Positions 1 to 64,000 of a stretch of DNA of 64,000 nucleotides are shown piece after piece. Position 1 is the stretch's first letter. Every line of letters begins with the position of its first letter. A program made the translations under genes and the position numbers. The DNA is from Gammaproteobacteria bacterium (GTDB taxonomy: Bacteria > Pseudomonadota > Gammaproteobacteria > Steroidobacterales > Woeseiaceae), in the NCBI GenBank assembly GCA_009937615.1, contig JAACFB010000008.1, forward strand, positions 1 to 64,000, in the 5' to 3' direction. Under the pieces are notes generated by a model that saw nothing but the letters and a program-made list of their open reading frames with translations, was not told the DNA's origin and did not search any database.

Positions 1-558
1 AAAGCGCGCCAGGGCGTGCGCTACCCGATGCTCGAGAAGCTGATCGTGGCCAACCCTGAAACGCTGGAGCCGGTGCCGCGTGACGGTACAACCATCGGCG
101 AGGTCATGTTCCGGGGCAACATCGTGATGAAAGGTTATCTGAAAAACCCTGACGCCAGCCGCAAAGCATTCGCGGGCGGCTATTTTCACTCCGGCGACCT
201 CGCGGTATGCCACCCTGATGGCTACATCGAGATCAAGGATCGATCCAAGGATGTGATCATTTCCGGTGGCGAGAACATATCGAGCATCGAGGTTGAATCG
301 ATACTTTACCGTCACCCGAAGGTACTCGAGGCCGCCGTGGCCGCGATGCCGGATCACAAGTGGGGCGAGAGCCCGTGCGCCTTTGTCTCGCTTCGTCCCG
401 ACGCCGGTGCGGTCAGCGAACAGGAGATCATCGACTTCTGCCGCGATAACATGGCGCACTTCAAGGTGCCGCGACGAGTCGTTTTCGGCCCGCTGCCGAA
501 GACCTCGACCGGCAAGATCCAGAAATTTGAATTGCGCGAACGTGCCAGGCAACTATGA
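1..558 (+). CDS. AMP-dependent acyl-CoA synthetase/ligase, C-terminal part (5' truncated by window edge)
   Basis: YFHSGDLAVCHPDGYIEIKDRSKDVIISGGENISSIEVE and C-terminal PKTSTGKIQKFELRERA motifs of the AMP-binding family. Confidence 0.93.
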   Translation, partial: KARQGVRYPMLEKLIVANPETLEPVPRDGTTIGEVMFRGNIVMKGYLKNPDASRKAFAGGYFHSGDLAVCHPDGYIEIKDRSKDVIISGGENISSIEVESILYRHPKVLEAAVAAMPDHKWGESPCAFVSLRPDAGAVSEQEIIDFCRDNMAHFKVPRRVVFGPLPKTSTGKIQKFELRERARQL

Positions 559-1025
559 CCGATATCAAAACACTGCGAAGAATCCTCACCGACTATAAGC
601 GCGTCGCGGTCGTCGGACTGTCTGAAGACTGGTCGCGGCCAAGCAATTTCGTTGCCAAGTACCTGCTCGAACACGGCTTCGAGGTGATCCCGGTCAACCC
701 TAAGTACCCGTCGATACTGGGACAAACGTGCTATCCGGACCTTGCTTCGATTCCGACGCCGGTTGATATCGTCGACCTTTTTCAGCGGGCAGATCGGGTG
801 CCGCCTTTCGTCGACGATGCAATCGCAATCGGCGCCAAAGTCGTCTGGATGCAGCTCGGCATCGTGAACGAGGAAGCGGCAGAAAAAGCACGCGCCGCCG
901 GGCTCGAAGTGGTCATGGACCGCTGCATCAAGATCGAGTACGCACGCCTGTTCGGCGGTCTGAATACGATCGGCGTCAATACCGGCGTGATCTCCGCGCA
1001 GCGCCCTGTCGTGTTCAACCGCTAG
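555..1025 (+). CDS. CoA-binding domain protein (YccU-like)
   Basis: VAVVGLSEDWSRPSNFVAKYLLEHGFEVIPVNPKY...VDIVDLFQRADRVPPFVDDAIAIGAKVVWMQLGIVNEEAAEKARAAGLEVVMDRCIKIEYARL; 4-nt ATGA overlap with upstream gene. Confidence 0.9.
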   Translation: MTDIKTLRRILTDYKRVAVVGLSEDWSRPSNFVAKYLLEHGFEVIPVNPKYPSILGQTCYPDLASIPTPVDIVDLFQRADRVPPFVDDAIAIGAKVVWMQLGIVNEEAAEKARAAGLEVVMDRCIKIEYARLFGGLNTIGVNTGVISAQRPVVFNR

Positions 1026-1039
1026 AAGGAGCAAGCCCC

Positions 1040-2329
1040 ATGGCCGATCGAAAATTCGGGATTGAGACCCTTTGCCTGCACGCGGGCCAGATTCCTGATC
1101 CCGTGACGGGCGCCCGTGCGGTGCCTATCTACCAGACCACGTCGTATGTGTTCGACGATGCCGAGCACGCTGCCAGCCTCTTCAATCTGCAGACCTTCGG
1201 CAACACCTATGTTCGGATGACCAACCCGACCACCGCGGTGTTCGAAGAGCGCATGGCCTCGCTTGAGAACGGCCGGGCAGCGCTCGGCGTCAGTTCCGGC
1301 ATGGCCGCGCAGATGACCGCGATCTTGACGCTGATGGAGCAGGGTGACGAACTGGTGTCGGCCAAGACGCTCTATGGCGGCACTTTCTCGCAGTTCGATG
1401 TGACGTTCCGGAAAATGGGGATAGAGACGACGTTTGTCGACTCCGACGACCCGGAGAATTTTCGGCGAGCGATTACAGGGAAAACCCGTGCGCTTTATGC
1501 TGAAACGATCGGCAACCCCACCAACAACGTGATCGACATCGAGGCTATTGCGGCGATCGCGCACGAGGCGGGCATCCCGTTGATCGTCGACAACACATTT
1601 GCCACGCCGTATTTATGCAAGCCGATCGACTATGGTGCCGATATCGTCGTGCACTCGGCGACGAAGTTCATCGGCGGGCATGGCACGAGCATGGGCGGCG
1701 TCATGATCGAATCCGGCAATTTCGACTGGGGTAACGGCAATTTTCCGGGCATGGTCGAGCCGTCAGCGGGCTACCACGGCATCCGGTTTTACGAAACTTT
1801 CGGCGATTTCGGATTCACGATGAAGGCTCGGTGCGAAACCTTGCGCACGCTCGGCCAGGCGATGAGCCCGTTCAACGCCTTTATGATGCTGCAGGGCCTT
1901 GAAACACTGCCGGTGCGCATGGACCGTCACTGCGAAAACGCGCGGGGCGTGGCGCAGTTTCTGCTAGCCCATCCCGCGGTAAGCTGGGTCAATTACGCCG
2001 GGCTCGAAGACAATCCGTACCGCGAACAGGTAAAGAAATATCTCCCCAAAGGCGCAAGCTCGATCATGACCTTCGGAGTCAAGGGCGGTAGCAATGCAGG
2101 CCGGGAGTTTATCGACAATGCGCAATTCATGAGCCACCTTGCAAACGTCGGCGACGCGCGAACGCTGATAATCCATCCGGCATCGACCACGCATCGGCAG
2201 CTCAGCGAAGAGCAACAGCTGGCAGCGGGGATCACCCCGGACATGGTGCGTATCTCGGTCGGACTCGAGACGCTCGACGATATCCTTTGGGATCTCGACC
2301 AGGCGCTGAGCCCTTCGGCCGGGCGTTAA
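1040..2329 (+). CDS. metY: O-acetylhomoserine aminocarboxypropyltransferase/sulfhydrylase (Cys/Met metabolism PLP enzyme)
   Basis: FGIETLCLHAGQIPDPVTGARAVPIYQTTSYVFDD...VHSATKFIGGHGTSMGG PLP-lysine motif; AGGAG RBS upstream. Confidence 0.93.
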   Translation: MADRKFGIETLCLHAGQIPDPVTGARAVPIYQTTSYVFDDAEHAASLFNLQTFGNTYVRMTNPTTAVFEERMASLENGRAALGVSSGMAAQMTAILTLMEQGDELVSAKTLYGGTFSQFDVTFRKMGIETTFVDSDDPENFRRAITGKTRALYAETIGNPTNNVIDIEAIAAIAHEAGIPLIVDNTFATPYLCKPIDYGADIVVHSATKFIGGHGTSMGGVMIESGNFDWGNGNFPGMVEPSAGYHGIRFYETFGDFGFTMKARCETLRTLGQAMSPFNAFMMLQGLETLPVRMDRHCENARGVAQFLLAHPAVSWVNYAGLEDNPYREQVKKYLPKGASSIMTFGVKGGSNAGREFIDNAQFMSHLANVGDARTLIIHPASTTHRQLSEEQQLAAGITPDMVRISVGLETLDDILWDLDQALSPSAGR

Positions 2330-2377
2330 CCGCAGATGGCCCTTGCGGTCGATATCGCGAAGAGCAAGAAACGCGGC

Positions 2378-2414
2378 CCTGAACCCGCTTGAGCAAAGCT
2401 CTTCACGGGTCAGG
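2378..2414. terminator. hairpin between convergent metY and copA-like genes, possible bidirectional terminator
   Basis: CCTGAACCCGCTTGAGCAAAGCTCTTCACGGGTCAGG: CCTG/CAGG, ACCCG/CGGGT and GAGC/GCTC arms; no clear T-tract. Confidence 0.35.
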
Positions 2415-2433
2415 CTTGCGCGTCAGGTGACCG

Positions 2434-4887
2434 TCAAAGCCGCGCGCGATTGAGTCGCAATGCGTTGGCGATGACAGAAACGGAGCTGAAGCTCATCGCG
2501 GCAGCCGCGAGCATCGGACTCAGAAGTATGCCGAAGGCCGGGTAGAGCACGCCTGCGGCGATTGGCACGCCCACCGAGTTGTAGACGAAAGCAAAAAACA
2601 GGTTCTGACGAATATTCTTCATCGTCGCACGGGAAAGGCGCCGTGCCCTGAGGAGTCCCTGCAGATCGCCCTTGACGAGCGTTATGCCGGCGCTCTCCAT
2701 CGCGATATCAGTTCCGGTGCCCATGGCGATCCCGACGTGTGCCTGGGCGAGCGCGGGCGCATCGTTGATCCCGTCGCCCGCCATCGCCACGATCCGGCCA
2801 CGCTCCTGAAGTTGGCGGACGTGCTGCGCTTTCTCATTTGGCAGGACGCCCGCTACGACCTCGTCGAGGCCGAGCTCGCGGGCGACGGCTCGTGCCGTCG
2901 TTTCGCTGTCACCGGTCAGCATGATGATGCTTACCCCGTCCTTGTGGAGCGCATCGATGGCGGCAGCCGATGTTGCCTTGATAGGGTCTGCGACACCGAG
3001 CAGACCGGCTGCCTTGCCGCCGATGACGACAAACATGACGGTCTGACCTTCCGCTCTCAGCGACTCGGCTTTTTCGGCCAGTTCGCCCGCAGCAATGCCG
3101 AGCGAATCCAGCAACGCGAGGTTGCCCAAGGCCACCTGTCGGCCGTCAACCGTGCCCGTGATCCCTTTGCCCGTGAATGACTCGAACTGCTCCAATGTCC
3201 CGAGATCGACTTTACGCTCGACGGCACCCAGGACGATGGCCGTTGCCAGGGGATGCTCGCTGCCTTTTTCGAGCGTAGCCGCATACCGCAGCAGCAGCTG
3301 CGCGTCGAACGCATCGGCGGGCTCGATATGCACGAGCTTCGGCTTGCCCTCGGTCAGCGTACCGGTTTTGTCGACAACGAGCGTGTCGACCTGCCGCATG
3401 ATCTCGATGGACTCCGCATCCCTGAACAGGACGCCTGCCGTCGCACCCTTGCCAGTGGCCGTCATCACCGACATCGGTGTCGCAAGCCCCAGCGCGCAGG
3501 GACAGGCGATGATCAGCACGGCCACCGCATTGATCAGCGCGTAGGACATGGCCGGTTCGGGTCCGACGACAGCCCAGACGACAAAAGTAATGACGGCAGC
3601 CAGTACGACAGTCGGCACGAAATAGCCTGCAACAACGTCGGCCAGTTTCTGGATCGGAGCGCGGCTGCGCTGCGCGGTCGCGACCATCTGGACGATCTGT
3701 GCGAGCAAGGTATCACTGCCCACCCGGCGGGCCTCGATGATCAGGCTGCCGGTGCCGTTGACCGTCGCACCGATTGCGCTATCGCCAACCTGTTTTTCGA
3801 CCGGTATCGGTTCGCCCGTGATCATCGACTCGTCGATGCTGCCTGTCCCCTCGACGATGTCGCCGTCCACCGGTATCTTCTCTCCCGGGCGCACCCGCAA
3901 ACGATCACCGACCCGCACCTGATCGAGCGGCACGTCCCGTTCACTGCCGTCCGGATCGATTCGCCGGGCAGTCCGGGGAGCGAGTTCCAGCAGCGCACGA
4001 ATGGCTGCGCCCGTGCGGCCACGGGCGCGCAGCTCCAGTACCTGGCCGAGCAACACCAGGGTAATGATTACGGCAGCCGCCTCGAAGTAGACGGCGACTT
4101 CGCCGTGAGCATCACGAAACGATGCGGGAAAAGCCGCCGGCACCATTGTCGCGACGAGACTGTAGGCATACGCGACACCGGTGCCCAGGCCGATCAACGT
4201 AAACATGTTCAGGCTTTTGTTGACGATGGATTGCCAGGCGCGAACGAAGAACGGCCAGCCACCCCACAGAACCACGGGGCTTGCGAACAGCAGTTCCAGC
4301 CAGGTTTGTGTCCGCTGCGATGCCAGGCCCGCAAACGAAAGCCCGAGCATTTCACCCATGGCGAGCAACAGCACAGGCACGCTGAGAACGGCGCTTACCC
4401 AAAGCCGGCGCGTCATGTCGACGAGTTCCGGATTCTGCTCCTGCTCCAGGGTTACGGTCACGGGTTCGAGCGCCATACCGCAGAGGGGACAGTCCCCAGG
4501 GACATCCTGGATCACTTCCGGGTGCATCGGGCAGGTGTACTGCGTTTTCGTCAGGGCGATAGGCGGCGATTCCGGTTCGAGCGCCATGCCGCACTTGGGG
4601 CAGGGCACGAACTCGTCTTCCCGCACTTCGGGGCACATCGGGCAGACATAGGGGCCGCTGCCAACGGGCTTTGCTACGGAGACAGGGCTCGCCGCCTGTT
4701 CCGGGTCCAGATAGTGAGCGGGATCATTCGCGAACTTATTTTTGCAGCCCGCGCAGCAAAAAAAATAGGTAGTGCCCTCGTAGTCGAATTGATGCGCTGA
4801 ATCGGCTTTGACGGTCATGCCGCAGACGGGATCCTGCAAACCGCCGGTTGCCGCATGGCACGGCTTTTGATCGTGAGAGACCATCAT
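2434..4887 (-). CDS. copA: Cu(I)/Ag(I)-type P1B ATPase with N-terminal YHS domain and two heavy-metal-binding (HMBD) motifs
   Basis: [34 protein letters not shown] (YHS), YVCPMCPEV / YTCPMHPEV repeats, CPC in [33 protein letters not shown]; start placed at Met 72/73 of the longer ORF (to 5100) to avoid overlap with the upstream gene. Confidence 0.92.
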
Positions 4888-4906
4888 TTGGCTCCTGAGG
4901 CCCGGG

Positions 4907-6382
4907 TTACTGTTGTCCGCCCAATGATACCGGAGTAGCCACGTCTTGATGTTTTTCGGCGCGCCGCGCGATTGCGTCCGCAAGGCCCCGGAACAGGAAC
5001 GTGTGCACCGGCAATAGTGCGTACCAGTAAAGCAGACCGGCGGGCCCGGCCGGGTGCCAGTAAGCGGTCGTGCTGAGTGTGCGATGCTCACCCCGGTCAC
5101 TGATTACGAACTCGAGCACTCCCGACCCCGGTCCCCGCATCTCCATCAATAGCGTAAGACGCTTTCCGGGTTCGGCCGCAATCACTCGCCAGGCGTCGAT
5201 TACGTCACCCACGCGAACATCGGTCGGATGGCGGCGGCGGCGACTGAAGCTGGGGCCTCCCGACAACCAATTGAGCAGCCGCCGCAAAAACCACAGCGTG
5301 TTCGCATAGTAGTAGCCTTCCTTGCCACCGAAAGCGGTTACCTGGCGCCATAGCGCACCGCTGCTTGCAAACGTATCCACCTCGCTGCCCGCTTTCTTCG
5401 CATAATAGGAGTATTCAGGGTGAAAGTTCCGGCAGACGATGGATCCTTCTGCCCAGTGTGCGCAGACGGCATTATTTTGCTCCACATCGAGTGCCGCCTG
5501 TATGGACTGCCGGAAGTCTTTGAGCTGCAGCGGAATCAGCCTGCGTATTTCATCGTCGTCTGCGATGACGTCGTGCTCAAGCCCGTCGATAAGCGCGCGA
5601 GCAATGTTGGTCGGGACCGCCGTCACGAGCTTGAGCCAGTAAGAGGATAACCGCGGCGTCAGGATCGGCAGACTCAACAGCCGGAAGTTCTTGCCGACTA
5701 ACTCGCCATACTGTCGCATCAGATCCTCGTAGCTCAGGGTCTCCGGGCCTCCGACATCGTAAATTTTGCCCTGCGTTTCCGGCATTCGAGCGACGCCGAT
5801 CAGATAGTCGAGCAGATCATCGAGCGCGATCGGCGTCGATCGGGACTGCACCCAGCGCGGTGTGATCATGATGGGCAGGTAGTTGACCAGGTCCCTGATG
5901 ATTTCATAGGCGGCCGAGCCCGGCCCGACGATCATCCCCGCGCGGATCTCGGTGACGGGAATGCGGCCGTGGCGAAGCGTGTCCCCGGTCGCCGCCCTGG
6001 ACTGGAGGTGCAGGGAGCTCGGGTTTTCGGGAATAAGGCCGCCGAGATAGACGATTCGACCGACCCCCGCGCGCGCTGCGGCGGCCGCAAAATTACGCGC
6101 CGCCTCGATGTCGAGTTCGGCGAAGTTTTGGCCGGCCGCCATCGAGTGCACAAGGTAGAACGCGACATCCACCTCAGCCAGCGCAGCATCCAGGGTCTCC
6201 GGGCGCAGCGCGTCGGCGGCGACAATGTCCACTCCCTGCCAGCCGCGTGCGGCCAGTACCGCCCGGTGCCGAGCCGCGGCGCGCACACGCCAGCCGGTGC
6301 TCTGGAGGCGGGGCGTCAGATTGGTGCCGATGTAGCCGCTGGCACCGAAAACCAGTGCCCTGGGCGCCTTATCACTACTCAT
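4907..6382 (-). CDS. NAD(P)-binding SDR-family protein with C-terminal DUF2867 domain
   Basis: [30 protein letters not shown] Rossmann start; [35 protein letters not shown]...[22 protein letters not shown]-terminal region. Confidence 0.88.
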
Positions 6383-6428
6383 TTTCGGTCCGTCGCGAGA
6401 TTAATCGCCCATACAAAGCGTGTCAGCA

Positions 6429-8096
6429 TTAAGTCGTATAGTCTCGAGCCTCGAGATAGCCGCAGGGGCAGACTTCGATGCACTTGCCGCAACCTTCGCA
6501 GGCATCAAGAGCAAGCGCAAGATAACGCCCGGGTCCTGCTTCCTCAATATGCGTGAAGCCGCCCACATTGCAGTACATGAAGCACTGCTCGCAATCAAAG
6601 CACAGGCCGCATGACATGCAGCGCTGAGCCTCCTGGAGGGCCTGTTGGTCATCGATCGTCTGGTCGATTTCGAGTTCCGGGTTGCTAAGCCAATCGTGCT
6701 CGGCGCGCCTGGGGCTGCACACACGCTGCTGCGCTCGATAATAGTCAGCCTTGACGTTTGTCGACTCCACGGGTTTGCGCGTCGGCGTGCGCGGCGGAGC
6801 CGGCTCCTCGCGCAGTTCGGCGTGGGCCGACTCGGCCGCAAGCCGTCCCTGCGCAATGGCCTGGCTCGCAATGCCGGGTCCGCGATCGTCACCGCCAGCC
6901 CAGATATTATTGTCGAGCCTGCCGTCCTCCTCGGTACGGAGCCAATTCCGGGCGTCGCCGAGTGGATCAATTCCGCGCCAATTTGGCGCCTGCGCAACTG
7001 CTGCGATAACGGCGTCCACCGGCAAGCGTTCCAGTTCGCCGGGAACCGGCACCGGGCGTCGCCGGCCGTTTTCGTCAGCCTCGCCGAGGCGCATGGCCTG
7101 GACTTCGACCTCTTGGATCTCGGTTCCCTGCCGGATGATTCGTGTCGGTGCAACCAGGTACCGGATCTTCACTCCCTCGCTGATCGCGTCCTCGACTTCG
7201 TGGGCGGCGGCCGGCATTTCCTCGGCGCTGCGGCGATAAAGCAGTGTGACCCCGGCGCCTTCACGCCTGGCGCTTCGTGCGGCGTCAATCGCGGTATTGC
7301 CGCCGCCGACGACAGCGACCTGTTTGCCCGTCAGCGATGCGATGCGCCGTTTCCGTTGCCGCAGGTAGTCGATCCCCGAGATCACTCCGGGTCCATCCTC
7401 TCCCGGGATACCCAGGTGCCTCGCAGCCTGGGCGCCGAGCCCGAGGAATATCAGGGTATGGCGATCGCGCAGCTCATCGAAGCTGATGTCCTTGCCGATC
7501 CTGAAGTTGCGCTCGAGGTTTATGCCGAGCTCGAATATCCGCCGGATCTCGGCATCGAGGACGTCCCTCGGCAGCCGGTAATCCGGAATAGCGTGGCGCA
7601 GCATGCCGCCAGGCAGGTCGTGCTCTTCGTAAACCGTTACGGAATAACCGCGTCGAGCCATCTGATAGGCGAACGAGAGACTGGCGGGCCCTGAGCCGAT
7701 AACCCCGACGGATTCCGGGTGCTGTTCCGGTGCTGGTTTTGCCAGTGCGAGTGAACGGGAGATACCCCAATCGCCGATGAAGCGTTCCATGGCATTGATC
7801 GAAATTGCTCCGTCTTTGCCTGCGCGCGTACACAGGCTCTCGCAGGGGTGCGGGCAGATTCGACCCAGGGTTGCGGGCAACGGGTTTAACTCCGTGAGTC
7901 TCTGCCAGGCTTTGTCGTAGGCATCTTGCAGGCCCAGCCCAAGCTTCTCGTGCTGGGCGATGATTCCAAGCCAGCCCCGAATGTCGCCGCTGTTCGGGCA
8001 CTGCGCCTGGCAGGGCGGTAGTTTCTCGAGCTGCTGTGCCAGCGTCCGAAACGGCTGTTCAGCCGGCGCACTCTGCCTCGATTCAGTGCTCGACAT
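6429..8096 (-). CDS. GltD/DsrL-like FAD/NAD(P) oxidoreductase with C-terminal ferredoxin-type Fe-S motifs
   Basis: VGVIGSGPASLSFAYQMARRGYSVTVYE, VAVVGGGNTAIDAARSARR; C-terminal CMSCGLCFDCEQCFMYC and CEGCGKCIEVCPCGYLEAR; start set at internal Met (MSSTESRQSAP). Confidence 0.87.
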   Translation of the reverse strand: MSSTESRQSAPAEQPFRTLAQQLEKLPPCQAQCPNSGDIRGWLGIIAQHEKLGLGLQDAYDKAWQRLTELNPLPATLGRICPHPCESLCTRAGKDGAISINAMERFIGDWGISRSLALAKPAPEQHPESVGVIGSGPASLSFAYQMARRGYSVTVYEEHDLPGGMLRHAIPDYRLPRDVLDAEIRRIFELGINLERNFRIGKDISFDELRDRHTLIFLGLGAQAARHLGIPGEDGPGVISGIDYLRQRKRRIASLTGKQVAVVGGGNTAIDAARSARREGAGVTLLYRRSAEEMPAAAHEVEDAISEGVKIRYLVAPTRIIRQGTEIQEVEVQAMRLGEADENGRRRPVPVPGELERLPVDAVIAAVAQAPNWRGIDPLGDARNWLRTEEDGRLDNNIWAGGDDRGPGIASQAIAQGRLAAESAHAELREEPAPPRTPTRKPVESTNVKADYYRAQQRVCSPRRAEHDWLSNPELEIDQTIDDQQALQEAQRCMSCGLCFDCEQCFMYCNVGGFTHIEEAGPGRYLALALDACEGCGKCIEVCPCGYLEARDYTT

Positions 8097-9513
8097 GCCG
8101 GTGCTCCGATTCGCTTTGAAGATCGTGTTCAGCGGCATGGCCAGGCATGTTGCTGGCCAGCAGGTTCCAGAGCAGGCTACCGATGTACGCCGGATGCAGG
8201 GTCCTCAGGAACACATCCGTGTAAGGTGCGCTGCCGCTGAACAGGTCCCAGAGGACGCCTGACATGCGTGGCGTTACGCTTGCCTGTCGCTGCTCGTTGA
8301 CCGTCATGCGCAAGACGCCGCGGCGCGCGAAGCGAGCCTTTTGCACCAGCGTGGCAAAAGCGAAGACCATCTTGCCAACCCGGTTGTCATTGTTGATCTT
8401 CTGGCATAGCGGCCAGTAATGGGCCTTGAAATCCTCGGCCATGATACCGTGAAATACCGCTGTCTTAGCGGCGGCCTTGGCGGTCCGGTACGCGGCGCCG
8501 ATGCCGTCCTTGAACAGCCGGGTTGTGCCGCTGTCGCCGATCATGACGAGCCGGTCGCCGTAAGCTGGTTTGGCCGCCCGGATATTGATGCGCGGGTAGC
8601 AGTGACAGGCATGGGCCGGAATCACGCCGCCCGGAAAACAATTTCTGACCTCGGGCGATTCGAAGAACTTTTCCATCAGCTCGTCATCGATGTCGTCGCC
8701 CAGGAGACACAGCGTCACGTAATCGCCCTTGGGAATCAATGCTGCAAATTCCAGCCTCGGGATATCGAGCAGGAAAACATGCATCGACGGGCCGAACGTG
8801 TTCCTGATGACCTCGCGACCCAGCTTGAACTCGCAAATGAACGTTTTTGTTCTTTCGGGCCGCCGAAACTCCTGCGTCTGCTGTTCGAGGGTCTCCATCA
8901 GGCGGCTGTTCACTCCGGTCGCAACCACCACCAGGTCGTAAGTATCGCAGTGTTGATCCGCACTGGTAACTTGCATGCCGTCCATGTTGCGGCGGACATC
9001 CGTAACCAGTTTATGGATCACCCGTGCCCCGCTATTTTGCGCCATGTCCAGCAGGTAGCCGTCAAAGCTGTGCGTATCCAGTGGTTCTGAGTTTCGCGGG
9101 CCATTGCCGCGGTAAATGGCGGCAATGCGCTTCTCATTAAGCGGTGTTGCGATCTCGACATCACCCACATCCATGTGCAGCGTGTACGATTCGATGCCCC
9201 GTTGAACCACGTCCTCGGGCAGCATGATGCCCTCGGTCGCAAGGCGCTGGACAAGCGACTCGGAAACGATTCCGCCGCAGTGATTGCAGCCGGCAGGTCC
9301 CCGGTGACAGAAATGCCGCGGTTCGTAAATGTCGACGTCGATATCCAACGCGATGGTGTCGGCCATGTTCAGCAAGAAATAGCTGAACATCGAGCCGGCA
9401 GGTCCTGCGCCGATGACGGCAATTCGGGAGCCGTCTTGCAGCGTGCCGGGCTGGACCGGGCGCGCCTGCTGAGCGCGTTCGCTCAGGTAACTCAGATTTC
9501 CAGCGGTATCCAT
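8083..9513 (-). CDS. geranylgeranyl-reductase-like FAD-dependent oxidoreductase
   Basis: RIAVIGAGPAGSMFSYFLLNMAD FAD-binding motif; CHRGPAGCNHCGGIVSESLVQRL Cys motif; PAYGDRLVMIGDSGTTRLFKDGIGAAYRTAKAAAKTAV; start at MDTAGNLSYL. Confidence 0.82.
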   Translation of the reverse strand: MDTAGNLSYLSERAQQARPVQPGTLQDGSRIAVIGAGPAGSMFSYFLLNMADTIALDIDVDIYEPRHFCHRGPAGCNHCGGIVSESLVQRLATEGIMLPEDVVQRGIESYTLHMDVGDVEIATPLNEKRIAAIYRGNGPRNSEPLDTHSFDGYLLDMAQNSGARVIHKLVTDVRRNMDGMQVTSADQHCDTYDLVVVATGVNSRLMETLEQQTQEFRRPERTKTFICEFKLGREVIRNTFGPSMHVFLLDIPRLEFAALIPKGDYVTLCLLGDDIDDELMEKFFESPEVRNCFPGGVIPAHACHCYPRINIRAAKPAYGDRLVMIGDSGTTRLFKDGIGAAYRTAKAAAKTAVFHGIMAEDFKAHYWPLCQKINNDNRVGKMVFAFATLVQKARFARRGVLRMTVNEQRQASVTPRMSGVLWDLFSGSAPYTDVFLRTLHPAYIGSLLWNLLASNMPGHAAEHDLQSESEHRHVEH

Positions 9514-9669
9514 CTCGATCCCAATACCTTGCTGCGGCGCTGGCCGCAATCTTGTCTCACTGGCGCGCCAAACCAAATTTCGTGCCCGCAGATGACAACG
9601 TTCCTATCGGCTGTAACGCGGATCATCGATCGGCCTGTCGCCAGGCGCTGATTTATGCAATCGTCTCTG

Positions 9670-10107
9670 TTAAACCTTTTCCTCGTAGTGCGCCAATCGA
9701 TCGGTCAGATCCCGAATTCGATGCGACATTGTCTTGATGATGCGGAAAGCGAGAGACGGGTCCTCGTGAATGCCGCCCAGAAAATTCTTCTTGTCGATCG
9801 TAAGGACGCGGGCAGGCCCAAGCGCGCGGATCGTCGCCGTACGGGTTTCCTCTTCGAACAGGGCCATCTCGCCAAAGAATTCATTGGCGCCCATTTTCCG
9901 CAGCCGCAGCTCCTTACCGTTCGCCTCAGCGATGGCCTCGACTTCGCCCTTCTGGATCACGAACATGCAGTCGCCCATTTCGCCCTGACGGACGATGACC
10001 TCGCCATCGTTATATTCTTTCCCCAGGTTAGCCACGGTATTCGTCCTGAAAAAGATTCTTGATCGAGCCGCTCCCCGGTGTGCCTCTTTACCGGGTGTTA
10101 CCCGCAA
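9670..10107 (-). CDS. cyclic nucleotide-binding (CNB) domain protein, no DNA-binding domain apparent
   Basis: YNDGEVIVRQGEMGDCMFVIQKGEVEAIAE...LRKMGANEFFGEMALFEEETRTATIRALGPARVLTI; true start may lie downstream at a GTG near VANLGKEYNDGE. Confidence 0.85.
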   Translation of the reverse strand: MRVTPGKEAHRGAARSRIFFRTNTVANLGKEYNDGEVIVRQGEMGDCMFVIQKGEVEAIAEANGKELRLRKMGANEFFGEMALFEEETRTATIRALGPARVLTIDKKNFLGGIHEDPSLAFRIIKTMSHRIRDLTDRLAHYEEKV

Positions 10108-10421
10108 GACCGCCCTCTAGTCCGATCGTCGCAAACTCGTTCGACCCGGCAGATCGCTCAATTACCAGTATTCTAGTCGTATCAACCCGCTTTAAGAGTA
10201 AGTAGTTCAATCGGGTTCCTGCGGGAAGTGCGTATACGCCGGACCGCCGGCACCCGGCCGGCCGCCTGGTAGCCGGATTCCGGTTCACGCTTGCCTATGA
10301 GCTGGCGACAGGTAAGTATGATGGCTTCATTAACCGCAGTGCCCCGGAGGCGGCTCATGAAAACTGCCGGACTAATTACCCTGCGCGGTGCGACGCCCGA
10401 CCGCACGGCTCCGGCTGTCAT

Positions 10422-11720
10422 GTGTCAGTGATGAGTTTTGCTCAGGGCATTCGGCAGAACCTTGGCCAGTTTGCTCAGCAGCTGCTGCAGGTTTTTTTCG
10501 TTGGTATGACGATCGGCGTGCAGCGTACGGTCGTGCCCGCCCTGGCCGAGTCCGAGTTCGGTGTTCCGGCAGGCTCTGCGACGCTGCTCATGGCCTTCGT
10601 CGTGAGCTTCGGCTTCGTGAAGGGCGCCATGAACTTCGTGTCCGGACGCCTCTCCGAACGCGCCGGCCGCCGCCGGGTCCTGATCTGGGGATGGCTGGTG
10701 GCCTTGCCGATTCCGTTCATCTTTCTCCTGGCACCGTCCTGGAGCTGGGTGGTGGCAGGCAACATCCTGCTCGGCATGAACCAGGGATTCGCCTGGTCGA
10801 TGACCGTGACGTCCAAACTGGACATCGTCCGCCCCGAGCAGCGCGGTCTCGCGACGGGCTTCAACGAGTTTGCGGGTTACGGCGGCGTCGCGCTGGCCGG
10901 GCTGCTGACCGGCTATCTCGCGACGGAATTCGACCCGCGCTGGAGCCTGTTCGTGTTCGGCCTGGCCGTCATCGTGCTGGCGCTCCTCTCCGCGTTGCTT
11001 TTTTCGAGGGAGACGCTGCCCTGGGCGCGAGCCGAGTCCGCGGCCCACAAGGCGGGCACGCAGGCCGGTCCGAGGCCGCGATTTCCGTCGAACGTGTCCG
11101 GGCATCCGACGACAGCCGAAATTTTCGCGCTGGTCTCGTTCAAACACCGGACGTTTGCCGCGCTATCGCAGGCCGGGTGCGTCGAAAAATTTGTTGACGC
11201 GCTCGTCTGGGTATTCTTTCCGGCCTACCTGTATGCGAAAGGCCTGTCGCTGGTCGATATCGGCTGGGTCGTCGGTAGCTATGGCTTCGTCTGGGGCGGC
11301 AGCCAGCTGTGGACCGGCCCGCTGTCGGATGCAGTGGGCCGGAAATGGCCTATCGTGATCGGCATGTGGACTTGTGCACTCGGCGTTGTGGCCACGCTGA
11401 TGGTCGAAGGCATCGTCGGCTGGTCATTCACGGCTGCATTGACAGGCGTCGGCATGGCACTGCTGTATCCGACACTCATAGCCGCGGTCGGTGACATCTC
11501 GCATCCCGACTGGCGGGGTTCGAGCCTCGGTGTGTATCGCTTCTGGCGCGACCTCGGTTACGGTATCGGGGCGTTATTGCTGGGCATGATCGCCGATACC
11601 TTCGGTGGCCTCGAAGCCGGATTCTGGTTTACGGCGGCAGCAATGGCGCTTTCCGGTATGTGGGTCGCCCTTTTCATGGACGAGACACTGGCGCGACTGA
11701 ATCCTGCGGAGCCCGACTAA
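10422..11720 (+). CDS. MFS transporter
   Basis: 12-TM-like hydrophobic pattern; SGRLSERAGRRRVLIWGW and WTGPLSDAVGRKWPIVIGMW MFS loop motifs; start GTG 10422 or ATG 10431. Confidence 0.9.
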   Translation: MSVMSFAQGIRQNLGQFAQQLLQVFFVGMTIGVQRTVVPALAESEFGVPAGSATLLMAFVVSFGFVKGAMNFVSGRLSERAGRRRVLIWGWLVALPIPFIFLLAPSWSWVVAGNILLGMNQGFAWSMTVTSKLDIVRPEQRGLATGFNEFAGYGGVALAGLLTGYLATEFDPRWSLFVFGLAVIVLALLSALLFSRETLPWARAESAAHKAGTQAGPRPRFPSNVSGHPTTAEIFALVSFKHRTFAALSQAGCVEKFVDALVWVFFPAYLYAKGLSLVDIGWVVGSYGFVWGGSQLWTGPLSDAVGRKWPIVIGMWTCALGVVATLMVEGIVGWSFTAALTGVGMALLYPTLIAAVGDISHPDWRGSSLGVYRFWRDLGYGIGALLLGMIADTFGGLEAGFWFTAAAMALSGMWVALFMDETLARLNPAEPD

Positions 11721-11832
11721 CGCGGCGAATCGACGTTTGTGCGACACGACGGCTGGCTCAACTGTTCGCTGCCCGGTCGGGTACGCACGCGAAGCCGGCT
11801 GATTGCCGGTATCCACGGATTCTCGCGAGTCC

Positions 11833-12732
11833 CTAGTACTCAGCCTTCGGGTCGAAGGCGTCCTGCAGGCCGTCGCCGAGAAAGTTGAAAGAGATCACGG
11901 TAACGAAGATGAGCAGGCCCGGGTATACCGCCAGCATGGGCGCTTCCCAGATCAGCTGCTGCGCATTGGTCAGCATGTTGCCCCAGCTAGCCATCGGCGG
12001 CTGGATACCGAGGCCGAAAAACGAGAGCACGGACTCGAGCAGGATAACCCCGCCGATCGATAACGTGACGGCAACAATGATGGGTGACAGCAGGTTCGGC
12101 AGGATATGCCGGAACATGATGTGCACGTGCGTCGCGCCGACACCCTCTGCCGCCATTACGAATTCTCTTTCCTTGATGCTCAGGGTCGCTCCGCGCACCA
12201 GCCTCGCGACCGTCGTCCAGCCGGTGATCGCAACGATCAGCACGATGCGATAGAAACTCACGTCTTCAGACTCGACGATGGCCTGCGGCAAGCCGATTTT
12301 GTTCAGGTCGATGGCTGCGAGGACGATCAGCAACGGCAGCAGTGGCAGCGCAATTACGCTATCGGTCAGGCGCATGAGTACCGCGTCGAGCCGACCGCCG
12401 AAGTAACCGGCAAACAGGCCGATGACGGTGCCGATCGTAGCCGCGAAGCAGGCAGCGGTCAGCCCGGTAAACAGCGAGACGCGCCCCCCGTAGAGCAGTC
12501 TCAACAGGACGTCGCGCCCGAGTTCGTCCGTACCGAGCGGATGCGCCAGGGATGGCCCTACCATGCGGCTGTAGAGATCAACGTCGTTGGCGCCGACACC
12601 CAGCCAGATCTCGAAGAGCGGCGCGATAATGACCAGCAGGACCATCGTGACCAAGACACAGGCACTGAAGATTGCGAGTTTATGGCGGCGGAAGCGGCGT
12701 ATCGCCAGGAACAGGGGAGAGTTGTTGTTCAT
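11833..12732 (-). CDS. peptide/nickel ABC transporter permease (OppC/DppC type)
   Basis: HPLGTDELGRDVLLRLLYGGRVSLFTGL; EGVGATHVHIMFRHILPNLLSPIIV EAA-loop motif. Confidence 0.93.
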   Translation of the reverse strand: MNNNSPLFLAIRRFRRHKLAIFSACVLVTMVLLVIIAPLFEIWLGVGANDVDLYSRMVGPSLAHPLGTDELGRDVLLRLLYGGRVSLFTGLTAACFAATIGTVIGLFAGYFGGRLDAVLMRLTDSVIALPLLPLLIVLAAIDLNKIGLPQAIVESEDVSFYRIVLIVAITGWTTVARLVRGATLSIKEREFVMAAEGVGATHVHIMFRHILPNLLSPIIVAVTLSIGGVILLESVLSFFGLGIQPPMASWGNMLTNAQQLIWEAPMLAVYPGLLIFVTVISFNFLGDGLQDAFDPKAEY

Positions 12733-13691
12733 GTTTTCTCTCCGCCGATAACGATTCGCGGATCGAGAAATGCATAGCAGATATCGGCCAGCAGGTTGCC
12801 GGTCAAAGTCAGTGCGGTGGCGAACAGCAGTGCGACCAGGGCGAGATTGAAATCGTTGCCCATAACCGAATCGAAGATGAGCTTGCCCATGCCGGGCCAG
12901 GAGTAGATGGTTTCGGTTACCAGAGCGCCCGAGAACAGGTAGCCGAAGTCGAGAGCCAGGATCGTGACAACAGGAATCATCGCGTTGCGCAGCGCATGCT
13001 TCCAGACGACCCTCGAACGGCTTGCGCCCTTGGCGCGCGCCGTGCGGATGTAGTCCTGCCGCAGTACTTCCAACATCGAGGAACGCGTGTAGCGCGAGTA
13101 ACTGCCGATACTCAGCGTCGCGATCGTCGCCACGGGCAGGACCATGTACTTGGCCTGCTCGAGCAGGCTGGCACCATCGGCGGCGATTCCGCCGGCTGGC
13201 AGCCAGCCGAGGAAAACGCCGAATACGATGATCAGCATCAGGGCGAGCCAGAACGAGGGGATGGAAATTCCGGCAAAGGCGAACAGGTTGACGCCATAAT
13301 CCAGCGCCGAGCGTGGTTTCGATGCGGCGAAAGTGCCGATGGGAATGGCGATACAGACGGCCAGGACAAACGCCGTGCCCATCAGGACCACTGAATTTTT
13401 CAACGCAGGAATCAGGACATCAAGAACGGGCTGGCCGAAGAGCCGAGAGTAGCCAAGGTCGCCGGACAGGGCAGTGGTCAGCCAGTTCCAGTAGCGCTCG
13501 TAGACGGGCAGATCGAGCCCGTAAAGCTCGCGCAGCGCCGCGGCATCGGCGGCGGTCATGTTGGGATTAGCGCTGATCATCAGGTCGATCGGGTCGCCGG
13601 GCATCAGCCCGATCAGGCTGTATATCACGAAGGACATGATCGTCAGTACGACCAGGGATTGCAGGCCGCGGATCAGCAGGAATCGTCTCAC
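12729..13691 (-). CDS. peptide/nickel ABC transporter permease (OppB/DppB type)
   Basis: PGDPIDLMISANPNMTAADAAALRELYGLDLPVYERYWNWL; RTARAKGASRSRVVWKHALRNAMIPVVT; GTG start at 13691 overlaps the TGA of the upstream ATPase gene. Confidence 0.92.
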   Translation of the reverse strand: MRRFLLIRGLQSLVVLTIMSFVIYSLIGLMPGDPIDLMISANPNMTAADAAALRELYGLDLPVYERYWNWLTTALSGDLGYSRLFGQPVLDVLIPALKNSVVLMGTAFVLAVCIAIPIGTFAASKPRSALDYGVNLFAFAGISIPSFWLALMLIIVFGVFLGWLPAGGIAADGASLLEQAKYMVLPVATIATLSIGSYSRYTRSSMLEVLRQDYIRTARAKGASRSRVVWKHALRNAMIPVVTILALDFGYLFSGALVTETIYSWPGMGKLIFDSVMGNDFNLALVALLFATALTLTGNLLADICYAFLDPRIVIGGEKT

Positions 13692-14701
13692 AGCGGACCT
13701 CCCGATTGCTGCTTTATGTCGTCCATGCGATGGCATGCCGCTTCGTGGCGTGCCGCGGAATTGACTGTCGTCAGCGCCGGAACGGTGTCCCGGCAGATGT
13801 CGACCGCGTGAGGGCAGCGTGGATGAAACGGACAGCCCGTCGGCGGATCGATGGGACTCGGTGGATCGCCCTGAAGGATTCTGCCGATTTTGCTTTTGTT
13901 AGGGACCACGGTCGGAACCGAGCGCAACAGCGAGTGCGTGTAAGGGTGCCGGGCGTCGTTGAACAGGCTGTCCCGCGCCGCAATTTCGACGATGCGCCCG
14001 AGGTACATGACGGCGACACGGTCTGAGAGATGATGCACGACGGCCAGGTCGTGACTGATGAAGAGGTACGTCAGGTTGAATTCCTCCCGTATATCCTTCA
14101 TCAGGTTCAGTATCTGGCTTTGCACCGAAACGTCGAGCGCCGATACGGGTTCATCGGCGACGATAAATGCCGGGTTCAGAACGAGTGCGCGCGCGATCGT
14201 GATCCGCTGGCGCTGGCCACCGCTGAACTCGTGTGGGTACTTGCTGAGGTCGGCAGCCGACAGTCCCACGGCCTCGAGCAGGTTGCCCGCTTTTTCCCGC
14301 CGGACCTGGGCGCTGTCCTTCGAGAAGATCTTCATCGGTTCCGTCAGAATGCTCTCGACCGTGTGCCGCGGATTCAGTGAAGACACGGGATCCTGGAAAA
14401 TCATTTGTACGTGCTGGCGCAGCGGTTTGACCTGTTTCGGCTTGAGCGTCGAAACATCGACACCGTGGATAATCATGCTCCCTTCACTGGGCAGGTAGAA
14501 AAGTGACAGCATGCGCCCTAGCGTGGTCTTGCCGCAGCCACTTTCGCCGACAAGCCCCAGCGTCTCTCCGGGAGCAATATCGAGCGTGACGTCCGAAACG
14601 GCTGCGACGGTCGTCTTTTTCCAGCCTTTCTCGGTCGCGACCTTGGTATTGAACCGTTTACTGAGGTTCTTTGTTGAGACGATGTAGCTTTGCTTATCCA
14701 T
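13688..14701 (-). CDS. oligopeptide/dipeptide ABC transporter ATP-binding protein (OppF/DppF type)
   Basis: GLVGESGCGKTTLGR Walker A, HEFSGGQRQRITIARAL signature, CPFHPRCPHAVDIC C-terminal Cys motif. Confidence 0.93.
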   Translation of the reverse strand: MDKQSYIVSTKNLSKRFNTKVATEKGWKKTTVAAVSDVTLDIAPGETLGLVGESGCGKTTLGRMLSLFYLPSEGSMIIHGVDVSTLKPKQVKPLRQHVQMIFQDPVSSLNPRHTVESILTEPMKIFSKDSAQVRREKAGNLLEAVGLSAADLSKYPHEFSGGQRQRITIARALVLNPAFIVADEPVSALDVSVQSQILNLMKDIREEFNLTYLFISHDLAVVHHLSDRVAVMYLGRIVEIAARDSLFNDARHPYTHSLLRSVPTVVPNKSKIGRILQGDPPSPIDPPTGCPFHPRCPHAVDICRDTVPALTTVNSAARHEAACHRMDDIKQQSGGPL

Positions 14702-15677
14702 TGGCTACCTCGTGGCAGGCGGCGAAATGGGTCTCGCTCAGTCGGGTGTCGTGCGGACGTTCGACTCCGCAAATATCCTGGCTGATGGAACACCGCGGTT
14801 TGAAACAACATCCGGGCGGCCGATTGGTTGGCGGCGGCACTCTCCCGGGAATCGCAGGCAGGCGATCGACGCTGACGTCGATGCGGGGCGTGGTCTGTAG
14901 CAGCGCCTGCGCGTAAGGATGCCTGGGCGTGAGCAATACATCCGAGGCGCTGCCGTGTTCGATGATCCGGCCGGCGTACATGACCGCGATTTCGTCCGCC
15001 ATCCGTGAAACCACGCCGAAGTCATGGGTTATGAACAGTATCGCCGTGTCGAACTTTTCCTGCAGATCGTGCATCAGGTCGAGGATCTGCGCCTGGATAG
15101 TGACATCGAGTGCCGTCGTCGGCTCGTCGGCAATCAGGATGTCGGGCTCGCATGCCAGCGCCATGGCGATCATTACGCGCTGGCGCATGCCGCCCGACAG
15201 CTGGTGGGGATAATTGTTGGCCCGCGACTCGGGATCGGGAATGCCGACCGATTCGAGCATCTCGATGGCTCTTTTGTGCGCGTGGGCCTTGTTCATGCCC
15301 TTGTGCAGCAAAAGTGCCTCGCCGATTTGCCTGCCGATGGTGAACACGGGATTGAGCGCGCTCATCGGTTCCTGAAAGATCATGGAGATATCGCTGCCGC
15401 GCACTTTCTGCATGGCCTCGTCGGTCAGGCCGGTCAGTTCCCGTCCGTGCAGTTTGATCGAGCCGGACAGGATTTTGCCGAAGGGCGGCAGCAACTGGAG
15501 AACGGCCAGCGCCGTCAGCGATTTGCCACAGCCGCTTTCGCCCGCAAGGGACAGGGTCTTGCCCTTGTCGAGGGTGAAGCTGACATCCTCAACCACTCTC
15601 ACTAGGCCGTCATCGGTATCGAAGCCGATGCTGAGATCGTCGACCTGCAGCGCTGGAGTTCCAGCATCCGACATCAC
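14694..15677 (-). CDS. oligopeptide/dipeptide ABC transporter ATP-binding protein (OppD/DppD type)
   Basis: [20 protein letters not shown] Walker [18 protein letters not shown] signature, [14 protein letters not shown]. Confidence 0.93.
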
Positions 15678-17404
15678 TCACGTCTCCATTCTTCAATCCA
15701 GTTCGTGCTGACGTTGAGATGCCCTGTCGGGCGGGCCCCTTTCAGCCAGTGCGGGAAAATATACGAATTCGGCCGCCAGAAAAGGGGCAGCACGGGCAGT
15801 TCCTCTGAATAGATCTGCTGGATTGTTTCCCAGTGCGGCCGGCGCTCTTCGATCGTCAGGCCCTCCTCAACGGCTTCGATCGCCGCATCCAGCTCCGGCA
15901 TGCTGATCGTCGAATAATTCTGCCCGGCGTAGTTGTTTTCCGCTGTCGGAATTTCCGTCGAGTGCAGGGTCGATCGGGGGACATTCTCGGGCGCCGACAC
16001 CCAGGCAAATAGCGCAAGCCCGGTAAAGCGCCGTTCGCGCGTCGTCTGGCCAAAAAAGACCCGTGGTGACTCATTGCGGATGCGCAGGTCGATGCCAATC
16101 TCCTTGAGCTGCCCCTGAATGATCTGCTCGAGCAGTTCGCGGGTCTTGTTGCCGGCAGTGCTCATGATCTCGATTCTGAGCGGCTCGCCTGCCGCATTAT
16201 GGCGCACGCCCTGACGGATGTCAGTCCAACCCGCCTCCTCGAGCAGGGCGGCTGCTTTTTCCTTGTCGTATTCGTATTTCGTAATGTTATCCGAAGCGAC
16301 CCGGTCCATCGGACTGACACTGGTGTCTGCAACCGGCTGCTTGCCGCTGAAGATGCGCTGGTTCATCTGCTCGCGATCCATCCCGTGGAGCAGTGCCTTG
16401 CGAACCCGCTTGTCGGCAAGTATCGGGTTTTGCAGGTTGACGTCGATATGCTCGTACTGCAGCCCGGGGTTATAAATAATGTTGAATTTCTCGCCGTGCC
16501 GGCTCTCGAACGAGAGGGCCTGATCAAGCTGAAGCCCGAGTTCGCCGGCGATCATATCGATAGTGCCCGACAGCAGGTTGGCCTCCATCGCGGACGTGTT
16601 TTGTATGGCCTTCGTCGTGACGCGATCAAAGAAGGGTTCCTTTCCGTACCAGTAAGGATTCCGCGTCATCACGAGGAAAGAGCCTTGCTGGGCTTCGCTG
16701 ATCAGGTAGGGGCCGAACCAGAGACCCGGATTGGTCACGCTGGCGTTGTACTGGGTGCGGTGACGGTATTCGTAGGGATCCGCTTCGAAGAGTTCCCGCT
16801 CGATATGCGCAGGCAGCGGGTAGAGATCGCCGAGCGCGTTATAGTCGAACGTGACCCGGTCGATATGAATCCTGAATCGCTTCTCGTCGAGTATGTCGAG
16901 CTTGTAGGTCCGGCGGTACATATCGGTATTATTTGCGCCGGTAGACGTATTGCGGCCGACGTCATACGCCAGCAAGATATCCTCGGTCGTCAACGGCGTG
17001 CCGTCGCCCCAGGTGGCCTGCGGGTGCAGCTCATAGGTGACTGCAATCCCCGGACTGCCGTCCGGTGTTTCCTCGAGTACCGCGAGCCCGTTGTCGAGGG
17101 TGGGCAGCGTCACGCAGAGTGAGCATTCGAGTGCCCAATCGTGGTTATAGATCGTAATTGCACGCGCGAGCATGGCGCGCACATAGGACTTGGCAACCAT
17201 GGTTTCGATGTTAGGGTGCATGGTCGACGGATATTGGGTGAAGCCTATGTTGAGCACTTTGAGGTTCGCGCCAGCACCGGCACCGTTTCCGGCCCCGGCC
17301 CGCGCTGCGTTATCGCCGCCACCGCAGGCCGTAAGAGCCAGGGCAAGCAGAAGCACCGGGGTCGTTCGGAAGACTTTCGCAGACCGCGCGGCAGAAATGA
17401 TCAT
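15674..17404 (-). CDS. peptide ABC transporter substrate-binding lipoprotein (SBP family 5)
   Basis: lipobox LALTACGGGDN; ATWGDGTPLTTEDILLAYD; FSGKQPVADTSVSPMDRVA; start at MIISAARSAKV. Confidence 0.9.
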   Translation of the reverse strand: MIISAARSAKVFRTTPVLLLALALTACGGGDNAARAGAGNGAGAGANLKVLNIGFTQYPSTMHPNIETMVAKSYVRAMLARAITIYNHDWALECSLCVTLPTLDNGLAVLEETPDGSPGIAVTYELHPQATWGDGTPLTTEDILLAYDVGRNTSTGANNTDMYRRTYKLDILDEKRFRIHIDRVTFDYNALGDLYPLPAHIERELFEADPYEYRHRTQYNASVTNPGLWFGPYLISEAQQGSFLVMTRNPYWYGKEPFFDRVTTKAIQNTSAMEANLLSGTIDMIAGELGLQLDQALSFESRHGEKFNIIYNPGLQYEHIDVNLQNPILADKRVRKALLHGMDREQMNQRIFSGKQPVADTSVSPMDRVASDNITKYEYDKEKAAALLEEAGWTDIRQGVRHNAAGEPLRIEIMSTAGNKTRELLEQIIQGQLKEIGIDLRIRNESPRVFFGQTTRERRFTGLALFAWVSAPENVPRSTLHSTEIPTAENNYAGQNYSTISMPELDAAIEAVEEGLTIEERRPHWETIQQIYSEELPVLPLFWRPNSYIFPHWLKGARPTGHLNVSTNWIEEWRRE

Positions 17405-17505
17405 AAAGTGTCTCCGGCATGGCCATGTGCATTGACAAAAACTGATAGATCGCATGGCGCTGCTGTAGTAGGTTGCTGCGTTCACATGACTCAAGTAAAC
17501 CACGT

Positions 17506-18933
17506 ATGACGACCCACTTAAAAGACCTGCTCGACCAGCTCTCGGGCGACGCCGACTGGGTGGGCTTGCGAGAACACGCCGAGATTACCTGTTTGCGCAC
17601 GGCGAGAAACGGCAATGCATACAGCAACAGCACGGACCGGGACAAGGGCATCATGGTCGAGGTGCTGGTTGACGGCCAGTTTGCTTATGCGGGAACGACC
17701 GACATTACCCGGGCCGGGGTGCAGCGCTGCTATGATCGGGCTGCGGGCCTCGCTGCTCTCGCTAACCGCTACAACCTGCACAAATTCGACGATACGGCGC
17801 GGCCTGCCGGGTCGGGAGGCTACAGGAGTGCGGTGGCGCGCCCGCTGGACGAGATTACGCCGGCAGAGGTGCAGGAGTCGCTCATCGACATTACCTCGCG
17901 GCTCAAGATCAGCGACAAGATCATCGAGACCCAGGCGTCTGCGCTGATAACGCGGCTGCAGGTCAATTTCGTCAGCTCCAACGGCGCGGACTGGAGCCAG
18001 GAGTTTTCGATCATCACACGGGATTTCGCCGCGACGGCTCAGGGTAACGGGGATTTCCAGCGAAGGAGCCTCGGCATGGAGGGCCGTCAGTGGGGCGCCG
18101 AGGCGCTCGACGTCTCGGTGATGGCCGACGATATCGCCCGCGTGGCGGAGCAGGCTTTGGAACTGCTGGATGCCGAGGAGTGCCCGACCGGCCAGTTCGA
18201 CACGCTGCTCATGCCCGATCAGCTTTATCTACAGGTGCATGAGTCGGTCGGTCACCCGCTGGAACTCGATCGTATTCTCGGTGACGAGAGGAACTACGCG
18301 GGATGGAGTTTCGTGTCACCCGAAGATTTCGGTTCACTGCAGTACGGTTCGCCGCTGCTCAACATCAGTTTCGACCCCGGGCTGGCCGGTGAGATGGCCA
18401 CCTACCGGTTTGACGACACGGGCGTGGCGGCCGAAAAACACTTCCTGATCAGGAATGGCCTGCTGGTCAGGGGCATCGGCGGGATCGAATCACAGCAACG
18501 CAGCGCATTACCCGGCGTATCGAGTTCGAGGGCCTGCTCATGGAATCGACCGCCCATCGACCGCATGGGCAACATCAACATCGAGCCCGGCGACTCGAGC
18601 TACGAAGACATGCTGGCCGCGATGGATCGCGGCATCATCATGCATACCAATCGATCCTGGTCCATCGATGACTACCGCAACAAGTTTCAGTTTGGCTGTG
18701 AATATGCCCAGCAGGTAGAAAACGGCAGGATTACAAAGACCCTGAAAAACCCAAACTACCGCGGTATCACGACGCCGTTCTGGAACAAGCTTGCCATGGT
18801 CGGCGACCTCGCCAGCCGCGAGATCTGGGGCTCGCCATACTGCGGTAAGGGCGAACCCAATCAGGCGATCCGGGTCGGTCACGCCGTGCCTGCCTGCCTG
18901 TTCAGAAACCTCGACGTGTTCGGAGGCGCCTGA
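17506..18933 (+). CDS. tldD: TldD/PmbA family metalloprotease, catalytic-type subunit
   Basis: HExxxH motif in LYLQVHESVGHPLELDRILGDERNYAG; SSRACSWNRPPIDRMGNINIEPGDSSYEDM; start at MTTHLKDLL. Confidence 0.88.
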   Translation: MTTHLKDLLDQLSGDADWVGLREHAEITCLRTARNGNAYSNSTDRDKGIMVEVLVDGQFAYAGTTDITRAGVQRCYDRAAGLAALANRYNLHKFDDTARPAGSGGYRSAVARPLDEITPAEVQESLIDITSRLKISDKIIETQASALITRLQVNFVSSNGADWSQEFSIITRDFAATAQGNGDFQRRSLGMEGRQWGAEALDVSVMADDIARVAEQALELLDAEECPTGQFDTLLMPDQLYLQVHESVGHPLELDRILGDERNYAGWSFVSPEDFGSLQYGSPLLNISFDPGLAGEMATYRFDDTGVAAEKHFLIRNGLLVRGIGGIESQQRSALPGVSSSRACSWNRPPIDRMGNINIEPGDSSYEDMLAAMDRGIIMHTNRSWSIDDYRNKFQFGCEYAQQVENGRITKTLKNPNYRGITTPFWNKLAMVGDLASREIWGSPYCGKGEPNQAIRVGHAVPACLFRNLDVFGGA

Positions 18934-18934
18934 A

Positions 18935-20281
18935 ATGAGCAGCGCTATGGAAACGCTTTTCCAGCGGACATGCGACGTTCTGTTTGCCGACCTCGCGGAG
19001 TCCGAGGATCTGAACATCAATTTCGAGGCCGAGGAAAGCCTGTTTATTCGTTTCAACAAGTCGAAGGTGCGGCAGATTGTCGATGTGACTCAAATCAAGG
19101 TCTCGCTGTTTTTGCAGATTGGCAAAAAAAATGCCGAGCACTCGCTGCAGATACCCGCCACTTTGTTCGAGACCGGAGAGGGCCACGAATTCCTGAATGC
19201 CAGCCTCAATGACCTTCGCGACGAAGTTCGGCAGTTGCCGGACGATCCGTTCGCGCTCAGCATGCGCAACAACGGGCAATCTCGTGAGGACATGAGCGGG
19301 GACGCCTTGCCGGGCGCGAACGAATTTTGCGAGCAGCTGCTCGGACCCGTGGCTGGCGTGGACCTGGCCGGACTGCTGGTTAGCGGCACCAACTATGTCG
19401 GCAACCGAAACTCCAAGGGGCAGGCGCACTGGTTTGTGACGCGCTCCTTCTATTTCGATTATTCGGTTTACAGTGCCAAGGAAAAGGCCGTGAAGGGCCT
19501 GTATGCCGACACCCGGTTCGACCCCGGCATCTACGCGGGCAAGATTGCCGCGAGCCTCGATTATCTCGACCAGATGGAGAAGCCCAACAAGGTAGTGGCT
19601 CCCGGTCGATACCGCTGCTATTTTTCGCCCGAAGCCATCGGGGAGATCGTCGAGCTGATGGGTTGGAACGGCTTCAGTCGCGGCGCGCTGTCCCGGGGCA
19701 ACAGCCCCATGCCCGATCTCGATAGCGGGAATAAGAGCCTGTCGCCGCTGCTGTCGATGGCCGAGGATTTCAGCCTGGGACTTGTTCCGTCGTTCAACGC
19801 GCTGGGAGAACCCGCGCCGGAGCGGCTGAGCCTGATCAGCCGGGGCAAACTGGTTAACCTGCTGACCTCGTCGAGGACAGCCGAGGAGTACCGGCTCGAA
19901 TCGAACCAGGCCAATGACTCCGAGGCGCCGCGCTCGCTGTCGATCGAGCCGGGTGAACTGGCCGAACGCGATATCCTGAAGGCTCTCGATACCGGGCTTT
20001 ACATATCCAATTTGCACTACCTGAACTGGAGTGACGCGACGAAAGGCCGGATCACCGGCATGACCCGGTTTGCCTGCTTCTGGGTCGAGAACGGTGAAAT
20101 CGTGTCGCCGATTCAGGACCTGCGGTTCGACGAGACTTTCTACAATTTCTGGGGCGATAACCTCGAAGCGTTGACCGAGGTCGCGGAGATACAGCCGACG
20201 GTTCTGAGCTACGACCAGCGCGCGCTGGGCGGCGCCAAAGTGCCCGGAATGCTGATTAATAACTTCAACTTCTGTTTGTAG
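18935..20281 (+). CDS. TldD/PmbA family protein, partner subunit without HExxxH (TldE/PmbA-like)
   Basis: GTNYVGNRNSKGQAHWFVTRSFYFDYSVY; FARCFWVENGEIVSPIQDLRFDETFYNFWGDNLEAL-like C-terminus; directly downstream of tldD. Confidence 0.85.
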   Translation: MSSAMETLFQRTCDVLFADLAESEDLNINFEAEESLFIRFNKSKVRQIVDVTQIKVSLFLQIGKKNAEHSLQIPATLFETGEGHEFLNASLNDLRDEVRQLPDDPFALSMRNNGQSREDMSGDALPGANEFCEQLLGPVAGVDLAGLLVSGTNYVGNRNSKGQAHWFVTRSFYFDYSVYSAKEKAVKGLYADTRFDPGIYAGKIAASLDYLDQMEKPNKVVAPGRYRCYFSPEAIGEIVELMGWNGFSRGALSRGNSPMPDLDSGNKSLSPLLSMAEDFSLGLVPSFNALGEPAPERLSLISRGKLVNLLTSSRTAEEYRLESNQANDSEAPRSLSIEPGELAERDILKALDTGLYISNLHYLNWSDATKGRITGMTRFACFWVENGEIVSPIQDLRFDETFYNFWGDNLEALTEVAEIQPTVLSYDQRALGGAKVPGMLINNFNFCL

Positions 20282-20416
20282 GCCGGAGGTGTCTTCTGGC
20301 AGCCGGCAGCGTGCTGCTCCCGCGGCATCCTGGCAGAGGATTTGTCTGTCCCGTGGCGGCGCTCTTGCCCGAACTGCCCCCGGGCCGGCGGCCCACGGAA
20401 GCGATGAAGGCGTGCG

Positions 20417-21238
20417 TCAGGACGCCTGACAGTGATAACAAACGAATAGGTTGCGGCTGCCAAGGATTCGGCGTTCGATCGGCGTACCGCATCGGTAGCA
20501 GGGCAGGCCGTCGCGTCCGAACGCGTGGAAGCGGTAGCCCTGGTAGGTCAGCCCTTGCGCCTTGAGGTCCCTGACCAGGCTCTGCGGCACCGTTATGCCT
20601 CGGGTGCGATAGGAACGGCGACTGATTTTCAGGGTTTCGCGGGCGACTCGATTCAGGGCCTCGGGATCGAGCATCGAAGGCTTATGCGCAGGATTCACCT
20701 TCGCCGCCCAGAGAATCTCGGACCGCAGGTAATTCCCGTTGCCGGCAAGGAACGACTGATCGAGGTACAGGCCGCCGAGCCCCCTGTTGCGAAATGGCGC
20801 CGAGTTCAATCGCTTCGACACCTGCTCGACCGTCAATGCCGGATCAAGGATGTCGGGCCCGAGTCGCGACAGAAACGGATGCGCGGCGAGCTGACGATCG
20901 GTGAGAACCTCTATTTCTGAAGCGCTGTAGAGAAGGGCGCTGTGCGTCGCCGTGTGCAGGGCCACGCGCAACTGCCGCCCGGTCTTCGGCAGCTTCGGCC
21001 GCCGCGTCGTAAACCAGCGGCCATAAAGCTGGTTATGGCTGTACAGCGTCAGCCCGTTACTGAAGCGGGTCAGCATCGCTTTGCCGCGAGTGTCGACCGC
21101 CGTGACCTGCTTGCCGCGCAGACGCTTTTCGAATCGCCGTAACGGCGCAAGCGTCAGCGCAACGTCTTCGATTGTCTTGCCTGCGAGAATCCTGCCGATG
21201 CGGTCGGCCGCAAGTCGGATTTCAGGTCCTTCGGGCAT
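20417..21238 (-). CDS. nei: Fpg/Nei family DNA glycosylase/AP lyase (endonuclease VIII type)
   Basis: [24 protein letters not shown]-terminus; [32 protein letters not shown] (H2TH); C-terminal zinc finger [25 protein letters not shown]. Confidence 0.93.
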
Positions 21239-21377
21239 AACTCAGCCGCTCGTTGCGGCACCGCCGGGAACAATACCTGACGTTCGGCCAGTCCTGCGCC
21301 CACTTGCGACGCCAGGTAAACCGCCGCCCGCAGGTGCCGCATGCCTTCTCGGGCAGGTTTGCTTTCGAGTGCGCCAT
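21222..21377 (-). CDS. DUF2256-type small zinc-binding protein, 51 aa (below the cut-off of the supplied ORF track)
   Basis: Read by hand on minus strand: [51 protein letters not shown]; CxxC...CxxxC with [11 protein letters not shown] core; stop overlaps the start of nei. Confidence 0.85.
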
Positions 21378-21386
21378 GCCAGACGC

Positions 21387-21923
21387 TTACATCGCCAGTG
21401 CGGACTCGATCTCGGCGATGACCTTCTCGTTGTAGGGTTTCGTTCTCGGGCTGAACTGGGTTATCAGCTTGCCGTCCCGGCCGATCAGGAATTTGTGGAA
21501 GTTCCAGGTGGGGTAGGTACCCGCTTCTGCGGCCAGTTTGTCGAAAAACGGGTGCGCGTTGCCCTCTTTGACGGCCACCTTTTCGAACATCGGGAACCGA
21601 ACCTTGTACGTCAGCCTGCAGAATTCCTGGATCTCCTCTTCCGTGCCGGGTTCCTGCCCGAAAAAATCGTTGGAGGGGAAGCCGAGGACAACCAAGCCAT
21701 CGTCGCCGTATTCCTCGTAGAGCTTTTCGAGTCCATCGTACTGCGGTGTGTTGCCGCACTTCGAGGCCGTGTTGACGACCAGGATGACTTTGCCCTGGTA
21801 CGTCTCGCCGATGTTCACGACTTCGTCGGACGCCAGTCGCCTGAAGTCCTGGTCAAGGAGCGAATCGCCTGCGGCGACGGAAAAAGTGGATGTCATGATC
21901 AAAAGAATCCCTGTAGATAAGCG
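21387..21923 (-). CDS. glutathione peroxidase family protein (Cys type), exported
   Basis: VNTASKCGNTPQYDGLEKLYEEYGDDGLVVLGFPSNDFFGQEPGTEEEIQEFC; WNFHKFLIGRDGKLI; N-terminal signal peptide MRLSTGILLIMTSTFSVAAGD. Confidence 0.92.
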   Translation of the reverse strand, partial: RLSTGILLIMTSTFSVAAGDSLLDQDFRRLASDEVVNIGETYQGKVILVVNTASKCGNTPQYDGLEKLYEEYGDDGLVVLGFPSNDFFGQEPGTEEEIQEFCRLTYKVRFPMFEKVAVKEGNAHPFFDKLAAEAGTYPTWNFHKFLIGRDGKLITQFSPRTKPYNEKVIAEIESALAM

Positions 21924-22272
21924 CATGATGAACTCCAAAAACGCGACGGCCCGAAACCCGGGCACTTTTCATTACCGCGCTATCGTGCATTGCGACCGAG
22001 TTGCGCGCCAGCGGATTTGTGTAACAAGTCGTATCCGGTCAGCCGTCGGATCCTGCCCCAATGCTGTTCCTGAATTGGCTGCAAATGAAACGATTCGTAA
22101 CCAGCCCCAGCTGTGCGCCCGGGCCAATATCTATTTCCACCGGAATCTTCTAAACTCGAACACGAAAGTGGACTCAGCAGCGCCGGCACAACCCCGGGGC
22201 CTAAACAGAGCAAACGCTCGTCACAATTAGAAGATGTGAGCTCCCACTGCCGCTGCTGATCCGACGACTATT

Positions 22273-22291
22273 TCAGTGTACGCAACACTGA
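22273..22291. promoter_or_regulatory. perfect 7-bp inverted repeat with 5-nt spacer upstream of coxM; candidate operator
   Basis: TCAGTGT ACGCA ACACTGA, ends 22 nt before the coxM ATG. Confidence 0.4.
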
Positions 22292-22313
22292 CCATGACAA
22301 TGGAGAAGCGCCT

Positions 22314-23183
22314 ATGTATCCCGCCAAGTTCGACTTTCACGCTCCGAACTCGATCGAGGAAGTCCTGTCCCTGCTGTCGGAGTACGGTGACGATGCCAAG
22401 GTACTTGCAGGTGGCCACAGCCTGCTGCCGATGATGAAAATGCGGTTTGCAACGCCCCAGCATCTGATTGATCTGAACCGTATCGATCGTTTGCGCGGCA
22501 TCAGTCAGGATGGCGACACCATTGTCATCGGCGCGATGACGACAGAGAAGCAAATCATCGCCTCGGATGTGCTGGCAATGCACTGTCCGCTGCTGCCCGA
22601 AGCGGCAAAGCAGATCGCTGATCCGCAGGTGCGGAATCGAGGCACGATCGGCGGAGATATCTGCCACGGCGATCCCGCAAACGACCAGCCCGCGGTCACC
22701 ATGGCGGCGGATGCGACCTACGTGCTGCAGGGACCGAAAGGGGAGCGCAGCGTGCATTCGTCCGAGTTTTTCCTCGGCAGCTTTTATACCGCCATGGAAG
22801 CTGACGAGATCATGACATCGATCAGGGTGCCGGCGGCGGCCGGGTCGTCTGGGAGTGCGTATGTGAAGCTCAAGCGCAAAACCGGCGACTGGGCTACGGC
22901 CGCGGCAGCTGTCCAGCTGACTCTCGACGGCGATCGATGTTCTTCGGTTCGAATAGCGCTGACCAACGTCGGCGCAACGGCAATTCGGGTCGCGGCAGCG
23001 GAAGATGCGCTCTCGGGCCAGGTAGTCGACGAGGCCCTGATCGATGCGGCCGCTCAACATGCAATGGACGCGTGCGATCCGACCGAGGACCTGCGTGGCG
23101 ATGTCGAATACAAGACGAAAATGGCGGGGGAAATGACACGCAGGGCCATCCGGCAGTCACTGGCACGTGCGAGGGGGCAATAA
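22314..23183 (+). CDS. coxM: aerobic carbon monoxide dehydrogenase, FAD-binding medium subunit
   Basis: [75 protein letters not shown]. Confidence 0.92.
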
Positions 23184-23184
23184 G

Positions 23185-23661
23185 ATGGGCAAGAAACTAA
23201 TTTCCATGACCGTCAACGGCCAGACGCATGAGGTCGCCGTGGAGCCGCGTCAGCTGCTCATTCACACGCTCCGCGAGGAACTCGGACTCACGGGCAGCCA
23301 CATCGGCTGCGAGACCAGTCATTGCGGTGCCTGTACCGTCGACTTCAACGGTGAGTCGGTTAAGTCGTGCACGCTTCTTGCCGTTCAGGCGGACGGTGCA
23401 GATATCCTGACGGTGGAAGGGCTCGCGAATGACGGCGTACTGCACCCGGTGCAGGAAGGATTCACGGAGAAACACGGACTGCAGTGCGGATTTTGCACAC
23501 CCGGCATGATGATCAGGGCATACCGACTGCTGCAGGAAAATCCGAACCCCTCCGAAGAAGAAATACGGACCGGCATTTCCGGGAACCTGTGCCGCTGCAC
23601 GGGCTATCAAAACATCGTGCGTGCGGTGCAGTACGCGGCCGAAAAATTGAGCGCGGAATAG
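23185..23661 (+). CDS. coxS: aerobic carbon monoxide dehydrogenase, [2Fe-2S] small subunit
   Basis: [40 protein letters not shown]...[19 protein letters not shown]. Confidence 0.95.
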
Positions 23662-23670
23662 GAGACGACA

Positions 23671-26064
23671 ATGGCAACCCCGGCAGAAGAAATTAAGGAT
23701 CCCGTTGACGGCATCGGCTGCTCCAGGAAACGTAAAGAAGACGCGCGCTTTATTCAGGGCAAGGGCAATTACACGGACGACCTGAAATTACCCGGCACCG
23801 TGTTCGGTGCTTTTGTTCGCAGTCCCATCGCGCATGGGCGAGTCGTCTCGATCAACAAGGAGCCCGCACTCGCGCATCCCGGAGTGCTGGCCGTATTGAC
23901 GGCAGAGGACCTCGCACCGCTGAGCCTGCACTGGATGCCGACGCTGGCAGGTGACAAGCAGATGGTGCTCGCCGACGGCAAGGTCTGCTTCCAGCAGCAG
24001 GAAGTCGCCTTCGTGATCGCTGAAGACCGCTACGTCGCGGCAGACGCCATCGAACTCGTCGAAGTCGAATACGAGGAACTGCCGGTCATCATCGATGGAC
24101 GCAGGGCGATGGATGACGATGCGCCGGTTATTCGCGATGATCTTGAAGGGCAGACCGAGGGCGCTCATGGCGAGCGAATTCACGCCAACCATATTTTTCG
24201 CTGGGATGTCGGCGACGCGGAAGCGACGGACAAGGCTTTCGACACAGCCCCGATCACGGTCAGCGAGGACATCAGCTACCAGCGCGTACACCCTTGCCCG
24301 CTCGAGACCTGCGGCTGCGTATCCAACTTCGACAAAATCAGCGGCGAGCTAACCGTCTACCTGACCTCGCAGGCGCCGCACGTGGTCCGCACCGTCGTGT
24401 CGATGCTGTCGGGCATTGCAGAGAGTAAAGTCCACGTCATTGCACCGGACATCGGCGGCGGCTTCGGCAATAAGGTTGGCGTCTATCCGGGCTACGTGTG
24501 CGCGATTGTCGGTTCCATCGTTCTCGGTCGGCCGGTCAAGTGGATCGAAAGCCGGGTCGAGAACCTCGCCGCGACAGCATTCGCACGCGACTACCACATG
24601 CACGGGGAGATCGCGGCCGATGAAAACGGCCGCATCCAGGCACTTCGGGTCAACGTCCTGGCTGATCACGGCGCGTTCGATGCCTGCGCTGACCCGTCCA
24701 AGTTTCCGGCCGGCCTGTTCAGCATCGTCACAGGTTCTTACGACATACCGTCGGCATTCGCGCGGGTGGACGGCGTCTACAGCAACAAGGCGCCCGGCGG
24801 TGTCGCCTACCGCTGTTCGTTCCGCGTAACCGAAGCCTCCTACCTGATCGAGCGCATGATGGATGTGCTCGCGCACAAGCTCGGTGTCGATCCGGCCGAG
24901 ATCCGCTCGCGCAACTTCATCAAGGCCGAGCAGTTTCCCTACACATCGTGCCTGGGCTGGGAATATGACTCGGGCGATTACCATACTGCGATGAACCAGG
25001 CGCTCGAGGCTGTTGACTACGAGGGCCTGCGCAAGGAACAGGCCGAAAAACGGGCCAATGGCGACCTGATGGGCATTGGGGTCGCATTCTTCACCGAAAT
25101 CGTCGGGGCGGGCCCCACCAAGAACTGCGACATCCTCGGCATCGGCATGATCGACAGCTGCGAGATTCGGGTCCACCCGACCGGCAGCGTGATTGCCCGG
25201 CTCGGCACCAAGTCGCAGGGCCAGGGTCACGAAACGACTTATGCGCAGATCATAGCGACCGAACTTGGCATTCCCTCCGACGATATTCAGATCGAGGAAG
25301 GCGATACGGCAACCGCGCCGTACGGGCTCGGCACCTATGGTTCGCGCAGCACTCCGGTTGGCGGCGCTGCCGCGGCCCGCGCGGCGCGCAAGGTCAAAGA
25401 CAAGGCTCGCAAGATTGCAGCCGCGATGATGGAGGTCAGCCCCGCCGATCTTGACTGGGATACGGACCGTTTTATTGTCAAGGGATTGCCCGATCAGTCG
25501 CGCACGATCAAAGAGATTGCGATGGCCGCGTATCAGCATCTCCCCGAAGGCCTGGAGCAGGGTCTGGAAGCCGTGGAGTACTATGATCCGCCGAATTTCA
25601 CGTACCCCTTCGGAGCTTATCTGTGTGTCGTCGATATCGACCGCTACACGGGCGAGGTAAAGATACGGCGTTTCTATGCGCTCGACGATTGCGGCACGCG
25701 GATAAACCCGATGATCATCGAGGGCCAGGTGCACGGTGGCCTGACCGAAGCGCTTGCCATCGCTCTCGGGCAGGAACTCTCTTTCGACGAGGACGGCAAC
25801 ATTCTCAGCGCAAGTTTCATGGATTATTTCCTGCCCACTGCGGTCGAAACCCCGCACTGGGAGACGGATTTCACGGTGACGCCGTCACCGCATCATCCGA
25901 TCGGCGCCAAGGGTGTCGGCGAATCGCCGAACGTCGGCGGTGTCAGCGCAATTTCAAACGCCGTCATCGATGCGTTTGCGCACAAGGGCGTGACGCATTT
26001 ACAGATGCCGCACACGGCCTATTCGGTCTGGAAAACGATCAATGAACTCGGGATCAATCAGTAG
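23671..26064 (+). CDS. coxL: aerobic carbon monoxide dehydrogenase, molybdopterin large subunit, form I
   Basis: Form-I active-site motif AYRCSFR (nt 24805-24825, in frame); GGGFGNKVGVYPGY; GAKGVGESPNVGGVSAISNAVIDA. Confidence 0.93.
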   Translation: MATPAEEIKDPVDGIGCSRKRKEDARFIQGKGNYTDDLKLPGTVFGAFVRSPIAHGRVVSINKEPALAHPGVLAVLTAEDLAPLSLHWMPTLAGDKQMVLADGKVCFQQQEVAFVIAEDRYVAADAIELVEVEYEELPVIIDGRRAMDDDAPVIRDDLEGQTEGAHGERIHANHIFRWDVGDAEATDKAFDTAPITVSEDISYQRVHPCPLETCGCVSNFDKISGELTVYLTSQAPHVVRTVVSMLSGIAESKVHVIAPDIGGGFGNKVGVYPGYVCAIVGSIVLGRPVKWIESRVENLAATAFARDYHMHGEIAADENGRIQALRVNVLADHGAFDACADPSKFPAGLFSIVTGSYDIPSAFARVDGVYSNKAPGGVAYRCSFRVTEASYLIERMMDVLAHKLGVDPAEIRSRNFIKAEQFPYTSCLGWEYDSGDYHTAMNQALEAVDYEGLRKEQAEKRANGDLMGIGVAFFTEIVGAGPTKNCDILGIGMIDSCEIRVHPTGSVIARLGTKSQGQGHETTYAQIIATELGIPSDDIQIEEGDTATAPYGLGTYGSRSTPVGGAAAARAARKVKDKARKIAAAMMEVSPADLDWDTDRFIVKGLPDQSRTIKEIAMAAYQHLPEGLEQGLEAVEYYDPPNFTYPFGAYLCVVDIDRYTGEVKIRRFYALDDCGTRINPMIIEGQVHGGLTEALAIALGQELSFDEDGNILSASFMDYFLPTAVETPHWETDFTVTPSPHHPIGAKGVGESPNVGGVSAISNAVIDAFAHKGVTHLQMPHTAYSVWKTINELGINQ

Positions 26065-26655
26065 ATGCAGGTAAAACTCGAGAAAAAGTTCGCACTGGAC
26101 GCGCCGGTTGATGCTGCGTGGAGCGTGTTGAATGACATTTATGCGCTCGCCGAGTGCATGCCTGGAGCGAGCATTACCGAGCAAACCGGTGATAATCAGT
26201 ACACCGGAGCGGTCAGTGTCAAAGTAGGGCCCGTGCAGTCGGCGTTCGCGGGCACGATCGACATTATCGAAGTGGATCAGTCGGCACACACGCTGTCGCT
26301 GAGTGCGAAGGGAAAGGACAAGTCCGGCACGTCGAACGCCGCGATGCAGCTGACGGCGTCGGTCTCTGCCGGCTCGGGCGGCGGCTGTGAGCTGGTCGGC
26401 AACTCCGAAATCAAGGTCATGGGCAAGATGGCAAATTTCGGCGCCCGCATGATTAAGAGCGTAGCCGATCAACTCATCGATCAGTTCCTGGCCAATTTCT
26501 CTAACCGGGTACTGGCTGCCGGCGAGGGTGAGGCTGCGGCGGCGGCGGCCGAGCGCGTCGCTGAACAGCCCCAGGCGCTCAATGCGTTTGCGCTGCTGTG
26601 GAGCATGATCAAGGCATTTTTCCGCCGGCTCTTTGGCGGCAAGGGTACGTCTTAA
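26065..26655 (+). CDS. coxG: CoxG-like SRPBCC family protein
   Basis: MQVKLEKKFALDAPVDAAWSVLNDIYALAECMPGASITEQ; ATG immediately follows coxL stop (TAGATG). Confidence 0.88.
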   Translation: MQVKLEKKFALDAPVDAAWSVLNDIYALAECMPGASITEQTGDNQYTGAVSVKVGPVQSAFAGTIDIIEVDQSAHTLSLSAKGKDKSGTSNAAMQLTASVSAGSGGGCELVGNSEIKVMGKMANFGARMIKSVADQLIDQFLANFSNRVLAAGEGEAAAAAAERVAEQPQALNAFALLWSMIKAFFRRLFGGKGTS

Positions 26656-26664
26656 CGGCTGAGC

Positions 26665-27543
26665 ATGGATACGCGGACCGGGTTCCAGGCGCGGCTTGCC
26701 GCTGCGGGCTACATCGCAGAGCCGGCTCTCGCATCGGTCCTGGAGCTACTGCAGGCTCTTGGGCGCCCCCTGCTGGTCGAGGGCGATGCCGGTGTCGGTA
26801 AGACCGAGATTGCCAAAGCCCTTGCCCGGGTTTTCGACACACAGCTGATTCGGCTCCAGTGCTACGAAGGCCTCGACGCAAGTTCGGCAGTTTACGAGTG
26901 GGACTATCAGCGCCAGCTGCTGGCGATCAAGATCCGCGAACACGAAGACCTGCCGGCCGAGCAGACGGAGCGGCACATATTCAGCGAAACATATTTGCTG
27001 AAACGCCCGCTGCTCAAAGCGATCACGGAACCTGAGCCCTGCGTGCTGCTGATCGATGAAATCGACCGCGCAGACGATGAATTTGAAGCGTACCTGCTCG
27101 AGGTGCTCTCCGACTTCCAGATCAGCATTCCCGAGCTTGGCACGATCGAGGCTCTGAGCAAGCCGTTCGTCGTGCTGACTTCCAACGGCACTCGGGACAT
27201 TAGCGACGCACTGCGGCGCCGCTGTCTCTATTACTACCTCGAGTATCCGGACTTCGACAAGGAACTGCGCATTGTGAAGGCGCACCTGCCGGACATGGGC
27301 AACAAGCTTGCGCGCCAGGTTGTCTCGTTCGTGCAGTCCCTGCGCGAGTTCGATCTGCGCAAGACACCGGGGATTGCCGAGACGCTCGACTGGGCGACCG
27401 CGATACTGCAGCTCGATGTCACCGATCTGAACGATGATCCGGAGGCGATCAGGCAATCGCTGGTCTGCGTTCTCAAGACCCGGGAAGACTGCGCAGCCAT
27501 CAGCGACCTCGACGTAGACCGGCTGATTGCGAGCAGCGCGTGA
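26665..27543 (+). CDS. coxD: CoxD-like MoxR-family AAA+ ATPase
   Basis: GRPLLVEGDAGVGKTEIAKALARVFDTQLIRLQCYEGLDASSAVYEWDYQRQLL; CVLLIDEIDRADDEFEAYLLEVLSDFQI. Confidence 0.92.
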   Translation: MDTRTGFQARLAAAGYIAEPALASVLELLQALGRPLLVEGDAGVGKTEIAKALARVFDTQLIRLQCYEGLDASSAVYEWDYQRQLLAIKIREHEDLPAEQTERHIFSETYLLKRPLLKAITEPEPCVLLIDEIDRADDEFEAYLLEVLSDFQISIPELGTIEALSKPFVVLTSNGTRDISDALRRRCLYYYLEYPDFDKELRIVKAHLPDMGNKLARQVVSFVQSLREFDLRKTPGIAETLDWATAILQLDVTDLNDDPEAIRQSLVCVLKTREDCAAISDLDVDRLIASSA

Positions 27544-28712
27544 ACACTGCCCTGGCACCAATCGATGCAGCGGACCGGTTGACCCGGCGCGTGGTTGGTT
27601 TCCAGGTTTTTCTGCGAGGACACGGATTCCAGGGTGGTATTCCCGAGGCCGTCGATGCCCTGATGCTCGCGCGTTACGTGGACATTACGGACAAGCGCCG
27701 GCTCCGGGCAAGCTTGCGCAGCCTGCTGTGCGGCGGCCACGGTGACTGGACCCGGTTCGACGACCTTTTCGATGCCTACTGGCTGCCGCCGAATCGTCGC
27801 ATCCTGCGCGCGGCAACGGGCCCGGCCAGCGGGCGCAGGAAAACGGCGGGCTCGGATACGACCAGGACCAGTGGTCTGCTCGGCGACGTGCGCCAGGGGG
27901 CCGGCGATGCGAGTAATGTCGCCGGAGACAGTGCCGTCCAGGGCGGCGCCAGCAGCGAAGAGTCCCTGGCAAGCAAGGATTTTCGGCTGCTGTCTTCAGA
28001 CGGTGAGCTGCAGGAGATCGAACGCCTGATCGATCGTCTGGCGGCGCGCATGCGCCGGCGAATCGTCCGCCGGCAAAGAATCGCGAAATCCGGCCGTCAT
28101 TTGCACCTCAGGCGAACGCTGCGGAACAGCCTCCAGTTCGGCGGTGTGCCGCTGCAGCTAAGCTACCGGCGCCGCCGCCACAAGCCACCGCAGCTCGTGC
28201 TGCTGCTGGACGTCAGCCGTTCGATGAGCATCTACACTTATATGCTGTTGCGATTCACGCGTGCCGTCGTGCTCGGCTTTCGGCAGGCGGACGCGTTCGT
28301 GTTCCATACTCGCCTCGTTTCGGTCACTGATGCACTGCAGGAACAGAACATGGAGCGGATGCGGGATCGCCTGATGCTGCTCTCGTCGGGTTGGTCCGGC
28401 GGTACGCGCATCGGTGAATCGATCCGGAGTTTCAATGACCAGTTCGCCGGGCAACTCGTAAGCCGCAAAAGCGTGGTCATGGTTGTCAGCGACGGTTTTG
28501 ACACCGGCGAGCCGGCGCTGTTGGGAAAGGAAATGCAGCGGCTGCAATCCCGTGCTCGGCGAGTGGTCTGGCTGAATCCGCTGCTGGGCCGGCTCGGCTA
28601 CGAACCCACGGCAACGGGCATGACGGCGGCATTGCCGTGGGTGGATTTGTTTGCGCCGGCGCATAATCTCGAAAGCCTGCTTGCACTCGAACCTGAACTG
28701 GTGCGGCTGTAG
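27540..28712 (+). CDS. coxE: CoxE-like von Willebrand factor A domain protein
   Basis: MIDAS motif DVSRSMS in PQLVLLLDVSRSMSIYTYMLLRFTRAVVLGFRQADAFVFHTRL; 4-nt overlap with coxD. Confidence 0.9.
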   Translation: MNTALAPIDAADRLTRRVVGFQVFLRGHGFQGGIPEAVDALMLARYVDITDKRRLRASLRSLLCGGHGDWTRFDDLFDAYWLPPNRRILRAATGPASGRRKTAGSDTTRTSGLLGDVRQGAGDASNVAGDSAVQGGASSEESLASKDFRLLSSDGELQEIERLIDRLAARMRRRIVRRQRIAKSGRHLHLRRTLRNSLQFGGVPLQLSYRRRRHKPPQLVLLLDVSRSMSIYTYMLLRFTRAVVLGFRQADAFVFHTRLVSVTDALQEQNMERMRDRLMLLSSGWSGGTRIGESIRSFNDQFAGQLVSRKSVVMVVSDGFDTGEPALLGKEMQRLQSRARRVVWLNPLLGRLGYEPTATGMTAALPWVDLFAPAHNLESLLALEPELVRL

Positions 28713-28738
28713 GCGCGTGTTGCGGAGGACTCCTTGAA

Positions 28739-29560
28739 ATGAGCATGCATGACATCGAAAAAGTCATCGACAAAAAGTCGCGTGAAGGGAGTGCGTACGT
28801 GATTGCGACCGTGGTCCGCACCGAGGCGCCTACCTCGGCGAAAGCCGGTGATCGCGCGATCGTCGACGAGACCGGTATTGTCGCTGGCTGGGTTGGCGGC
28901 GGTTGCGCGCTGCCCGCGGTAACCCGCAATGCGGCCGAGGCGATACGCGACGGCCGCACCCGTCTGATCCGGATCAGCCGTGACCTTGATTCGCTGGAAA
29001 GCGGTATCATGGGCTACCCGATGACCTGCCAGAGTGGCGGGACCCTGGACATTTTCATCGAGCCTGTGATGCCGAAAGATCGACTCGTCGTCGTTGGAAA
29101 AACCGCGATCGCACGCGCGCTGTGCGGCCTTGCTGCGCGGGTCGGATTCGACGTCATCGTCGCCGCGCCAGGCGGCAGGCGCGAAGACTTCGTTGATGCG
29201 CGAGACTGGCTGGATGATCTAGACGACGTGGCGGGGCTGAAGCCGGCCCCGGCGGCGGTTGTCGTTGCAACACAGGGTTCCGGCGATGCGCGCGGCCTCG
29301 AGGCGGCGCTGTCCTCCGGGGCCGGCTACGTCGGGCTCATCGCGAGCCCGAAGAAGAGTGCGCGGCTCAAGGAGACACTGAGCAAGCGGGGCCACGACGC
29401 GGCGGCGATCGATGCCATTGATGCGCCCGCGGGCGTTTACATTGGTGCGGTTACGCCGGAGGAGGTTGCCGTATCCATACTGGCTGAACTCGTGCAGCGC
29501 CGGCGTCTGAGTAATGACGAGCAGCGGGCGGCCGGCGATGGAGAATCGCGAGTTAGCTGA
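28739..29560 (+). CDS. coxF: XdhC/CoxF-family Mo-cofactor maturation protein
   Basis: VVRTEAPTSAKAGDRAIVDETGIVAGWVGGGCALPAVTRNAAEAIRDGRTRLIRI; YVGLIASPKKSARLKETLSKRG. Confidence 0.87.
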   Translation: MSMHDIEKVIDKKSREGSAYVIATVVRTEAPTSAKAGDRAIVDETGIVAGWVGGGCALPAVTRNAAEAIRDGRTRLIRISRDLDSLESGIMGYPMTCQSGGTLDIFIEPVMPKDRLVVVGKTAIARALCGLAARVGFDVIVAAPGGRREDFVDARDWLDDLDDVAGLKPAPAAVVVATQGSGDARGLEAALSSGAGYVGLIASPKKSARLKETLSKRGHDAAAIDAIDAPAGVYIGAVTPEEVAVSILAELVQRRRLSNDEQRAAGDGESRVS

Positions 29561-29628
29561 ACGCGCAACAGCCGCCGCCATGCCGTGGCGCGCCGCGTTA
29601 GATTTTGCCGACACATCAGGAGCTGACG

Positions 29629-31482
29629 ATGGGTCAGAACGACGACGATAAGCCGAATACGATTAGCCGGCGGGAGTTCGTAAAGGGCGCGGGCGCAAGC
29701 GCCGCGGCGCTGGGCGGCGTGGCCTCCGTAACCTCCGATGCGGCACGGGCCCAGCAGAACCCTTACCAGGTGCCCGAGGAATGGGACCTCGAAGCCGATG
29801 TTGTGGTGATTGGCTCCGGGCCGACCGGACTGCCGGCTGCAATTCGTGCTCGCGACGCAGGCGCATCCGTAATCATTGTCGAGGCGAACTATGACGTAGG
29901 CGGCCACGGCCTGATGAACGGCGGCACGATTCAGCTCGGGGGCGGTACCAAACTACAGAAGAAATACGGCATCGAGGACTCACCCGACACGATGTTCAGG
30001 GACCTTACGGACTGGTCCGTCGTTGAGACCAACGGCATGCCCGATTACCGTTTTAACGATCGTGCGGTGCAACGGGCGCTGGCGGACAACAGCGCGGCAG
30101 CCTTCGATTTCATGGAGGAAAACGGCGTCAGATTTGAAGATATACCGCCGTCGACGGAAGGCGCGCATGCGACCGGCATCTCGGCCCCGCGGGCACACGA
30201 GGTGACCTGGAACGGAATCCAGGGCGCCGAGGGACCGCGTGGCGGGGGCGGTACCGGCATATACCGAACGCTCGAGGTCAGCGCCCGCGACAAGGGTGTC
30301 AGGTTTCTTCTGAACTACCACATGGACGTCATTTTCCGCGAGTCCCCTAATGGTGGACGGGTGCTTGGCGTACAGGCCGGATACACGCCGCGTTTTCTGC
30401 CCGGTGAATCCACGCCGATGAAGAGCTTCCATTCCAAAGGCAACGTCGATCTCACTCAACCGCATGTCACCGTGAAGGCGAAACAGGCTATCGTGATCGG
30501 CACGGGCGGCAGCACGGGCAACGTAAACTTCCGGCGGATTTTCGACCCCCGGATAACCGAGGTCTACCAGTTGGCGGCGGGCCCCTATTCGGATCAGGAT
30601 GCCAGTGGTGAGATGGCTGCCATGGCGATCGGGGCTTCGCTCTGGGGTACCGCGAACCAGTCTCTGGAACGCAACGGCTACCTGCGGAAGCGGCCGATCA
30701 TCGGTTGCCAGTACACGTACCTCTACTACACTCCCGACAGTATCCTGTTTCCGTTCGTTCGTGCATCTGGGCTGAGGGTGCGGTCCTGGGACAGTCTCGT
30801 ACTGGTCAACCAGGTCGGCAAACGTTTTTATAACGAGGAGGCCGGCAGCTGGCCCTACGGGACCCACCACGGGTTTCTCGACCCCTATGTGCAGGGCGAC
30901 TGGCGCAACGCGCGCCGGATAAAGTACGACCCGCAGAATTTCCTTGATGCGGCGCTGGCACCGAACGAAGGCTCGGAGCCACCGGATTACGCCGCCGGGC
31001 CGGTGTGGGCGATCTTTGATGCCGATGCGGTGCCTCGGGAGCGGTGGGATCTGTCACCGCCGGCTACCGATCCGCTGTACTTTTTCAGCGATCAAACGCT
31101 GGCCGGCCTGGCAAAGAAGATCAAAGCCAACCCCTATCAGAAACCGGACATGCCGCCTGCCAATCTCGAAGCGACGATCGAACGCTATAACGGGTTCGTC
31201 GACGCGGGCAGTGATCCCGACTTCGAGCGCCCCAATCTAAAGTACAAGCTCGAGAAGCCGCCTTTTTATGCCGCCTGGGCGACGCCCGTTGTACACGACT
31301 GTTACACCGGCCTGCGCATCAACATGCAGTGCCAGGTCATGGATATGCATGGGCAGGTGATACAGGGGCTTTACTGCGGTGGTGAATCGGCCGGCGGTTC
31401 CAGTCAGCATGGCCAGGGCCGCTGCGTGACCCAGGGCTATATTGCCGGCGGTCATGCCGTCAAGGAGCCGAGCTGGGGTTGA
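29629..31482 (+). CDS. Tat-exported FAD-dependent flavoprotein (fumarate reductase/succinate dehydrogenase flavoprotein or 3-ketosteroid dehydrogenase-like fold)
   Basis: Tat signal NTISRREFVKGAGASAAALGGVASVTSDAARA; ADVVVIGSGPTGLPAAIRARDAGASVIIVEANYDVGGHG; C-terminal GLYCGGESAGGSSQHGQGRCVTQGYIAGGHAV; start at MGQNDDDK after AGGAG. Confidence 0.88.
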   Translation: MGQNDDDKPNTISRREFVKGAGASAAALGGVASVTSDAARAQQNPYQVPEEWDLEADVVVIGSGPTGLPAAIRARDAGASVIIVEANYDVGGHGLMNGGTIQLGGGTKLQKKYGIEDSPDTMFRDLTDWSVVETNGMPDYRFNDRAVQRALADNSAAAFDFMEENGVRFEDIPPSTEGAHATGISAPRAHEVTWNGIQGAEGPRGGGGTGIYRTLEVSARDKGVRFLLNYHMDVIFRESPNGGRVLGVQAGYTPRFLPGESTPMKSFHSKGNVDLTQPHVTVKAKQAIVIGTGGSTGNVNFRRIFDPRITEVYQLAAGPYSDQDASGEMAAMAIGASLWGTANQSLERNGYLRKRPIIGCQYTYLYYTPDSILFPFVRASGLRVRSWDSLVLVNQVGKRFYNEEAGSWPYGTHHGFLDPYVQGDWRNARRIKYDPQNFLDAALAPNEGSEPPDYAAGPVWAIFDADAVPRERWDLSPPATDPLYFFSDQTLAGLAKKIKANPYQKPDMPPANLEATIERYNGFVDAGSDPDFERPNLKYKLEKPPFYAAWATPVVHDCYTGLRINMQCQVMDMHGQVIQGLYCGGESAGGSSQHGQGRCVTQGYIAGGHAVKEPSWG

Positions 31483-31493
31483 TGGCTGCGCAC

Positions 31494-31510
31494 CCGCGGC
31501 GAGGCCGCGG
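31494..31510. terminator. short GC hairpin between convergent genes
   Basis: CCGCGG CGAGG CCGCGG; no T-tract. Confidence 0.2.
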
Positions 31511-31522
31511 CTGAAATGAGGG

Positions 31523-33031
31523 TTACTGCCCTGGCGGCGGCGGCGCGTTGGGATCCATCGCATCCCGAGACGTCGTCGTGGCGCCGAGCTGTTCAAGCAG
31601 CGCTGCCGTAGTCTGGTGGTATCCGTACAGGCCGCGGTAACGCAATACCGGGCTGATCCCCGATGCCATGCTCCAGGGCGTCTCGCCGTAATTGTCTTTG
31701 ACGTTGATATCGGCACCGTTGTCTGCAAGATAACGGACGACCGGATCGGCGCCCGTGAAAGCCGCCATGTGCATGGCAGTCTGCCCATCCTCGTTCCTGG
31801 CATTGAGATCGATACCCATTGCGACAACCGCCTTGACCGCCTGGTAGGCTCGCTCTATGTCCTGGTCGTTGGCCTCGTTGCCGCCCTTGAATGCGCAGGC
31901 ACCCGTGCAGGCGGCCCTGGCGGCGGCCATGAGCGATGTTGTGCCGCCTTTGGCGACAATGTTTTGATCGGCACCGTGTGCTTTGAATAGCTGCATGAGT
32001 TCGGTATCGGCGGATATCGCGGCGAGCAGGAACGGTGTCGCGCCCACCATGTCGAACGGGCTGCCGTCGGGCCCCAGGCGATGACTCCTGGCGATCTGCG
32101 CGTTCGGATCGGCACCCGCCTCGAGCAGGGCTTCGGCCAGGCCATGCATGTTATCGGGTAGCCGCCTGTAGACCGGGTCGTAGCGCACGCCTCTCAACGC
32201 GGCGAGGCCATTGGCGACGGAATAGTGCAGCGCAGTGATCCCGTTGGCATCCTCAACGTCAGCGTCGGCTCCCGACTTCAGCAGCAGTAAAGACAGGGGC
32301 TCATGCCCGCTGGCCGCAGCCACGAGAAGCGTATTGCCGTGTTCGGGGGCGGTTTCATTCGGATCTGCGCCTGCATCGAGCAGGGCGAGGGCCGATTCGA
32401 GGTCACCGGAGCGGGCGGCATAGAGCAAGGGCGTGTAATTACCCACCGATCTGGCCGCGATGTCAGCGCCATTTTCGATGAGGATGCCGGTTACGTCACC
32501 GTGACCTTCCGCGGCGGCCCACATCAGCGCGGTCTGGTTCTTCCGGGATTCCCGTGAGTTCGGATCCGCGCCCCCGGCGAGCAGGGCCTCGACTGCTGCC
32601 GCAGCGCCGGTCCTTGCGCACCTCATGAGCACAGACTCGCCGTTCCACAGCGCAGCATTGGCGTCAGCCCCGGCGCTCAACAAAACCCGTACCATCGCCT
32701 CACTGCGGTTCGTGCAGGCCAGGTGCAGTGGCGCGACACCATACTCGTTGGCCGAATCGGCATTGGCTCCAGCCGCCAGGAGGTGGTTTGCCATGTCCAG
32801 GTCGTCGTGGTGCGCGGCCCAGTGCAATGCGGTGGTTCCGTCAGCTTCCGAGGCATTGATGTCGACCGACTGCTCGATCATGTTCGATACTGACCCGCCG
32901 TCACCGCTTCGTGCCGCGTCGATCAGGCGCAAATCATCGCTAGCAGGCAAAGGGGCTGACGCGAGTATCAGCAGCGCCGTCAGCCCGGCCCTGAGCCGGC
33001 CAGTACTATGGTTGCATGGTTGACCGTACAT
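31523..33031 (-). CDS. exported ankyrin-repeat protein (cassette copy A)
   Basis: Signal-peptide-like GRLRAGLTALLILASAPLPASDD followed by multiple ~33-aa ANK repeats (DGTTALHWAAHHDDLDMANHLLAAGANADSANEYGVAPLHLACTNRSEAMVRVLLSAGADAN...); start at MYGQPCNHS. Confidence 0.9.
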   Translation of the reverse strand: MYGQPCNHSTGRLRAGLTALLILASAPLPASDDLRLIDAARSGDGGSVSNMIEQSVDINASEADGTTALHWAAHHDDLDMANHLLAAGANADSANEYGVAPLHLACTNRSEAMVRVLLSAGADANAALWNGESVLMRCARTGAAAAVEALLAGGADPNSRESRKNQTALMWAAAEGHGDVTGILIENGADIAARSVGNYTPLLYAARSGDLESALALLDAGADPNETAPEHGNTLLVAAASGHEPLSLLLLKSGADADVEDANGITALHYSVANGLAALRGVRYDPVYRRLPDNMHGLAEALLEAGADPNAQIARSHRLGPDGSPFDMVGATPFLLAAISADTELMQLFKAHGADQNIVAKGGTTSLMAAARAACTGACAFKGGNEANDQDIERAYQAVKAVVAMGIDLNARNEDGQTAMHMAAFTGADPVVRYLADNGADINVKDNYGETPWSMASGISPVLRYRGLYGYHQTTAALLEQLGATTTSRDAMDPNAPPPPGQ

Positions 33032-33047
33032 ATCGGTTCGAATGCGC

Positions 33048-34388
33048 CTAGACCGACAGCAAATCAACTTTGCCGGTGCTGTCGCCGAATCGGTCCGCCT
33101 CGATGCCGAGCTTGTCCATGATTGTCAGGTACAGGTTCGAAATCGGCGTATCGTCCGGATAACGGATATGCCGGCCTCCCTGCAGCTGGCCCGTGCCGCC
33201 GCCCAGCAGCAGGATGGGCAGGTTCTGCAGCAAATGCTCATTGCCATCGCTCATCGCGCTTCCGTACATGATGATCATGTTGTCCAGCAGCGAGCCATCG
33301 ATGTCCGGCGTCGCCCGCAGCTTGTCGAGGTAATAGGTAAACAGGTTGGAGTGATAAAGGTCGATTCGTGCAATCTTCTCGAGATTGACCGGGTCGTTGC
33401 GGTGATGGGACAGCGAGTGGTGAACATCGGGAATGCCGATTTCCCGGTAGGTCCGGTTGCTTTGCTCAGGGCCTGTCATGAACGTGATCATTCGGGTCAT
33501 GTCGGTCTGGAACGCGAGGACCTGCAGGTCGAACATCAGTTTCAGGTGGTCGGCGAACTCCGACGGGACGCCGGCAGGCCGCTCTACGGACGGAAACTCG
33601 CGCGCGGTCTGCTGTTCGGCCATCTGGATACGGCGTTCGACATCCCGCATGCCGTCGAGATATTCGGTCAACCGCGCTTTGTCCTCGGGTCCGACCTTGC
33701 TCATAAGACGCGCAGCGGCATCGGTTACTGAATCGAGTATGCTGCGTTCCTTCTCGATCCGGGCCAGCCGTACAGCTGGATCGGTGCTGCTGCTGTCACC
33801 AAACAGTCGTTCGAAGACAGCGCGGGGCCTGTATTCGATCGGTAATGGCGTGGACTCGGAACGCCAGCTGAGCGTCATCCGGTAGGCACAGCTCCAGCCC
33901 TTTTCACAGCTGCCGACGACGTCGGTGTTATGCAGGCCGAGTTCCAGCGAAGCGAGCTGCGTATGCTGACCCAGCTCCCTGGCAATGATCTGATCGATAG
34001 ATGTGCCGACACGTCCCTCGCGGAGCGGATGAACGCCCGTTAGAAATACGCCGCCCGCGCGTTCATGGGGTGCGGATTCACCCTCGCCGGGCAGCGCGTC
34101 GCCGGCACTGTTTTGCATGCCGCTGAGCACGAGCATCTGGTCTCGGTAAGGTGCCAGCGGCGCCAGTGTCGCCGGCAAGTCGAATGCCGTACCGGTAGCC
34201 CCGGGCGTCCAGAACTCCATGTTCATACCGTTCGGAACATACACGATGGAAAACCGGCGTGCAGCCTTGCTCATCTCATTGAGTGACGCAAAGGCCGGAA
34301 ACATCGCGTCGAGAAACGGAAGGGCGATGGCGGCGCCGGCGCCGCGCAAAAAGCTGCGCCGGGGCATGGATTTCTTAAATATCATCAT
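33048..34388 (-). CDS. DUF1552 / HXXSHH-motif protein with Tat-like signal (cassette copy A)
   Basis: MPRRSFLRGAGAAIALPFLDAMFPAFA; HSLSHH motif in IPDVHHSLSHHRNDPVNLEKIARIDLYHSNLFTYYLDKL (nt 33402-33419); MIMYGSAMSDGNEHLLQNLPILLLGGGTGQLQGGRHI. Confidence 0.92.
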   Translation of the reverse strand: MMIFKKSMPRRSFLRGAGAAIALPFLDAMFPAFASLNEMSKAARRFSIVYVPNGMNMEFWTPGATGTAFDLPATLAPLAPYRDQMLVLSGMQNSAGDALPGEGESAPHERAGGVFLTGVHPLREGRVGTSIDQIIARELGQHTQLASLELGLHNTDVVGSCEKGWSCAYRMTLSWRSESTPLPIEYRPRAVFERLFGDSSSTDPAVRLARIEKERSILDSVTDAAARLMSKVGPEDKARLTEYLDGMRDVERRIQMAEQQTAREFPSVERPAGVPSEFADHLKLMFDLQVLAFQTDMTRMITFMTGPEQSNRTYREIGIPDVHHSLSHHRNDPVNLEKIARIDLYHSNLFTYYLDKLRATPDIDGSLLDNMIIMYGSAMSDGNEHLLQNLPILLLGGGTGQLQGGRHIRYPDDTPISNLYLTIMDKLGIEADRFGDSTGKVDLLSV

Positions 34389-36786
34389 GGCTGTGTGCCG
34401 TCCTCATCTGAAATGGTGTGCTTTCCACGATGGCCATAATCATGGAAGACAACCGGTAGTCGTCTGGTGCTGACTGACGCATGATAGCGCGCATCACGGG
34501 TGCGTCGCGGTGGTCTATCCCGCGGCCAAGCGCGTAGGTGAGAAGTTTCTCGATAGCGGTGAGGATAAAGTCTTCCTGCCGCTTTTCGATGAGTACGTGT
34601 CGTAGCTCGACGGGCCCGTTGAACGGTGTGCCGTCAGGCAGCGCGCCAGACGAGTCGATGGCCGAACTCGATGCCGCATCGATGGTGCGCCATTTGCCGA
34701 TCGCGTCGTAGTTTTCGAGGGCGAAGCCGAGCGGATCCATCACCTTGTGGCAGCTCGCACAGACCGGGTTGGCCCGGTGCTGCTCCATCTGCTGACGCAT
34801 GTTCAATACCTTGCCCTCGTCATTCTCCTCGCGAAGGCCCGGTACGTTCGCTGGTGGCGGCGGTGGTGGTGCGCCAAGGATATTCTCCAGCACCCATTTG
34901 CCACGAATCGTCGGCGCGGTCCGGTTCGGGTAGGAAGTGACCGTGAGGATGCTTCCCTGGCCCAGCAGGCCGCCGCGATTCGGATCGGCCAGGGGCACTT
35001 TCCGGAAATGGCTGCCATACACATTCGGGATCTCGTAGTGTCTTGCGAGTCGTTCATTGACGAACGTGTAATCGGCATCAAGCAGTTCCAGCAGCGGCCG
35101 GTCATTCCGCAAAATGTACTCGAAGAACAACTCGGTCTCGGTCTGGAACGCCTGGATCAGGTTATCGTCGAAGTACGGGAACAGATCGGTGTTAGGCGCC
35201 ACCGCGTTCAGTTTCCTCAACTGCAACCACTGCGCCGCGAAATTGCTGACCAGGGTGTCGGAGCGGGGGTCCTCCAGCATTCGCCGCACCTGCTGCTCGA
35301 GGGTCCCGGGATGCGAGAGCCGGCCCGCCTCGGCGAGGCCGAGGAGTTCCTCGTCGGGCAGCGTGCTCCACAGGAAGAACGACAGCTGCGTGGCGAGCTC
35401 CAGGTCCGTTATGGCAAAGATGTCGTCCGGCTCTACCTTGTCCGGTTGTTCGACCACGAGAAACAGGAACTCCGGGCCCGCGAGCATGCGTTCGATAGCG
35501 AGGCCGACACCTTGCTCAAATCCGCTGTCTGCGCCCTGCTGGTAGAACAGCATGAGTTCGTCCAGTTCCAGCTCGGTTGGCGGCCGGCGGTAGGCCCGGT
35601 GCGCGAGATCGGACAGGATGCGCCTGGCACAGGCCTCGTCTTCACGCTGCGACGGCTGGCAGATCAGGATCTTCTCCCGGCTGGCTGTCTGGCTGATGCC
35701 CCTGACGTTGTAGGGACCGCCCACGGCGACGGTGTGTACCGCCGGAACGCCGCCCTTGTACTGAGCATAATCGTAGAGAGTATGGCGCGGAGTGAGCGGT
35801 TCTTCAGGAATCGTGTTTTCGTCGAGGAAGGTTACGGTGAGTTTTCGGGTCCCGGCTTTCGCGCTGAAACGGGCCTGAAGAACTTCGTCGGCCGTCCGTT
35901 CGTAGAGTTCCTGTTCCACGTCACCCGCTTCGCCCGACGAAAAAATCCCCGCCGACTCGCCGTGTACCTCGCCACCGATCGTGATGGTCTTTATGCGTTC
36001 TCCGTCGAGTCGCAGGTCGAACTGGTGGGGTTCGGTCAGTCCTCGTATGTATTCGCGCGAATTCCTTTGCAGCGTGACCTGGACAACGTATTCACCATCC
36101 AGCGGAAAATGATGCTGGACCGTAGTTCCACCGCGGGAACCGAAAGGCATCTCGTCGCCCATCCAGCCCGTCTGCATCAGGTAGCCGGATACGGTGTAAA
36201 TATCGAAAACCGGCTGCATCTCCGGTTCCCCCAGCGCCTGGCGGCGGACCTTTCGCGCTGCCGCGATATACTGTTCCGCAAGCAGCGGTGACAGCGTCAG
36301 CACATCGCCGATGTTGTCGAAGCCGAACATCGTGTCGTCCGCGGGCAGTATCGTGTCGTCGCGTATCTCGACCGCTAACAGGTCACGGACGGCATTGATG
36401 TATTCGCTGCGGTTCATGCGGCGTATAGAGGACCGGCCTGGCTGCGGCCGGACGCTGGCATAGGTGTCGAGCGCGGTTTCGAGATACCCGGCAAATTCGG
36501 CATAGGTGGAATCGTCGGGCCGCGGTACGCCGGCCGGCGGCATCGACTGGACCTTGAGTTTGCGCAAGACCTTTTCCCAGGTATCGGCGCCCGCCGCGAT
36601 ATCAGTGACACTCGCATGCTGCAGCGAAAGCCCGGCGGTCAGCAGGGCATCATTATGGCAAGTGACGCAATAGCGATTGACCGTAGCCTGCAGCGGCAGG
36701 CTATCGGCCGTGTTTGCAACTGCCGTTTGCGCTGCGGAGCATGCGGTTACCAACAAAGCAGCGATGTGTGGCCAGCGTCGTGACAT
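34375..36786 (-). CDS. DUF1587/1595/1592/1588/1585 planctomycete-type cytochrome protein, di-haem (cassette copy A)
   Basis: CxxCH motifs NRYCVTCHNDALLTAGLSL and NPVCASCHKVMDPLGFALENYDAIGKWR; RSSIRRMNRSEYINAVRDLL; EFLFLVVEQPDKVEPDDIFAITDLELATQLSFFLWSTLPDEELL; signal peptide-like N-terminus. Confidence 0.93.
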   Translation of the reverse strand: MSRRWPHIAALLVTACSAAQTAVANTADSLPLQATVNRYCVTCHNDALLTAGLSLQHASVTDIAAGADTWEKVLRKLKVQSMPPAGVPRPDDSTYAEFAGYLETALDTYASVRPQPGRSSIRRMNRSEYINAVRDLLAVEIRDDTILPADDTMFGFDNIGDVLTLSPLLAEQYIAAARKVRRQALGEPEMQPVFDIYTVSGYLMQTGWMGDEMPFGSRGGTTVQHHFPLDGEYVVQVTLQRNSREYIRGLTEPHQFDLRLDGERIKTITIGGEVHGESAGIFSSGEAGDVEQELYERTADEVLQARFSAKAGTRKLTVTFLDENTIPEEPLTPRHTLYDYAQYKGGVPAVHTVAVGGPYNVRGISQTASREKILICQPSQREDEACARRILSDLAHRAYRRPPTELELDELMLFYQQGADSGFEQGVGLAIERMLAGPEFLFLVVEQPDKVEPDDIFAITDLELATQLSFFLWSTLPDEELLGLAEAGRLSHPGTLEQQVRRMLEDPRSDTLVSNFAAQWLQLRKLNAVAPNTDLFPYFDDNLIQAFQTETELFFEYILRNDRPLLELLDADYTFVNERLARHYEIPNVYGSHFRKVPLADPNRGGLLGQGSILTVTSYPNRTAPTIRGKWVLENILGAPPPPPPANVPGLREENDEGKVLNMRQQMEQHRANPVCASCHKVMDPLGFALENYDAIGKWRTIDAASSSAIDSSGALPDGTPFNGPVELRHVLIEKRQEDFILTAIEKLLTYALGRGIDHRDAPVMRAIMRQSAPDDYRLSSMIMAIVESTPFQMRTAHSHDDI

Positions 36787-36859
36787 GGAGCCGACACCCC
36801 AGTATTCAATCTGGACGGAAGATGCCGTAGTTTATCGCGCCGGCGCTCTGCCACCTAGT

Positions 36860-36895
36860 GCCAAGCTGTTTCATAACATCTGAAACGGATTTGGC
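36860..36895. promoter_or_regulatory. interrupted dyad in the divergent intergenic region between the two cassette copies; candidate shared operator
   Basis: GCCAA gct GTTTCA taacatc TGAAAC ggat TTGGC; a TATAAT hexamer lies at 36924-36929. Confidence 0.4.
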
Positions 36896-36989
36896 ATGGA
36901 TGCGGATATCGAAATATGCTGGATATAATCTAGGGGTTGGCAGCGACGGGTTCTGTCGTCGCGCTATATCCGGTAACGGTAACGGCTGC

Positions 36990-39410
36990 ATGATGACGAG
37001 TAGATATTTGGCGCTCTGGACCGGTATCGCAGTCGTTGCGTACAGCAGCCTGTGTGGTGCGCAGCGTCAACCCGATCATTCTCAATACGGCGAAACCCTC
37101 AATCAGTACTGCGTTACCTGCCATAACAGCGCGCTCATGATTGCCGGACTGTCGCTGCACGATATCGACATTGGCAACGTCAGTGGCAGCGCGGATACCT
37201 GGGAAAAGGTTCTGCGCAAGCTGCGCGCCAGGGCGATGCCGCCTGAAGGCGTCCCGCGGCCGCCTGACGCCACTTACGCATCGATCGCGGGCTACCTCGA
37301 GTCCGAGTTGAACCGGAGCGCCCGGGAGAATCCGAAGCCGGGCCGGCCGTCGATTCGCCGTCTAAACCGAACGGAATACGTGAATTCGATAAGAGAGTTA
37401 CTCTCCATCGACGTAGACGGGAACACATTGCTCCCGCCCGACGATGCGATGTTCGGCTTCGACAATATCGGGACTGTACTGACTCTGTCACCATTACTGA
37501 TCGAGCGTTACATTGCCGCAGCTCGCAAGGTAAGGCTGCAGGCGTTGGGAAGCCCCGACATCGACGCAAAATACGAGTATTACAGCGTCCCGGAAGGGCT
37601 GCTGCAGAACGATCGCATGGGCGAAGACCTGCCCTTCGGATCCCGAGGCGGCATCGCGGTTCGTCACCACTTTCCGATGGATGGCGAATACGTCATACAG
37701 CTCAGGCTGCAAAGAAACTATCGCGACTATATTCGCGGAATGGTCAACAAAGAACATCAGCTCGATGTGCGAATGAACGACGCGCGTATCGCGCTTTTAA
37801 CCATCGGCGGTGAGCGGCACGGCCGTTCGTCCGGGCTGTATTCGACGTCTGCACAAGGCGACGTCAGCCAGGAGGAGTACGAACGCTATGCAGACCAGGC
37901 GCTGGAGGTTCGCTTCTTTGCCAAGGCGGGTCAGCAGCTGATCACGGCGACCTTTCCAAAAGAGACCGTCATAGCGGAGGGCCCGCTCTACCCGGAACAC
38001 ACGGTCTATGACTACACCCAGTACAAGGGAGGCAGTCCTGGACTACGGACGCTTGCGATCGGCGGTCCGTTTGATGCACGCGGTCCCGGCGAAACGGCCA
38101 GTCGTGCGAAGGTCCTGATCTGTCGGCCGACCCCCGAAAATGACGAGGCCTGTGCCCGACGCATCCTCACACGGCTCGCGCGCAGCGCCTATCGCCGACC
38201 CCCAACAGCAAAAGAGCTCGGCGTGCTGCTGGAGTTCTACAGAGAAGGGCAGAGCACGAGTGATTTTGAAGCGGGCATCGGCCTGGCCCTGGAGCGCATA
38301 CTGGCCGGGCCGGAATTTCTGTTCATTACCGAAACTGTGCCGAAGGACGCGGAGCCAGGCGAGCTGTATCAGCTGTCGGATCTCGAGCTGGCCAGCCGCC
38401 TGTCCTTTTTTCTCTGGAGCCAGATCCCTGATGACGAGCTCTTGAGCGTTGCCGAAGCAGGGCATCTTCGGGACCCGGTCGTTTTGGAACAGCAGGTTCG
38501 CCGCATGCTCGGGGACCCCCGTTCCAGGGCGCTGGTAGAAAATTTCGCGGCGCAGTGGCTTACGCTCGGAAAGCTCAACGTGGCGGCGCCGGACACTGAA
38601 ATCTTTCCTTATTTTGACGAAAATCTTAGGCAGGCCTTCAGGAAGGAAACCGAGTTGTTCATCGAGCACGTCCTTCGGCAGGAGCGTCCATTACTCGAAC
38701 TCCTCACGGCGGACTACACGTTCGTCAACGAACGTCTCGCGAGGCATTACCAGATACCAGGCGTTTACGGGAATCATTTCCGCAAGGTCACGCTGCCCGA
38801 TGAGACCCGTGGCGGCCTGCTGGGGCAGGGCAGCATTCTTACGGTTACGTCCTATGCCAATCGCACCGCCCCGACAATTCGCGGCAAATGGATTCTGGAA
38901 AATATTCTCGGCACGCCTCCGCCTCCGCCTCCGGCGAATGTCCCGGGGCTCCGGGAAAAGAATGAAGATGGTGTCATACTGACCATGCGCGAGCGCATGG
39001 AACAGCATCGTGCAAACCCGGTCTGTGCCAGTTGTCACAAGGCGATGGACCCGTTGGGATTCGCGCTCGAAAACTATGACGCGATTGGCAAATGGCGAAC
39101 GGTAGACGGAGCGTCCGCCGCGCGCATCGATTCGACCGGCGCATTACCCGACGGCACTACGTTTGAAGGGCCGCTCGAATTGCGTGCCGTGCTGATGGAA
39201 AAACGCCAGGATGACTTCATTTACACTGCCGTCGAAAAACTACTTACCTATGCGCTTGGACGCGAGGTCGTGCATACGGACGCGCCGTTCATCCGCTCCA
39301 TTATCCGCGAGGCAACTCCCGCGGAACATAGCTTGCCGTCTCTGATCATGGCGGTTGTATCGAGTACGCCGTATCAGATGAGGAGGGTATCGAACCGTGA
39401 TGATATTTAA
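36990..39410 (+). CDS. DUF1587/1595/1592/1588/1585 planctomycete-type cytochrome protein, di-haem (cassette copy B)
   Basis: CxxCH motifs NQYCVTCHNSALMIAGLSL (nt 37110-37124) and NPVCASCHKAMDPLGFALENYDAIGKWR (nt 39024-39038); collinear with copy A along its length; start at MMTSRYLALWTG. Confidence 0.93.
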   Translation: MMTSRYLALWTGIAVVAYSSLCGAQRQPDHSQYGETLNQYCVTCHNSALMIAGLSLHDIDIGNVSGSADTWEKVLRKLRARAMPPEGVPRPPDATYASIAGYLESELNRSARENPKPGRPSIRRLNRTEYVNSIRELLSIDVDGNTLLPPDDAMFGFDNIGTVLTLSPLLIERYIAAARKVRLQALGSPDIDAKYEYYSVPEGLLQNDRMGEDLPFGSRGGIAVRHHFPMDGEYVIQLRLQRNYRDYIRGMVNKEHQLDVRMNDARIALLTIGGERHGRSSGLYSTSAQGDVSQEEYERYADQALEVRFFAKAGQQLITATFPKETVIAEGPLYPEHTVYDYTQYKGGSPGLRTLAIGGPFDARGPGETASRAKVLICRPTPENDEACARRILTRLARSAYRRPPTAKELGVLLEFYREGQSTSDFEAGIGLALERILAGPEFLFITETVPKDAEPGELYQLSDLELASRLSFFLWSQIPDDELLSVAEAGHLRDPVVLEQQVRRMLGDPRSRALVENFAAQWLTLGKLNVAAPDTEIFPYFDENLRQAFRKETELFIEHVLRQERPLLELLTADYTFVNERLARHYQIPGVYGNHFRKVTLPDETRGGLLGQGSILTVTSYANRTAPTIRGKWILENILGTPPPPPPANVPGLREKNEDGVILTMRERMEQHRANPVCASCHKAMDPLGFALENYDAIGKWRTVDGASAARIDSTGALPDGTTFEGPLELRAVLMEKRQDDFIYTAVEKLLTYALGREVVHTDAPFIRSIIREATPAEHSLPSLIMAVVSSTPYQMRRVSNRDDI

Positions 39411-40731
39411 GAAATCCATTCCCCGCCGGACGTTTTTGCGGGGTGCCGGGGCTGCGGTAGCGCTGCCGTTGCTGGATGCTATGTTTCCGGCACTCGCATC
39501 CGTCGAGGGTTCGTCGGTTCCGCGCAGGTTTTCGATTGTCTATGCTCCGAACGGAATGAACATGGCGAAGTGGACACCCGCTGCTACGGGTAAGGCATTC
39601 GAGTTAACGCCTACGCTGCAACCGTTCGCACCGTACAGGGAACAGATGCTGGTCGTGAGCGGGCTGGCGAATAAAGCGGGTTATCCGTTGCCCGGCGAGG
39701 GCGAATCGGCGCCGCATGAGCGAGCGGGGGGTGTTTTTCTAACCGGAGTCCATCCCAGGAGAGAAGGCCATACCGGCATTTCCATTGATCAGATTATTGC
39801 CAGGGAGCTCGGCAAGAAGACTCAGCTTGCGTCGCTGGAACTCGGACTGCACAGCAGCGACGCTGTTGGCCAGTGCGAAAAGGGTTGGAGCTGTGCCTAT
39901 ATCAACACGCTGTCATGGCGGAACCCGACCACTCCGCTACCCATAGAAAACAGGCCACGAGCCGTTTTTGAGCGGCTCTTCGGCGAGAGCGCCGACCCGG
40001 CATTGCGAATGGAGCGCCTGCAAGATCAGAAAAGCATTCTCGATTCGGTTACCGATGCAGCGTCCGATCTGATGCGGACCGTAAGTTACGAGGACCGGGT
40101 CAGATTGTCCGAATATCTCGATGGCATGCGTGAGATCGAGCGCCGAATTCAGATGGCCGAACAGCAGTCCGACAAGGAGCTGCCGACGGCAAATCCGCCT
40201 ACCGGTATTCCGAAAGAATTTTCGGAGCACCTCAAGCTGATGTTCGACCTCAATGTTCTGGCATTCCAGACGGACATGACGCGCATGACGACGCTGATGA
40301 CCGGGCCGGAACAGAGTAATCGCACCTACCCCGAAATCGGTGTGCCTGACGTACACCACTCCCTGTCGCATCATCAGGGCAATCCGGTCAGTCTCGAGAA
40401 GCTGTACAAGATCAATCTGTACCATTCGGAGCTGATGACGTACTACCTGGACAGGCTGAGCTCAACGCCGGATTACGATGGTTCCCTGCTCGACAACATG
40501 ATGATCATGTACGGCGGGTCTATCAGCGACGGCAACGATCATTTGCTTCAGGATTTGCCGATCCTGTTGCTCGGAGGCGGGTCCGGCAAGCTGCAGGGCG
40601 GGCGACACATTCGATTCAGTGACGATACTCCCGTGACTAACCTGTACCTGGCAATACTCGACAATCTCGACATCGAGCTAGAGCAGTTTGGCGACAGCAC
40701 CGGGACACTGGATCTTGCTTCAATTGCTTGA
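39397..40731 (+). CDS. DUF1552 / HXXSHH-motif protein with Tat-like signal (cassette copy B)
   Basis: IPRRTFLRGAGAAVALPLLDAMFPALA; HSLSHH at nt 40357-40374 in VPDVHHSLSHHQGNPVSLEKLYKINLYHSELMTYYLDRL; GTG start 39397 or ATG 39400. Confidence 0.92.
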   Translation: MMIFKKSIPRRTFLRGAGAAVALPLLDAMFPALASVEGSSVPRRFSIVYAPNGMNMAKWTPAATGKAFELTPTLQPFAPYREQMLVVSGLANKAGYPLPGEGESAPHERAGGVFLTGVHPRREGHTGISIDQIIARELGKKTQLASLELGLHSSDAVGQCEKGWSCAYINTLSWRNPTTPLPIENRPRAVFERLFGESADPALRMERLQDQKSILDSVTDAASDLMRTVSYEDRVRLSEYLDGMREIERRIQMAEQQSDKELPTANPPTGIPKEFSEHLKLMFDLNVLAFQTDMTRMTTLMTGPEQSNRTYPEIGVPDVHHSLSHHQGNPVSLEKLYKINLYHSELMTYYLDRLSSTPDYDGSLLDNMMIMYGGSISDGNDHLLQDLPILLLGGGSGKLQGGRHIRFSDDTPVTNLYLAILDNLDIELEQFGDSTGTLDLASIA

Positions 40732-40767
40732 AGGGAAAAATGCACAACGGCTTCTTCGGGGGAGAAC

Positions 40768-42369
40768 ATGAAACAGGACTTGCGTAGCAGCTTGATCGTC
40801 ATTTTCCTGCTGGCGATGCCGTTAACGGTGGCCGCAACGGAAGACGCGCGGCTGATTGAAGCTGCCAAAGACGGTGATCGCGAGAAAGTGCTATTCCTGC
40901 TCGACTCTGCCGTGGACGTCAATGCTGCCAAGGCTGATGGTACATCGGCGCTTCACTATGCGGCGCATCGTGACGACCGCGAAATTGCAGGCGCCCTGAT
41001 GCAATCCGGTGCGAACGCAAATGCAGCAAATGACTATGGCGTCACGCCGCTGTCACTTGCCTGCACCAATCGCAGCGCTGACATGGTGGGCGCCCTGCTG
41101 GAAGGCGGGGCTGACCCGGACGCGAGACTATGGAACGGTGAGTCCGTGTTGATGACCTGCGCCCGAACCGGCACGGCCGACGCGGTAATGGCGCTGCTCG
41201 TCGCCGGAGCAGATCCCAACGTTGCGGAGTCCAGCCAGGGCCAGACAGCGCTGATGTGGGCTGCCAACGGGGGACATTCTGACATTGTCCAGATGCTGAT
41301 CGAGCACGGTGCGGACGTCGAGGCGACCACCAGCGCAACGGTCGACAGGGTGCCGAATACCTGCCGGATCTGCGAGTGGAAGCCGTCACCCGGAGGATTT
41401 ACGGCGCTGATGTTTGCGGCCCGATCCGGCGACCTGGAGACCGCCATGCTCCTGCTCGAAGCCGGAGCCGACATCGACGGGGCGACGGCGGAACACGGCA
41501 GTGCGCTGGTGGTTGCCAGCGCCAGCGGCCATGAAGAACTGGCGCTGTTTCTGCTGGCCGAGGGTGCAAATCCCGAATTACGCGATGAAAATGGCGTGAC
41601 GGCTCTTCATCATGCACACCAGAGTGGACTCGCCCGGATGCACGGCGTGACGTATGACCCGGTGTACCGCGTGCGGCCGAATAACATGCACAAGTTGGCC
41701 CGGGCACTGCTCGAGGGCGGCGCCGAGGCAAACGTGCAGATCGCAAAGAGCTACAAGGTGGGGCCTGCGATCCGCAGCAGCTGTGAGAGCGTGTCGGACA
41801 TGGTCGGCGCAACGCCCTTCTTCCTGGCAGCTATTTCGGCCGATACAACATTGCTGAATCTGTTGGCCGAGCACGGGGCCGATCCGGAGATCGGTACCAG
41901 CGATGGCACGACGCCGCTCATGGTTGCGGCGCGATCCGCCTGCACGGGACAAAATCAGGACGACAATCTCACCCTGGAAAAGAAAGAGCGGTCGCTGGTT
42001 GCCGTCAGGACGATCATCGAGATGGGGGTCGATATCAACGCGGTCAATGCCGACGGCGAGACGGCCATGCACAAGGCCGCATTTTCCGGAGCTGATAACG
42101 TCGTACGCTACCTCGCCGACAGCGGTGCCGAAATTGACCTCAAGACCAAAAGCGGCGAGACCCCGTGGAGCATGGCATCCGGAATCAGCCCGTCCTTACA
42201 GGGTCGCGGCGAATACGGCCTGCACGAGAGCACGGCAGCGCTGCTGATGACGCTCGGCGCGACAGCGATCACTCGAGAGGATATGAACGTGCCGGATGCC
42301 TACTCCAACTTCCTCGAGCGGGAGGTCAGCATCGATTACGAGAGCCTTACGGCGCAGCCCGACCAATAA
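40768..42369 (+). CDS. exported ankyrin-repeat protein (cassette copy B)
   Basis: Signal peptide MKQDLRSSLIVIFLLAMPLTVAATEDARLIEAAKDGD then ANK repeats (DGTSALHYAAHRDDREIAGALMQSGANANAANDYGVTPLSLACTNRSADMVGALLEGGADPD...). Confidence 0.92.
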   Translation: MKQDLRSSLIVIFLLAMPLTVAATEDARLIEAAKDGDREKVLFLLDSAVDVNAAKADGTSALHYAAHRDDREIAGALMQSGANANAANDYGVTPLSLACTNRSADMVGALLEGGADPDARLWNGESVLMTCARTGTADAVMALLVAGADPNVAESSQGQTALMWAANGGHSDIVQMLIEHGADVEATTSATVDRVPNTCRICEWKPSPGGFTALMFAARSGDLETAMLLLEAGADIDGATAEHGSALVVASASGHEELALFLLAEGANPELRDENGVTALHHAHQSGLARMHGVTYDPVYRVRPNNMHKLARALLEGGAEANVQIAKSYKVGPAIRSSCESVSDMVGATPFFLAAISADTTLLNLLAEHGADPEIGTSDGTTPLMVAARSACTGQNQDDNLTLEKKERSLVAVRTIIEMGVDINAVNADGETAMHKAAFSGADNVVRYLADSGAEIDLKTKSGETPWSMASGISPSLQGRGEYGLHESTAALLMTLGATAITREDMNVPDAYSNFLEREVSIDYESLTAQPDQ

Positions 42370-42390
42370 CTCGTGAGGCCTCGCGACGCG

Positions 42391-43311
42391 CTATAACTTC
42401 GTGGCGACGCGCGCGTCAACGGTTTTGCCGATCCGGCTCTCGCGCCAGATGATCAGGAAGTTTGAGGCGATCACGATAGCGGCGCCGGCGAATACGGCGG
42501 GCAACGGCCATTCGTTCCAGATCATCCACCCGAACAATGTGGCCCAGACGATTCCGCTGTAATTGAACACCGTGACGATGGCGGCTGGAGCATTCTTGAA
42601 GGCCGTGGAGAGCAGCCACTGGGCCGCGGCGCCTGACAGGCCTACCCCGAACAGCAACGGTATTTCGGCGAGTGTGGGCCGGACCACGACAAAAGGCAGC
42701 GGCAACGCGGTGACGAGCGTCCCGATAACAAAAAAGTAAAAGGTCACGGTCTCCGGGCGCTCGTGGCCGCCGAGGTAGCGCAGCACGACCTGCAGACTGG
42801 CCTGCATGAAAGCGGCAACCATCGCTACCGCAATGCCCAATGCATATATATCACCGGTTGGCTTCAGCATGATGAGGACGCCCGAGAAGCCGACTATTAC
42901 GGCTGTCCAACGGTAAGGGCCGACGCGCTCTTTCAGGAAAATCACGCCCAGCACCGGGATGAATAATGAGGAGGTGAACAGCAGCGCCGTCGTGTCCGCC
43001 ATCGGCATGAGCGAGTAGGCGGCGAATGTCGTGACTATCGTGATAGAACCGAAGACAGCGCGCGACGCCACAAGAGCGGGCTTGCTGCGGATGACGAGAA
43101 TGTCGCGATCGCCGAGGACAAAAACCATGATGAGAAACGGTACGCTTGCGATCAGGTTGCGGTAGAAAGCAACCTCGATCACCGAATGGTTGACGCTTAA
43201 TAGTTTGGCGAAAACGTTCATGACCGTGAACATGAAGAAAGCGCCCATCGCGGCCGACATACCAAGGACAACGCGCTCCTGGTGGGTTTTTTCTGATTGG
43301 TCTTGAGCCAT
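42391..43311 (-). CDS. EamA/DMT superfamily permease
   Basis: 10-TM-like pattern; VIEVAFYRNLIASVPFLIMV...LKERVGPYRWTAVIVGFSGVLIMLKPTGD. Confidence 0.88.
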   Translation of the reverse strand: MAQDQSEKTHQERVVLGMSAAMGAFFMFTVMNVFAKLLSVNHSVIEVAFYRNLIASVPFLIMVFVLGDRDILVIRSKPALVASRAVFGSITIVTTFAAYSLMPMADTTALLFTSSLFIPVLGVIFLKERVGPYRWTAVIVGFSGVLIMLKPTGDIYALGIAVAMVAAFMQASLQVVLRYLGGHERPETVTFYFFVIGTLVTALPLPFVVVRPTLAEIPLLFGVGLSGAAAQWLLSTAFKNAPAAIVTVFNYSGIVWATLFGWMIWNEWPLPAVFAGAAIVIASNFLIIWRESRIGKTVDARVATKL

Positions 43312-43477
43312 CGGCGATGGTTTGCTCGTGTCGTTAACGCAGGGAGTCGACGTAGCCGACGGAGCACAGAGTTTATCGCTTACGGAATGCGAGGCGTCAA
43401 TTATATTTGGGCGTACTGCTGCCGTCGCGGCGAAGCGTGCTGAGGCCGCTGTCGCATCGCGGCCAGGGGCTTTCCGA

Positions 43478-44518
43478 TCACGGCGCTTTGAGCAGGTCGT
43501 CCCAACGTCTTATGAGCAGGTTATTCTTGTAGCCGGGGACCTCGTATTGCCAGCCGGATAGCCGTGACATCAGGCGTTCGGCCTCGCCATCGGTGGCCGA
43601 GGCGCCTGCCTCTTGGTTCGCGCTGGCGTCAGCCGGATCCTCTCCGGACGCATCCGCCACAGAATTTACGGCAAAAGCCACCCACGACGTTTCGTCATCC
43701 GATGCCACGGCAGCCGTAATCTCGAGTCCGTCCCAGGTTCGGTAGACCACCGTCGTCTCGATCGGCGCCTCGACGTGCGCCCGCACATCCTGCAGATCCA
43801 GGTTGCTTAGTGCGCCGGCAATGCCGTTGCCGACGGAACTGTAGCTGAGCTCCCGGCCCTCGGGGATGTCGAGCACTGTGAAATCCGGCTCATCCTGCGA
43901 GCTTTTCCCGATCACGATCGATTCGCCGTCAGAATGCGTTATCGAGACGCTCTTGACGCGGTCTGCACTGATATCGATGACGCTGGACATCAGCCAGTCA
44001 TTCGAGGATTGTGGAATCTCCGGGCTGCGATCAATGAGATAACTTTCAGGCTTGCCCGGAATGCGCGCATAGCGGAAATCACGTTGTGCGGTGTTACCCA
44101 GGATTACGGCGTAGGAAAAGTCAGCTCCGGTGATCTCGACTTTGGAGCCTTGGCCTCCGTCGTCCGGGTCACCGACGCCCAGCCGGGCATAGTTTTCCGG
44201 GTTTGACGTCTTGTCTTCAACGATCCTGGCCTCGGATAGCGCGACGATCAATTGCCGGAGCTTGCCGACATCGGCCGCATAGTTGTTCTTCGAGGTGATG
44301 ACCCAGGCATCCGCATCGCGTCGAATGGTCAACGTCTCGATGCCATCCGGCAGGGCGATGCGGACTTCTGTAGCGCCGTTAGCCAGGTCTTCGAAACCCG
44401 GTAGCAACTGTCTTCCCGGATCCGTTACTGCATCCTGGTCGCTGCTTTGCATGACGAGCATGAGCAATACGAGTCCGACCACGATGGCCGCGAGCAGCTG
44501 AATGGTCTTCCGGCTCAT
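43478..44518 (-). CDS. DUF4340 domain protein
   Basis: Single N-terminal TM then ITSKNNYAADVGKLRQLIVALSEARIVEDKTSNPENYARLGVGDPDDGGQGSKVEI typical of DUF4340; adjacent to gldG-like gene. Confidence 0.85.
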   Translation of the reverse strand: MSRKTIQLLAAIVVGLVLLMLVMQSSDQDAVTDPGRQLLPGFEDLANGATEVRIALPDGIETLTIRRDADAWVITSKNNYAADVGKLRQLIVALSEARIVEDKTSNPENYARLGVGDPDDGGQGSKVEITGADFSYAVILGNTAQRDFRYARIPGKPESYLIDRSPEIPQSSNDWLMSSVIDISADRVKSVSITHSDGESIVIGKSSQDEPDFTVLDIPEGRELSYSSVGNGIAGALSNLDLQDVRAHVEAPIETTVVYRTWDGLEITAAVASDDETSWVAFAVNSVADASGEDPADASANQEAGASATDGEAERLMSRLSGWQYEVPGYKNNLLIRRWDDLLKAP

Positions 44519-46413
44519 GACTGCACCTTCTGCCGGCGCCTCCAGGCTGCGAAGAGTATCGCAAACGTCAGCAGTACCGGAACGAGTCCGATGTTAATCG
44601 CCTTCAGCAGAGTGCCTAAATCTTCGATGTCTTTGTCGAGGCCGCGCTGTACTGCCCGAAGTTCCTTGCGTATCGATGCGCGCTGGTCGATAAAGCGATC
44701 GATCTCGGCCTGCTGCTCCTCCGTAAGCAGCAGGCTGCCGGAGTCTTCGCGTGAGGACTGCAGTTCGCCGAGCCGCATTTCGGTCTCGGCCAGTTCCTGT
44801 TGCAAACGCTGTTCGGTCTCGCGATAGCGCGCTTCAGCGCCGACACGCAGCTCATCGACCCGGGTAAACGGCCGTGAAAAACTGCCGCGACTGCGTACGG
44901 CGATGAGGTCCGTGCTGCCCGCGAGATTCTCCAACGCGTTGACGACGAATGCGCCGTTGCTGGCGAAAGCGGTCGCTATCTGCTGGCCGAAAAAGTTCTG
45001 GACCTGAACCCACATCGGGTCGCTGAGCAGGTCGACGTCGGCGACAACGATGAGGTTGACCGGCTCCGCGGATTCGTGCAGGTGTTCGCCGGCAGCCTCG
45101 CCCTTTTCCTCGTCTTCCGTGCCCACCGCAACGGTCGGTTTTCCATCGGGGAATGCGCTCGATAACGTTCCACTGACCCGGCCCGCGATAATCAGTGGTT
45201 TGCCGCCCGCCGTAAAGCCGTCCTGCAAAGCGCCCGGATCCGGCAGGAACGCAAAGCGTGAGGCCGGCATCAGGGTCGACGCGAGGCTCGAGGTCAGTAA
45301 GGGTTCGAGCGTTGCGCTGTTGCCCTCGGCAAGCCGCAGCTGGCCAGGCATCGCGGAATTAATCACGTTGAGTTCTGCGGTGACGATATCCTCGGCGCTC
45401 ATTTGAGCCGGCGTAATCCCCAGGTAGCCATAATGCCGTGTGACACGGTTGCCGAAGCCCGTGTTGATCTGCAGCGCCAGCTGCGCGTCGGCGACGACGT
45501 CCGTGGTATCAAATTCGATACCCCATCCCTCGAACAGCAACGGCAGGTCGGAAGGCTGGGCTATCGGCGGCGAGCCCTCCGGCATGCCCTCGGTCGGAGC
45601 GGAGTCCGCAGCGGCCAGCGGGTCTACAAAGATGAGCGCTTTGCCGCCACGCATCACGAACTGGTCGATCGCGTATTGCGTGGCATTCGACAGGTTCTTC
45701 GGTTGCACGATCCACAGCAAACTGATGTCGTCAGGGATCGTCGTGAAGGACGTGCCCAGGTCACGGATCTCGAATAACTGCTGCGCCTGCTGGTGCACAA
45801 CCCACGCCGGCAGCATGCGTTGCGTCTGCGGATCGAATTGCCCGGTCATCGGGATACCCGAGACGAGGCCGACGATACGGCGCTCCGGGTTTGCCAGCGT
45901 GCTGACGAGCTTGGCGAGATCGTATTCGAGGAACGCCTCTTTGTCCGGCTGGAAAAACGGAATTGTCTCCTCGTCGCCAACGCTGTTCGTGCCGGCGAGA
46001 CCGATGTAGACCGGATCCGGTGCCGAGCCGAGCTGTACTCCCTGCAGGCCGAATTGCGAGGCCCGATCCTCCTCCTCGGAGAATGGCAAGGGATCAATGA
46101 CGCTCAGACGCAGCTTGCCGCGGCTTGCGTCTTCGAACTCCTCGAGCATCTCGCGTACCCGATTGGCATAGTCGCGTAACGAGGGCAGACCCCCGGTCGC
46201 CTGGTTCGAGTAGTAGAAGTAGAGATTAACAGGCTCATCGATGTTCGCGAGTATTCGCTTGGTGCCGTCGGACAGCGTGTACAGGCCCTTCTCGGTCAGA
46301 TCGATGCGCAGGCCTTTGAACAGCTGATTCGAGACGATCACCGCTACCACAAATGCGATCGCGAGCAGCACGAGACTCGATGCTCCAAGGCGTTGTTGTG
46401 ATCGGGTGCTCAT
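44515..46413 (-). CDS. GldG-family ABC-transporter auxiliary/periplasmic protein
   Basis: N-terminal TM, LRIDLTEKGLYTLSDGTKRILANIDEPVNLYFYYS...RVREMLEEFEDASRGKLRLSVIDPLPFSEEEDRA; C-terminal coiled coil and TM; start at MSTRSQQRLG. Confidence 0.87.
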   Translation of the reverse strand: MSTRSQQRLGASSLVLLAIAFVVAVIVSNQLFKGLRIDLTEKGLYTLSDGTKRILANIDEPVNLYFYYSNQATGGLPSLRDYANRVREMLEEFEDASRGKLRLSVIDPLPFSEEEDRASQFGLQGVQLGSAPDPVYIGLAGTNSVGDEETIPFFQPDKEAFLEYDLAKLVSTLANPERRIVGLVSGIPMTGQFDPQTQRMLPAWVVHQQAQQLFEIRDLGTSFTTIPDDISLLWIVQPKNLSNATQYAIDQFVMRGGKALIFVDPLAAADSAPTEGMPEGSPPIAQPSDLPLLFEGWGIEFDTTDVVADAQLALQINTGFGNRVTRHYGYLGITPAQMSAEDIVTAELNVINSAMPGQLRLAEGNSATLEPLLTSSLASTLMPASRFAFLPDPGALQDGFTAGGKPLIIAGRVSGTLSSAFPDGKPTVAVGTEDEEKGEAAGEHLHESAEPVNLIVVADVDLLSDPMWVQVQNFFGQQIATAFASNGAFVVNALENLAGSTDLIAVRSRGSFSRPFTRVDELRVGAEARYRETEQRLQQELAETEMRLGELQSSREDSGSLLLTEEQQAEIDRFIDQRASIRKELRAVQRGLDKDIEDLGTLLKAINIGLVPVLLTFAILFAAWRRRQKVQS

Positions 46414-46415
46414 CG

Positions 46416-47150
46416 TCAGTCCGCCTGTTTCCAGTGCAGCACGATTGTGTTGGCGTACAAAAAGGTGCCGATGACCAGTCCAAAATAAACCAGGTCGCGA
46501 AGCTCGATGACGCCCCTCGATATATTTGCGAAATGCGTGAGGAAGCTCAGGCTCGCGATGCCGTCGATCAGTACCTGCGGAGCCCAGCCTGAGAACGCAT
46601 CGAGCACCAGCGGGAAACCGGCCAGCAGAAAGCCGAAACACACGACAACTGTAATGACAAAGGCGATGACCTGGTTGCGCGTGAACGCCGAGAGACAGGA
46701 CCCGATCGCGAGAAAGCCGCCGGCCATCAGGAAACTGCCCAGGTAAGCTGCAAGGATCACGCCGTTATCCGGATCGCCCAGGTAGTTAACCGTAACCCAG
46801 ACAGGGAAGGTCAGGGTCAGCGCAATGCCCGAGAATGCCCACGCGGCAAGGAATTTACCAAGCACGGCCTGTAACGGCGTGACGGGCAAGGTCATCAATA
46901 GTTCGATCGTGCCGGTCTTGCGTTCCTCTGCCCACAGGCGCATTGCGATCGCGGGGATCAGGAATAGATACAGCCACGGGTGGAAGTTGAAAAATGCGCG
47001 CAGGTCGGCCTGTCCGCGTTCGTAAAACCCGCCGAGATAAAACGTAAACGTGCCCATCAGCATCAGGAAGATCACTATGAACACGTAAGCGACCGGCGTT
47101 GCGAAATAGCTCTGCAGTTCGCGGCGGAAAAGCGCTTTAATCATGTTCAT
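46416..47150 (-). CDS. ABC-2 type permease, GldF-like
   Basis: MNMIKALFRRELQSYFATPVAYVFIVIFLMLMGTFTFYLGGFYERGQADLRAFFNFHPWLYLFLIPAIAMRLWAEERKTGTIELLMTLPVT. Confidence 0.9.
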   Translation of the reverse strand: MNMIKALFRRELQSYFATPVAYVFIVIFLMLMGTFTFYLGGFYERGQADLRAFFNFHPWLYLFLIPAIAMRLWAEERKTGTIELLMTLPVTPLQAVLGKFLAAWAFSGIALTLTFPVWVTVNYLGDPDNGVILAAYLGSFLMAGGFLAIGSCLSAFTRNQVIAFVITVVVCFGFLLAGFPLVLDAFSGWAPQVLIDGIASLSFLTHFANISRGVIELRDLVYFGLVIGTFLYANTIVLHWKQAD

Positions 47151-47887
47151 TGCGTGGCCCCCTGATCGGCAGGGAGCCCCCCCTGGGTGACCCGCCGGAA
47201 CACCTCGTCGAGATCACCCGCGCCAAGCGCCTTTAGATTTCCCGGCGTGTCGTCTACGAGCAGCCGGCCGTCGGCGATGATGATGGCGCGGGTGCAGACG
47301 GCTTCGACCTCCTCGAGTATGTGTGTCGAGATGACAATGAGCTTGTCTTCCGACATCGAGCGTATGAGCTCCCTGACCTCGTGTTTCTGATTGGGGTCAA
47401 GGCCGTCCGTGGGCTCGTCGAGGATGAGCACGTCGGGATCGTGCAGTATTGCCTGGGCCAGCCCGACGCGGCGCTTGAAGCCCTTGGACAATGTGTCGAT
47501 GGACTGGTTGAGAACCGGCGCCAGGTGCAGAAGCTCGATAACCTCGGTGAGTCGATGATCGCGACCATCGCCTGACAGGCCACGCACATCGGCAATGAAT
47601 TTTAGGAACTGCGCGGGCGTCATTTCGGGGTAGCAGGGCGCGCCCTCGGGCAGGTACCCGATCCTTCGCTGCGCGGCGAGCGTATCCGACTGTATGTCGT
47701 GTCCGCAGACGCTCGCACTGCCAGCGCTCGGGGCAACGAAGCCCGTGACCATCTTCATGGTCGTTGATTTCCCGGCTCCGTTCGGTCCGAGAAATCCCAG
47801 CACTTCGCCAGGCTCACAGCGAAAGCTCAGGTTATCGACAACCGTGTGGCGTCCATAACGTTTGGTTAGACCCTGTATTTCAATCAT
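47147..47887 (-). CDS. ABC transporter ATP-binding protein, GldA-like
   Basis: GFLGPNGAGKSTTMKMVTGF Walker A; LSKGFKRRVGLAQAILHDPDVLILDEPTDGLDPNQ. Confidence 0.92.
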   Translation of the reverse strand: MIEIQGLTKRYGRHTVVDNLSFRCEPGEVLGFLGPNGAGKSTTMKMVTGFVAPSAGSASVCGHDIQSDTLAAQRRIGYLPEGAPCYPEMTPAQFLKFIADVRGLSGDGRDHRLTEVIELLHLAPVLNQSIDTLSKGFKRRVGLAQAILHDPDVLILDEPTDGLDPNQKHEVRELIRSMSEDKLIVISTHILEEVEAVCTRAIIIADGRLLVDDTPGNLKALGAGDLDEVFRRVTQGGLPADQGATQ

Positions 47888-48133
47888 GATGAGTTCTAGA
47901 CATCGCCAGTCGGTTGGCGGCGAGCGGGCAATTTTTTACCAAAGTCCCAAGTCCACTTCAAGTCCCTGAAAGGAGAATTCGAAACGGCGGCATCCTGCCG
48001 CTCGCGCACAGCATTGCTCGGTCCGAGTCTATCGAGTCGTATTGGCGTCGGAGGTATGTCTGCCGTGCGTACATCCAGCACTCCGAATAGTGTAAGTTCG
48101 GAAGTATCTCCAACCGGCGGTTGATGGTTCCAG

Positions 48134-49426
48134 ATGTTGTCGTTTCCAGATTCTCATCACGCTGCAAATGCGTTGCCCCCGCCGGTATATCCGAGGATGG
48201 AGGGACAAAAGCGATTCGACGTCTGCGTGATCGGTGCCGGGTATACGGGGCTGAGCGCGTCTCTGCACCTGGCGGCCCAGGGTCTCGACGTAGCCCTGGT
48301 CGAAGCGCACCGGGTCGGCTGGGGAGCCTCCGGACGCAACGGCGGCCAGCTGGGATACGGCATGACGGTCATGCAGCCCGAGCTGGTTCGTCGCTTCGGC
48401 GCAGAAGCGGCGCGGCGGTTCTGGGACATTTCCGTCGAATCGGTAGAGCTCTTCCATCACCTGTGCGAGAGACATTCGATCGACTGCGACTTCCGGCCCG
48501 GCACCATGGCATGTGCCACGACGCAGTCGAATCTTGACCACCTGCTTCGGCACGCTGACATTGTCGAGAGTTACGGTACGGATATCTACCGGCGACTCGA
48601 CGCGGCATCGACACGGGAGACGAGCGGCAGCCCTATTTATACGGGCGCGATACTCTCTTACAGAGCTGGCCACATTAATCCGCTGAAGTATGCCTTTGGC
48701 CTCGCCAGGGCGGCCGAAAAAGCGGGTGTTTCAATTTTTGAGGGCACTCGCGCGATCGATATCCAGGTTGCCGAGCCTGCGAAAGTCAGCCTCGAGACTG
48801 GCGAGATTACCGCTGACTACGTGGTGCTCGGTTGCAACGGGTACCTGCAGGCGCTGAATAAATCGCTGGCTAAACGCATCCTGCCCGTTAATAACTACCA
48901 GGCGGCGACCGAGGTGCTGGATGAAGAGACGCGAAATACGCTGTTAAAAGGCGAAATCTGTATTTGGGACACGAGCAACAGCGTACATTACTTTCGGCTG
49001 ACGCCCGATAACAGGCTGGTTATGGGCTGCAGCATCGGCATACCGGGTCGCCCGCCCGGAAACCTCGAAAGGGATTGCCGCAGGCACATCAACTACGTCT
49101 ATCCCAATCTGAGGGATGTGAAAATTGACTATACCTGGGGCGGCACACTTGCCGGTACGCGAAGCCGGCTGCCGGATGTCGGCCGGCTGGCGCCGAACCT
49201 ACTGTATGCGCAGGGCTACACCGGCCACGGGGTCGGCATCGCGCCCCTGGTCGGAAAATACCTGGCAAACGCGATTTGTGCAGAGTCTGACGGGTTCGAG
49301 TTCCTGGGCAGCTTCGATCATAAAAACGTCCTGGGAGGGCGTTTCCTCAGGACGCCGTCCATTATCGTCTATCGCTTGATGACCAATACCCGCGACATGC
49401 TGACGAGGCGCCTCTTCGGCAGGTGA
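48134..49426 (+). CDS. DAO-family FAD oxidoreductase, gamma-glutamylputrescine oxidoreductase (PuuB)-like
   Basis: FDVCVIGAGYTGLSASLHLAAQGLDVALVEAHRVGWGASGRNGGQLGYGM; YTWGGTLAGTRSRLPDVGRLAPNLLYAQGYTGHGVGIAPLVGKYLANAI. Confidence 0.88.
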   Translation: MLSFPDSHHAANALPPPVYPRMEGQKRFDVCVIGAGYTGLSASLHLAAQGLDVALVEAHRVGWGASGRNGGQLGYGMTVMQPELVRRFGAEAARRFWDISVESVELFHHLCERHSIDCDFRPGTMACATTQSNLDHLLRHADIVESYGTDIYRRLDAASTRETSGSPIYTGAILSYRAGHINPLKYAFGLARAAEKAGVSIFEGTRAIDIQVAEPAKVSLETGEITADYVVLGCNGYLQALNKSLAKRILPVNNYQAATEVLDEETRNTLLKGEICIWDTSNSVHYFRLTPDNRLVMGCSIGIPGRPPGNLERDCRRHINYVYPNLRDVKIDYTWGGTLAGTRSRLPDVGRLAPNLLYAQGYTGHGVGIAPLVGKYLANAICAESDGFEFLGSFDHKNVLGGRFLRTPSIIVYRLMTNTRDMLTRRLFGR

Positions 49427-49527
49427 GAGACGAGGCCGTCGCGGGTTGCTCGATGTCGCGGTGCCGGTGGTCAAGATTAAGCAGTAGCGGGCGTGAATCG
49501 CTACGGATGCTGTTCGCAGGATTCTCC

Positions 49528-51645
49528 TCAGGCGATCGCCTGGTCCTGTCCCGGAGACTCGTTGGCGGGGTTCGCTAGATCTTCCAGCAGCGCCATGAAG
49601 TCAGCGGGGGAGAGTGCCTCGCTGCAAATGAAACCTTGAATGTGATCGCATCCGTGGTGGCGCAGGAATTCCAGCTGCTCCCGCGTTTCGACACCCTCCG
49701 CCACGACGTTGAGGCCCAACTGACTCGACATCGCAAGTATCGCCGCACAGATCGCGGCATCGTCGGCGTCCTGATGAAGGTCTTTCACGAAAGACCGGTC
49801 GATCTTGATCGTATCGATCGGGAATCGTTTCAGGTAGCTCAGCGACGAATAGCCGGTGCCGAAATCATCGATCGACAACGCAATACCGGCCTTTTTGAAG
49901 GCCTGCAGTTCCGCAAGCGTTTTGTCGACGTCCTGCAGGAGCACGGTTTCGGTAATCTCCAGTTCGAGGAGACCCGGGGTGATGTTCGCCTCGGCTATTG
50001 CGCCGAGAATATCCTGCACCAGGCCGTTGTCACGGAATTGCTCGCTGGATATGTTGACGGACACGGGTACCGCCCCGACGGGTGAGGTCGACCAGACATT
50101 GACCTGCCTGCAGGCTTCGCGCACAACCCACTGGCCGATCGGCACAATCAGGCCTGTTTCCTCGGCAATCGGAATGAATTCGCCGGGAGGGATCGTTCCT
50201 CTCTCAGGATGATGCCAGCGCAGCAGTGCTTCGGCACCGACTAGCCGAAACGATTTGGCGTCAACCTTTGGCTGGAAGTGCAGCTCGAATTGCTTTTGCT
50301 CGATAGCCAGCCGAATCAGGTTTTCGAGATCGAGCCTGTGCAACGACTTGGTGCGCATGGTCTCGGAGTAGAACTTGTAGTTATTGCGCCCTACGTTTTT
50401 CGCTCTGTACATTGCCGAATCGGCGTTCATCAGCAGTTCCTCTGCCGTATCGCCGTCCCGAGGGTAGAGCGCAATGCCGATGCTGGGCGTCACTACGAAC
50501 TGATGTCCGGCACAGCTAAACGGCGGGGTCAGGGCATCCGTGATGCGCGACGCAACCTTGGCCACGGTCTCCTCGTCGCCAACGCCGTAAAGCTTGATGA
50601 CAAATTCGTCACCGCCAAGACGGGCCAGCCTGATGGCCCCGCGCGGAACCGGGTCCACCAGCGAAACGGAGTCGCCGGCCCGTATGCAGTTGGCCAGCCT
50701 TGCTGCCACGTCTTTGAGCAATTCGTCGCCGATGCTATGGCCCAACGTGTCGTTGATGCGTTTGAAGCGGTCCAGGTCCACGAAAAGAACAGCAAATTTC
50801 TGCTGATCACGCCGGGCAACCTTGATCGTCCTCTCGAGACTCTGGCTGAACAGTTCTCGATTCGGCAGTTCGGTCAGTTCGTCGTAATAGGCGAGATTGT
50901 ATATTTTTGCTTCTGAATTCTTGCGCTCCGTGATGTCCCGGACGATCGCCAGCACCGTATGTTTGTCGCGGGTGACAAATCGTGTCTCAAGGTGAATGTC
51001 GAGACCTTTTAACTCGTGCTCATAAACCTGCGGCTTGCCCGTCTCCAGCGCTCGTTTGATGCAGGCCCTGGCCCTGTCGTCATTCTCACAGGGATAAAAA
51101 TCGATTTGCGATGCCGTTGTCAGTGCTTTCAGCTGCAGCGTGTGGGTGGCATCCGGGCCACTCAAGCCGTCCTGAACCATTCCCTCCTCGTTGACGACGA
51201 AGATGAGGTCAGGAATAGCCCGCATCAGGCCGGTCAGGTCGCTGAGTGACCTGGCGGTTCGCAGGGCATGCAGGATTCGATGCGGAAGGACAAGCAAAGC
51301 CAGTGGCTTGTCGATGATGTCGGTCGCACCACTGCTGTAGGCGCGCTCAACGGACTCGCTGTCGTCACGGTCGGTGACCATGAAAATCGGTGTTTCGCGG
51401 CCCGCATCCCGTGCCCTGATGGCCTGGCAAACGGAGAATGCATCCGTTTCCGGCAATTTTGCGTCGAGCAGAACGGCGTCTGGCTGGGTTTTCGAGAACA
51501 TATCGAGGGCAGTTGGCCCGTCGGCCGCGGGCAGCGTCCGAAACCCCGATTTCTGCAGGGCGCCCCAAATCAGCTTGCGATCCGCAGCATCGGCGGCGGC
51601 GACAAGGACCAGCGGCTTTTCCGTTTTTTCCCAGTCATCCAGCAT
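49528..51645 (-). CDS. REC-PAS-GGDEF-EAL signalling protein (c-di-GMP turnover)
   Basis: Receiver-like domain (PDAVLLDAKLPETDAF), PAS-like segment ending VRDITERKNSEAKI, RLGGDEFVIKL, GAEALLRWHHPERGTIPPGEFIPIAEETGLI; start at MLDDWEKTEKP. Confidence 0.93.
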   Translation of the reverse strand: MLDDWEKTEKPLVLVAAADAADRKLIWGALQKSGFRTLPAADGPTALDMFSKTQPDAVLLDAKLPETDAFSVCQAIRARDAGRETPIFMVTDRDDSESVERAYSSGATDIIDKPLALLVLPHRILHALRTARSLSDLTGLMRAIPDLIFVVNEEGMVQDGLSGPDATHTLQLKALTTASQIDFYPCENDDRARACIKRALETGKPQVYEHELKGLDIHLETRFVTRDKHTVLAIVRDITERKNSEAKIYNLAYYDELTELPNRELFSQSLERTIKVARRDQQKFAVLFVDLDRFKRINDTLGHSIGDELLKDVAARLANCIRAGDSVSLVDPVPRGAIRLARLGGDEFVIKLYGVGDEETVAKVASRITDALTPPFSCAGHQFVVTPSIGIALYPRDGDTAEELLMNADSAMYRAKNVGRNNYKFYSETMRTKSLHRLDLENLIRLAIEQKQFELHFQPKVDAKSFRLVGAEALLRWHHPERGTIPPGEFIPIAEETGLIVPIGQWVVREACRQVNVWSTSPVGAVPVSVNISSEQFRDNGLVQDILGAIAEANITPGLLELEITETVLLQDVDKTLAELQAFKKAGIALSIDDFGTGYSSLSYLKRFPIDTIKIDRSFVKDLHQDADDAAICAAILAMSSQLGLNVVAEGVETREQLEFLRHHGCDHIQGFICSEALSPADFMALLEDLANPANESPGQDQAIA

Positions 51646-51907
51646 ATAAGCTTCCGTGATCCCGGCTCCCGTGCGGCCCCGGGAACTCCTGCAGAAATTA
51701 AGTCTCTGTAATTGAAAAGAATATCGGCCCTGCGAGTTGGATACCGAGACAGCGGTCACAGATAAGTCGGGCACTTGTCCGGCGCCAACAGGGACAACCG
51801 GTCGTGGCGAGATTCCTATAGACTTCGAGAACGGTATCATTCCTCGCAGTGCCTGCACTCCTCGAGTCCATGCAGTGATCGATGGCTGTTACGGTCCGGA
51901 ATCCGAA

Positions 51908-52594
51908 ATGTCGACACCTGATTTGTTCGATTCGTGGAACACCTACGAAAAAGTCGTCGCCAACGACTATATGCATCACCGTGACTTCTTCGTCGCTCTC
52001 GTGCAAGAGGTCAAAGCCCGGGACCTGGCGCCGCTGTCGGTCGCCGATCTGGGTTGCGGGGACTGTGCTCCGATTCTCGACTTGCTGCGGTGCTTCGAGG
52101 TTCACGACTACCTCGGGATCGATCAGTCCGAAAGCGCATTGCGACGTGCGCGCGCGAGACTCCTGCCTGCCGGGTTGAATTTCGATCTTCGCCAGGGAGA
52201 GATTCTCCACGAGCTGCGCAAACTTACAGATCATTACAACCTCATCGTCTGCAGTTACTCGCTGCACCACCTTGACGTAAAAGAAAAACAGGACGTCCTG
52301 AAAGAGTGCCGGCGCTGTCTTGTCCCCGGCGGACTTTTGGCCGTCATCGATGTTTTTCTCGAACCCGGCGAATCGATCGGGTCCTATCTGGAGCGCTGGA
52401 CCACCAATGCGCAGAGCCGATACGCGGCGCTCGATGCCGAGGAAATCGAAGACCTGCTGGCGCACGTGCGGTCGAGCGACTTCCCGGAAACCGTGTCGAC
52501 GTACCGCCGTCTTTCGACTGCGGCGGGATTTTCGCGGGTCAGCCGGATTGCCCAGGATGCCGAGCGCCTTAACCAGTTTGTGCTTTTTTATTGA
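51908..52594 (+). CDS. class I SAM-dependent methyltransferase
   Basis: LSVADLGCGDCAPILDLLRCFEVHDYLGIDQSESALRRARARL; YNLIVCSYSLHHLDVKEKQDVLKECRRCLVPGGLLAVIDVF; start at MSTPDLFDSW. Confidence 0.88.
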   Translation: MSTPDLFDSWNTYEKVVANDYMHHRDFFVALVQEVKARDLAPLSVADLGCGDCAPILDLLRCFEVHDYLGIDQSESALRRARARLLPAGLNFDLRQGEILHELRKLTDHYNLIVCSYSLHHLDVKEKQDVLKECRRCLVPGGLLAVIDVFLEPGESIGSYLERWTTNAQSRYAALDAEEIEDLLAHVRSSDFPETVSTYRRLSTAAGFSRVSRIAQDAERLNQFVLFY

Positions 52595-52725
52595 GGTCGT
52601 TTGGACTGCCGGGACCCGGTGCCGCGGCAGGCCCGGGAAAATGCCCGCGCCTTCGAGCGCTTCACGATGATGGACAAGCCCGGGGCATCGAGCTGGTTCG
52701 TCAGGCCCGGCCGGACCGCCTTACG

Positions 52726-53385
52726 TCATGCTTGCCCAGGGGCGTCAGCTTGTCGCTCGGGAATGGCCTCGGCAAAGGCAGGCAGACTGCTGCAGTGTGC
52801 ATCGACGGCGACCAGCCTGGGATAGTCGTGCAGGGAAACGTTGAAGCGACGGGCGTTGTATACCTGCGGTACCAGGCAGGTATCTGCGAGTGTCACCGAT
52901 TCGCCGAACGCGAATGGCCCTGAATCGGCGTGCGCGGCGGCCGCGATTTCGGCGGCACGGAAGCCTTCGTGAATCCAGTTTGCGTACCAGTGATCGCGCT
53001 GCTCGTCGGTGACCTTAAATTCGTCCTGGAGGTAAAGCAGGACGCGCAGGTTGTTAAGAGGATGAATGTCGCAGCAGATCAAGTTGCAAAACGACCGCAC
53101 CGCGGCGCGCTCATTGATTGATTCGGGCAGCAGGCTCACCCCGGGGTAGGCTTCTTCGAGGTACTCGAGAATGGCTTGTGACTGCCCCGTGCCGAAGTCA
53201 CCATCTTCGAGAAAAGGTATGAGCATCTGGGGGTTACGAGCCCGGTACGCTTCCCGCCGATGCTCCGATTGGCCCGGCAATAACGATACCGGCACTGTTT
53301 CGTACTCGAGTCCCTTGAGATTCAGAGCAAGCCGTACGCGGTATGCGGCCGTCGAGCGCCAGTAACTGTAAAGCCTGATCGTCAC
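52726..53385 (-). CDS. maiA: maleylacetoacetate isomerase (zeta-class GST)
   Basis: VTIRLYSYWRSTAAYRVRLALNLKGLEYETVPVSL; NPQMLIPFLEDGDFGTGQSQAILEYLEEAYPG; GTG start 53385. Confidence 0.92.
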   Translation of the reverse strand: MTIRLYSYWRSTAAYRVRLALNLKGLEYETVPVSLLPGQSEHRREAYRARNPQMLIPFLEDGDFGTGQSQAILEYLEEAYPGVSLLPESINERAAVRSFCNLICCDIHPLNNLRVLLYLQDEFKVTDEQRDHWYANWIHEGFRAAEIAAAAHADSGPFAFGESVTLADTCLVPQVYNARRFNVSLHDYPRLVAVDAHCSSLPAFAEAIPERQADAPGQA

Positions 53386-53395
53386 CCGAAGCGTC

Positions 53396-54403
53396 CTACT
53401 CGTCGTAGCGAACGACGGCCTGATCGATGGCGCCGAATATCGACTGGCCATCAGCGCTGCACATCTCGATGCGCACCCGGTCGTTGAACCGGAGGAAAGG
53501 CGTTTGCGGCGATCCTGCCTGGATCGTCTCGATCGTCCTGATTTCGGCAATACAGGAGTAACCGACCCCGCCTTCGCCAATGGGTTTTCCGGGCCCGTCG
53601 CCGAGCTTGTTCGAGACCGTGCCCGAACCGACGATCGAGCCGGCGCAGAGCGGGCGGGTTTTCGCCGCATGCGCAACGAGCTGAGCGAAGTCGAACGTCA
53701 TGTCGATGCCGGCGTCGGGTTTGCCGAACGGCGAATCATTCAATGCCGACATCAGCGGCAAATGCACCTTGTGGTCCTTCCATGCTGCGCCGAGTTCGTC
53801 GGGAGTCACGGCAACCGGCGAGAACGCGCTCGACGGCTTGGACTGAAAGAAGCCGAAGCCCTTGGCGAGTTCGGCCGGGATCAGGCCGCGCAGCGAAACA
53901 TCGTTGACGAGCATGATGAGCTGTATGTGCTTGCCGGCATCCGCGACGGGCACACCCATCGGAACGTCGTCGGTGACAACAGCGACTTCGGCCTCGAAGT
54001 CGATGCCCCAGGCTTCATCACCCACCGGGATGTCATCGCGCGGGCCGAGGAAGGAGTCCGAGCCGCCCTGGTACATCAGCGGATCGATCCAGAAACTTTC
54101 CGGCATTTCGGCCCCGCGTGCTTTGCGAACGAGCTCGACGTGGTTGACGTAGGCGGAGCCATCCACCCATTGATACGCACGCGGCAGCGGCGACTCGCAG
54201 GCGGACTCGTCAAAAGCCTCGCCGGCTGACGAAGTCTCGAGCTGTTCGGCAAGGCGTTCGAGTTCCGGCCTGATCGCGTGCCAGTCGTCAAGGGCGGCTT
54301 GCAGCGTGCCCGCAACGTTGCCGGCATCCAGGTAGCGTGTCAGGTCGCGAGAAACGGCGACAAGGCGGCCATCCCGGCCATTTCGAAGCGATGCCAGTTT
54401 CAT
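53396..54403 (-). CDS. fahA: fumarylacetoacetate hydrolase family protein
   Basis: MKLASLRNGRDGRLVAVSRDLTRY; YQGGSDSFLGPRDDIPVGDEAWGIDFEAEVAVVTDDVPMG; TRPLCAGSIVGSGTVSN; position between maiA and hppD. Confidence 0.9.
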   Translation of the reverse strand: MKLASLRNGRDGRLVAVSRDLTRYLDAGNVAGTLQAALDDWHAIRPELERLAEQLETSSAGEAFDESACESPLPRAYQWVDGSAYVNHVELVRKARGAEMPESFWIDPLMYQGGSDSFLGPRDDIPVGDEAWGIDFEAEVAVVTDDVPMGVPVADAGKHIQLIMLVNDVSLRGLIPAELAKGFGFFQSKPSSAFSPVAVTPDELGAAWKDHKVHLPLMSALNDSPFGKPDAGIDMTFDFAQLVAHAAKTRPLCAGSIVGSGTVSNKLGDGPGKPIGEGGVGYSCIAEIRTIETIQAGSPQTPFLRFNDRVRIEMCSADGQSIFGAIDQAVVRYDE

Positions 54404-54946
54404 CTACTCGGATCCCCGGAATTCGAGTTCGTGCAGCCAGGCGGCGTGGCGTGGCGCTTTCTTTGTCTGGCTCCATTCCTCGAGCATGTCGGGTGCGACG
54501 CGCCTGAGTTCATCGAGCTGCTCCTGCGTTTGCGTGTTCGCGACAAGCTCCAGGCGATGGCCGTTAGGGTCGAAAAAGTATATCGACTGGAAGATGCCGT
54601 GATTCGTCGGCCCGATCACATCGATGCCCTCGGCCTCGACCTGTTGCTTTGCAGCCAGTAATGCATCGTAGTCCTCGAGCTCGAAGGCAATATGCTGTAC
54701 CCACTCGGGGGTATTGTGATCACGGTCCATTTCGGGTCGCGTCGGCAACTCGAAAAACGCGAGTACGTTGCCCATGCCCGCGTCGAGAAACACGTGCATG
54801 TAGGGGTCGGGTTCCTTCGTCGAGGGCACATGGTCTTCGGCGAAGGCTAGCGTGAACTCCATGTTCAAAACCCGCCGGTAAAAGTCGACCGTTTCCTTTG
54901 CATCCTTGCATCGATAGGCGACGTGGTGGATACGTTTCAGATTCAT
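54404..54946 (-). CDS. VOC (glyoxalase/extradiol dioxygenase-fold) protein inside the hpp operon
   Basis: [27 protein letters not shown]...[21 protein letters not shown]...[16 protein letters not shown]; candidate His-His-Glu metal triad; 4-nt overlap with hppD and abuts fahA. Confidence 0.9.
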
Positions 54947-56031
54947 GAGGCCTCCGGTTGGTCGCCGACAACGCCGCGAGCGACCTGGTCGCGCTCGATG
55001 GACTCGAACAGCGCCTTGAAATTGCCCTCGCCGAATCCTTCATCCTTCTTGCGCTGGATGAATTCGAAGAAGACAGGACCAATCATAGTCTCGGAGAAGA
55101 TCTGCAGCAAAAGTCGTGGTTCATCGTTTTCAGTCGAGCCGTCGACGAGAATGCCGCGGGGCTTGAGCTCGTCGATCGGTTCGCCATGGCCTGGCAGGCG
55201 CTCATCGAGCATTTCGTAATAGGCAGCAGGTGGCGGCGTCATGAAGGTCAGCCCGCGTTCGTTGAGTCGGTCCCAGCACTCGATGAGGTTGTCGCAGGAC
55301 AGCGCGATATGCTGAATCCCTTCGCCGTTGTACTTCATGAGGAATTCCTCGATCTGGCCGGTGCCCTGCGAGGCCTCTTCGTTGAGCGGAATCCGGATAC
55401 GGCCGTCAGGCGCGGTCAGCGCTTTCGAGAACAGCCCGGTGTATTCGCCCTTGATGTCGAAGTAGCGAATCTCGCGGAAATTGAACAGGCGTTCATAGAA
55501 GTCGGCCCAGAAGTTCATGCGGCCACGGTAGACATTGTGCGTAAGGTGGTCGATCTCGTGGAACCCGCATCCCTCCGGATGCCGATCGACGCCGTCGAAA
55601 AACTCGAAATCGATGTCGTAGATCGTGCTGCCTTTCCGGTACCGGTCGATCAGGTACAGCGGCGCGCCGCCGATTCCCTTGATCGCCGGGAGGCGCAGCT
55701 CCATCGGGCCTGTCGGTATGTCCAGGGGCTGTGCGCCGAGCTCGAGCGCACGCCGGTAGGCGAGGTGCGCGTCTTTGACGCGGAATGCCATGCCGCAGGC
55801 GGACGGGCCGTGCTCCTGGGCGAAGTATGCCGCGAGGCTCTTCGGTTCTTCGTTGAGAATGAAATTGATGTTGCCCTGCCGGTACAGGGTGACTTTTTTC
55901 GATCGATGCCGCGCGACGGCCTCGAAACCGAGCAGATGGAATACGGGTTCGAGAACGCCTGGCGTCGGGGAGGCAAATTCAACGAATTCGAAGCCGTCGA
56001 GGCCCATGGGATTGTCAAAAAGGTCGGCCAT
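54943..56031 (-). CDS. hppD: 4-hydroxyphenylpyruvate dioxygenase
   Basis: [39 protein letters not shown]-terminal [33 protein letters not shown]; start at [20 protein letters not shown]. Confidence 0.95.
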
Positions 56032-56163
56032 TGGATGCTCCTGGAAAAACCGGTTTTCGACATTATGCGCGCGAATATTTGATTTTGTGTCCAAAAAATA
56101 TGAGATTTTGAAAGAAAATGAAACGTATAATTAAAAAATACTAATTTTGAGGACAAATATTTC
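56032..56163. promoter_or_regulatory. AT-rich divergent regulatory region between hppD and an Lrp/AsnC gene
   Basis: Marked AT-rich island in GC-rich DNA; ATTTTG-headed direct repeats at 56082 (ATTTTGTGTCC), 56105 (ATTTTGAAAGA) and 56144 (ATTTTGAGGAC); AATATTTG (56074-56081) inverted with CAAATATT (56154-56161). Confidence 0.55.
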
Positions 56164-56628
56164 ATGCGCTTGTCCAAGTCAGATCAGCGCCTCCTCGATG
56201 CGCTGCAGGAAGATGCGACACGCAGCCAGACCGAGTTGGCAGAGATCGCGGGTCTGTCCCGCACCTCTTGCTGGCGCCGCGTCCGGGACTTCGAGGCGGC
56301 AGGGCTGATCGAGCGCCAGGTCGCAGTGCTCGACCCGCAGCGCGCCGGGTTTCATATCCAGGTGCTGCTATCGGTCGCCATGACCGAGCACACTGACGAA
56401 AACCGCCACGACTTCGAGCGGCACGTCGGCATTCTGCCGGAGGTCACCGAGTGTTTTTCGGTATCGGGTGAGCGGGATTACGTTCTGCACGTCGTTGTCC
56501 GGACGATGGATGCCTACAACACCTTTCTCAACGCACAGATTCTCAAGCACCCGGCCGTTCGCTCCGCGAGTTCCACGTTCGTGCTGCGGCGCGTCAAGTA
56601 CACGACGAAACTCCCGCTAACAACCTGA
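56164..56628 (+). CDS. Lrp/AsnC family transcriptional regulator
   Basis: LSKSDQRLLDALQEDATRSQTELAEIAGLSRTSCWRRVRDFEAAGLIERQVAVLDPQRAG HTH; RAM-domain-like C-terminus. Confidence 0.94.
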   Translation: MRLSKSDQRLLDALQEDATRSQTELAEIAGLSRTSCWRRVRDFEAAGLIERQVAVLDPQRAGFHIQVLLSVAMTEHTDENRHDFERHVGILPEVTECFSVSGERDYVLHVVVRTMDAYNTFLNAQILKHPAVRSASSTFVLRRVKYTTKLPLTT

Positions 56629-56743
56629 TGACATTGGCGTCGCAGGGCAAAAAACGGTATTCACGACGCAGCAGTGGAGCGCCGACCGCAGGCTGCCGTG
56701 CAATTCAGGATCGCCGCTGTTCCCGGGCGCGCCGTTATGGATG

Positions 56744-58780
56744 TCAGCCAGCTGAGAGGCAAGCCAGCGCTGCGGACGGAAGCTTCGCGGTGTCGTCTGT
56801 CAGGTCAAGGCGCGCGGCGCTCGAGAATTCGAGCCGCCATTGGCCGCGTTCGGGCAGCTGAAACGCTACGTCGACATCGGCGGCATTAAACAGAATCGCG
56901 AGCGCCGTGGCCATGTCGGCCCTCTCCGCAGCCGAGATGACGACAGCGAAGGCAGGCATCTCGAGCCAGTCCTCGTCGCCCATCGGGTGACCGTCAGCCC
57001 GCCGCCATTCAATCCTGATGTCTTTGCCGGTCAAGAGGCGATGGCCGTGCACGTACTCGGGAATCCGCAGCAGCGGCAGATCCCGGCGCAAGCGAATGAG
57101 TTCCCGAACCCTTGTCGCGAACTGGGTATCGCCTGCGAGTCCTGACCAGTCCAGCCAGCCGGTCTCATTGTCCTGCGCGTAAGCATTGTTGTTGCCGTGC
57201 TGAGAGTTGCCGAACTCGTCGCCCGCAAGCAGCATGGGCGTGCCCTGGGACAGCAGCAGCGTGGCAAGCAGATTAAGGCGGTGCTGGCGCCTCAGCGCGA
57301 GGACAGCGGGATCGTCGGTCGGGCCCTCCACGCCATGATTGCAGCTGTAGTTGTGGCGATGACCATCCCGGTTGCCTTCACCGTTAGCGGCATTGTGCCG
57401 GTGCTCGAAACTGACGAGATCGGCGAGCGTAAAGCCATCGTGGCTGCTGACAAAGTTGATGCTCGATGTCGGCGGGCGGCCCGACTTTTCGAAGACATCG
57501 GCAGAGCCACGAAGGCGTCGTGCCAGCCCGGCGCTGCTTCCTGAGTCGCCGCGCCAGTAGCGCCGCACGGCATCACGGTAGCGATCGTTCCATTCCGCCC
57601 ACCGTTCGGGAAATTCGCCAAGCTGGTAGCCGCCCGGGCCCGGATCCCAGGGTTCGGCAATGAGTTTGGCATGCCGCAGCTGATCGTCCTTGCTGATCGC
57701 AGCGAGCATTGGGTGCGACGCCGAGTAGCCGTGATCATGACGCCCGAGTATGGGCGCGAGGTCGAAGCGAAATCCGTCGACGCCCATGGTCTTGTGCCAG
57801 TACCTGAGGCTGTCGAGCACCAGCTCTTGTACGCGCGGATGGTCAACATTTATCGTGTTGCCACATCCCGTGTCGTTAATGTATTCGCCAGGTCTGCCGG
57901 GCTCAGTGCTGTAGTAGGCCAGGTTGTCGATGCCGCGAAAGCTGATCGTCGGACCGTACTGATCGCCCTCGCCGGTATGGTTGTAAACGACGTCGAGTAT
58001 GACCTCGATACCGGCATCGTGAATCGCAGCCACCATGTCGCGGAATTCCCGGATGCCGTCCTGCCGTGCGTACCTCGGTGCCGGTGCGAAAAAAGAGATC
58101 GAGTTGTAGCCCCAGAAATTCCGCAGCCCGATTTTCACCAGGTGCTGCTCGTCGATGAAACTGTGTACCGGCATCAGCTCCAGCGACGTGATGCCGAGCC
58201 CTTTGAGATAGGCCAGCACGTCGCTGTGCCGCATTCCGTCAAAAGTACCGCGCTGCGGACCGTCGACGGCCGGGTGGCGCATCGTGTAGCCACGGACATT
58301 GGCCTCATAGATGACAGTCTCGGACCAGGGGATACGCGGGCGCGTTGCCGGTCCTGCGGCACTGGGCCCGGTTACAACGCTCTTCGGCACGTAGCGCGCG
58401 CTGTCTGCCTTGTTGATTGCCCAGGCTGCATCAGCCGCCGGAGGTTCGAAGTCGAAGACGGCGTCATCCCAGGCAAATTCGCCGTCGAGCTGCCGGGCAT
58501 AGGGATCGACGAGCAGCTTGGCCGGGTTGCAGCGCAGGCCATCCTGGGGTGCGTAAGGACCGTGAACACGATAGCCGTAACGCTGTCCGGGGCGGCAGCC
58601 GGGCACGTAGCCGTGCCATATGCCGCCGCTGCAGGCCGGGAGCAAGAGTTTGCGCTCGCCGCCATCGGCGTCGAACAGGCATAGCTCGACCGCATCGGCC
58701 ACCGAGCTGAACAGCGCAAAATTAACGCCCTCATGATCCGCCGTAGCGCCGAGCGGGGCAGGGCTGCCGGCCTCGATCAT
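56744..58780 (-). CDS. glgX: glycogen debranching enzyme (GlgX)
   Basis: GSPAPLGATADHEGVNFALFSSVADAVELCLFD; VDGFRFDLAPILGR; NFVSSHDGFTLADLVSFEHRHNAANGEGNRDG; 4-nt ATGA overlap with glgP. Confidence 0.94.
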   Translation of the reverse strand: MIEAGSPAPLGATADHEGVNFALFSSVADAVELCLFDADGGERKLLLPACSGGIWHGYVPGCRPGQRYGYRVHGPYAPQDGLRCNPAKLLVDPYARQLDGEFAWDDAVFDFEPPAADAAWAINKADSARYVPKSVVTGPSAAGPATRPRIPWSETVIYEANVRGYTMRHPAVDGPQRGTFDGMRHSDVLAYLKGLGITSLELMPVHSFIDEQHLVKIGLRNFWGYNSISFFAPAPRYARQDGIREFRDMVAAIHDAGIEVILDVVYNHTGEGDQYGPTISFRGIDNLAYYSTEPGRPGEYINDTGCGNTINVDHPRVQELVLDSLRYWHKTMGVDGFRFDLAPILGRHDHGYSASHPMLAAISKDDQLRHAKLIAEPWDPGPGGYQLGEFPERWAEWNDRYRDAVRRYWRGDSGSSAGLARRLRGSADVFEKSGRPPTSSINFVSSHDGFTLADLVSFEHRHNAANGEGNRDGHRHNYSCNHGVEGPTDDPAVLALRRQHRLNLLATLLLSQGTPMLLAGDEFGNSQHGNNNAYAQDNETGWLDWSGLAGDTQFATRVRELIRLRRDLPLLRIPEYVHGHRLLTGKDIRIEWRRADGHPMGDEDWLEMPAFAVVISAAERADMATALAILFNAADVDVAFQLPERGQWRLEFSSAARLDLTDDTAKLPSAALACLSAG

Positions 58781-61284
58781 TTGTGACCGAGCTGAATGGT
58801 CTCGAGTTTCCAGATACCGGCGTTGTAATCACTCATCGTGCGATCCGTTGAGAAAGGACCGGAGCTTGCACAGTTTAGGATGCTCATTCGGGTCCACCGT
58901 TGCCTGTCCTTGTACGCGCTGTCCGCCTCGGCCTGTGCATCGACGAAGCTTCGAAAATCCGCTGCGGTCATCCATGAATCCGCCGGCTCGCGGATCGATC
59001 GCACCACGGAGTCGAACACGCCGGGTTCGAAGCGATTGAAGTGGCCGCTCTCGATCAGGCGCATCACGCGGCCAAAGTCGTCGTCCGCGTCGATGATTGC
59101 TTTCGGGTCATACTGGCCCCGGATCTCGTTGATCTCGTCGACCGTCAGCCCGAAAAGAAAGAAATTTTCATCGCCGACGGCCTCACGGATTTCGACGTTG
59201 GCGCCGTCGAGCGTGCCGATCGTGATTGCACCGTTCATCATGAACTTCATATTGCCGGTACCCGACGCTTCCTTGCCGGCGGTCGAGATCTGTTCGGATA
59301 ATTCGGCAGCCGGGCAGATCAGTTCCATCGCGGACACATTGTAGTCGGGGTAAAAAATGAGCCGCAGCCGCTCGTGCATGAGCGGATCTGCATTGATGAC
59401 TCGCGCGACATTATTGATGCACTTGATCACGTTCTTGGCCATGACATACCCGGGGGCCGCTTTGCCGCCGATGATGATGGCCCGCGGCACCAGGTCGTCG
59501 CCGTCGCCGCGACGAATGCGGTCATACAGGTGTATGGCGTGCAGCATGTTCAGCAACTGGCGCTTGTACTCATGGATGCGCTTGACCTGCACATCGAACA
59601 GCATGTCGGTCGCAACGGACAGCCCTGTCTTGCTCTCGAGGTCGTGTGCAAGCCGGACCTTGTTGGCGAGCTTGACGGCGCGCCATGAATCCTGGAACTC
59701 GGCATCGTCGGCCAGGCCCCGGAGTTGCTCGAGCTGAGACAGATCCGTTACCCAGCCGGAGCCGATCGCTGTCGTGACCAGGTTCGCGAGGCTGCGATTG
59801 CACGCCGCGAGCCAGCGACGCTGCGTGACACCATTGGTCTTGTTGTTAAATTTGCCGGGCCAGAATTCGGCAAAATCCCGAAACAGGCCCCTGGTGAGCA
59901 GCTGCGAGTGCAGTTCGGCGACGCCATTGACCGAGAAACTGCCGACAATCGCAAGGTAGGCCATGCGAATCATCGGTTCGCTGCCTTCCTGGATCAGCGA
60001 CATGCGCTGAATGCGCTCATTGTCGCCGGGCCAGCGCTGGCTGATCTCGGTGATAAAGCGCGCGTTGATTTCGTAAATAATATCCAGCAGCCGCGGCAGC
60101 AGGCGTCGAAACATCGCCACGGGCCACATCTCGAGGGCTTCGGGCAGCAGCGTATGATTGGTGTAGGCCATGGTGCTTCGCGTGATCTGCCAGGCGGCAT
60201 CCCATTCGAGCCCGTGCTCGTCCATGAGCAGCCGCATCAGCTCGGCGACCGCAATGGCCGGGTGCGTATCGTTGAGCTGAAAACAATGCCTGTCGGCGAA
60301 AGAGCTGAAGTCCTCACCGTGGTCCTCGGTCCAGAAATGCAACAGGTCCTGAAGACTCGCCGAGGCAAGAAAGTATTGCTGCCGCAGCCGCAGTTCCTGG
60401 CCATTCTCGTTGGCCGCATTGGGATACAGCACCATCGTGATGTTCTCGGCCATATTTTTCGATGCCACGGCTTCCGAGTAGCTGCCCGCGTTGAATTCAT
60501 CGAGATCGAACTCATCGGTGGCGGCGGCCGACCAGAGCCGCAGCGTATTGACGACACCGTTGTGGTAGCCGGGAATGGGCACGTCGAACGGAATCGCAAG
60601 CACATCCTGGGTATCGACCCAGGCGAACCGATCCCTGCCGGCGTCGTCCGTGTATGCCGATGTGCGGCCGCCGAAGTGCACGGTTCGCGCGAATTCGATG
60701 CGTTCGATCTCCCACGGAAAGCCTTCCCGAAGCCAGGAATCCGGCTCTTCAACCTGGTGACCGTTCTCGATGCGCTGGTGGAACATCCCGTACTGGTAGC
60801 GGATGCCATAGCCGGTTACAGGCAGGCCAAGCGTTGCGCAACTGTCGAGAAAACAGGCCGCAAGCCTGCCGAGGCCGCCATTGCCGAGCCCGGCGTCCTG
60901 TTCGCGGTCGCAGACGTCTTCGAGCGCCAGGCCGAGGCGTTCGAGCGCTTCGGTCGTTTCGTCCTCGATGCCGAGATTGAGCAGCGCATTGCGCAGCAGG
61001 CGGCCCATCAGGAATTCGAGCGACAGGTAGGCGACACGGCGGCTGCCGTCGCGCTCGGTTGCCATGCGCGTGCGCGCCCAGCGCTCCATGAGCCGATCGC
61101 GTGCCGCGTAGACGACAGCCTGGTAGAGAAACGGCGACTTGGTGCGAATCGTGCGCCGGCCGAGCATGCGCCCGAAATAGTGCGTGAAATCCTTCAGGAT
61201 CGCGTCGGCTGTCATCGGCAGATCCGGTGCCTGCAACAGCTCGATATCGCCTGTCCCCGATGAAGTATCAGTGCGAGCGGGCAT
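58777..61284 (-). CDS. glgP: glycogen/starch/alpha-glucan phosphorylase
   Basis: VAYLSLEFLMGRLLRNALLNLG; QLNDTHPAIAVAELMRLL; EASGTGNMKFMMNGAITIGTLDGANVEI (PLP site). Confidence 0.96.
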   Translation of the reverse strand: MPARTDTSSGTGDIELLQAPDLPMTADAILKDFTHYFGRMLGRRTIRTKSPFLYQAVVYAARDRLMERWARTRMATERDGSRRVAYLSLEFLMGRLLRNALLNLGIEDETTEALERLGLALEDVCDREQDAGLGNGGLGRLAACFLDSCATLGLPVTGYGIRYQYGMFHQRIENGHQVEEPDSWLREGFPWEIERIEFARTVHFGGRTSAYTDDAGRDRFAWVDTQDVLAIPFDVPIPGYHNGVVNTLRLWSAAATDEFDLDEFNAGSYSEAVASKNMAENITMVLYPNAANENGQELRLRQQYFLASASLQDLLHFWTEDHGEDFSSFADRHCFQLNDTHPAIAVAELMRLLMDEHGLEWDAAWQITRSTMAYTNHTLLPEALEMWPVAMFRRLLPRLLDIIYEINARFITEISQRWPGDNERIQRMSLIQEGSEPMIRMAYLAIVGSFSVNGVAELHSQLLTRGLFRDFAEFWPGKFNNKTNGVTQRRWLAACNRSLANLVTTAIGSGWVTDLSQLEQLRGLADDAEFQDSWRAVKLANKVRLAHDLESKTGLSVATDMLFDVQVKRIHEYKRQLLNMLHAIHLYDRIRRGDGDDLVPRAIIIGGKAAPGYVMAKNVIKCINNVARVINADPLMHERLRLIFYPDYNVSAMELICPAAELSEQISTAGKEASGTGNMKFMMNGAITIGTLDGANVEIREAVGDENFFLFGLTVDEINEIRGQYDPKAIIDADDDFGRVMRLIESGHFNRFEPGVFDSVVRSIREPADSWMTAADFRSFVDAQAEADSAYKDRQRWTRMSILNCASSGPFSTDRTMSDYNAGIWKLETIQLGHK

Positions 61285-61297
61285 ACAATTTTCTCCT

Positions 61298-63484
61298 TCA
61301 GTCGCCGCTATCCGGCCGGGCCGGTTCGAGTATTAGCGTCGCGAGGGCCGGCAGTGTCAAGGACACTGAGCACGGTTGACCGTGGCTGCCGGCGGCTTTG
61401 GCCACGAGACCGCGATTGCGGGCTCCGCTGCCACCGTAGCGTTCAGCATCGGTATTCAGGCGCTCGCAATAGCGGCCCTCCGCAGGTACGCCAATTTGAT
61501 AGTCGTGCCGGACCACCGGCGTAAAGTTCGAGATACAAACGACATGGCCGCCAGAGCGGTCGCGGCGTATCCAGGACAGGATGCTGTTGTCCGCATCGTC
61601 CCAGGCAATCCACTCGAAGCCATCGCCGGCAAAATCGATCTCGTACAATGCCGGGGTCTGCCTGTACAGGGCGTTGAGATCACGGATCAGCGCTTGCACA
61701 CCATTGTGAACCGGGTAATCGAGCAGATGCCAGTCAAGAGGCTTGTCGTGGTTCCATTCGTCGTAAGGCGCCAGTTCATTACCCATGAAAAGAAGCTTCT
61801 TGCCGGGATGCGCGTACATGTTTGCGTAATAGGCTCGCAGATTCGCGAAACGTTGCCATTCGTCGCCCGGCATGCGGCCCAGTATCGATCGTTTGCCGTG
61901 CACGACTTCGTCGTGGGATAACGGCAGCACGAAATTTTCGTTGAACGCGTAGACGAGCCCAAACGTCATCTTGTTGTGATGATGCTTGCGATGAACCGGA
62001 TCCTCGCCCATGTAAGACAGGGTGTCGTTCATCCAGCCCATGTTCCATTTGTAGGTGAAGCCCAGGCCCCCTGCATCGACTGGCTGCGAAACGCCGGGCC
62101 ACGCCGTGGATTCCTCGGCGAAAGACACGGCGCCGTGGGCATGAATTTCCGTATTGAGATTGCGCAGGAAGCTGACGGCTTCGAGATTCTCGTTACCGCC
62201 GTATTTGTTCGGAACCCACTCGCCGTCCTCGCGGGAATAATCGAGATACAGCATAGAGGCAACAGCGTCGACGCGAATGCCGTCGATATGAAATTCGTCG
62301 ATCCAGTACAAGGCGCTGCCGATCAGGTAGTTGACCACTTCGCGACGGCCGAAGTTAAAAATCAATGTTCCCCAGTCGGCATGCTCACCCTTGCGCGGGT
62401 CTTCGTGCTCATAGAGTGCCGTGCCGTCAAAGCGCCTCAGGCCGTGCTCGTCCTTGGGGAAGTGTGCGGGCACCCAATCAACGATCACCGCGATGCCGGC
62501 GGCATGACAGCGATCGACCAGGTAGCGAAAGTCGTCCGGCTCACCGAAACGCTGCGTCGGCGCGAACATTCCTATCGGCTGGTACCCCCAGGATCCGTCG
62601 AACGGATGCTCTGATACCGGCAGGAACTCGACGTGCGTGAAGCCCATGTCGGCAACATAGCCCACGAGTTCGTCAGCGAGTTCGCGAAAGTTCAGGTAGC
62701 GATGCCCGTCATCTGACTTGCGGCGCCAGGAACCTAGATGCACTTCGTAAATGCTGACCGGGCGCGCAAGGTCGGGCACGGTTGAGCGTTCCTCGAGCCA
62801 GCCGGCGTCCTGCCATTCGAAGCGGCTTTCGTAGACGATGCCGGCGTTGCCCGGCGGCGGCTCGTGAAAACTCGCGAACGGGTCGGTCTTGACCGGCAGC
62901 AGCTCGCCCTCTTGATCGAGCAGCTCATATTTATACCGTGCGCCGGCAGTCACGCCCGGAATGAATATTTCCCAGATCCCGTTGGCGGGGTGCAGCCGCA
63001 TAACGTGCCGGCGGCCGTCCCAGTCGTTGAAGTCCCCGATAACGCTGACTCGCGATGCGTTCGGCGCCCAAACGGCAAACCGCGTGCCGCTGATTCCGTC
63101 GATGCGGCAAATCTTCGAGCCGAGCTTTTCGTAGATTTTGCGATCGGAGCCCTCGCCGAGCAGATACAGGTCGAGATCGCCGAGCGTCGTCGCAAAACGG
63201 TACGGGTCCTCGATATCGACGCTGTCCCCGTCGTGCAATGTAACGCGGAGCTTATACCTGCGCTTGCGCGGCGGCATGGCGGCCGCGAACAGGCCGTCGG
63301 CATGCACGCGCTCCATGGCTGCCAGCAGGTTGCCGTCGCCATCGATAAGGTCCACGGTTCGCGCCTGCGGCTGCAGCGTGCGTACGACTCGTGCATTGCC
63401 GACCTTGTGTGGGCCCAGTACCGAAAAAGGGTCGTAGAATCGTCCCTGGACCAGGGCCGCATAAGTCTCGTGCCGTTTGGTCAT
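61298..63484 (-). CDS. glgB: 1,4-alpha-glucan branching enzyme
   Basis: [94 protein letters not shown]. Confidence 0.95.
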
Positions 63485-63485
63485 A

Positions 63486-64000
63486 TCAGTTCGCAGATTG
63501 GTAGAGTTCATCGATGGTCTGTCGTGCCGAGCGAGCCCAGTCGAAGCGCTGCGCAGCAGCCTTGCGACGAAGGTTTTGCCAGCGCTCGGGCGCATTGGAC
63601 TTTAGCGCGAGCGCCTTGTCCACGGCGGCGACGAAATTCGCAGCCTGGCGGGCTGGCGTATCGCCCTCGAAAACGAAGCCGGTCTTGTTATCTTCAACCG
63701 TGTCGCGCAAGCCGCCCACGCCGTGGACGACACAGGGCTGCGCCGCTCGCATCGCGAGCATCTGGCTGATTCCGCAGGGCTCGAAACTCGAGGGCATCAG
63801 GAACAGGTCGCCTGCGTGGTAAAGCGGCTCCGCAAGCGTCTCGGAATAGCCGCGCAAGAAGATGAGTCGTGGACTGCGCTGCGCCACATCGTACATTCGC
63901 TGCTCCAGCGCCGGCTCGCCGCTGCCGAGCAGGAAAAGTACCCCTCGTGATCCAAGATTGGCGACGATCTGCTCGATGGCGCTTGGGCCGCCGGCCACAT
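63486..64000 (-). CDS. glgA: glycogen synthase, C-terminal part (5' truncated by window edge)
   Basis: [65 protein letters not shown]; immediately upstream of glgB. Confidence 0.88.

Follow-up and report, generated by a model that had tools for sequence, protein, structure and literature searches.

A co-inherited and heavily paralogised gene triplet for a cytochrome, an HXXSHH protein and an ankyrin protein, all predicted to be exported, in uncultured Gammaproteobacteria and Acidobacteriota

The genes of a di-haem c-type cytochrome (C), a Tat-signal HXXSHH protein of the DUF1552 family (H) and an ankyrin-repeat protein (A) form a triplet that codes for a module predicted to be exported, is inherited as a unit and is heavily paralogised. 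This three-gene set is a real and widespread extension, apparently undescribed, of a known but uncharacterised C–H pair. Two copies, set A and set B, lie head to head in the window, the whole stretch of 64,000 nucleotides analysed here (contig JAACFB010000008.1 of a Woeseiaceae genome, positions 1 to 64,000), where the following features are found:

29605 to 31482, plus strand: Tat-signal FAD_binding_2 flavoprotein of the flavocytochrome c / urocanate reductase family, adjoining set A in convergent orientation
31523 to 33031, minus strand: ankyrin-repeat protein A of set A (Ank_2, E 4e-56, and translation; the start is the best ATG)
33048 to 34388, minus strand: HXXSHH (DUF1552) protein H of set A (PF07586, E 5e-94; Tat signal PRRSFLRG)
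34375 to 36786, minus strand: di-haem c-type cytochrome C of set A (PSCyt3/PSD2-5, i.e. DUF1587/1595/1592/1588/1585; two CxxCH)
36787 to 36989, no strand: divergent intergenic region of 203 bp between the two cytochrome genes
36990 to 39410, plus strand: di-haem c-type cytochrome C of set B (PSCyt3/PSD2-5 by Pfam; AlphaFold2 model with pLDDT 91.6)
39397 to 40731, plus strand: HXXSHH (DUF1552) protein H of set B (Pfam E 1e-95; Tat signal PRRTFLRG; predicted fold sulfatase/alkaline-phosphatase-like)
40768 to 42369, plus strand: ankyrin-repeat protein A of set B (Ank_2, E 6e-61; hydrophobic N-terminal signal sequence)

The gene order outward from the 203-bp gap is C, H and A on both sides, with a 14-bp overlap of C and H in each set. 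ORF positions and Pfam domains bear out the head-to-head paralogous layout described in an earlier note on this DNA. The two sets share 63% (C), 72% (H) and 55% (A) amino acid identity, and Pfam recognises PSD3, PSD5, PSD4, PSCyt3 and PSD2 together with Cytochrome_CBB3 in both cytochromes. NCBIfam holds no model for C or H, and its type IV effector-like names for the ankyrin proteins were rejected as generic repeat matches far below cut-off. Export of all three products, also claimed earlier, is predicted from signals present in each of them, as judged by simple motif and hydrophobicity checks. The hydrophobic N-terminal signal sequence of the set A ankyrin protein is MYGQPCNHSTGRLRAGLTALLILASAPLPAS, and a crude test finds an N-terminal hydrophobic segment in the A protein of 97 of 102 cassettes. 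The 203-bp centre has one weak sigma-70-like site, at chance level; the search for a common promoter or operator there gave nothing above chance, and the search for unusual base composition was negative (GC 0.586-0.620, similar to the rest).

The genome from which the window comes (G000; 3.36 Mb, 94 contigs) encodes five HXXSHH proteins, five DUF1592 cytochromes and five ankyrin homologues arranged as five triplets, and all its 22 Ank_2 stretches fall inside the five cassette ankyrin genes. By our own arithmetic (roughly 1.5e-4 per gene), random placement would practically never bring the starts of all five ankyrin genes to within ~200 bp downstream of the five HXXSHH genes. The triplet at all five HXXSHH loci and the confinement of Ank_2 to their ankyrin genes thus make a pattern far beyond chance. 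Two small genes with one CxxCH each are found directly upstream of one cassette of this genome (L017:6171-6852).

A scan with the five HXXSHH proteins of this genome gives 80 loci, mostly of Acidobacteriota MAGs and of Gamma- and Alphaproteobacteria, some MAG titles being surely mislabels like 'Klebsiella' for L100. The non-redundant collection comprises 102 distinct complete cassettes, mostly from Acidobacteriota and Gammaproteobacteria MAGs, and the C and H genes overlap or nearly so in most of them. The ankyrin gene accompanies 108 of the 122 HXXSHH copies with sufficient flanks. In the survey of gene positions it is most often downstream and co-directional (88), and less often upstream in divergent (16) or co-directional (6) orientation. 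Tandem ankyrin genes (two) lie behind a single cytochrome–HXXSHH pair in L173:3018-6603. All HXXSHH copies were inspected in G000 and in G406, G410 and G412, a non-random sample of genomes picked for holding close relatives, and 44 of 49 copies have an ankyrin partner (5/5 in G000, 13/13 in G412, 17/18 in G406 and 9/13 in G410). By coordinate reading, all 82 Ank_2 stretches of G406 belong to cassette ankyrin genes, if an additional copy that immediately follows a cassette is included. The enrichment of ankyrin genes beside the C–H pair of other genomes, which had been proposed as a check, is enormous by these neighbour counts and Ank_2 mapping. The HXXSHH gene of L169 (G406) has no cytochrome or ankyrin partner detected nearby. 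HXXSHH copies number 18, 25, 35 and 43 in G406, G407, G408 and G411 (genomes of 3.2-6.5 Mb), an extreme expansion of paralogues.

The C–H part of the triplet has precedents in Planctomycetes and Verrucomicrobia (PMC5615132, PMC2754498), whose PSCyt3/PSD cytochromes are like C in Pfam domain set and have a DUF1552 gene adjacent. He et al. 2017 (PMC5615132) state that PSCyt3 genes usually adjoin one gene family of unknown function, and a DUF1552 protein appears in the gene list of an R. baltica stress study (RB9955; PMC2754498). The HXXSHH gene is directly downstream of the cytochrome gene here as in the known pair. The difference is a third, ankyrin gene that almost always accompanies one HXXSHH subclade, so that the cassettes are not two-gene units, whereas the main text of PMC5615132 makes no mention of ankyrin. 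The literature searched (open-access main texts) has no report linking PSCyt3/PSD cytochromes or DUF1552 to ankyrin proteins. Of the undescribed system proposed in the earlier note, the cytochrome–HXXSHH pair had thus been noted before (PMC5615132), and the ankyrin third member looks undescribed.

FastTree phylogenies of C, H and A from the 102 non-redundant cassettes, with 300 permutations as null, reveal a common history. Patristic distances correlate at 0.82 (C–H), 0.885 (C–A) and 0.80 (H–A) for a best permutation of 0.126, and the trees have in common 46-49 of 56-61 well supported splits (75-84%). Paralogues inside single genomes behave alike (r = 0.70-0.96 between C, H and A distances), so the proposed congruence of the three gene trees extends to the paralogues of one genome. 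The outcomes that the earlier note named as refuting its reading did not turn up.

The nearest relatives in each of the C, H and A trees are L161 (G406) and L179 (G412) for set A, and L160 (G406), L027 and L029 (G412) for set B. Sets A and B have each their own orthologues elsewhere, implying that the A/B split is older than this lineage, and a local duplication is ruled out since these orthologues occur separately in other genomes. The 'old, maintained duplication' suggested earlier stands as a paralogous, diverged triplet maintained over time, as the congruent trees indicate, and falls as a duplication in this lineage. The idea of two substrates or conditions served by the two sets fits, and does no more than fit, with their separate orthologues in other genomes. 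In G406, the one other genome where the layout of both sets was compared, A-type and B-type cassettes share a strand and are separated by ~20-25 kb instead of lying head to head. An empty insertion site was sought in sister species; the right-hand flanking gene (a DMT transporter) is found in them without synteny, so that no insertion point is definable.

We favour the hypothesis that C, H and A build a redox module of the periplasm that oxidises substrates, with specialised paralogues and with A as scaffold, and give this inferred mechanism a probability of about one half. H, which would be Tat-exported in a folded state and possibly with a metal, could bind or activate a specific substrate in the His-rich pocket of its sulfatase/phosphatase-like fold. 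C, with its His/Met class I N-terminal haem, central jelly-roll and second CxxCH at the carboxyl terminus, would take electrons from the substrate of H or, alternatively, from dedicated dehydrogenases (PQQ enzymes or the Tat flavoprotein next to set A, for example), and would pass them on to the respiratory chain. A, an exported scaffold in this view, would keep C and H in contact or aid their assembly, and different paralogous sets would serve different substrates.

The cytochrome has the DUF1587/1595/1592/1588/1585 architecture with haem-c motifs. Its first haem site is C41-xx-C44-H45 with invariant Met83, a class I-type arrangement, and the second is C679-xx-C682-H683 with invariant H673 just before it. 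Both CxxCH and Met83 are invariant among the aligned C proteins, and the C proteins of 97 of 102 cassettes have two CxxCH. The AlphaFold2 model of the set B protein has no full-length match in the PDB. Its jelly-roll segment resembles CBM35/36-type sugar-binding and C1q-like domains, weakly and with no match at E < 0.001.

The role of A is the first point at which another reading has to be weighed. HXXSHH copies without ankyrin gene are mostly on basal branches (L113, L114, L116, L148, L157-159, L104, L079/L089), and the presence or absence of the gene on the HXXSHH tree requires a minimum of five changes; an apparent 'loss' in L049 is a broken C gene with the ankyrin gene not absent. Since basal HXXSHH lineages have C without A, the ankyrin gene was probably recruited once to an older C–H pair and lost a few times later, in a sample without Planctomycetes and Verrucomicrobia. 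The basal, ankyrin-less L113, L114 and L116 adjoin open frames (1254-2232 aa) with partial-length matches to the cytochrome. The late arrival of A as an add-on agrees with a maturation or haem-protection helper of C in the periplasm, like AnkB or Cj1386, instead of a structural scaffold, C and H being then the ancestral working pair. Such a role has parallels in ankyrin proteins encoded beside haem catalases, AnkB/KatB of P. aeruginosa and Cj1386/KatA of C. jejuni, which are needed for catalase activity or carry haem to the enzyme (PMC11442138, PMC7567364). A is likewise encoded beside a haem protein in the cassettes inspected, and AnkB is periplasmic; Cj1386 is given as cytoplasmic in a review, and the partners of A differ, being a c-type cytochrome and an HXXSHH protein with one A per cassette. 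A is ~500-600 residues long and diverges in step with C and H in each paralogous set, whereas a general helper needs no dedicated copy in each cassette. Furthermore, the attachment of c-type haems is the job of the Ccm system. We therefore regard a helper function of A as rather unlikely.

The second point is the chemistry of H. An AlphaFold2 model of the set B protein (70 sequences; pLDDT 87.6) gives Foldseek hits to estrone sulfatase, LtaS, carrageenan sulfatase and YejM with a best E of 1.5e-5 and probability 1.00, at a TM of only ~0.39 and with a large rmsd. By this predicted structure, H shares the fold of the sulfatase/alkaline-phosphatase superfamily distantly. PDB sequence relatives were sought for H and C, and none was found. 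The invariant residues of H are R10-R11 (Tat), H107, D131-Q132, W174, R245, E248, T295-R296, H321, H325, D366 and H382, with R10-R11 and His107 each found in 70/70 sequences; H320, H326 and H404 are conserved at 92-98% and C160 and C166 at 88%. Helix 106-113 starts at H107 and runs into L-T-G, like the sulfatase C-x-P-S-R-x-x-x-L-T-G helix. In hhalign, used for residue register only as the local alignment itself is non-significant (P 0.11), His107 coincides with the Cys of sulfatases, and LLDN strand and carboxyl terminus line up as well. H thus resembles arylsulfatases, LtaS and YejM in predicted fold and in the LTG and LLDN-strand motifs but lacks two features by which sulfatases are defined as an enzyme family. 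The nucleophile (Cys/Ser formylglycine or Ser/Thr) appears to be absent, with His107 at its position, and P51-N52-G53 is found where strand 1 should carry the Asp metal ligands. The earlier description of a Tat-signal HXXSHH protein holds by Tat signal and Pfam family, and is corrected in that the protein has a predicted sulfatase/alkaline-phosphatase-like fold with an altered active site. DUF1501 (PF07394), also with a Tat signal, was rejected as the same family, its profile similarity to H being weak and C-terminal only (E 3e-4, probability 38%); DUF1501 is absent from G000, G406 and G412.

The same fold matches to sulfatases, LtaS and YejM could mean that H is a working hydrolase or transferase acting on sulfated or phosphorylated glycans, while C would bind carbohydrate and serve as redox partner for the sugars set free. 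This glycan role of C follows a proposal for planctomycete-type cytochromes in Verrucomicrobia, where, according to PMC5615132, some PSCyt proteins carry CBMs and their genes neighbour sulfatases, the function being given there as unknown. The CBM35-like segment of C would suit this role. It is difficult to reconcile with the invariant His107 in place of the catalytic Cys/Ser and with the replacement of the strand-1 Asp pair, and sulfatases and glycoside hydrolases are not among the recurrent neighbour families scanned; hydrolysis by H seems improbable to us.

Among the recurrent neighbours of the cassettes, PQQ-type dehydrogenases are encoded at 20 loci, NHL propellers at 12, and TonB-dependent receptors of two kinds at 15 and 12 loci; amidohydrolases, amidases and further enzymes are found at fewer. 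Neighbours differ between cassettes and so indicate no single substrate. In G406, 5 of 11 PQQ genes are near a cassette (within ~5 kb); the figures are 1 of 4 in G412, ~4 of ~50 in G410 and none in G000, hence their enrichment is modest and not general in this rough test, PQQ and TonB genes being common in such genomes. The most specific functional clue found is the linkage of set A to the Tat flavoprotein, which has no CxxCH of its own. Homologues with 70-75% identity adjoin set-A-type cassettes in L162 (G406) and L179 (G412), a linkage kept in three genomes, and the flavoprotein is a probable accessory of set A. A molybdenum hydroxylase cluster resembling coxM-S-L-G-D-E-F (window positions 22314-29560) lies directly upstream of the flavoprotein gene and set A.

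That the triplet is a laterally spreading cluster, its genes linked by transfer and not by a common biochemical pathway, would suit the patchy distribution of HXXSHH genes (2/25 genomes of the genus sample, i.e. the own genome and one other, and 6/369 of the class sample) but is very hard to believe of a single-origin ankyrin gene kept through dozens of paralogues per genome and adjacent even when moved to another side or strand, which points to functional coupling.

The redox module with A as scaffold may tentatively be extended to a redox enzyme of a new class, periplasmic and built of three components, in which a sulfatase-fold protein with its nucleophile turned into His would act alongside a di-haem cytochrome of its own and an ankyrin protein exported as scaffold; uncultured bacteria would have up to ~40 versions of it per genome, each specific for a substrate. 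In uncultured Acidobacteriota and Gammaproteobacteria, a genome can have 13-43 HXXSHH genes, nearly always in the triplet where neighbours were checked. One co-evolving unit turns three families of 'unknown function' into a single testable system, and exported ankyrin proteins gain through the triplet a specific set of partners.
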